From: an uncultured Bacteroides sp.
GTDB taxonomy: Bacteria; Bacteroidota; Bacteroidia; Bacteroidales; Bacteroidaceae
Reading direction: 5' to 3'
Assembly (NCBI GenBank): GCA_947074295.1
Contig: CAMTPC010000027.1
Location: forward strand, 1 to 33,548
DNA length: 33,548 bases
The notes below the pieces were generated by a model that saw only the letters and a list, made by a program, of their open reading frames with translations, was not told the DNA's origin and searched no databases. Of this stretch, positions 1 to 33,548 are shown piece by piece. A program made the translations under genes and the position numbers. Positions within the stretch are counted from its first letter, which is position 1. Each line of letters begins with the position of its first letter.

Positions 1-2
1 CT

Positions 3-1277
3 GAAGCCAACTCATTAGTACTTTTCACTGATGACTTCTATGCATATCCTATTATAGATACTTCATTCGAAGGTTTGGAAACTAAACGTTGTCAGGCTCC
101 TCTTTCAGCTATTGGTCAGAAAAACATCGCTATTACAGGCGAAGGTATCTTTGACGGTGCTGGTGACAGCTGGCGTCCAGTAAAGAAAGGTAAGATGACT
201 GCCAACCAATGGAAAAAGCTTGTAGCTTCTGGTGGTGTGCTCAATCCTAAGAAAGATATGTGGTTTCCTACAGCAGGAGCTTTGAAAGGTTTCGATGCTT
301 GTAAAAACTTCAACGTACCCGAGGGTATTGAAACAGAAGCAGAATGGAACGAGATCCGTCCATGGTTGCGTCCAGTGCTTTTGAGCTTCGTGAAATGTGA
401 CCTTGTATTGTTAGAAGGTGCTACATTCCGCAACTCTCCTAGCTGGTGTCTTCACCCACTATCATGTTCTAATGTGACTATCGACAATATCAAGGTATTC
501 AACCCATGGTATTCTCAAAACGGTGATGCACTTGACTTGGAATCTTGCAAAAACGTATTGGTAATCAATAGCTTGTTCGATGCTGGTGATGATGCAATCT
601 GTATCAAGTCTGGTAAAGACGAAGATGGTCGTCGTCGTGGCGAGCCTTGCGAAAACATTGTAGTGATGAACAACAGCGTTCTTCATGGTCATGGTGGTTT
701 CGTTGTAGGTAGCGAAATGTCAGGTGGTGTGAAAAACGTATATGTATCAGACTGTACTTTCATGGGTACTGATGTAGGTCTTCGTTTCAAGAGTACTCGT
801 GGCCGTGGTGGTGTAGTAGAAAACATCTACATCAACAACATCAACATGATCAACATCCCTAACGAACCTCTATTGTTCGACTTGTTCTATGGTGGTAAAG
901 GTCCAGGCGAGGAAACAGAAGAAGAACGTGCTGCAAACACTAAGACTGACATGCCAGCTGTGACAGAAGAAACTCCATCATTCCGCGATATCCACATCTC
1001 TAATGTGACTGTTAAGGGTTCTGGCCGTGCTATCTTCTTCAATGGTCTTCCAGAAATGCCTGTGAAAAACATCACAGTAAGAGACGTGGTGATCACAGAA
1101 GCAACAGAAGGAGTGGTGTTGAGCCAAACAGACAACGTAGTATTGGAAAACATCTACATCCATACAAAAACTCCACAGCCAACGCTTCAAATCAGAAGCT
1201 CGAAAGATGTTACTGTAAACGGTAAACTCTTCAAATCGATTGATGCTAGCTGGTTGAAGATGGACTTCAAACAATAA
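3..1277 (+). CDS. GH28 polygalacturonase-like glycoside hydrolase, 5' truncated by the window edge
   Basis: This is the C-terminal part of a family 28 pectin hydrolase, expected to cleave alpha-1,4-galacturonosyl or rhamnogalacturonan linkages in pectin by inversion. The reading frame is open from base 3, so the real start lies upstream; the TTG at 75 is internal. The GH28 landmarks appear in order: an N-x-D motif (NGDALDLESC, Asp codon 525-527), a paired Asp motif (AGDDAICIKSG, codons 588-593), a GHG motif inside LHGHGGFVVGSE, and an R-x-K motif (GLRFKSTRGRGG). The repeated short Asn- and Ile-rich strands fit a right-handed beta-helix. The signal peptide, if present, is out of view, so the location (probably periplasm or surface) is inferred. 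Codon use is strongly biased (CGT, GGT, AAC, TTC), like the susC gene downstream, which suggests high expression. Family assignment is firm; exact substrate is not. Confidence 0.93.
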   Translation, partial: EANSLVLFTDDFYAYPIIDTSFEGLETKRCQAPLSAIGQKNIAITGEGIFDGAGDSWRPVKKGKMTANQWKKLVASGGVLNPKKDMWFPTAGALKGFDACKNFNVPEGIETEAEWNEIRPWLRPVLLSFVKCDLVLLEGATFRNSPSWCLHPLSCSNVTIDNIKVFNPWYSQNGDALDLESCKNVLVINSLFDAGDDAICIKSGKDEDGRRRGEPCENIVVMNNSVLHGHGGFVVGSEMSGGVKNVYVSDCTFMGTDVGLRFKSTRGRGGVVENIYINNINMINIPNEPLLFDLFYGGKGPGEETEEERAANTKTDMPAVTEETPSFRDIHISNVTVKGSGRAIFFNGLPEMPVKNITVRDVVITEATEGVVLSQTDNVVLENIYIHTKTPQPTLQIRSSKDVTVNGKLFKSIDASWLKMDFKQ

Positions 1278-1303
1278 AAAACAATATCATTGTGATCTGA
1301 TAT

Positions 1304-1358
1304 AAGAGGCAGACTTTCTATCTTTGCAAGGTGAAAGGGCTGCCTCTTTCGCTTTTTT
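1304..1358 (+). terminator. Hairpin and T-tract downstream of the GH28 gene, overlapping the next promoter
   Basis: AAGAGGCAG (1304-1312) pairs perfectly with CTGCCTCTT (1340-1348), and a six-T run follows at 1353-1358. This fits an intrinsic terminator for the GH28 transcript, although the 27-nt loop is long. The loop contains the TATCTTTG -7 box proposed for the next gene, so terminator and promoter occupy the same bases. Confidence 0.5.
1319..1326 (+). promoter_or_regulatory. Candidate Bacteroidetes -7 promoter box for the DUF4861 gene
   Basis: TATCTTTG matches the Bacteroidetes -7 consensus TAnnTTTG. Transcription would begin near 1333, about 45 nt before the ATG at 1378. That rules out the upstream TTG at 1324 as the translation start, since it lies inside this box. 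I see no convincing -33 TTTG at the usual distance. Confidence 0.5.
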
Positions 1359-1377
1359 ATCAATACATTATACAAAT

Positions 1378-2601
1378 ATGATCATGCTAAAAACATTCTC
1401 ACTCTTTTGTTTCACAGCCTTCGCATCAATGGCATTGATGGCACAACCTGCCACAAAGACCATCACCGTCGAGGTGAAGAATCCCGCTAAGGAAGCTCGT
1501 ACAGATGTACCTGTAGTGATCGACCTGAATGCGCTACAACCTGGCTTTATCGTGAAATCGGCTGTTGTCGTATCGGGCAACGAAGAAATCCCATCTCAAT
1601 TGGATGATCTTACACGCAATCGCCGTGCCGATGAGTTGGCTTTCGTAGCAAATATTCCAGCCAAGAAAACACGCACATTCACTGTGACTTTGTCTTCGGA
1701 GAAAAGTGATAGAGTATACACCCCCCGTGTTTTTGCTCAGATGCTGGTGAGCGACAAAAAAGGCAAGCATGTGCCTATTCAATCACTAACAATACCAGGT
1801 AGTAGCAATGTCTATAATCAGTTGCATCATCATGGACCCGCTTTCGAGTCAGAATTGGTGGCTTATCGCCTTTATTTCGACCATAAACAGACCCTCGATA
1901 TCTATGGCAAGTTTAATCCAGGTTTCGAAATTGAAGAATCTCAATTCTATCCCACTGACGAGCAGTTAGCGCGAGGTTTTGGAGACGATGTGTTGCGAGT
2001 TAGTGGAAGCTGTGGTGCGGGCGCATTCAAAGGTTGGGATGGCAAGAAAGCCATTCATACCAATCCGGTTGATACTCGCACAGAGCGTATCGTAGCTTAC
2101 GGGCCCGTGCGTACCATCGTTGAAAACGAAGTAGAAGGTTGGAAATATCAGGATAGTGAGCTCAATATGACTACGCGCTATACACTCTATGCTGGTCATC
2201 GCGATCTTTTTGTTGAAGCTTTCTTTGACGAACCTTTGACCGACCAAACTTTCGCTACTGGTGTGCAAGATGTAAAAGGATCCATATCCTTCTCCGATCA
2301 CAAAGGTTTGGTAGGCTGTTGGGGCACGGATTGGCCAGTAAATGATACGATAAAATATGCCAAGGAAACAGTTGGTCTGGCTACGTTTATTCCAAAGAAA
2401 TATGTAGTACAAGAAGCAAAAGATAAACCCAACTATCTCTATGTGGTCAATGCTCCAGGTCAGCAATACCTGAACTATTACACCACATTTACTTCTTTGA
2501 AAGAGAATTTCGGTTATAAGACTCCCGAAGCATGGTTTGCCCACATCCAAGCATGGCGCGATGAATTGGAAAATCCTTGCATCGTTACCATAAAAGAATA
2601 A
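1378..2601 (+). CDS. DUF4861 family secreted protein of a pectin-type PUL
   Basis: This encodes a protein of about 407 aa with an N-terminal signal peptide (MIMLKTFSLFCFTAFASMALMAQ), so it is exported, probably to the periplasm. The rest matches my recollection of the DUF4861 family, including the Gly-rich stretch GSCGAGAFKGWDGKK followed by NPVDTRTERIVAYGPVRT. I know no established activity for this family well enough to assign one, and no standard hydrolase or lyase motif is obvious. DUF4861 genes commonly sit beside polygalacturonases and unsaturated-uronate enzymes, and here the gene follows a GH28, so a role on galacturonate-containing oligosaccharides is inferred. The start at 1378 was chosen because a -7 box lies at 1319-1326 and the signal peptide begins there; the ATG at 1384 is an alternative. 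Confidence 0.8.
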   Translation: MIMLKTFSLFCFTAFASMALMAQPATKTITVEVKNPAKEARTDVPVVIDLNALQPGFIVKSAVVVSGNEEIPSQLDDLTRNRRADELAFVANIPAKKTRTFTVTLSSEKSDRVYTPRVFAQMLVSDKKGKHVPIQSLTIPGSSNVYNQLHHHGPAFESELVAYRLYFDHKQTLDIYGKFNPGFEIEESQFYPTDEQLARGFGDDVLRVSGSCGAGAFKGWDGKKAIHTNPVDTRTERIVAYGPVRTIVENEVEGWKYQDSELNMTTRYTLYAGHRDLFVEAFFDEPLTDQTFATGVQDVKGSISFSDHKGLVGCWGTDWPVNDTIKYAKETVGLATFIPKKYVVQEAKDKPNYLYVVNAPGQQYLNYYTTFTSLKENFGYKTPEAWFAHIQAWRDELENPCIVTIKE

Positions 2602-2696
2602 GTAGGTCGAACCGCTTCTTCTTGAATCGGTCCACATAAATATATAATGCGTTGTATTTATAGTTGTTATAGCTATAGATACGATGCATTGCTATA

Positions 2697-2751
2697 CAAT
2701 TATTCCACCTATCTATCCAATTACTCCACCAAATAAACGGATTATTCAACC
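2697..2751 (+). promoter_or_regulatory. Three 13-bp direct repeats at exact 21-bp spacing, putative activator site
   Basis: CAATTATTCCACC (2697-2709), CAATTACTCCACC (2718-2730) and GGATTATTCAACC (2739-2751) start exactly 21 bp apart, that is two helical turns, so a bound oligomer would sit on one face of the DNA. The last repeat ends 20 bp before the TACTTTTG -7 box at 2772. A perfect copy of the first repeat lies at 6457-6469 in reverse orientation, again 20 bp from a -7 box on that strand. This is the arrangement expected of a PUL activator site such as that of a hybrid two-component regulator. No such regulator gene is in the window. Confidence 0.6.
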
Positions 2752-2771
2752 GCAGATTCATCCTTGACTAT

Positions 2772-2779
2772 TACTTTTG
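2772..2779 (+). promoter_or_regulatory. Candidate -7 promoter box for the GH43 gene
   Basis: TACTTTTG matches TAnnTTTG. Predicted transcription begins near 2786, about 40 nt before the ATG at 2827. No -33 TTTG is present at the usual distance; the three direct repeats occupy that space instead, which fits an activator-dependent promoter. Confidence 0.6.
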
Positions 2780-2826
2780 TAACCATCAAAAAACATCTAA
2801 ATAATTAATCTTTTTACAAACCATCC

Positions 2827-4512
2827 ATGAGAAATCTGACAAAAGCGATAGGCATTGGCCTACTACTTGTTTCAAGTACTATGTTTGGGCAAAATAGCTC
2901 CAACTATGTATCAAAAGTATGGGTAGCCGATCAAGGTGACGGCACTTATAAAAACCCAATTCTTTATGCCGACTATTCTGATCCCGACGCTTGTCGTGTG
3001 GGCGATGATTATTATATGACATCATCTAGCTTTGGTTGTTTACCAGCTTTGCAAATCCTTCATTCTAAGGATTTGGTCAATTGGACCATCATTGGTGCGG
3101 CTGTACCTCACGCATTGCCTCCTGTAGTTAGTCCAGAACGTCCCGAGCATGGTAATCGTGTGTGGGCTCCTGCTATCCGTCACCACGATGGCGAATTCTA
3201 TATCTTTTGGGGAGATCCAGACCAAGGAGCTTTCATGGTGAAGGCCAAAGATCCTGCTGGCCCTTGGAGCGAACCTGTATTGGTAAAAGAAGGAAAAGGT
3301 ATTATTGACACCTGCCCACTATGGGACGAAGATGGTAAAGTATATATGGTTTATGCATATGCTGGTAGTCGTGCTGGTCTGAAAAGTGTCATCACCATCT
3401 GCGAACTCAATGCAGACGCTACAAAAGCCATCACGCCAGGACGCATCATCTTCGATGGCCACGAGGCACATCAGACCTGCGAAGGACCTAAATTTTTTAA
3501 GAAGGATGGTTACTATTATATCTTCCATCCAGCTGGCGGTGTAGCTACAGGCTGGCAAGTGGTGCTTCGTTCGAAAAACGTGTATGGTCCTTACGAAGAG
3601 AAAATCGTAATGGCGCAAGGCGATACAGATATCAACGGCCCTCACCAAGGTGCTTGGGTAGATACACCTAACGGCGAAGATTGGTTCCTGCACTTCCAGG
3701 ATGTAGGAGCTTATGGTCGTATCGTACATCTTCAACCTATGAAGTGGGTCAATGGCTGGCCTGTAATAGGTAATGACAAAAATGGCGATGGCTGTGGCGA
3801 ACCCGTGTTGAGACACAAGAAACCCAATGTAGGTAAAACATATCCTATCCAGACACCACAAGAAAGCGATGAGTTTGATGGCTTTACGATGTCACCACAA
3901 TGGCAATGGCATGGTAACTCTAACGAGATGTGGGCTTACTTTGCAGGTGACAAGGGTTTTGCTCGTCTATACTCTTATCCGGTGCTCGAAGACTATAAGA
4001 GTCTTTGGGATGTGCCCAACTTGATGTTGCAAAAAACACCAGCCGATAACTTCACGGCTACAATGAAGCTGACTTTCAGTCCTGACAAACGCTATGCTGG
4101 CGAACGTACTGGTCTTGTAGTGATGGGATTGGATTATGCAGGTTTGATTCTCGAAAACACAACAGAAGGCTTAGTGCTTTCTCAAGTAGAGTGCAAGAAA
4201 GCTGATCGCGGAGGTACTGAAGTAGTAAATACAACGCTTCCACTAATAGACAACACTATCTACCTACGTGTGAAATTCACGGATACAGGTAAGAAAGTAG
4301 GCAAGGGAGACGGCACCGACATGATCGTGATGTGTGATTTCAGTTATAGCCTTAACGGTAAGAAATTTATCCCGATGGGTAAATCATTCCAAGCTCGCGA
4401 AGGAAAATGGATTGGTGCTAAAGTAGGTACTTTCTGTACACGTCCATTCATGAAAACCAATGATGGCGGTTGGTCAGATATTGACTGGTTCCGCATCACT
4501 CCAAACAAATAG
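2827..4512 (+). CDS. Secreted GH43 glycosidase with C-terminal beta-sandwich
   Basis: This 561-aa protein has a signal peptide (MRNLTKAIGIGLLLVSSTMFGQ) and a five-bladed propeller GH43 domain from about residue 40 to 330. All three catalytic acids are visible: base Asp52 in YSDPDACR, pKa modulator Asp161 in IIDTCPLWDEDG and general acid Glu219 in CEGPKFF. A C-terminal beta-sandwich of GH43_C2/DUF1349 type follows (about 345-561). The sequence around the base (GDDYYMTSSSFGCLPALQILHSKDLVNW) looks like subfamily 12, but I cannot confirm that. Likely activities are alpha-L-arabinofuranosidase or beta-xylosidase on pectin side chains, given the GH28 and DUF4861 neighbours. The gene has its own promoter with upstream repeats and a strong terminator (4540-4583), so it appears to be a single-gene unit. 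Location is probably periplasmic, since there is no lipobox. Confidence 0.92.
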   Translation: MRNLTKAIGIGLLLVSSTMFGQNSSNYVSKVWVADQGDGTYKNPILYADYSDPDACRVGDDYYMTSSSFGCLPALQILHSKDLVNWTIIGAAVPHALPPVVSPERPEHGNRVWAPAIRHHDGEFYIFWGDPDQGAFMVKAKDPAGPWSEPVLVKEGKGIIDTCPLWDEDGKVYMVYAYAGSRAGLKSVITICELNADATKAITPGRIIFDGHEAHQTCEGPKFFKKDGYYYIFHPAGGVATGWQVVLRSKNVYGPYEEKIVMAQGDTDINGPHQGAWVDTPNGEDWFLHFQDVGAYGRIVHLQPMKWVNGWPVIGNDKNGDGCGEPVLRHKKPNVGKTYPIQTPQESDEFDGFTMSPQWQWHGNSNEMWAYFAGDKGFARLYSYPVLEDYKSLWDVPNLMLQKTPADNFTATMKLTFSPDKRYAGERTGLVVMGLDYAGLILENTTEGLVLSQVECKKADRGGTEVVNTTLPLIDNTIYLRVKFTDTGKKVGKGDGTDMIVMCDFSYSLNGKKFIPMGKSFQAREGKWIGAKVGTFCTRPFMKTNDGGWSDIDWFRITPNK

Positions 4513-4539
4513 TCATTAAGACATAACTATTTCCCTACA

Positions 4540-4583
4540 ATCTCCATCCCATGAAGTACTCTTCGCTGGGATGGAGATTTTTT
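4540..4583 (+). terminator. Strong intrinsic terminator after the GH43 gene
   Basis: ATCTCCATCCCA (4540-4551) pairs without mismatch with TGGGATGGAGAT (4567-4578) across a 15-nt loop, followed directly by a run of T residues to 4583. It lies 28 nt after the GH43 stop codon and separates this gene from the HAD phosphatase gene. Confidence 0.88.
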
Positions 4584-4617
4584 GGTTTATAAGGTTTTAT
4601 CCGATATTTGGATTTAC

Positions 4618-4625
4618 TACTTTTG
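4618..4625 (+). promoter_or_regulatory. Candidate -7 box upstream of the HAD gene
   Basis: TACTTTTG matches TAnnTTTG and lies inside a small palindrome (ACTAC-TTTT-GTAGT, 4616-4629). If used, it would give a leader of about 200 nt before the HAD start at 4832, unusually long compared with the 20-75 nt predicted for the neighbours. It may instead be a chance match or drive a short untranslated transcript. Confidence 0.3.
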
Positions 4626-4831
4626 TAGTCCAAAATGTTTTTTCTCAGCCTATACGATTTTGTGATATAGATTATTCTCAAAAAATAGGCAAGACCATTT
4701 GGTTTACTGAGTAACCGCAGCTGGCATCCGCTTGACCCTTACTTACCATTGTGAGTAACCTTGCTCAGTAACATCTAGAGAATCAACTTGATAGAGTAAA
4801 GTAAAAGTATTAATAAAATCAATATAGATAT
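4626..4831. other. Long non-coding stretch before the HAD gene, with repeated (G/C)AGTAAC elements
   Basis: No credible small gene is visible here; the only ATG-initiated + frame I followed, near 4634, stops after 11 codons. The stretch holds three copies of an AGTAAC-type element: TGAGTAACC at 4708-4716, TGAGTAACC at 4752-4760 and TCAGTAACA at 4765-4773. The first is half of a palindrome, TTACTGAGTAA (4704-4714), flanked by GGT and CC. These could be protein-binding half-sites or parts of a structured leader. I recognise no known riboswitch. Confidence 0.4.
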
Positions 4832-5479
4832 ATGAAGAAACTAGTGATATTCGATTTAGATGGAACCATATTAGATACCATTGCCGATTTGGCACAAAGC
4901 ACTAACTATGCTTTGCAGCAGTTGGGTTTCCCTACACATCCCGAGTCAGCTTATCATAAGATGGTAGGCAATGGCATCAACAAGATGTTTGAGCGCGCTT
5001 TGCCCGAAGGTACCAAGACGCAAGAAAATATTCTGGCCGTGCGTCAATTGTTTCTGCCTTTTTACGATATGCACAAGATGGACAAGACTGCGCCTTACCC
5101 TGGCATCATTGCTCTGTTAGATCAGTTGCAGAATCAAGCCATCCTGTTAGCTGTAGCTTCCAATAAATACCAAGCAGCTGCCGAACTATTAGTGCATCAT
5201 TACTTCCCGACTATCAATTTTGCCACTATTCTGGGCGAGCGCGCTGGCATACCTTCTAAACCCGATCCGCACGTGGTATTCGAAATATTACAAGCAACGG
5301 GTGTTTCAAAGGAAGATACTCTATATGTAGGCGACTCTCCCGTGGATATGCAAACAGCTCAAAGTGCAGATGTAGAAGCTTGTGGCGTGGCATGGGGTTT
5401 CAGTCCGCAAGCCGATTTGGAGGCTTGTCACCCTGCACACATCGCACAAACTGCCGATGATATTTTAAAACTGATTTAA
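4832..5479 (+). CDS. gph: HAD-superfamily phosphatase, phosphoglycolate-phosphatase-like
   Basis: This 215-aa protein has no signal peptide and should act in the cytoplasm. All four HAD motifs are present: I, DLDGT with Asp8 nucleophile and Asp10; II, Ser110 in AVASNK; III, Lys143 in PSKPDPH; IV, Asp168 in YVGDSPVD. An alpha-helical cap lies between motifs I and II (about 15-85), as in Gph and beta-phosphoglucomutase relatives. Size and sequence fit phosphoglycolate phosphatase, which turns 2-phosphoglycolate into glycolate, but HAD enzymes of this subgroup often act on sugar phosphates, so the substrate is open. It lies between PUL genes yet has a terminator before it and a convergent gene after it (stop codons five bases apart), so it may be an unrelated housekeeping gene. 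Confidence 0.85.
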   Translation: MKKLVIFDLDGTILDTIADLAQSTNYALQQLGFPTHPESAYHKMVGNGINKMFERALPEGTKTQENILAVRQLFLPFYDMHKMDKTAPYPGIIALLDQLQNQAILLAVASNKYQAAAELLVHHYFPTINFATILGERAGIPSKPDPHVVFEILQATGVSKEDTLYVGDSPVDMQTAQSADVEACGVAWGFSPQADLEACHPAHIAQTADDILKLI

Positions 5480-5484
5480 GATCA

Positions 5485-6402
5485 TTATTCCAATATGCCT
5501 ATCTCGTAGAGCCAAGTCTCTGCGAGAAAAGGCCATTGTTGCGTGCTGCCAGGTTGCTGACGCAATGAAATACTATGACCTCCTTCGGGAAAGATATGCA
5601 GACTACTACCTTTAACTCCTGCCTCCTTTAACGCACTGTAATACAAAATACTATTCATAGACGATACCGATCTATCATTATCTGCATGTATCAAAAGTGC
5701 AGGTGGAGTATTGTCATTTACCCTTTTGTGGCACGAAAATTGTTCTATACTTTCCGCTTTAGCGTCTTTTCCTAATAAATTGTCGCGACTACCCTTATGC
5801 GTATAGTCACTCATAGAGATGACAGGAGAGATAAGGATTGTGAAGTTGGGTCGGAAATTTAAGTTGTCCAGTGCATCTTTGCCTAGACCCCAATCTTCGG
5901 TAAATGTTGACAAGCTTGCCGATAAATGGCCGCCTGCCGATGAACCCATTACACCGACTTTATTTAGATCGATGGCAAAGCTATCTGCATTAGCACGGAT
6001 ATGGCGCATAGCTCGCTGTGCGTCAGCCAAAGGTGCCTCGTGACTTGTGATGACATCTGGAGATTGCGGCATGCGATGATTCAATACAAAAGCTGTTATG
6101 CCTATTGTGTTGAACCATTTGGCCAATTGCCATCCACTGATTTGGTAAGCCAAGCGTGCATAGCCACCTCCAGGAATGATCAATACAGCAGCTCCTTTGT
6201 TTTCGGCTTTCGAAGGTTGGAAAACATAATATCCAGGAACACCTACTTGGTAAATACGTTCATTGGCTATGCTGTCTTTGATGCATATACCGCGACTATT
6301 AGGCATATTATCATTCCAAATAGGGATGAAATCTTGTGCATGCATAGACGAAAAAAACAGGATGCATAACAGGCAGATTAAAAGCTTTTTAAGTAAAAAC
6401 AT
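5485..6402 (-). CDS. Secreted alpha/beta-hydrolase esterase, carbohydrate acetylesterase-like
   Basis: The 305-aa product has a signal peptide (MFLLKKLLICLLCILFFSSMHAQ), so it is probably periplasmic. It has the alpha/beta-hydrolase pattern of bacterial acetylxylan esterase and BD-FAE-type enzymes: oxyanion loop IPGGGYARLAY (about 76-86), nucleophile Ser155 in GSSAGGHLSASL, acid Asp243 in HADNDRSV and His276 in EGGHSISL. Such enzymes remove acetyl or small acyl groups from sugars; in this PUL pectin or hemicellulose acetyl esters are the inferred target. The gene is transcribed against its neighbours, converging with the HAD gene and diverging from the second esterase. Its promoter carries a perfect copy of the 13-bp element found before the GH43 gene, which suggests co-regulation despite its opposite orientation. 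Confidence 0.88.
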   Translation of the reverse strand: MFLLKKLLICLLCILFFSSMHAQDFIPIWNDNMPNSRGICIKDSIANERIYQVGVPGYYVFQPSKAENKGAAVLIIPGGGYARLAYQISGWQLAKWFNTIGITAFVLNHRMPQSPDVITSHEAPLADAQRAMRHIRANADSFAIDLNKVGVMGSSAGGHLSASLSTFTEDWGLGKDALDNLNFRPNFTILISPVISMSDYTHKGSRDNLLGKDAKAESIEQFSCHKRVNDNTPPALLIHADNDRSVSSMNSILYYSALKEAGVKGSSLHIFPEGGHSISLRQQPGSTQQWPFLAETWLYEIGILE

Positions 6403-6428
6403 AATATTAAGTTAAATGGTAATAGCTG

Positions 6429-6436
6429 CAAATATA
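6429..6436 (-). promoter_or_regulatory. Candidate -7 box for the divergent esterase gene
   Basis: On the minus strand the bases read TATATTTG, a match to TAnnTTTG. Predicted transcription starts near 6422, about 20 nt before the ATG at 6402. The 13-bp activator-like element ends 20 bp upstream of this box, the same gap as in the GH43 promoter. Confidence 0.55.
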
Positions 6437-6456
6437 TTGTACTTTTTACACCAAAA

Positions 6457-6490
6457 GGTGGAATAATTGTTTGAAGTTTATGAAAAATCA
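6457..6490 (-). promoter_or_regulatory. Perfect copy of the 13-bp element plus a degenerate copy 21 bp upstream
   Basis: Bases 6457-6469 read CAATTATTCCACC on the minus strand, identical to the first GH43 repeat. Exactly 21 bp further upstream (6478-6490) the minus strand reads TGATTTTTCATAA, matching 8 of 13 bases of the third GH43 repeat. The proximal copy ends 20 bp before the TATATTTG box. Orientation relative to the promoter is the same as before the GH43 gene, so the element probably serves the minus-strand esterase rather than the plus-strand one. Confidence 0.55.
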
Positions 6491-6533
6491 AAAAAACCAT
6501 ATAGCGCATATTTATACATTAAAATATCTAGCC

Positions 6534-6541
6534 TATTTTTG
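6534..6541 (+). promoter_or_regulatory. Candidate -7 box for the CE7-like esterase gene
   Basis: TATTTTTG matches TAnnTTTG and would start transcription near 6548, about 28 nt before the ATG at 6576. The 20-bp-upstream position shows no resemblance to the 13-bp element, so this promoter may be controlled differently. Confidence 0.5.
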
Positions 6542-6575
6542 TACATCAATCCGATAATTAATTGATTATATCTGA

Positions 6576-7883
6576 ATGAAGAATTTGAAAACAGTATTTT
6601 TCACTTTACTCTTAATGACTTTTGTCACTACCATTTCTTATGCTCAGCGTAGTAATATCAAGGACTATGTTTCCATTGAGATTACTCCCGACCAAGAAGA
6701 TTGGAATTATAGAGTAGGACAACAACCAACTTTTCAACTTCGAGTGGTGCGCAACAACGTGCCTTTGAAAAATGTATCCCTTTCCTACGAGATAGGTCCC
6801 GAGAAGATGACAGCTCAGAAGACAGGTAAGAGTAATCTAGAAAAAGGTGTGTTGACTGTGAAAGCTGGAACATTAAAAACTCCAGGTTTCATGACGTGCA
6901 CTGCAAAAGTGACTGTAGACGGAGTGCAATATACCAACTATATCAATGTGGCTTTTGATGCCCAGAAGATACAACCCACTACAACCCAGCCTGCCGACTT
7001 TACTCAATTCTGGAAAAATGCTTTAGCAGATAATGCCAAGATTGCGATGAAGCCGCAGATGACCCTTTTACCCGATGAGTGTACAGCTGATATAGATGTA
7101 TATCAAGTAAAGCTGCAGCATTTCAAAAATGGTAGTTATATATATGGCAAACTGTGTATGCCCAAGGCGCCTGGCCAATACCCAGCCGTGTTGCGTGTGC
7201 CAGGAGCGGGTGTAAAGAAGAATCCTGCCGAAATGGTTTTAGCGCAAAAAGGGATGATCACTCTGTCGATAGGTATCCACGGTATACCTCTAAACATGTC
7301 CGATCACATATATAGCGATCTTAATAATGGTGTATTAAAAGATTATGCCTTTATTCATTTAGATGATAAAGATCAGTATTACTACAAGCGCGTCTACACA
7401 GGTTGCGTGCGTGCCTTGGATTTTTTGACCACCCTCCCGCAGTATGATGGAGAAAATCTCGGTGTGATAGGCGGCAGTCAAGGAGGAGCCCTAGCTATGG
7501 TAACAGCCGCTCTCGATCATCGTGTAAAAGCGTTGGTAGCCTATTATCCCGCATTGTGCGATTTGACGGGTTATCTACATGGACGTGCAGGTGGTTGGCC
7601 AGCTATGTTTGCGCCACGCAATGAAACATTGAACAAGAAAGCAGAAAAAATAGAAACTTCTCGCTATTATGATGTAGCAAATTTTGCTCCTTTAATTAAA
7701 GCACCGGGCTATTACTCCTGGGGGTACAATGATCCTACTTGCCCGCCTACATCTTATTATGCAGCTTATAATGTGATTGAAGCGCCCAAAGAGCTCTTTG
7801 TGGCACAGAGTACAGGCCACTGGCGAAACAAAGAACAAGACTTAAAGACTATCGAATGGTTCTGCAAACAATTGACTAAATAA
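6576..7883 (+). CDS. Secreted acetylxylan-esterase-like (CE7/AXE1) hydrolase
   Basis: This 435-aa protein has a signal peptide (MKNLKTVFFTLLLMTFVTTISYAQ), an N-terminal beta-sandwich of about 110 residues (25-130) not found in short cytoplasmic CE7 enzymes, and a C-terminal alpha/beta-hydrolase domain of AXE1 type. The triad is visible: Ser301 in GVIGGSQGGALA, Asp386 in GYNDPTCPPTS and His415 in QSTGHW. The DPTCPP segment is typical of CE7, whose members deacetylate oligosaccharides and small acetylated sugars. In this locus acetylated pectin or xylan fragments are the likely substrate, processed in the periplasm. The gene lies divergent from another esterase and 163 bp before susC, but a separate promoter precedes susC. 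Confidence 0.88.
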   Translation: MKNLKTVFFTLLLMTFVTTISYAQRSNIKDYVSIEITPDQEDWNYRVGQQPTFQLRVVRNNVPLKNVSLSYEIGPEKMTAQKTGKSNLEKGVLTVKAGTLKTPGFMTCTAKVTVDGVQYTNYINVAFDAQKIQPTTTQPADFTQFWKNALADNAKIAMKPQMTLLPDECTADIDVYQVKLQHFKNGSYIYGKLCMPKAPGQYPAVLRVPGAGVKKNPAEMVLAQKGMITLSIGIHGIPLNMSDHIYSDLNNGVLKDYAFIHLDDKDQYYYKRVYTGCVRALDFLTTLPQYDGENLGVIGGSQGGALAMVTAALDHRVKALVAYYPALCDLTGYLHGRAGGWPAMFAPRNETLNKKAEKIETSRYYDVANFAPLIKAPGYYSWGYNDPTCPPTSYYAAYNVIEAPKELFVAQSTGHWRNKEQDLKTIEWFCKQLTK

Positions 7884-7913
7884 TATTCTACAACATACTG
7901 TCAAAAAATACGG

Positions 7914-7935
7914 GTGTAAAAACAGTTTTTGCACA
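7914..7935 (+). promoter_or_regulatory. Palindrome and weak 13-bp-element match before susC
   Basis: GTGTAAAAAC (7914-7923) and GTTTTTGCAC (7925-7934) form an inverted repeat around one base, with a single mismatch. The overlapping bases 7923-7935 match the 13-bp element at 9 of 13 positions and end exactly 20 bp before the -7 box at 7956, the spacing seen at two other PUL 1 promoters. Either feature could be an operator; the spacing favours the shared-activator reading. Confidence 0.4.
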
Positions 7936-7955
7936 CGTTGGAGGTGCGCTGCGTC

Positions 7956-7963
7956 TATTTTTG
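7956..7963 (+). promoter_or_regulatory. Candidate -7 box for the susC-susD operon
   Basis: TATTTTTG matches TAnnTTTG. Transcription would start near 7970, giving a leader of about 75 nt to the ATG at 8047. The earlier in-frame ATG at 7972 would be at the very start of the mRNA and lacks a following signal peptide, so this box decides in favour of 8047. Confidence 0.55.
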
Positions 7964-8046
7964 TAGCGTGAATGACACCAAATTGTCTTATAAAACAAAC
8001 AGATTTAGAATTCAAAACAATCTTATTTAATAACTTACTTAATAAC

Positions 8047-11000
8047 ATGCAAAGAATGTCTAACCAAGTGAAAAACATGCGCACTGTGATGCTCATGCTA
8101 TTCGCAGCGCTTTCATTTAACCTATCAGCGCAGACCATTACCGTGACTGGTAATGTGATTGATTCGACCGGCGAGCCAGTAATTGGTGCATCTGTGATCG
8201 AAAAAGGAAACACGTCAAATGGTACTGTAACTGACTTTGACGGAAACTATTCTCTTAAAGTCCCCACTAATGCAACAATCGTTTTCTCGTACATCGGTAT
8301 GAAGACAAGCGAAGTGCCAGTGAAGGGACAAACTACGTTGAATGTAACTTTGGGCGAAGATTCTGAAGTATTAGAAGATGTTGTAGTTATTGGTTATGCT
8401 ACAGTAGCAAAACGTGACCTTACAGGTTCGGTTGCTTCGGTAAGTGCCAAACAACTGGAAGCGATTCCTGTATCTAGTGCATCAGAAGCGTTGACTGGTA
8501 AATTGGCTGGTGTATCTATTACTACTACTGAAGGTTCTCCAGATGCAGATGTGAAGATCCGCGTTCGTGGTGGTGGTTCGCTTTCGCAAGATAACTCACC
8601 TCTTTACATCGTTGACGGTTTCCCAGTGAGCAGCATCAGTGATATCGCTCCTTCGGACATCCAGTCTATCGACGTATTGAAAGATGCTTCTTCTACTGCT
8701 ATCTACGGTGCTCAAGGTGCTAATGGTGTAATCATTATCACTACTAAATCGGGTAAAGAAGGTAAAATCCAAGTAAACTTCGGTGCATCTTTGGGTTGGA
8801 GAAAAGTAGCTAAGATGACCAAGACTATGGACCCTTACAACTATGCATACTATCAGTATGAGCAAGGTTCTACAGCCTACGGTGAATTCAATGACTTGGA
8901 TATCTGGAAATCAGTTCAAGGTAACGACTTCCAAAAAGATATTTTCGGCAACACAGGTACACAACAACAATATAACGTAAGTGTAAGTGGTGGTACTAAA
9001 GAAACTAAGTTTTCTGTTTCTTACTCTCGTAACAATGAAAACAGTATCATGCGCAACTCTGGTTTCGCGAAAGATAACATCAACGCAAAAATCAATACTG
9101 AACTTAATAAATGGATCAAATTGGACTTCAACGCTCGTTTGGCCAATACACATATCCGCGGTTTAAGTGGTGGTGCTGATACAAATGAATCGAATGCTGC
9201 CAACTCTATTGTTGCTAACTCAGTGCGTTTCCGTCCAGTAGATCCTATTGATCAATCTTCTGACGATGATGATGAGAATAACACAACACGTCAGTACAAT
9301 CCATTGGAGCGTCTGGATGCAACTTATAAAACTCGTAGAGACTTCAAACAAAACTACAACTTAGGTTTAGACTGGAGACCTTTCAAAGGATTCCGTGTAC
9401 GTACTGAGTTTGGTTATGGTTTCCGTCGTTTGGATACAGACCAGGTATGGGAATCACCAGCGGTTCAAAACTCTAACTTGGGTGATAATGGTATGCCTCA
9501 GGCAGTACTTGTTCGTTTGAAGAACAACAACTGGAGAAATGCTACAACTGTAAGCTACAACACGAAATTCTTCAATGGTCGTGACCGTTTTGACGTGATG
9601 ATTGGTGAGGAAGTAACAAGCTCGCAAGACAAAGAACTTGTAATGACAGCAACTGCTTTCCCAACTACTATGACTAGAGAAGAAATTCTAGCTAACATGG
9701 GTGCAGCAGGTACAACTCATCCTACTCAAAGTACTATCGGTATCAATGACAATATGGTTTCGTTCTTCGGACGTGTGAACTATACAATCAACGACCGTTA
9801 CCTCTTCACTGCTACAATGCGTGCTGACGGTTCTTCTAAATTTGCTCAAAGCAACCGTTGGGGTTATTTCCCATCAGCAGCTTTTGCATGGCGTATGAAT
9901 GAAGAACAATTTATGGCTGGTACTAGAGACTGGTTGTCAAGCTTGAAATTCCGTGCATCTTTTGGTATGGCTGGTAACAACCGTATCCCTGCTGGTTTGA
10001 TGTACACTACCTACTCTATGGCTGCTGCTACTTCTAAAGGTCCTTACTTCGGTGAGATCTTCAACACGATGATGGAACATGGTTCAACTCTTTCAAATCC
10101 AAAATTGAAATGGGAAACAACAATCACTCGTAACGTTGGTTTCGACTTCGGTTTCTGGAACAACCGTCTATCGGGTACTATCGATGCTTACTGGAACACA
10201 ACAAGCGATCTTTTGATGCGTACAGAAATTCCTGCTAACACAGGTTATTCTTACCAATACCAAAACTTCGGTAAGACTTCTAATAAAGGTATCGAGTTGC
10301 AGTTGAATGCTGGAATTATCCAAAATAGAAACTTCAACCTTGATTTCAACATGAACATCGCATACAACAAAAACCGTATCGATGAACTGAATACAAACAA
10401 TCCATGGCAAAGCTCTAACTGGGCTGGTTCTACACTTTCTAAATACGAAGACTTCCGTGTTGAAAAAGGTGGTAGCCTAGGTGAAGTTTGGGGTTTCAAG
10501 AGCAATGGTTATTTCACTGTTTTCGATGAGAAAAACAATCCTAACGGTGAGTTGGTTTGGAACAATGGCTCATGGGCTCTTCGTCCAGGTTTGAATGATA
10601 ACTCGCAAACAATCACTGGTGGTGCTTACTATCCTGGTGGTTTGAAACTTCAGGTTGACGAAAACGGTGATCCTATCAAGCAAAAACTAGGTAATACAGT
10701 AGCTCCAATCAATGGTGGTTTCGGTGTATCAGGTGCTTGGGGTAATTTCGACTTTATGGTATTCTTCAACTTCTCTTTGGGTCATCAGTTGATCAACGGT
10801 ACGAAGTTGGCTACAGCATTCCGTGCTGGTTCGGCAATGGGCTACAACTTGAACGCAGACTTTAACCTAGACAACCGTTATACATGGATTGACCCTGCAA
10901 CAGGTTTGAACCTTGGACGTCCATCAAACAGCACTATCAACTCTTACGGTGGTATCGATAACGTGATCAATCGCTTGAATGAAATGAATGCAGGTGCAAA

Positions 11001-11307
11001 TATGTACAATCCAGTAGGTGTAACTACTATGCAATTGTTTGACTATGCAGTAGAGAATGCTTCATTTCTACGTGTGAATAATATTTCTGTGGGTTATACA
11101 TTGCCAAAGAACTTAGTGAGAAAAGTATGGTTAGAAAATGTACGTCTATACTTCACAGGCTATAACCTATTCTGCTTCACAAAATACTCTGGTGCAGACC
11201 CAGAAGTTGATACTTCGAGCAAGCGTAACGCTATGACTCCAGGTGTGGATTATGCTGCATATCCTAAGAGCCGCACATTCGTAGGTGGTATCAACGTTTC
11301 ATTTTAA
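8047..11307 (+). CDS. susC: SusC-like TonB-dependent outer-membrane transporter (PUL 1)
   Basis: This is a large outer-membrane beta-barrel that imports oligosaccharides captured by its SusD partner, energised by TonB. From the chosen start it has about 1086 residues: a signal peptide ending near LSFNLSAQ, a carboxypeptidase-regulatory-like domain (TVTGNVIDSTGEPVIGASVIEKG and following), the SusC signature region VVVIGYATVAKRDLTGSV before the plug domain (plug segment SPLYIVDGFPV), and a C-terminal barrel ending in the aromatic outer-membrane signature TFVGGINVSF. The start at 8047 leaves a normal signal peptide; the ATG at 8056 is an alternative and 7972 is rejected because of the promoter. 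It is followed after 20 bp by susD. Codon use is highly biased, consistent with strong expression. With GH28 and the beta-helix binding protein nearby, pectic oligosaccharides are the likely cargo. Confidence 0.95.
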   Translation: MQRMSNQVKNMRTVMLMLFAALSFNLSAQTITVTGNVIDSTGEPVIGASVIEKGNTSNGTVTDFDGNYSLKVPTNATIVFSYIGMKTSEVPVKGQTTLNVTLGEDSEVLEDVVVIGYATVAKRDLTGSVASVSAKQLEAIPVSSASEALTGKLAGVSITTTEGSPDADVKIRVRGGGSLSQDNSPLYIVDGFPVSSISDIAPSDIQSIDVLKDASSTAIYGAQGANGVIIITTKSGKEGKIQVNFGASLGWRKVAKMTKTMDPYNYAYYQYEQGSTAYGEFNDLDIWKSVQGNDFQKDIFGNTGTQQQYNVSVSGGTKETKFSVSYSRNNENSIMRNSGFAKDNINAKINTELNKWIKLDFNARLANTHIRGLSGGADTNESNAANSIVANSVRFRPVDPIDQSSDDDDENNTTRQYNPLERLDATYKTRRDFKQNYNLGLDWRPFKGFRVRTEFGYGFRRLDTDQVWESPAVQNSNLGDNGMPQAVLVRLKNNNWRNATTVSYNTKFFNGRDRFDVMIGEEVTSSQDKELVMTATAFPTTMTREEILANMGAAGTTHPTQSTIGINDNMVSFFGRVNYTINDRYLFTATMRADGSSKFAQSNRWGYFPSAAFAWRMNEEQFMAGTRDWLSSLKFRASFGMAGNNRIPAGLMYTTYSMAAATSKGPYFGEIFNTMMEHGSTLSNPKLKWETTITRNVGFDFGFWNNRLSGTIDAYWNTTSDLLMRTEIPANTGYSYQYQNFGKTSNKGIELQLNAGIIQNRNFNLDFNMNIAYNKNRIDELNTNNPWQSSNWAGSTLSKYEDFRVEKGGSLGEVWGFKSNGYFTVFDEKNNPNGELVWNNGSWALRPGLNDNSQTITGGAYYPGGLKLQVDENGDPIKQKLGNTVAPINGGFGVSGAWGNFDFMVFFNFSLGHQLINGTKLATAFRAGSAMGYNLNADFNLDNRYTWIDPATGLNLGRPSNSTINSYGGIDNVINRLNEMNAGANMYNPVGVTTMQLFDYAVENASFLRVNNISVGYTLPKNLVRKVWLENVRLYFTGYNLFCFTKYSGADPEVDTSSKRNAMTPGVDYAAYPKSRTFVGGINVSF

Positions 11308-11327
11308 TTAAAAGAGAACATCGTAAC

Positions 11328-13259
11328 ATGAAAAATATATTTAAGAATTTCTTATTAGGAGCTGCTACAGTAGGTGTAATGACCTCTTGTAACGACTTTC
11401 TGAATCAAAGTTCTCCCTCTGAATTGACAGAAGAGAATGTATTCAATTCAATATACTACGCTAATAATGTATTGAATAAAGTGTATGGCGAGTTGACACT
11501 TGACCAAACTTATTCTCAATACTTTGGTTTCGTTTGGCATCTTAACTCTGACTATGAATTGGTAGATGGATTGGGAACCAACGCTATCAATGCTTCGAGT
11601 GAGCGTGGTAACATGAACTACAACCAGAACTCGGGTTGGGCTAACTTGGCACGTGCATGGGACAACATGTTTAGTGTTATCGAATATGCTAATATCGTGG
11701 TTCACGGTATTACTAATAGCTCACTCTTGGGCGAAGATGCTAGCACAGTGCGTCAAGCATTGCAAATCAAAGCTGAAGCGCAAACGCTTCGTGCTATGGT
11801 TTATCTTGATATGATCCGTAATTTTGGTGATATGCCTATGAAGATGGAGCCTTCTAAGTCTGACCTTAGCAACGCTTATCTTTCAAAAACTGATCGTGAT
11901 GATATCCTAGACTTCTTGATTGAAGATTTGGAAGACGCTATTCCTAACTTGCCTTGGGCAGGTGCGGTAACTACTGAACACGTGACTCGTGGTTATGCAC
12001 ATTCACTTTTGGCTAACATTGCTTTGACTCGTGCAGGATGGGCTATCCGTGAATCGGCTAAAGCTGGTTACGAAACAGCTACTATTACTGATCCTACTTA
12101 TCCAACTCAACGCCCAGGTCAAGAAGAGCGTACTGCCCTTTATAACAAAGCGCTTACACACTTGACAGAAGTAATCACTTCTGGTCGTCACCAATTGAAC
12201 CCTTCTATCGCTAATCACTGGTATTTGGTAAATCAATTGGAGCTGGATCAGACTTACAAAGAAAATATCTTCGAAATTCCTATGGGTCTTGGTCGCTCGG
12301 GCGAGCTGGGCTATACAGTAGGCGTTCGTATCAATGGTTCTTCTACACTTTATGGTGAAAAAGGTAACTCATCGGGTAAAGTGAAATTGGCTGCACCTTA
12401 TTTCTGGTCATTCGACAGAAACGACTTGCGTCGTGATTTGACTTGTGCACCTTATGTATTGAAAGAAACTGACGGTGTAGTAGTAGAAAGTTTTGATGGT
12501 AACAAGCCATTTGAGATCTATGTAGCGAAATGGGATATCCGTAAGATGAGCGACAAATGGCGCGAAACTGCCATTGCTACTGGTAATGCAAAATGGATGT
12601 CGGGTATCAATGTGACTAAGATGCGTTATTCTTATGTACTGTTGATGTATGCTGAAGTGATGAATGAACTATATGGTCCTGATGTAAATGGCTCTGCTGG
12701 TATGACAGCTCGTCAAGCTTTGGGTCTAGTACATACACGTGCTTTTGCTGCTGAAGACAAAGCTGCTGCACAGACTTATATAGACAATATTCCAGGTAGC
12801 CAACAAGACTTCTTCAACGCTATCGTTGACGAAAATGCTTGGGAGCTTGCTGGTGAAGGTTATCGCAAATATGACTTGATTCGTTGGAACCTATTAGGTA
12901 CAAAGATTGACCAAATGAAAGCTGACTATGCCGCTCAAATCGAAGAGTATCCTGCTAAATTGTACTTCAAGTACAAAGCTGATAATGCTACTATCGATAT
13001 GTCTACTGTACAATGGTATGCTAGCAAAGACGAACAAGATGAGTTTGCTGATCAAGCTGCTTCTGAAGGTTGGGAAAATAAAGCGTTCTGGGGTGCTGAA
13101 GCTACTTCTACTACTCAAACCAATCTTTTGGAATATGCGCCAAGTATCAGTGGTGGTCTTAACTCGACTGTTATCAATAGATATGTGATGCCAATCGCAT
13201 CTACTACCATCTCTGCATCTAACGGTACATTGAGCAACTCTTACGGATTCAGCAATTAA
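11328..13259 (+). CDS. susD: SusD/RagB-like surface glycan-binding lipoprotein (PUL 1)
   Basis: This 643-aa protein is the lid partner of the SusC transporter, capturing glycan fragments at the cell surface. It begins with a lipoprotein signal peptide with lipidated Cys21 (VGVMTSCNDFLNQ). SusD-type features include the SSPSELTEENVF opening, helical TPR-like segments such as LRAMVYLDMIRNFGDMP, and the late MRYSYVLLMYAEVMNE and GEGYRKYDLIRWN segments. It is longer than the more usual 500-570 residues, with an extended C-terminal region. It lies 20 bp after susC and 27 bp before the third gene, so one transcript is likely. The ligand cannot be read from sequence; pectin fragments are inferred from the locus. 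Confidence 0.95.
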   Translation: MKNIFKNFLLGAATVGVMTSCNDFLNQSSPSELTEENVFNSIYYANNVLNKVYGELTLDQTYSQYFGFVWHLNSDYELVDGLGTNAINASSERGNMNYNQNSGWANLARAWDNMFSVIEYANIVVHGITNSSLLGEDASTVRQALQIKAEAQTLRAMVYLDMIRNFGDMPMKMEPSKSDLSNAYLSKTDRDDILDFLIEDLEDAIPNLPWAGAVTTEHVTRGYAHSLLANIALTRAGWAIRESAKAGYETATITDPTYPTQRPGQEERTALYNKALTHLTEVITSGRHQLNPSIANHWYLVNQLELDQTYKENIFEIPMGLGRSGELGYTVGVRINGSSTLYGEKGNSSGKVKLAAPYFWSFDRNDLRRDLTCAPYVLKETDGVVVESFDGNKPFEIYVAKWDIRKMSDKWRETAIATGNAKWMSGINVTKMRYSYVLLMYAEVMNELYGPDVNGSAGMTARQALGLVHTRAFAAEDKAAAQTYIDNIPGSQQDFFNAIVDENAWELAGEGYRKYDLIRWNLLGTKIDQMKADYAAQIEEYPAKLYFKYKADNATIDMSTVQWYASKDEQDEFADQAASEGWENKAFWGAEATSTTQTNLLEYAPSISGGLNSTVINRYVMPIASTTISASNGTLSNSYGFSN

Positions 13260-13286
13260 TCCTAACTTTAAAGTATTATACTATTT

Positions 13287-14978
13287 ATGAAATCAAATAA
13301 AGCTAAAATATATATGTTAGGAGCCATGGCGCTCCTAACGTCTACAGCCTTCGTTTCATGCGAAGATGTGAACGATTGGACTACAGACAGTGCTTACGAT
13401 CGTCTGTTTGCTCCTAGCAGCCTTTCTATTTCTGCCGACGCTACTGATGCCGAGGTGACTTGGAAATCGACTCCTGGAACAGAATTTTATGTGATCGAGT
13501 TGAGTACAGACTCTCTTTTCGGTTTGCAAGATGATTATCGTGCTACTTCTCAGGTTTTGGGTCAGGACGGTTCTATCACAAAATCGCCTTTCCAATTGGA
13601 AGACTTGAACAACAGCTCAAAATACTTTATCCGTATCAAGGCTTGTTCTAGCGTAAAATCGGCTTCAAACTGGACCTATCCTGAAAAGATCTTTTTCACT
13701 ACGAAGAGCGAAAATATCTTGAATGCTATCACTAATGCTGATAAGGGTCAAGATTATATCACATTGAACTGGCAAGCAGGTTTGTCTGTAACACATGTTG
13801 TATCACAAGAAATCCTTGGAACTTCTGAAGAAGGTGCAAATCTTTATGGTGAAGAAGTGGTGTTGCAATTGACGAATGAAGATATTGCAAACGGTACAGT
13901 GACTATCAATGGTCTACAACCATCTACTGGCTATTTATTGTCTATCTATAACAACCAGACTTGTCGTGGTACACGTGTAGCCACTACTATCATGTCTCTT
14001 CCAGATGCTGACCTGACTGTAGTTTTGGATGAAACTACAACATTGACACAAGACTTGATTGACTCATGGATTGGTAAGCAAAGTGTGACAGTTGCATTTA
14101 TGCCTGGTGTAGAATATGATATCGTAGGTGTGGATCCATTGACTGGCGAAGTAGCTGGTTTGAGCATTCCTACTGGTATGTCATTGACTCTTTATGGTAT
14201 GGAAGGTGATGAGCCAGCACAATTGAATTTGAAACGTGAGTTTATCTTCAAGGGTACACATGGATATTTCAGAATGTTGAACATTGATATAAATGACGCG
14301 GGTGCACAGTATATGTTCAACCAAGGTACAGCTGCTTCTATTGTAGAAATCAAATTCACTAACTGTAACTTCAATGACTTCGCTCGTAACATCGTTCGTT
14401 GTAAAGATCAAGCATCTATTACTATCGATGAGTTGAAATTTGACAACTGTGTGATCACTAATCAAGGTGGTGGAAACTATCCTATCATCGGTCTTGATGC
14501 AAAAGAATATACTGTAAGCAACATCGAGTTCAACGACTGTACATTCAACACAATCAAGCATAACGGTATTGCACTTTATAACTCTGGCCGTGGTTTGGCA
14601 TCTGTAAATACTATCACGTTCAATGATTGTACACTCTATAATGCAATCGGTTCAGGACGTTATATCGTAGACTCGGGTTCGACTAGCCAAGGTCCAGTAG
14701 TAACTTTCAACAATACGATCATCGGTAAAACAAATGTAGCTACTCTTACAGATGGTGTATGGAGTTCTAAGTCTAAGGGTGTACGCTCTTCATCGGTTAT
14801 CTCTAACAACTCTTATAGACTAGCTGATGGTGTATTTGATAGTAATGATATCAAGACTCTGATTGACTTCAATGCTGATTCTGACGCAGTTTTTGGAAAT
14901 CCTGCAAATGATGATTTCACTATCAAGGATAGAAATTTCCCAGAAGGTGTTGGTGCTACACGTTGGTACGCTAACTAA
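13287..14978 (+). CDS. Surface lipoprotein with FnIII-like N-terminus and beta-helix C-terminus (DUF4957/DUF5123 type), putative pectin-binding SGBP
   Basis: This 563-aa lipoprotein (Cys25 in TAFVSCEDVNDW) occupies the position of a surface glycan-binding protein, right after susC-susD. Residues about 40-240 form one or two fibronectin-III-like modules (SLSISADATDAEVTWKS; ITLNWQAGL). From about 320 to 500 short repeats of the type I-x-F-x-[ND]-C-x-[FIL] (FTNCNF, FDNCVI, FNDCTF, FNDCTL, FNNTII) indicate a right-handed parallel beta-helix, the fold of pectin lyases and polygalacturonases. I see no polygalacturonase catalytic motifs (NTD, DD, GHG), so it is probably a binding protein and not an enzyme. 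This matches DUF4957/DUF5123 proteins of pectin PULs as I remember them. The acidic residues after the lipid cysteine (EDVND) fit surface export. Transcription ends at the hairpins at 15016-15133. Confidence 0.85.
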   Translation: MKSNKAKIYMLGAMALLTSTAFVSCEDVNDWTTDSAYDRLFAPSSLSISADATDAEVTWKSTPGTEFYVIELSTDSLFGLQDDYRATSQVLGQDGSITKSPFQLEDLNNSSKYFIRIKACSSVKSASNWTYPEKIFFTTKSENILNAITNADKGQDYITLNWQAGLSVTHVVSQEILGTSEEGANLYGEEVVLQLTNEDIANGTVTINGLQPSTGYLLSIYNNQTCRGTRVATTIMSLPDADLTVVLDETTTLTQDLIDSWIGKQSVTVAFMPGVEYDIVGVDPLTGEVAGLSIPTGMSLTLYGMEGDEPAQLNLKREFIFKGTHGYFRMLNIDINDAGAQYMFNQGTAASIVEIKFTNCNFNDFARNIVRCKDQASITIDELKFDNCVITNQGGGNYPIIGLDAKEYTVSNIEFNDCTFNTIKHNGIALYNSGRGLASVNTITFNDCTLYNAIGSGRYIVDSGSTSQGPVVTFNNTIIGKTNVATLTDGVWSSKSKGVRSSSVISNNSYRLADGVFDSNDIKTLIDFNADSDAVFGNPANDDFTIKDRNFPEGVGATRWYAN

Positions 14979-15015
14979 TTTGACTGGTAAGTTAGATTAA
15001 AACGACATAAATAAG

Positions 15016-15056
15016 ATGGGCTTCAGAGTTTTAGATTCTGAAGCTCATTCTTTATT
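15016..15056 (+). terminator. Hairpin terminator of the PUL 1 susCD operon
   Basis: ATGGGCTTCAGA (15016-15027) pairs with TCTGAAGCTCAT (15037-15048), 12 pairs with one G-T wobble around a 9-nt loop, followed by a T-rich stretch. It lies about 40 nt after the stop of the + strand operon. Confidence 0.65.
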
Positions 15057-15090
15057 ATCATGCAGTGCATATCAGATTGCTGATAAAACT

Positions 15091-15133
15091 AAAGGCTCCA
15101 TCCAAAGTTTATTATACTTTGGATGGAGCCTTT
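15091..15133. terminator. Bidirectional terminator between the two convergent PULs
   Basis: AAAGGCTCCATCCAAAGT (15091-15108) and ACTTTGGATGGAGCCTTT (15116-15133) form a perfect 18-bp stem with a 7-nt loop. The A-rich and T-rich ends allow it to stop transcripts from both directions. It is 20 bp beyond the stop codon of the GH67 gene, the last gene of the minus-strand xylan operon. Confidence 0.85.
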
Positions 15134-15152
15134 CAATGTTAGAGTCCAGAAT

Positions 15153-17144
15153 CTACTTATAGCCGTGTGGAGCGTTTGTATGATTATCAATATCAATACT
15201 GAATTTTTTCATATCTTCTAAATCATAAATGGGACGTTCCAGATCGCTAGGAATAGGTAAGCCCGAGAATTCTTGAAAATACAACAAACATCCATCGCGC
15301 CACCACATTGCGTCGCGTGTCTGCTGTTTTAACTTTGATTGTACTTCTAGGAATGTATCTTCATCTACATATGGTTGCATCTCATCCCACGTTTTTTGTA
15401 ACTCTCGTGCTTGATTCACTCCTTCGCTATAGCGATAGCACAATTCATCCCAAACAGTGCGACCACTTTGCATGGTATGTGTCCAGGGCACATGATGAAA
15501 CCATAATAAGAGTTCATCAGGACAAGTTGCTACATTATCATATAGTGCGCGGAGAGAATCGGGATATTGTGCCGTGGCATTGCTACCTGTATGACTACGG
15601 TCAAAACCTATTCCTTTGGTAGTGGCGCGATGATAGTATGAAGGCATCCAGTCGGGTCGTGCTCCTTCAATATCACACCATGGCTCTGGACCATAATGAT
15701 GTCCCCAAGCAAATAGATGATGAAGGCCAAGTGGCATCATGTAGTTTACTACTGCCTCACGACTATCGAGCATCATTTTTTTTACGGGAGTAACAAATGC
15801 CTCGTTCGTCGTGAAGGTTTGTTTAAGCCATTCATCTGCGATGATATCCGAGCCAAGTTTAGGATTCCAAGCCAAACGGCCATAAGCGTACCAGTTGGCC
15901 TGTCCGAAAGGGTGACCTGTCCAATTAGTGTCAGTACCGATATTGGCTACTCCTGCGATAGCATCTAGTGAAGTGGGTGGCACAAATTCAAAAAACTCTG
16001 TCCACATAGGAGCCAAATAGGCAAGGTGATTGGCATGTCCTAGGTATTCCTGTGTAACTTGAAATTCCACCATTTCATCCGTTTGCGGCAAAGCTCCAAA
16101 TAATGGGCTATACGGTTCGCGTGGTTGGAAATCTACGGGCCCATTCTTAATTTGGATTATCACGTTGTCACGAAACTCACCATCCAAGGGCTGAAACTCC
16201 AGATATGCTTGCTTCGCTCTATCCGCATCAGAAGGATCGTAAACGAAAGCGCGCCACATCACAGTTCCCTTATAGGGCTTCACGGCATCGGCCAGCATAT
16301 TAGCCCCTTCGGCATGGGTGCGGTTATAATCACAAGGACCTGGTTGTCCTTCCGAATTGGCTTTCACAAGGAATCCACCGAAATCAGGAATTAAGGTGTA
16401 GATTTCTTTTGCTTTATCTTTCCACCATTTTTGAACTTCTATATCTTGTGGATCGGCAGTCTCCAGACCGCCAATTGCCATAGGAGAAGCGAAGTTTACA
16501 GACAGAAAAGTTTGGATGCCATATGGACGGAACAGATCAGCCAAGCGCTGGACTTTCTTTAAATATTCGGTTGACAGGATTTCGGGTGAGGCATTCACAT
16601 TATTCAATACCACTCCGTTGATACCTATAGACGCATTGGCGCGAGCATATTCTTCATAACGTGGCGAGACAACCTCAGGTAGTTCTTCCCATTGCCACAA
16701 AGATTTTCCCGAATAACCCCTTTCTACCGATCCGTCTAAATTGTCCCAATGATTGAGCATGCGCATGCTATAAGCTGGGTTCTCGGTTACCTCTGTCATC
16801 GATTCACCTGTTTGTTGCGAACGAATCAGATGATAAGTAGCATATAATAATCCTACCTCAGTAGGCGATGAAAGAATATATTTCCCATTTTTTAGAGTAA
16901 TGGTATAGCCATCAGGTTTAAGATTCTTATTTTTCTGTAACTTAAGTTCAACTGGTGCACCCTGCCAACCTTTTTCCAATTCGTTGGTGGCAATAGTTAA
17001 AGTTGGGCTTTTGCGGGGTAGCTTTACCTCTGTGGTTTTTCCATTATTATCGTATTTCAACCACAGCCTGCTACCATCATCCGCTTTGGAGAATGATGTG
17101 ATTACCCAAAGCGCGATAAATAGTAAAATGAGCTTTCTGTTCAT
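15153..17144 (-). CDS. aguA: GH67 xylan alpha-glucuronidase
   Basis: This enzyme removes 4-O-methyl-glucuronic acid from the non-reducing end of xylo-oligosaccharides. The 663-aa product has a signal peptide (MNRKLILLFIALWVITSFSKA) and the GH67 architecture: N-terminal domain, central TIM barrel, C-terminal helical domain. The catalytic residues can be placed: acid Glu265 in KANSEGQPGP and bases Asp338 in NGPVDFQ and Glu366 in QVTQEYLG. Each is offset by 27 from Glu292, Asp365 and Glu393 of Cellvibrio japonicus GlcA67A as I recall them, a consistent alignment. It is the last gene of the operon; its ATG overlaps the stop of the upstream GH43 by four bases (ATGA), which suggests translational coupling. 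The signal peptide implies a periplasmic enzyme. GH67 acts on short oligosaccharides, consistent with action after import by SusCD. Confidence 0.96.
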   Translation of the reverse strand: MNRKLILLFIALWVITSFSKADDGSRLWLKYDNNGKTTEVKLPRKSPTLTIATNELEKGWQGAPVELKLQKNKNLKPDGYTITLKNGKYILSSPTEVGLLYATYHLIRSQQTGESMTEVTENPAYSMRMLNHWDNLDGSVERGYSGKSLWQWEELPEVVSPRYEEYARANASIGINGVVLNNVNASPEILSTEYLKKVQRLADLFRPYGIQTFLSVNFASPMAIGGLETADPQDIEVQKWWKDKAKEIYTLIPDFGGFLVKANSEGQPGPCDYNRTHAEGANMLADAVKPYKGTVMWRAFVYDPSDADRAKQAYLEFQPLDGEFRDNVIIQIKNGPVDFQPREPYSPLFGALPQTDEMVEFQVTQEYLGHANHLAYLAPMWTEFFEFVPPTSLDAIAGVANIGTDTNWTGHPFGQANWYAYGRLAWNPKLGSDIIADEWLKQTFTTNEAFVTPVKKMMLDSREAVVNYMMPLGLHHLFAWGHHYGPEPWCDIEGARPDWMPSYYHRATTKGIGFDRSHTGSNATAQYPDSLRALYDNVATCPDELLLWFHHVPWTHTMQSGRTVWDELCYRYSEGVNQARELQKTWDEMQPYVDEDTFLEVQSKLKQQTRDAMWWRDGCLLYFQEFSGLPIPSDLERPIYDLEDMKKFSIDIDNHTNAPHGYK

Positions 17145-18115
17145 TTGTCTAATCCTTCAATTGTGATGATATGTCCTTCTTTATCATACTCTAGTTCGCA
17201 TACCTTCAAGCTGCGCAGCCAGGTGCGACCGCCTGAGGGCGCGCTGTCGTGATGGAAAAGATACCATTTACCTTTGTATTCAATGATTGAATGGTGTGTG
17301 GTCCATCCTACAACAGGTGTCATTATTTTGCCTTGATAGGTGAAAGGGCCATAAGGATTGTCACCTGTGGCATAGCAAAGGTTGTGTGTATCTCCCGTTG
17401 AATAGCTGAAGTAGTATTTCCCATTATATTTATGCATCCAACTAGCCTCAAAGAAACGACGTTCGGTATCGTCGGCAGTAATTGGCATACCATTTTCATC
17501 TAAAATCATAATAGGTTTCGGCTCTTCCGCAAATTGCAACATATCATCCGTAAGCTTTACGATACGTGCAGGAATAGCAGGTTCGCCATCAGCAGGAAAA
17601 GTAGCACACTCCAATGCCTTGTTATCACAATAGCGTTGTAGTTGTCCGCCCCAAAGTCCGCCAAAATAGATATAATAACTTCCATCTTCTTCGAACACAG
17701 CAGGGTCGATACTGTAACTGCCACGAATAGGGTCGGGTTGTGGCTTGAAAGGTCCTGTTGGACTATCGCTTATGGCAACTCCCATCCGGAAGATGTCATT
17801 CTTATCTTTCAGAGGGAAATACATGTAATACTTGCCCTCTTTGCACGCCACATCGCAATCCCATAATTGTCTGCCAGCCCATGGGATATCATCTGTGTCA
17901 AGCACTACACCATAGTCAGTCACTTCGCCTTCCATCACATCATCTACTGAAAATACATGGTAGTCTTTCATGTTGAAATGATCGCCATTGTCATTTTCGG
18001 CTATACCGCTTTCCCAGTCATGCGAGGGATAAATATAAAGTTTGCCATCAAACACGTGTACTGAAGGATCAGCCATATAGTCATTAGGTACGAGATATCT
18101 TTTCTTTGTTTTCAT
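17141..18115 (-). CDS. Cytoplasmic GH43 beta-xylosidase / alpha-L-arabinofuranosidase
   Basis: This single-domain GH43 enzyme of 324 aa resembles subfamily 1. The catalytic acids are Asp16 in YMADPSVHV, Asp137 in YSIDPAVFEEDG and Glu223 in RFFEASWMHKYNG. From the start MKTKKRYLVPNDYMADPS there is no signal peptide, so it should work in the cytoplasm on xylobiose or arabinosylated xylo-oligosaccharides brought in by the symporter two genes upstream. The open frame extends to 18181, but the extra 22 residues include a non-conserved segment reaching back into the end of the GH10-GH43 gene; the ATG at 18115 places the DPS motif where this family normally has it. It overlaps the GH67 gene by four bases. 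Confidence 0.93.
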   Translation of the reverse strand: MKTKKRYLVPNDYMADPSVHVFDGKLYIYPSHDWESGIAENDNGDHFNMKDYHVFSVDDVMEGEVTDYGVVLDTDDIPWAGRQLWDCDVACKEGKYYMYFPLKDKNDIFRMGVAISDSPTGPFKPQPDPIRGSYSIDPAVFEEDGSYYIYFGGLWGGQLQRYCDNKALECATFPADGEPAIPARIVKLTDDMLQFAEEPKPIMILDENGMPITADDTERRFFEASWMHKYNGKYYFSYSTGDTHNLCYATGDNPYGPFTYQGKIMTPVVGWTTHHSIIEYKGKWYLFHHDSAPSGGRTWLRSLKVCELEYDKEGHIITIEGLDK

Positions 18116-18158
18116 AATAATTATTGTTTTAGTTTTTAAGTAGTTTAAGATGTTATGT

Positions 18159-20855
18159 TTAAATATAATTTGCAGTGGCATATATGCCTACCATGGTTCC
18201 GGTGAAACCTCCAGCTGTGCGTGTGCTTAGCAGGGCTGCTGAAACAGGATTCCCTACAGTGATCCACTCTTTTGTAGGATCGGTAGAATAGCTGAACATA
18301 TAGTTGACAGCATCCGTTCCCACTACTTTAAGATAGATTTTCGCATCGGTATCTATAGATGGTAGAGTAGCGCTTGAGGTTTCCTGCAGTACTCCTTGGC
18401 TGTATACGTTCAGTTTGATGCAAGGTTGGCCATTAACATTAATGGTTTTGCCAAATTGTATATTGCACTCATCGTTTTGAAACAAGACAAGGCCCGCCAT
18501 GTCCTCAGAAGTTTCTGGAATGAAGTTAAGTGCTGTTTGAGCAGTAAAAGTGTTTTCTGTAATCCAACGCCCAATAACAGCAGGTTGACGTTTGTCATTC
18601 AGTTTAATGCTGCTAGCCGAAAGTTTTAACTTACCTTTATTGTCTATCGAATAGCGTTCTACTTGTGGAGTACGTATAAAGAAGGCTTCTGTGGCTAAAC
18701 CATTCTTATCCCACAAAGGAGTTGGTGCGACAGGAGTTATTTGATATGGGATAGCTTCACCTTCAGGTAATATGACGGGTTGATTATCCTGCCAAGTAAC
18801 AGGGAGCATGAAAGTTTCGCGGCCCATCACATCATGACCGTCATAAAATGGGCGAACACCTAAAAAGACTGCATACCAATCACCTTCGGGAGTTTCTACC
18901 AAATCGGCATGGCCAACACAAGTTACGGGGTTCGGGCGATCCTCTGCCAAATCCTTCTGAGTCAAAATAGGATTGATAGCACAAGGCTTAAATGGCCCGA
19001 AAGGGCTGTCAGCGGTGAATATAACTTCGCGATGACCGGGACCTGTGCCCCCCTCGGCCGCCATCAAGTAATAGGTGTCATTTATATAATACAGATGAGG
19101 ACCTTCAATCCAAATTGGTTTCTCTGACTTATTGATACCACCATCAATAATCATTTTTTGTGGACCTACTGTCTGGCCATTCAGCCAGTCAAACTCACGA
19201 ATCCATATGGCGCGGTGTCCATTATATTCGGGTGTACCAGCCGGTGCATCATTATTAACGATATAGGCTTTTCCATCTTCTGCGAAGAAAAGACCTGGAT
19301 CAATTCCACCCACTTCGGGAAGATAAACAGGATCGCTCCATACACCCTTCTTGGGATCATCAGTAGTGACAAAGAAATTGCCTCCTCCATCTACATTGGT
19401 TGTAATTAGATAGAAAAGATTATTGTGAGGATTGTATTTGATGTCAGGCGCATAAATACCACCACTGATGCGAAGGCCTTCGCGCATGGGCAACTGTGAA
19501 GGTCGATTGAGCACATAGCCCAATTGATTCCAATTTTTCAAGTCTGTGCTGTGCCAGATAGGAATGGCAGGGAAGTAAGCAAATGAAGAATTAACAAGAT
19601 AATAATCATCACCTACACGACAAATACTAGGATCGGGATAACAGCCTGGCAGAATAGGATTGGCGATCAACGAATCTACTATTTCGCCTTGACCACCTGG
19701 TACAGGCACTTCATAAATGAATTCATCAAAAATGGCTATATTTGCTGAAAGCATTTCTTGAATGAATGGTTTAGGTTGATAATCACGATCGAAGATCAGG
19801 GGATATTCCTTACGCCCGCGAATGGGCCAGTTATTTTTCCAAGAATCACCATCGCTAACTCCCCACACAGTCACACGTTCAACAACATCGCTATGCTTCA
19901 TGAATAATTCGAAAAAATCACGCATACGTGCATTCCAGAGTTGTGCTACGCTATCGGGTAGGGTTTCAGGGTAAGGATTCAATGAGCTTTCATATTCGGC
20001 TCTATCCGCAATGTTGGCACCCATATTTACAGTTGGCAATGCAGTCATATCCCATTCAGTGATGTGAATCTTTGCACCTGTTCCAGCAAAAGCATTCATA
20101 CTTTTTTCGTAGTCTGTAATGGTTGGATAATCCAGTCCCATATGCCCTTGCATTCCAATCGCATCAATACGTAATCCACGATTCTTAAGGTCATTGGTCA
20201 TCCGTACAACACCATCGCGACGTCCAGCATCTTGCATACCATAATCATTATAATATAGTTCTGCATCAGGATCTGCTTCGTGCGCATACTGGAAGGCTAA
20301 AGGAATATATTCTTCACCTAGTATTTGATAGAACTTACTATTACGGTATGATCCATCACCTTCGAATGCTTCATTAACGACATCCCAACCATGTATGCGT
20401 CCTTTATAGCGTCCCACGATGGTGTAAATATGATCTTTCATACGCTGCTTCAATACTTCTGGGCTCACATTATTACCAAGCGAGTCAACGCAGAACCAAG
20501 GCGATAGTTGTGAATGCCAGATAAGGCAGTGTCCTATGATAAACATATTATTTTCTTCGCCATAATTAACAAACTCGTCTGCTAGGGTAAAATCGTAGCG
20601 ATTTTCTTCAGGATGTATCACTTCACTTTTCATACAGTTCTCAGCAACAATAGAGTTGAAGTGTTTTTTGACCAATGAATCTGCTTTAAGATCTTTCCCG
20701 GCTACTTGAGATGTATTAACGGCCACGCCCATGAGAAATTTCCCATCGGTAACTTCCTTGAGGGTTCGTTCAGTTTGTCGTTCAGCACGTTCGCGACTGC
20801 TACACGATATGGTTAGTAAAAGAACTAATAGTAATAAAGAGTTTTTCAAGTTCAT
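18159..20855 (-). CDS. Bifunctional GH10 xylanase - GH43 fusion lipoprotein
   Basis: This 898-aa protein joins an endo-xylanase to an exo-acting glycosidase. A lipoprotein signal ends at Cys18 ([14 protein letters not shown]). The GH10 domain (about 30-375) has acid/base Glu162 in [10 protein letters not shown] and nucleophile Glu267 in IHITEWDM. The GH43 domain (about 398-705) has Asp408 in CYPDPSICR, Asp519 in GGIDPGLFF and Glu584 in [11 protein letters not shown]-terminal beta-sandwich of GH43_C2 type follows (about 720-898). Unlike the other lipoproteins here, the residues after the lipid cysteine are not acidic (SSRERAER), so it is likely anchored facing the periplasm, where it would shorten imported xylo-oligosaccharides and release xylose or arabinose from the same molecule. 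It lies 28 bp after the symporter gene (counting from 20884) and 43 bp before the cytoplasmic GH43. All catalytic residues of both domains are intact. Confidence 0.95.
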
Positions 20856-20883
20856 AATTCTTGTTTTATGCGATTAGAAATAA

Positions 20884-22380
20884 TTAGTAGTCAGCCTTTT
20901 TTCTACGTTCAGCCAGTTCGGCCTGCATCTGTTCATTGTATTGTTTAGTAATGGGATAGAAATATAATGCTATCACACCGATGAAGAAGCAAATGGCTGG
21001 GATGATGCTTGATGAAAGCACTATACCTTGAACTGCAGTGGCGCTCTGCTCATTGCCGATGCCTGATATATAGCCAAAGCCTGTCAATAAGAAACCAAGG
21101 ATGGCACCACCAATACCTAGACCAGCTTTAAGCGCAAATACTACTCCTGCAAAAACAAAACCAGTTGCGCGACGATAGTTCACATATTCTGAATGGTCTG
21201 CAACGTCGGCAATCATGGCCCAAAGTAGTGGAACAGTAGGGGCATAGGCCAAACTTTTAAGGAAGTTGAGCACAAACATAGTTCTTACATCTGTTTCGTT
21301 AGGGAAATAGAAGAAAGCAGTAAAGATAGCTGTCAATGCCAAACATATTATGAATACACGTTTCTTTCCAAATTTATTGGCGAGGTATCGAGATAAGAAT
21401 AAAACCCCGAAGAACTGTACCAATGCTCCTAACATATTAAAAACCCCGAAACCTACTTCGTAAGAATTTTCAGGAGAATCAACTACCAAACCAAAAGCAT
21501 TAAGTATGGTATATCCTACTGTTCCCGTTGATTCTGTGTAGACCAGACCTATATTATCGAGGAATGCGAATAAGGCACCGCGGTCTACATAATTCTCAAA
21601 ATAGTAGTTCATGGCACTTCCCCACATGGCAAGTGTGGTGAAAAGAAAGAGTGTAAGTATGAACATTGCTCTCCATGGAATACTTTTGAAAATGTCCTTC
21701 ACATCTTTCCATGTATCACTCTTCTGACTAGCGGGCGGCGTGATACGTTCCTTTGAAGCAAAGAACGAAATCACTAGAAAGAAGAAACCAATGACAGCAA
21801 ATAAACTGATTGTACACAGCCATCCATGCCCTTTATCCTCACCATTGGAGAACTTACTAACTAATGGCAAAGTAAGTCCTTGTACTACAAATTGAGCGAT
21901 TGTGGCTGCTATAAAGCGTATTGAGGTAATACTGGTTCGCTCTTTGATATCGCTTGTCATAACACCTCCTAATGATGCATAGGGAGTGTTATTGAAAGAA
22001 TAAAGTGTCATCAACAGAGTGTAAGATATCGTAGCATATAATGCCACCATACCTTTTTCTTGAATATTGGGATTATAGAAAGCCAGTACATAGAACACCA
22101 TGAATGGCAATGCAGTCCAAAGCACCCAAGGGCGATATTTACCCCAGCGAGTTTTGGTGCGGTCTGATAAAAGACCCACTGCCGGATCAACAAAGGCATC
22201 CACCACGCGAGCAATCAACATCACACTACCGGCTATGGCTCCTTCTAACCCAAATATATCTGTGTAAAACTTGGTTTGGTAGATCATCATCATCTGGAAC
22301 ACAAAGTTCGCAGAGCAGTCACCGAGGCTATAGCCTATCTTTTCAGCCATTGAGACCTTTTGATTCATTGTATTATTCAT
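20884..22380 (-). CDS. GPH-family (MFS-type) sugar:cation symporter for xylo-oligosaccharides
   Basis: This inner-membrane transporter of about 498 aa has some 12 hydrophobic segments and belongs to the glycoside-pentoside-hexuronide:cation symporter family. The family signature is clear near the N-terminus: KIGYSLGDCSANFVFQ, then ARVVDAFVDPAVGLLSDRTKTRWGKYRPW. Given its xylanolytic neighbours it probably imports xylobiose or short arabinoxylo-oligosaccharides from the periplasm for the cytoplasmic GH43. The open frame begins at a TTG at 22407, but the ATG at 22380 (MNNTMNQKVSMAEKIGYS) is preferred and leaves a 30-bp gap after the esterase gene; the ATG at 22368 is also possible. Comparable symporters occur in other Bacteroidetes xylan loci. 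Confidence 0.93.
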   Translation of the reverse strand: MNNTMNQKVSMAEKIGYSLGDCSANFVFQMMMIYQTKFYTDIFGLEGAIAGSVMLIARVVDAFVDPAVGLLSDRTKTRWGKYRPWVLWTALPFMVFYVLAFYNPNIQEKGMVALYATISYTLLMTLYSFNNTPYASLGGVMTSDIKERTSITSIRFIAATIAQFVVQGLTLPLVSKFSNGEDKGHGWLCTISLFAVIGFFFLVISFFASKERITPPASQKSDTWKDVKDIFKSIPWRAMFILTLFLFTTLAMWGSAMNYYFENYVDRGALFAFLDNIGLVYTESTGTVGYTILNAFGLVVDSPENSYEVGFGVFNMLGALVQFFGVLFLSRYLANKFGKKRVFIICLALTAIFTAFFYFPNETDVRTMFVLNFLKSLAYAPTVPLLWAMIADVADHSEYVNYRRATGFVFAGVVFALKAGLGIGGAILGFLLTGFGYISGIGNEQSATAVQGIVLSSSIIPAICFFIGVIALYFYPITKQYNEQMQAELAERRKKADY

Positions 22381-22410
22381 ATTATTAGTTATTATATGTT
22401 GTTTCAAGAT

Positions 22411-24069
22411 TTATTGATTCTGCAAAACACTGGAGGCAATCCGTTGTCCGGGTGTTTTTTTGTCCAAAGGATGTATGTCGTTCCATTCTCCTGTATCACT
22501 GTTTTTGATTAAATATGTATTCTCATTAATCTCAGCGACTTTAGCTTGTTCTTCTCTCATCTCAGCCCAAGCTGCTCTTCCACCTTTATCATCCTTGTGC
22601 AAGAAATCGGCCAATTCTACAATATAAAAGGGGAGGGTAGGATCATGGAATGTGGTACGCCAATCTGCTATCATGCTGCTTAGTAAGGTGGAATACTCAT
22701 TTCTTCGGGAGACATTGGATTCACCCTGATACCATATTACACCATCTAAAGCGTAATTGCTTAACGGTGCAATCATAGCATTATAGAGACAAACGGGTTT
22801 ATAACAGAAAAACATCATTCCAGGCGCTGAAGGCATTTGTGCGCCCACTTTATGTTTCCAATTCCCTTCGAGATTTATTTCTTCATTTCCAGAAATCAGT
22901 TTATATGGTTTTTCGGGAACAAACTCAGGACGACCTCCGTTGCTGATGAGTCGTACTGTAATATTGTTCTTGCCTGGTTTTAGTAAATTAGCTGGAACTT
23001 TATAAATGCGAGGTGGATACCTGTATCCAGTAGTTCCCACAAATACACCATTAACATACACTGAGTCTGCATCTACAATGCATCCTAAACGTAGGGTGGC
23101 TTCTTTCCCATTCCAATTATCAGGAATATTTATATCTTTTCGAAACCAATGCGAACCATTGATGGCATTGTAACCGTTCGTACCCCAATCGGGGTTAAGA
23201 ATATCGACTTCCTCCCAATCGTTATCATTATAATCTGTAGCAAACCAAGGTGTACTTTCTTGTAGTCCTGCATCACCAGCATATAATGCGGCGTTCCAAT
23301 GTGCGAAGTTTTGTCCTTCTACCGCTTTGATCTGCTTACGATAGTTTTCATCTTCATAGCGGCGTTTATCATTAAGATAGAGTGGGAACGGCTGAAGCGC
23401 TTCTTCACTCATCCATGCCTCTACAGGAGTACCGCCCCAACTGGCATTAATCAGTCCCACAGGAACATTTGTAGTATTGATTAATTCTTTAGCAAAAAAG
23501 TAGGCTACTGCAGAAAAACTCATTACATTTTCTTGATTCAATTCTTTCCACATAGCCGGCTTAATGTCTTGTTGCGGTGCATTGAAATCAAACTCTTTTG
23601 GTATGATGATTTGTCTGACCAGTGGGTTTGAATACGATTTTATTTCTTCTTCGTAAGCTTCGGCTACTCGGCGAACTGGCAATTCCATATTCGATTGTCC
23701 AGAGCATAAGAATACATCACCGATATATATATCATTTAAGGTTATATCATTAATCTGCATCACATAAGGACCACCTGCTTGCAAAGCGGGCAAGATGATC
23801 TCCCATGTGCCATCGGCATTAGTTACTGTACTGAGTTTGTTCTTTAATTTACCGCCTTTTGATGAGGTTGGAGCGGCATTTTTTGAGAATGAAAGAACTA
23901 CAGTTTCATTGGCTTCAGCCGTTCCCCATATCTTTAAGGGCTTCTCTCTTTGCATCACCATCCCATCTGATAGGATAACAGGAAGTTTCACTTCTCCCCA
24001 ACTCGCTGTGGCGATGAAGAGAAGTACTATTATAACTATGTACCTGTGTAGATTCAATTTGGTGTTCAT
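22411..24069 (-). CDS. SASA-type acetylesterase (sialate O-acetylesterase family), likely acetylxylan esterase, short C-terminus
   Basis: This 552-aa protein carries an uncleaved-looking or cleavable signal (MNTKLNLHRYIVIIVLLFIATASWG) and an SGNH-type catalytic domain of the SASA family. Nucleophile Ser126 is in FLCSGQSNMELP and Asp531/His533 are in GEWNDIHPLDKK. A beta-rich module of GH2 sugar-binding type is inserted at about 255-375 (WFRKDINIPDNWNGKEATLRL; DADSVYVNGVFVG), usual for this family. In xylan loci such proteins are thought to remove acetyl groups from xylo-oligosaccharides. The chain stops about 20 residues after the catalytic His, whereas many family members, as I recall, continue for around 100 residues as a further beta-domain. 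No continuation is possible before the symporter gene. Probably periplasmic. Confidence 0.9.
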   Translation of the reverse strand: MNTKLNLHRYIVIIVLLFIATASWGEVKLPVILSDGMVMQREKPLKIWGTAEANETVVLSFSKNAAPTSSKGGKLKNKLSTVTNADGTWEIILPALQAGGPYVMQINDITLNDIYIGDVFLCSGQSNMELPVRRVAEAYEEEIKSYSNPLVRQIIIPKEFDFNAPQQDIKPAMWKELNQENVMSFSAVAYFFAKELINTTNVPVGLINASWGGTPVEAWMSEEALQPFPLYLNDKRRYEDENYRKQIKAVEGQNFAHWNAALYAGDAGLQESTPWFATDYNDNDWEEVDILNPDWGTNGYNAINGSHWFRKDINIPDNWNGKEATLRLGCIVDADSVYVNGVFVGTTGYRYPPRIYKVPANLLKPGKNNITVRLISNGGRPEFVPEKPYKLISGNEEINLEGNWKHKVGAQMPSAPGMMFFCYKPVCLYNAMIAPLSNYALDGVIWYQGESNVSRRNEYSTLLSSMIADWRTTFHDPTLPFYIVELADFLHKDDKGGRAAWAEMREEQAKVAEINENTYLIKNSDTGEWNDIHPLDKKTPGQRIASSVLQNQ

Positions 24070-24078
24070 GGTTTTCTA

Positions 24079-25797
24079 TTATTTGTATTCGTATAAATTT
24101 ACATGCAATATGCTATACTGCCCAACAGGGATCCGTACATGTCTACCTTGATGAGTTTGATCACCATTTAGTCTACGAATATATTCGAGTTTACCTTCTG
24201 GTGTGACACTAATCTCATTCACTGGACCTAGTCCTATTCTTGATTTTCCTTTCCAGACAAGAGTATTGCTCTTTGTATCATTTGACATAGAACCTGTTTC
24301 CGCAAATCCATCTTCGCCTAGTTGATTGCGTCGTGATGCATCGGCTTCGTCTCTTGTTGCAAATTCTATTACAATTCCATTACCGGCAACAATATATTCA
24401 TAGGGCGATAGTTCGATTAATATACCTCCGCCTTCAGGCCAGCTACTGCCATCAGTGGCTCTCGGATCCCATGGCAAGGTAAAAAAATGACGGGCAGTGA
24501 TTTGCATGTTATCTTTCATGATGACTCTTTCTTTCTGTTGTTGGTCGAAAAGAAGTCCATTCATCCTTCCTTTTCCTTGCATCTCCGAAATTAGCGGTGC
24601 AAGTTCTTTGAGTTTATCATATCCCCTGACCAGTGAATTTTCTGATGAATCCGAACCATCTTCAATAGAGAAGGGGCTGATGCCAATTGCGTCGTGCTCT
24701 CCAAATACATAGAATGCTCTCACTCCATTATTGTCACAAAGACGGGTTTCGGGAATAAAAAGCGGGTTACTGGGTAAATCATATTTTGTACACCAATCCG
24801 CAAAACCTGTGTCATAGATATCGGGTGCCAGAAAGTCAATCGTTGGTGCACCACATTGCCATACATCAATCAGATGGGCTAGTGGGCCTGCCGATGGGTA
24901 TTCGCCGGGTTGACGGTTACGGCTGTTCATAGCAGCGTTCACGAATAAGGGTACCCCATAGATACCGCGCGCAGTTTGAGCCAACCGCTCAACATAATTT
25001 GCATATTGCCATGCCATGAATATCTCGTCGGTATAGATGTCATCGCCAAATATCTCTTGCCATGTCCCTTTTTGTTTGCATCCGTTTGCTTCCCACTTTT
25101 GGAGCATCACAGGATGTAGTTTCTTTTTGTTTTTTTGCAGATAACTCATCAAAGGAGATGGAACTTGTGCCTGAAATGCGACATTGGCCTCTTTTGAGTA
25201 ATCACGTGCATTCTCTAACATGCCAATCTCATTTTCGATTTGAATCATGATCACTGTTCCTAAATCTTTATCTGCCTCGGCCACGTAATTCATCCATTTA
25301 GTGAAGGCTTTACTATCAGCTTGATAGACATTTTCAGAGAAAACACTAGCTATCTCTAGAGGTTTGCCTTCTTTAGTATGAGCGCGTGGATATTTCTTAT
25401 AATCTTCCTTAAACCACAAAGGTGCATAGCAACTCATAGAGTTCTTCCATGTGCCAAACCATAGAAATATTACTTTTAAATTGTTTGTCCTTGCTTGGTC
25501 TAAAATCTTTTGTGTTAGTGTAAAATCGAAATCATTTTCTGTTGGTTCGGTCAAATCCCAATATATAGGCACTAAAACAGTGTTTAAACCCATACGTTCT
25601 AATTTTGGGAAGATACGTTCAATATCTTCTGTACAGGAGGCTGATGAGTTTCCTAGCTCCCCACCCAATATTAGAAAAGGCTCTTTGTCGACAAGCAGTT
25701 GAGTAGCTGTGCCTTGTTTCTGTAATGTGCTTTTTTGTCCAATCGCATAGTTTGCAATAAATAATGCACAAATAATGAGAGATATTTTCCGAATCAT
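24079..25797 (-). CDS. GH35 / DUF5597-type beta-galactosidase-like enzyme
   Basis: This 572-aa protein has a signal peptide (MIRKISLIICALFIANYAIG), a GH35-type TIM barrel and a C-terminal domain of DUF5597 type (about 400-572). Acid/base Glu190 lies in MIQIENEIGM and nucleophile Glu350 in LFIPETRL, both matching GH35/clan A. A beta-galactosidase activity is the family expectation; terminal galactose on complex glucuronoarabinoxylan side chains is a reasonable target, but related GH35 enzymes act on other sugars, so the substrate is open. It lies 78 bp after the GH10 gene, a gap that holds an RNA hairpin, and only 9 bp before the esterase gene. Periplasmic location is inferred from the cleavable signal without lipobox. 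Confidence 0.9.
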   Translation of the reverse strand: MIRKISLIICALFIANYAIGQKSTLQKQGTATQLLVDKEPFLILGGELGNSSASCTEDIERIFPKLERMGLNTVLVPIYWDLTEPTENDFDFTLTQKILDQARTNNLKVIFLWFGTWKNSMSCYAPLWFKEDYKKYPRAHTKEGKPLEIASVFSENVYQADSKAFTKWMNYVAEADKDLGTVIMIQIENEIGMLENARDYSKEANVAFQAQVPSPLMSYLQKNKKKLHPVMLQKWEANGCKQKGTWQEIFGDDIYTDEIFMAWQYANYVERLAQTARGIYGVPLFVNAAMNSRNRQPGEYPSAGPLAHLIDVWQCGAPTIDFLAPDIYDTGFADWCTKYDLPSNPLFIPETRLCDNNGVRAFYVFGEHDAIGISPFSIEDGSDSSENSLVRGYDKLKELAPLISEMQGKGRMNGLLFDQQQKERVIMKDNMQITARHFFTLPWDPRATDGSSWPEGGGILIELSPYEYIVAGNGIVIEFATRDEADASRRNQLGEDGFAETGSMSNDTKSNTLVWKGKSRIGLGPVNEISVTPEGKLEYIRRLNGDQTHQGRHVRIPVGQYSILHVNLYEYK

Positions 25798-25823
25798 CCT
25801 AATGATTTTATAGATTATTAGTC

Positions 25824-25854
25824 GAGGAAAGACCCGAAGGCCGAGCCTTTCCTC
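25824..25854 (-). other. Intercistronic RNA hairpin inside the xylan operon
   Basis: In the transcribed (minus) strand, 13 bases at 25854-25842 pair with 13 bases at 25836-25824 around a 5-nt loop (GCCTT). Eight outer pairs are perfect, and two inner positions are G-U wobbles in this strand. In the plus strand the same positions would be A-C mismatches, so the fold favours the operon mRNA. No T-tract follows, so it is not a standard terminator. It lies between the GH10 and GH35 genes. Confidence 0.6.
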
Positions 25855-25875
25855 TTTAATTAATTTCTGTTGTTT

Positions 25876-28203
25876 TTATTCTTCATCAGCAGAAGATGCA
25901 TCATCTTCCTCTGTTTCTGATTTATATGCATTTTTCCAGTCATCACCGCTAAAGTCTTCACTAATATCGCGTCCTGCAATACCATCGCACACTCCTTTAT
26001 AGGCATGCTTGCGACCATAGCTTGCGTCAAATATATTAGGCGAACAGTCGGGCAACCAATATTCATGTTCACGTTTGTGATCGGTTAAAGTCCATATCGT
26101 GATGCCATCTTGTTGCGCAGTCGGAACATTCTCTCTGAACGAATCGAATATCATCTGATAGACTTGAGCCTGAAGTTCCAGTTGAGATGCTGATGGTGAA
26201 GCTGTGTTCAATGATACATCCAATTCAGTAACACGAACCAGTTTGCCAGTAGCTGCCATAGTCTTAAACATCGCATCGACTTGATCTTTAGAGATATATG
26301 AGGCTGTAACATGCATTTGAGTACCGATACCGTCTACCTTTTGTCCGTTATCCTCGATATATTTCACATACTCAATAAGAGCGGCCAGTTTATTAGGATT
26401 ACTCTCCAAGTTATAATCGTTTACCCACAAAGTAGTACCTGCTGGTGCGTATTTACGAGCGAATTCAAATGCCTTGTAAGCGTATTCCTTCCCAATATAA
26501 TAACCCCAATAGAAATGATCATCTGCCCAATTAAGGTTTAATCCATCTTCTTCTACAGGATAAGTGTCGGGAGCTTCGTCACCATTGCTCATGAAGTTGC
26601 CATCTATACCACGCCATTGACAATTGTCTGTAATCGGCTCATTGATTACATCCCATGCGCAGATACGGTTGCCACAATGATCTAGCATACCTTTGATCCA
26701 ACTTTCCATCGCGTTGAGTAGAATTTCCTTTTTCTCTTCGGCTGTTTTGTATTTATAGGTCACACCACCGGCACGAGTACCGCGAGTTGCTGCTTCTGCT
26801 TTTTCGACCTTTTCGCCGAATTTGATGTCATCGATATAATAAGTACCCGCTACTTTTCCGAAGTTGATGCAAAGACGGCCCAACTCTTCTTTTGTACAAG
26901 TGAATTCGCCTTCAAATGGCACCCATTGCCCTGGTACTGTTTCAATACTTACATATCCTTCACCGGCATACGTGGTTGGATTTTGTACTTGCATCGTGAA
27001 ATCTGGATTCACCACATCAGCTTTTACCATGGCCTGATACATATAAGTTTTTCCTACAACTAAAGCCTCGGGTAGAGTATAAGCTGTCTGTGCACTCCAA
27101 GAATCCGCATCAGTAGGATTCACCATTACCATACAGTAATCGCTATTATAGCCTTCGCCAAGTTCAGAGATTGCACGAGTCGAGCTATTTCCCCAGCCTC
27201 CCCAAGAATTTAGTGTACCATCCTCGAATTTGCCATTATCACCCAGCACATTGATTAGTTTTTCTTCTATCTTCTTTCCGAATTTAAAATCATCAATATA
27301 GTAGTCGCCAGCTATGGCACCAAAGTTGATCAAAATTCGATTTACTTCGGAAGTACACTCGAATTCGTATTGACAAAGCACCCATGATTCGCCCACCGCA
27401 AAAGTGTTATAACCATGCTGATTACCATAGTTCTCATTGTTTTGTACCTGTACTTGAAGACTTCCAGCAGGTGTGTTGGACCTAGCCATGAATTGGAACA
27501 CATACGTTTCACCTATTTCTAAGAAATTGGCCATGTCCCAAGCAGCTTGCGCACTCCATGAACTAGCGTCAGTAGGGTTGGTCAGCACCATACAGTAGCC
27601 ACCTTCATACCCATCGCCATAGTTGGATATAGCCTTAGAAGAGCTATTTCCCCATGAACCCCAGCCATTTACCGTTCCATTTTCGAAGTCAGAATTCGTG
27701 ATGATATTCTCGCATACATCGTCTGGGTTTGACTCGATTACTACCTCTGGAGAAATCAGTGATTTCAGATAGGCTTGTTTTTGTTGAGTATGCCAGATAA
27801 AATTGTGTCCATATACCTTCATGTCAGCAGGAACTGCCATCAAGAAGTTGTCAATAGTAGTGAAGCTAAGTTCTCCGTTTGTTCTTACCACCGAACTATG
27901 TTTCATGGCATTACCCGTTGTGATCATCTGGAAATTTTCATCTGTCACCTGTCTGTACACTGGATCGTTGATATATAAGTCTGCACCCAACCCTATACCC
28001 ACTGTCATATGTGGTGCATATTGTTGTACATAAGTTTTGATGTAGTCATAATTGGCTAATTTTTCGGCCAATGAAAGCGGGATATCCGATATATCTATAG
28101 GGTATTGTCCATCAGGCGTGCCCCATTCCATTTTATCATCATAGCAACCACCAAGCATCAATGCTCCGGCTACAAATGGGAATATGATTTTATTTAGTTT
28201 CAT
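25876..28203 (-). CDS. xyn10C: Surface GH10 endo-xylanase with two CBMs inserted into the catalytic domain (Xyn10C type)
   Basis: This 775-aa lipoprotein (Cys20 in ALMLGGCYDDKMEW) is an endo-1,4-beta-xylanase that should cut xylan at the cell surface. The GH10 barrel is split: strands from about 40 to 150 (GLGADLYIND, HNFIWHTQQ) come first, then two CBM4/CBM22-like modules (about 166-310 and 318-466) related to each other (SDFENGTVNGWGSWGNSSS and KFEDGTLNSWGGWGNSST), then the rest of the barrel. Acid/base Glu522 lies in AWDVINEP and nucleophile Glu660 in VRVTELDVSL. This insertion is the hallmark of P. bryantii Xyn10C and B. ovatus BACOVA_04390. The acidic residues after the lipid cysteine support surface export, and the chain ends in an acidic tail (ETEEDDASSADEE). 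It lies 24 bp after the binding-protein gene and 78 bp before the GH35 gene. Confidence 0.96.
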   Translation of the reverse strand: MKLNKIIFPFVAGALMLGGCYDDKMEWGTPDGQYPIDISDIPLSLAEKLANYDYIKTYVQQYAPHMTVGIGLGADLYINDPVYRQVTDENFQMITTGNAMKHSSVVRTNGELSFTTIDNFLMAVPADMKVYGHNFIWHTQQKQAYLKSLISPEVVIESNPDDVCENIITNSDFENGTVNGWGSWGNSSSKAISNYGDGYEGGYCMVLTNPTDASSWSAQAAWDMANFLEIGETYVFQFMARSNTPAGSLQVQVQNNENYGNQHGYNTFAVGESWVLCQYEFECTSEVNRILINFGAIAGDYYIDDFKFGKKIEEKLINVLGDNGKFEDGTLNSWGGWGNSSTRAISELGEGYNSDYCMVMVNPTDADSWSAQTAYTLPEALVVGKTYMYQAMVKADVVNPDFTMQVQNPTTYAGEGYVSIETVPGQWVPFEGEFTCTKEELGRLCINFGKVAGTYYIDDIKFGEKVEKAEAATRGTRAGGVTYKYKTAEEKKEILLNAMESWIKGMLDHCGNRICAWDVINEPITDNCQWRGIDGNFMSNGDEAPDTYPVEEDGLNLNWADDHFYWGYYIGKEYAYKAFEFARKYAPAGTTLWVNDYNLESNPNKLAALIEYVKYIEDNGQKVDGIGTQMHVTASYISKDQVDAMFKTMAATGKLVRVTELDVSLNTASPSASQLELQAQVYQMIFDSFRENVPTAQQDGITIWTLTDHKREHEYWLPDCSPNIFDASYGRKHAYKGVCDGIAGRDISEDFSGDDWKNAYKSETEEDDASSADEE

Positions 28204-28227
28204 AACAGTTTCGCATTAAGTTCTTAA

Positions 28228-29613
28228 TTACTCGGCTTCTTCATCATTGAAGTCCGAAATCTCAATCTTCTCACAAGGCACAATACGCCAATTGTCTAGA
28301 TAGATTTTTGGTCCAGTAAATACATCCGAGACGATGCTCACACCATTATACGTGAAATCGGTATTAACGAAGCCTATACCAAAGTTGCGATAGTTAGATG
28401 AGTTTCTGTCATCTACTACATTTTGGAAAGTAGGTGTCGCAGTATCAGCATCCTCGATTTGTTTCTTATAATAGCCAAACTCACTGAATGGGATTGTTAC
28501 GGTTTGCCAACCTGTAGTTTGGAAAGGTACTATAGCTCCATCGGTGATATAAGGCACATAGAAAGCTGTGCGCCCGCCATCATCATCCGAACCGATACCT
28601 AGGAAGTTAAAGCTATTGTAAAGAGCTACCTGTATATGACCTCCACTGTTCCAAGTTTGTGGTACGCAGATATCAAATTGCAACGCCACTTCGTCCAGCA
28701 GAGTTGTCGAAGGTATAGAAGCATACATACGGCTCCAGTCGTCATCATCATTATCATTGCCTGCAGTCCAACATTCTGTGGCACGTGTCTTACCAGCTGG
28801 CACACCTATTTCAAGTAGTCTGTCGGGTACGATCTGAACACATTTGCCGCGTCCACTACTTACAGGATCATCGGCTAAATCGTCTGCATTGATCATCGAG
28901 CCTGTTTCGCTCCAACTCCAATAACCTTGTGCACCACGTCCATCAAAATCTAGTACCATACAATTGGTATAATTGAAGTAAGGAGGTGTAGCTGCTATAC
29001 CATTGGCACCTTCCGAGTAAATGGCACCGCTTTCAGTCACGCCACTTGGCATTATAAATGCATACCATTCGCCATCTTCATCACTCTCGATATTTGTGAT
29101 CTCTATTCCACCGGGTAGAGTTACTTTCACTGTTTCATGCAATCCAGTTCCATTTACTATCACTGTTTCGCCAGCCATTGGCAGTGAATTACTGATCGTT
29201 TTGGCAGTTGGCGATGCAGCTCTAATAATGAATGGATGCGTAGACTCCGAACCGCTTTTTACGAATCGAATAGTATTACGTACATCTTCTTTTGCTTCAA
29301 TTACTGGTGTTTTGTCACTTACATTAATCAGCATAGATGTGTTGGTCACATAAGCCAGATTGAAATACGTGTCATATCCATTGATGTATATTTTCTTCAC
29401 ACCATTGAAACCATTACCTTCTAGACGAATCAGCTGACCCAACCGTGCAAAATCCACGGGTCTATCAGGAACCACTGATTTATAATCTTCCAGGTAGATT
29501 TGTTTTACCTCTACTGGGATAGAGTCGTAATTGTCATCATCATTACACGAAGTCCACATCAATCCTGTGGTAAGTGCAAGCAATATCAATTTTATATAGT
29601 TACTATTTTTCAT
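28228..29613 (-). CDS. xusE: XusE-like surface glycan-binding lipoprotein (xylan SGBP)
   Basis: This 461-aa lipoprotein (Cys23 in GLMWTSCNDDDNYDS) is a non-catalytic xylan-binding protein of the SGBP-B type. Two IPT/TIG-like Ig modules are visible (about 40-120, around LIRLEGNGFNGVKKIYING, and 130-215, around GETVIVNGTGLHETVKVTLPGG), followed by a C-terminal beta-sandwich binding domain (about 225-450) with many aromatic residues and YLDNWRI near its end. The order SusC, SusD, this protein, GH10 is the conserved core of Bacteroidetes xylan loci, where the P. bryantii counterpart is called XusE. The Asp-rich stretch after the lipid cysteine matches the Bacteroides lipoprotein export signal, so it should face outward. 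It lies 20 bp after susD and 24 bp before the GH10 gene. I see no glycosidase motif. Confidence 0.9.
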   Translation of the reverse strand: MKNSNYIKLILLALTTGLMWTSCNDDDNYDSIPVEVKQIYLEDYKSVVPDRPVDFARLGQLIRLEGNGFNGVKKIYINGYDTYFNLAYVTNTSMLINVSDKTPVIEAKEDVRNTIRFVKSGSESTHPFIIRAASPTAKTISNSLPMAGETVIVNGTGLHETVKVTLPGGIEITNIESDEDGEWYAFIMPSGVTESGAIYSEGANGIAATPPYFNYTNCMVLDFDGRGAQGYWSWSETGSMINADDLADDPVSSGRGKCVQIVPDRLLEIGVPAGKTRATECWTAGNDNDDDDWSRMYASIPSTTLLDEVALQFDICVPQTWNSGGHIQVALYNSFNFLGIGSDDDGGRTAFYVPYITDGAIVPFQTTGWQTVTIPFSEFGYYKKQIEDADTATPTFQNVVDDRNSSNYRNFGIGFVNTDFTYNGVSIVSDVFTGPKIYLDNWRIVPCEKIEISDFNDEEAE

Positions 29614-29633
29614 AATAATCTGTCAGTTAGTGA

Positions 29634-31343
29634 TTAATAAAGTGTGTCAGTATTGACTTCCTTATCGCCAAATTCATAGGCTACTGTTTCTATCACACCA
29701 TTGCTATTGGTTTTTAAGTAATGGTTCTTGTTTTGGTCTACGTCTGATATAGGCAAAGTCATGCTGCGTTCAGTAGCTGTTGCTACACCTGCACCAGGAG
29801 CCACATAGCTTTCGCTGATTTCATATACACCAGTATCTTCGTTGCGGTTATAAGGTGCATTGCGGCTTTGGTTGTTCATGTAATTCACCACTTCTTGCTG
29901 TTGATAGTAAGCACGGCGCACCAAGTCATACCAGTATTGTCCCTCGAGTGCTAGTTCTATTCGGCGTTCATAGTGAATATCCTGATATGTCAATGCGGTT
30001 TTCGAAGGCATGCCTGCACGGTTTCGCACCTGATTGAAATAGTTCAGTGCTACGGCATCTGTAGTCGAATTATTATTACCAAGAATCGCTTCTGCTAGGT
30101 TCAGATAAACCTCGGCCATACGTAGCATGTGTGTGTTGAGGCCACTACTTTGTTTGTAGCTCACTCCATTATCGTCCAATGTGCCGTGCACATACTTCTT
30201 GATATTACAACCACCACTAGCTGCATTCTCAGTTACACCATATGTATAACCACCGCCTTTTACATTCATCTCAGGATAATGAACGCCGTATGAAGCAACT
30301 GTTGCGTTGCGGCGAATCACATCTTGAGTTTCGTAACTGCTGAATAAATTCCAAGAGGCATATACAGCGCCACCCCAATTGGTGCCATCCGATACCATTG
30401 TAGACCATCCCATGAAGGCAGTGATCGCTTGATTGCAACCCCATCCGATGGCATCTGTAGAACCTGTTAGCCACTGCAACTGGAATAAAGCTTCTTTGCA
30501 GTTATTATTCTCGTATTTGAAAAGGTCAGCATAGTTGTCCATCAATCCGTATGAGGATTCACTGATTACTTTTAGTGCAGCCTTTCTAGTCAAGTCAAGA
30601 TAATACGTATTGCGTTGACCACGATTGGGGTCTGTAGCAATGTTGCTACCATTATAAGCACCGTCAGTAGTCAAGCCAGCCATTGACAAGTATACGCGAG
30701 ACAGCATACCCATTGCACTATATTTAGTTACACGACCTTTAGCTGATGGATTTTCGGGAAGATGATACGCTGCATATTCCAGATCGCGGATAGCAAATTC
30801 CATAACATCTGTACAGCGATGTGGAGGTACCACATAGTTGTTTACTAAGTCCGATGTATTGGTGTAAAGTATGGCAGTCCCCCATAATGAACCCAGATAC
30901 CAATAAGCCACACCACGCATGAAACGAGCTTCGGCTATACCCTGGTATTTCGCTTCCTCTGTAACCGCGGAAGTCGAATAATTGATAATGTTGTTAATCG
31001 TATTGTTTGACTGTGCTACTACCGAGTAAAGTGACCCCCATGCACCGTCAAGTCCTTCGCTAAGCGAGGTTTCGTTCATATTGGTATAGGGATAGATATA
31101 CGATGACCATTGAGCAGTGATATTGTTACCACGTCCATCACCCATGCCATAATAGAATTTTTCATTAAAGTTGCTCCATACATAGTTGTAGAGTGGGGCC
31201 GTGGCTTGGTCGATAGCTTCATCACTATCGAAGAAAGTCTCCTGATTAGGGTTGGTCGTGTTGCTCACGGTAAGATAATCCTCGCAACCGGTCAGCGACA
31301 AAGCACCCAAAAATGTAGCTACGATAAAATATTTAGTTTTCAT
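29634..31343 (-). CDS. xusD: SusD/RagB-like xylan-binding lipoprotein (PUL 2)
   Basis: This 569-aa surface lipoprotein (Cys20 in ALSLTGCEDYLTVSN) partners the SusC transporter encoded 18 bp upstream and binds xylan or its fragments. SusD family features include the FFDSDEAIDQATAPLYNYVW opening, EARFMRGVAYWYLGSLWG, the late RMAEVYLNLAEAILGN segment and RRIELALEGQYWYDLVRRA. Its position directly before the XusE-like gene matches the XusD position in P. bryantii, so the symbol rests on gene order and not on alignment. Length is normal for the family. Confidence 0.95.
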   Translation of the reverse strand: MKTKYFIVATFLGALSLTGCEDYLTVSNTTNPNQETFFDSDEAIDQATAPLYNYVWSNFNEKFYYGMGDGRGNNITAQWSSYIYPYTNMNETSLSEGLDGAWGSLYSVVAQSNNTINNIINYSTSAVTEEAKYQGIAEARFMRGVAYWYLGSLWGTAILYTNTSDLVNNYVVPPHRCTDVMEFAIRDLEYAAYHLPENPSAKGRVTKYSAMGMLSRVYLSMAGLTTDGAYNGSNIATDPNRGQRNTYYLDLTRKAALKVISESSYGLMDNYADLFKYENNNCKEALFQLQWLTGSTDAIGWGCNQAITAFMGWSTMVSDGTNWGGAVYASWNLFSSYETQDVIRRNATVASYGVHYPEMNVKGGGYTYGVTENAASGGCNIKKYVHGTLDDNGVSYKQSSGLNTHMLRMAEVYLNLAEAILGNNNSTTDAVALNYFNQVRNRAGMPSKTALTYQDIHYERRIELALEGQYWYDLVRRAYYQQQEVVNYMNNQSRNAPYNRNEDTGVYEISESYVAPGAGVATATERSMTLPISDVDQNKNHYLKTNSNGVIETVAYEFGDKEVNTDTLY

Positions 31344-31361
31344 TTTTATTTCGGTTTTAGA

Positions 31362-33548
31362 TTAGAAAGTGATATTTAAACCAAATGTATAGATACGAGG
31401 CGAAGGATAACGGCCATAATCAAGACCACTCATCAATGCATCACCATACATACATCCCACTTCGGGATCATAACCCGAATATTTACCCCATGTGTGAACA
31501 TTTTGCAGATTCATATAGAGCTTCAATGCTTGGATATAAGCCTTGTTAAGCCAGCGGTTAGGGAAATTATAGCTCAAAGAGATATTTTGAAGACGGAAGT
31601 ATGAACCATCCTCAATATATAGATCACTTACGCGAGTATTACCATTTGTTCTAGAAGCCGAAAGGCGAGGCATAGTGGGCGAACCTCCGATTACCTGCAA
31701 GTTACGGAAATCATTAGGACCATTCTCGTCGATCTTGCCTATAACGGCATATTCGCGCACGGTCTTCAATAGGTTGGAGTTTTCGCGAGGACTCTCAATC
31801 CAACGTCTATTATAATTCAATACATCATTGCCATATGAACCAGTGAAGAAGATAGTCAAGTCGAAACCTTTCCAAGAGAAAGTATTGCCGATACCGTAAG
31901 TGAATTTGGGCTCGGGGTTGCCGATAAATGTACAGTCACTGTTGTTGATGACGCCGTCTCCATTGAGATCGGCAAAGATATAGTCACCAATCCAAGTCTT
32001 TCCTTCTTCGATAGCCGATCCTTCGGGAAGAGCCACTGCCTGAACATTACCATTGCCATCTTTATAATAGAAATCTTCCGCGCTATTGAAGCGACCGATT
32101 ACCTTATATCCCCAGAACATACCGATAGGCATTCCTTCTATTGTTTTTGTCACCACATTGTTGTCATCACCTACACTGAATGTCTTTTCGATCGAAGAAC
32201 TTTCAGTATCCAGTTTCAATACTTTATTGCGGTTCATGGAGAAGATAAGGTTAGTGCGCCATTGGAAATCTCTCTTATCAATGTTCACAGTGTTCAAAGT
32301 GATTTCGAGACCTTTGTTTCTTAGTGAACCTACATTGGCCCAAGGATTAGAAGCTGCACCATGACCCGCTGATCCTAGGTAAGAAGGCAAAGGAAGTTGC
32401 AATAATAAATCTTTTGTCTTCTTATAATATACGTCGGCTATCAGCTCGATGCGATTCTGGAAGAAGTTCAGGTCGATACCGATATTAGAAGAATAAGTAG
32501 TTTCCCATTTTAAGTCTGGGTTAGCCGTATTACCATTCAATACACCAGTACCCCAAGGGGTAGTTTTCGAATTAAGTAATGCCATATAAGCCCAGTTCTC
32601 AACATTCTGATTACCTGTAGCACCCCAACCGAAACGTAACTTCATGTTGTTCATCACCTTGTTATCTTTCAAGAAGTTCTCGTTGGACGCTCTCCATGCC
32701 AATGCAGCCGATGGGAACCAGCCCCACTTATTACCTTTAGCAAATTTTGAAGATCCATCTCGACGAATGGTACCTGTAACAAGATAGCGGTTATCATACG
32801 AATAGAACAGACGACCAAAGAAAGAAGAAAGCTTGTTGGCAGATTGCGAACCTGTACCGCTCGATTTGGTTACATCACCTGCGCTAGGGTCATGAGCAGT
32901 ATTCGACAAGAATCCTGTTGCTGCACTCACTTGGTTTTCCCAGTGAGAATCAGAGATTTCTTGTCCCAACATTGCCTGCACGTAGTTCACCTCATTAAAA
33001 GTATTGTTGTAATTCAATATATTTCTCCATGACCAATAACGAGTATTTACTTTGGTCCATTTGCTAGTACGAGTGTTGTTTTCTAATACACCAAATTTAT
33101 AATCGGGTTCATAGTAATAGAAGTTCATAAAGTTATAATCAGCAGCAGCCTCTGTGCGGAAAGTCAACCCCTTGATGATAGTAGCTTCCAAATACACATT
33201 GTAGCGGAAGTTATACTTCTTATTATAGTTTTCCTTAATGGAAGCCATACCTACAGGATTGGTAGGCATCCATACGTCATCTGGTCCATCAAAAGATCCA
33301 TCGGGGCTTGTCACAGCCACAGAAGGTTGTTGACGTAGTGCATTCATGATGATACCATTGTCACAGCCCACCTCTTGTTTGGAGTCAGCCATTGAGAAAT
33401 TGATACCCCCCTTTAGCCATTTATTGACCTCTACATCTACATTACCACGTAGTGAGAAACGACGGAAACTTGATCCGCGCGCTATACCATCTTGATCGAG
33501 GAAAGCACCACTGAATGCATAAGTAACAGTTTGATTGCCACCATTCAC
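31362..33548 (-). CDS. xusC: SusC-like TonB-dependent transporter (PUL 2), 5' end outside the window
   Basis: These are the C-terminal 728 residues of a SusC-type outer-membrane transporter. The frame stays open to the window edge; the GTG at 33548-33546 is internal, and the signal peptide, regulatory domain and plug lie beyond the window. Barrel landmarks of the family include FFGRLFYSYDNRYLVTGTIRRDGSSKFA, WGWFPSAALAWRASNE, LRFGWGATGNQN and the terminal outer-membrane signature RIYTFGLNITF. It leads the xylan operon seen here and should import xylo-oligosaccharides with the SusD partner. Codon use is less biased than in the PUL 1 susC (more AAT and ATA). The operon promoter, any upstream XusA/XusB pair and the regulator are not visible. 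Confidence 0.94.
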   Translation of the reverse strand: MNGGNQTVTYAFSGAFLDQDGIARGSSFRRFSLRGNVDVEVNKWLKGGINFSMADSKQEVGCDNGIIMNALRQQPSVAVTSPDGSFDGPDDVWMPTNPVGMASIKENYNKKYNFRYNVYLEATIIKGLTFRTEAAADYNFMNFYYYEPDYKFGVLENNTRTSKWTKVNTRYWSWRNILNYNNTFNEVNYVQAMLGQEISDSHWENQVSAATGFLSNTAHDPSAGDVTKSSGTGSQSANKLSSFFGRLFYSYDNRYLVTGTIRRDGSSKFAKGNKWGWFPSAALAWRASNENFLKDNKVMNNMKLRFGWGATGNQNVENWAYMALLNSKTTPWGTGVLNGNTANPDLKWETTYSSNIGIDLNFFQNRIELIADVYYKKTKDLLLQLPLPSYLGSAGHGAASNPWANVGSLRNKGLEITLNTVNIDKRDFQWRTNLIFSMNRNKVLKLDTESSSIEKTFSVGDDNNVVTKTIEGMPIGMFWGYKVIGRFNSAEDFYYKDGNGNVQAVALPEGSAIEEGKTWIGDYIFADLNGDGVINNSDCTFIGNPEPKFTYGIGNTFSWKGFDLTIFFTGSYGNDVLNYNRRWIESPRENSNLLKTVREYAVIGKIDENGPNDFRNLQVIGGSPTMPRLSASRTNGNTRVSDLYIEDGSYFRLQNISLSYNFPNRWLNKAYIQALKLYMNLQNVHTWGKYSGYDPEVGCMYGDALMSGLDYGRYPSPRIYTFGLNITF

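What the first reader, a model, noticed from the sequence alone, without database searches (positions are those of the whole stretch)
2697..2779. Three 13-bp repeats at exact 21-bp period set 20 bp from a -7 box
The element (C/G)(A/G)ATTA(T/C)TC(C/A)ACC occurs at 2697, 2718 and 2739 with exactly 21-bp spacing, ending 20 bp before TACTTTTG. Same-face phasing, the absence of a -33 box and the position before a PUL gene point to an activator array. I do not recognise this exact consensus as a described operator.
Basis: partly seen in the sequence, partly recalled or inferred. Interest (0 to 1): 0.72.

Follow-up and report, generated by a model that had tools for sequence, protein, structure and literature searches.

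The report
Pectin-sensor binding sites before sugar-enzyme gene
Three evenly spaced copies of a short DNA word sit at a fixed distance before a gut bacterium's sugar-digesting gene and most likely are the landing pads of a membrane sensor that switches on pectin-digesting genes; the kind of site is known, and its ruler-like placement next to the promoter is the part worth testing.

Summary
CAATTATTCCACC, CAATTACTCCACC and GGATTATTCAACC start at 2697, 2718 and 2739 and end exactly 20 bp before TACTTTTG. No shuffle of the intergenic region matched it (0 of 400), and the exact repeat-pair pattern matches nowhere else in the 3.73-Mb assembly. Two more promoters in the window show the design with the same 20-bp gap: the minus-strand esterase gene (strong) and susC (weak). 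In 80 related loci a matrix trained on GH43 promoters, window excluded, finds the element mainly before GH28, susC and GH43 genes; of hits not assigned to GH43, 45 of 55 lie at 20 bp. [quoted passage not shown] HTCS operators as 21-bp direct repeats are published (PMC3878776), so this is a new member of a known kind. The window's own assembly lacks the HTCS gene, apparently at a contig break; the two nearest of 60 searched genomes have it. Added here: the fixed register to the -7 box, seen without any motif across SusC promoters, and three-site arrays. Binding and induction are untested.

The parts
2697..2709 (+). operator repeat 1, CAATTATTCCACC
   Evidence: PWM score 18.6, the matrix maximum
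2718..2730 (+). operator repeat 2, CAATTACTCCACC
   Evidence: PWM 13.9
2739..2751 (+). operator repeat 3, GGATTATTCAACC, next to the core promoter
   Evidence: PWM 10.7
2772..2779 (+). -7 box TACTTTTG, 20 bp after repeat 3
   Evidence: TAnnTTTG is the published Bacteroides -7 consensus (passage of PMC7366714)
2827..4512 (+). GH43 + GH43_C2 enzyme (beta-xylosidase type), the gene behind the array
6457..6469 (-). operator repeat CAATTATTCCACC of the BD-FAE esterase promoter
6478..6490 (-). degenerate second repeat TGATTTTTCATAA, 21 bp upstream of the former
   Evidence: (PWM about 2)
6429..6436 (-). -7 box TATATTTG, 20 bp after the repeat
5485..6402 (-). BD-FAE-type esterase gene behind this promoter
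7902..7914 (+). weak operator repeat CAAAAAATACGGG of the susC promoter
   Evidence: PWM 2.4
7923..7935 (+). weak operator repeat CAGTTTTTGCACA of the susC promoter
   Evidence: PWM 5.4
7956..7963 (+). -7 box TATTTTTG of the susC promoter, 20 bp after the repeat
7972..11307 (+). SusC-type TonB receptor frame; the likely true start is the in-frame ATG at 8047 (MQRMSN, as in relatives)
11328..14978 (+). SusD (11328-13259) and DUF5123/DUF4957 protein (13287-14978) following susC
3..2601 (+). GH28 (5' end cut off by the contig end) and DUF4861 genes of the same conserved block; in relatives GH28 promoters carry the operator

Best explanation
The array is the operator of a pectin (homogalacturonan) sensing hybrid two-component system of the BT4111/BT4124 (HTCS_Rgu-1) type. 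A pectin oligosaccharide binds the periplasmic propeller domain; the kinase phosphorylates the receiver domain; the AraC-type DNA-binding domains are released and bind the 13-bp elements, which lie on one DNA face every two helical turns. The promoter-proximal element ends 20 bp before the -7 box, about where a -33 box would lie, so the bound domain is expected to replace the missing -33 contact and recruit RNA polymerase. The same regulator would act at the esterase and susC promoters here and, in relatives, at GH28 and pectinesterase promoters. Shown: repeats, register, conservation, regulon content, linkage to the HTCS in relatives. Inferred: binding, phosphorylation, polymerase recruitment and the inducer.
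For: Array exact and beyond chance. Three promoters in the window share the 20-bp register under a matrix trained without the window. In 80 relative loci, 71 deduplicated hits of 8 or more: 53 at 20 bp, 4 at 21, 5 at 41 (= 20+21), 9 elsewhere; genes at 20 bp include GH28 23, SusC 9, GH43 8; of the 55 not assigned to GH43, 45 are at 20 bp. Control, 16 own stretches around other HTCS genes (215 kb, 239 boxes): 2 hits. One HTCS clade lies in or beside the same pectin locus in several species (domains). In G004 and G052, the nearest of 60 searched genomes by GH43 identity, it lies downstream of a 575-aa gene (a pectinesterase in G052) whose promoter carries the element at 20 bp; the own genome has that gene and element, the contig ending inside the gene. 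GH43 (70% or more) and this HTCS (59% or more) co-occur: 33 of 38 GH43 genomes and 33 of 34 HTCS genomes, out of 60. Literature: HTCS motifs are direct repeats averaging 21 bp, and HTCS_Rgu-1 is two 12-bp sites with a 9-bp spacer whose regulon includes BT4187-85; a BT4111 mutant reaches 11.6% of wild-type growth density on homogalacturonan (PMC3243724); phosphorylation lets BT4124-RR bind the bt4114 promoter (PMC11253607).
Against: The HTCS gene is not found in the window's own assembly (best match 34%); the contig-break account is inference. 75 of 98 distinct GH43-upstream regions gave no array by the criterion. Only 7 of 14 stretches around the HTCS orthologs have the element at 20 bp. One of the two control hits is itself at 20 bp (score 10.8), on the own contig of the RG-I type HTCS. 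In G052 the susC pair is at 21 bp. Identity with BT4111 rests on synteny and literature, not on a B. thetaiotaomicron sequence; BT4124 disruption had no growth defect. The susC sites in the window are weak: shuffles reach a pair score of 6 in 32% of runs, against 7.8 observed. The published logo was not readable. No binding or expression data exist for this genome.
Confidence: 0.82

Rival explanations
1. The array is read by another HTCS: an RG-I type regulator like the one beside GH43 in B. xylanisolvens and B. faecis (probably BT4182-like, HTCS_Rgu-2), or the xylan HTCS of the neighbouring minus-strand operon.
For: An HTCS of the first type lies next to GH43 in L085 and L088, the own genome has a 39% relative on C35, and C35 has one matrix hit at 20 bp (score 10.8). 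A xylan PUL fills the right half of the window.
Against: HTCS_Rgu-2 is described as 14-bp sites with a 6-bp spacer, i.e. 20 bp. The C35 hit (CATATAATCCATT, CGATTCTCCATCT) is unlike the array. The relaxed element was not found at the xylan susC promoters of four relatives (L171, L172, L174, L175); in L175 ATGTTACAT repeats stand there instead, with looser words of that kind in L171 and L172 (by eye). The published regulon puts BT4187-85 under HTCS_Rgu-1.
Confidence: 0.1
2. The element is read by a stand-alone AraC-family or other regulator, not an HTCS.
For: AraC-family proteins also use direct repeats near 21 bp (recalled), and the genome has HTH_18 matches in open frames of about 300 aa, too short for an HTCS.
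Against: None of the 19 window proteins scanned with Pfam is a regulator; the regulator gene linked to the sites across species is an HTCS.
Confidence: 0.06
3. Chance repeats without function.
For: A+T-rich intergenic DNA gives weak repeats easily; the weak susC pair is within reach of chance taken alone.
Against: 0 of 400 shuffles; period, register and copy number conserved across species with diverged sequence.
Confidence: 0.02

Closest known systems
HTCS_Rgu-1 operators (BT4111/BT4124 regulon, B. thetaiotaomicron; Ravcheev et al. 2013, PMC3878776)
   Same: Direct repeats with a 21-bp period; pectin enzymes, SusCD and an outlying operon BT4187-85 described as removing xylose side chains and cutting the main chain, like the GH28-DUF4861-GH43 block here.
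   Different: Three copies instead of two here and in related species; fixed 20-bp gap to the -7 box measured here; exact published consensus not compared (supplement not readable).
HTCS operators in general (16 predicted motifs, same paper)
   Same: Two sites averaging 21 bp apart, read as monomers on one DNA face.
   Different: The parts of the paper that I read do not relate the sites to the -7 box; here the register is measured.
AraC-type class II activation (e.g. araI1-I2; recalled)
   Same: Direct repeats about 21 bp apart next to the core promoter, the activator standing in for a poor upstream box.
   Different: Bacteroidetes -7/-33 promoter, membrane-tethered phosphorelay regulator, three sites.

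Membership tests
HTCS operator | direct repeat with about 21-bp period | tested here: met
   conserved in relatives
HTCS operator | lies in promoters of PUL genes | tested here: met
   GH43, BD-FAE and (weak) susC in the window; GH28, SusC, GH43 in relatives
HTCS operator | cognate HTCS gene in the genome | tested here: inconclusive
   present in G004 and G052, the nearest of the 60 searched genomes; not found in the own 88%-complete assembly, whose contig C30 ends inside the pectinesterase gene that neighbours it there
HTCS operator | binding by the phosphorylated HTCS | not testable with these tools
   needs EMSA or footprint
HTCS_Rgu-1 operator (BT4111/BT4124) | two 12-bp sites with 9-bp spacer (21 bp) | tested here: met
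   period 21; conserved core of 12-13 bp
HTCS_Rgu-1 operator (BT4111/BT4124) | regulon of homogalacturonan enzymes, SusCD and a GH28/xylose-removing operon | tested here: met
   targets; pectinesterases, GH88 family, SusC and DUF5123 beside the HTCS in L244; judged by content, not by B. thetaiotaomicron sequences
HTCS_Rgu-1 operator (BT4111/BT4124) | published motif sequence | not testable with these tools
HTCS_Rgu-2 operator (BT4178/BT4182) | 14-bp sites with 6-bp spacer (20 bp) | tested here: not met
   period is 21
xylan HTCS operator (neighbouring PUL) | same element before the xylan susC gene in relatives | tested here: not met
   no match in L171, L172, L174, L175; L171, L172 and L175 read by eye

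The most novel reading that the evidence does not exclude
HTCS activators as a class work at a fixed register: the promoter-proximal 21-bp repeat ends about 20-25 bp before the -7 box and takes over the role of the -33 box, whatever the DNA word. A promoter could then be assigned to an HTCS from geometry alone, and the three-site arrays would show that a dimeric, membrane-tethered regulator can load an odd number of sites, implying more than one dimer or alternative registers.
Probability: 0.55. Interest if true: 0.58.

Novelty: new member of a known kind. Interest (0 to 1): 0.45.

Why it matters
The 2013 study found 36 HTCSs in B. thetaiotaomicron and could not predict a DNA motif for 20 of them. 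A fixed register to the -7 box is a simple extra constraint for finding such operators, gives a testable account of how these regulators start transcription on promoters without a -33 box, and would help in building sugar-responsive promoters in gut bacteria.

Tried and rejected
Relaxed genome search at 2 mismatches gave little beyond background apart from the two window sites. A plain self-similarity scan of own stretches around other HTCS genes with an 8-of-13 cut gave 9 boxes without a common word. The first attempt to set aside GH43 promoters failed by an error in my script (the joined string lacked the 8-bp spacer), so its line 'GH43: ' and its 'non-GH43' label are wrong; one search redoes this by downstream gene. 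One search assigns by nearest downstream ORF, so some hits may be misassigned, and its GH43 rows are partly circular: the matrix was trained on 15 GH43 promoters that I picked for their arrays at 20 bp. The HTCS beside GH43 in B. xylanisolvens and B. faecis was first taken as the regulator and dropped for the clade of L098/L103/L106. The xylan HTCS was dropped after looking at its promoters. All ten paper searches and the passages read in PMC12125979, PMC11501099, PMC6874557, PMC7366714, PMC11253607 and PMC3878776 gave no statement of a fixed distance between HTCS sites and the -7 box; the library lacks most subscription papers, and supplements could not be opened.

Full report
What is there. 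The ATG of the GH43 gene begins 48 positions after the end of the box. In 400 dinucleotide shuffles of the intergenic region no triple reached the observed similarity, and the exact repeat-pair pattern is unique in the genome.

More sites in the window. On the minus strand CAATTATTCCACC recurs at 6469-6457, again exactly 20 bp before a -7 box (TATATTTG), in front of the BD-FAE esterase gene. The susC promoter has CAAAAAATACGGG-N8-CAGTTTTTGCACA-N20-TATTTTTG. With a matrix trained on 15 GH43 promoters of relatives, window excluded, the four top scores fall on these three promoters, at 20 bp or, for repeats 1+2 of the array, at 41 bp (34 boxes x 56 spacings, counted). Taken alone the susC pair (7.8) is weak: in shuffles the best score over all boxes reaches 6.0 in 32% of runs and 20 in none of 300. 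Its weight comes from the exact register and from susC promoters in relatives.

Conservation. From I took the region upstream of the GH43 ortholog in 110 loci (98 distinct). By the criterion, which allowed only 20 or 21 bp, 23 of 98 carry the element: 22 at 20 bp and 1 at 21 bp. These 23 include the 15 training promoters, so the count is descriptive. The third copy scores 4.2 or more in 14 of 23 and the fourth below -5 in all 23, so arrays stop at three. In 21 of 23 no TTTG starts 17-28 bp before the -7 box; in two it lies at 20. The other 75 gave no array and were not sorted further.

Regulon. Scanning all 80 loci (1,558 boxes, spacings 5-60) gives 99 hits of 8 or more, 71 after removing similar ones: 53 at 20 bp, 4 at 21, 5 at 41 and 9 elsewhere. 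At 20 bp the next genes include GH28 (23), SusC (9) and GH43 (8). Of the 55 not assigned to GH43, 45 are at 20 bp. In 16 own stretches around other HTCS genes (215 kb, 239 boxes) there were 2 hits, one at 23 bp and one at 20 bp (score 10.8, on C35). In eight further stretches of G052, G004 and G021 there were 8 hits: 4 at 20, 2 at 21 (one the G052 susC promoter) and 2 elsewhere.

Regulator. A clade of HTCSs (propeller, kinase, receiver, AraC-type DNA-binding domain) lies beside or within the GH28/GH43/SusCD locus in B. luti, B. graminisolvens, Parabacteroides and others. Of 60 genomes of the genus searched, 34 have a match of 59% or more, two of these with stop codons inside. The five with GH43 but no such HTCS are G000 (the window's own), G011, G035, G037 and G048. 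In 14 stretches around HTCS orthologs the element at 20 bp was found in 7; five had no hit and two had hits only at 21 or 30 bp (cut-off 6). In G004 and G052, nearest of the 60 by GH43 identity, the HTCS gene lies downstream of a 575-aa gene whose promoter has the element at 20 bp; Pfam was run on the G052 copy, a pectinesterase with a GDSL domain. The own genome has that ortholog (77%, residues 1-466) at the very start of contig C30, with CAATATTTCCACC-N8-CGAAATTTATACT-N20-TACGTTTG before it. The HTCS therefore probably lies in the assembly gap. This is inference.

Link to the literature. PMC3878776 (passages, and section 8 in full) describes HTCS motifs as direct repeats averaging 21 bp. It assigns to BT4111/BT4124 a pectin regulon (HTCS_Rgu-1, two 12-bp sites, 9-bp spacer) that includes BT4187-85, described as removing xylose side chains and cutting the main chain. 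PMC3243724 (passages) reports that BT4108-23 responds most to homogalacturonan and that a BT4111 mutant reaches 11.6% of wild-type growth density on it, while BT4124 disruption gave no defect. PMC11253607 (abstract and passages) shows phosphorylation-dependent binding of BT4124-RR to the bt4114 promoter. Genome G001 is probably B. faecis: its contig has the same length as the named record behind L088 and its GH43 upstream region is identical. There the order GH88 family, two pectinesterases, HTCS, DUF5123, SusD, SusC agrees with BT4108-BT4114 as I recall it, and the susC promoter has the element at 20 bp. The equation with BT4111 is thus by synteny and recall.

Class-wide register. Without using any motif I aligned SusC promoters of three genomes (G000, G021, G042) on their TAnnTTTG boxes. 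I took 150 stretches of 169 matches listed (those lists hold only the 56 scored of 86, 179 and 197 candidates, 57 matches in G042). 149 were usable, 49 had a box in range, 56 boxes remained after removing similar ones, and 52 after removing those like this regulon. Over 33 lags x 50 offsets, self-similarity is highest at lag 21, the ten top cells all at lag 21 with the window ending 19-28 bp before the box; 0 of 300 shuffles reached it, with or without this regulon. In the smaller first set (32 boxes without this regulon) lag 21 led only narrowly (4.72 against 4.66 at lag 30). The words differ between promoters. The peak is broad and only 11 of 52 show 8 or more of 13 identities, so the register for other HTCSs is less sharp than for this one. 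100 of the 149 promoters had no box in range and are not explained by this.

Mechanism. Elements every 21 bp put each bound domain on the same face. The proximal element ends 20 bp before the -7 box, about where a -33 box would be (the -7 and -33 boxes are as cited in PMC7366714, passages). The likely role is to replace the -33 contact. Three sites for a regulator thought to bind as a dimer remain unexplained.

Verdict. Observation confirmed, interpretation supported, kind known. The fixed register is the part worth testing.

Noticed in passing
15153-33548 (minus strand): A xylan utilisation operon (GH67, GH43, GH10-GH43 fusion, MFS transporter, SASA esterase, GH35/42-type, GH10 with CBM4_9, SGBP, SusD, partial SusC) runs to the contig end, so its promoter and HTCS are not in the window.
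   Followed up: partly
L175 4040-4400; also L171 5630-6230, L172 7770-8250: In a relative (L175) the xylan susC promoter beside its HTCS carries ATGTTACAT repeats that look 20 bp apart; L171 and L172 show looser words of that kind (by eye). Possibly a separate xylan HTCS operator.
   Followed up: partly
18159-20855 (minus strand): An 898-aa protein joins a GH10 and a GH43 + GH43_C2 enzyme in one chain.
   Followed up: no
6534-6541: The AXE1-type esterase gene at 6576 has its own -7 box here, but the matrix found no pair at 20 bp before it (best at 60 bp, score 6.1); it may be controlled differently or share the BD-FAE operator.
   Followed up: no
L095 9926-9960: A GH43 promoter with a two-copy CC-rich form of the element at 21 bp rather than 20 bp from the -7 box, an exception to the register.
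   Followed up: no
4618-4625: A TACTTTTG box about 200 bp before the HAD hydrolase gene gave no operator hit among the top 15, so this gene may have a promoter of another kind.
   Followed up: no
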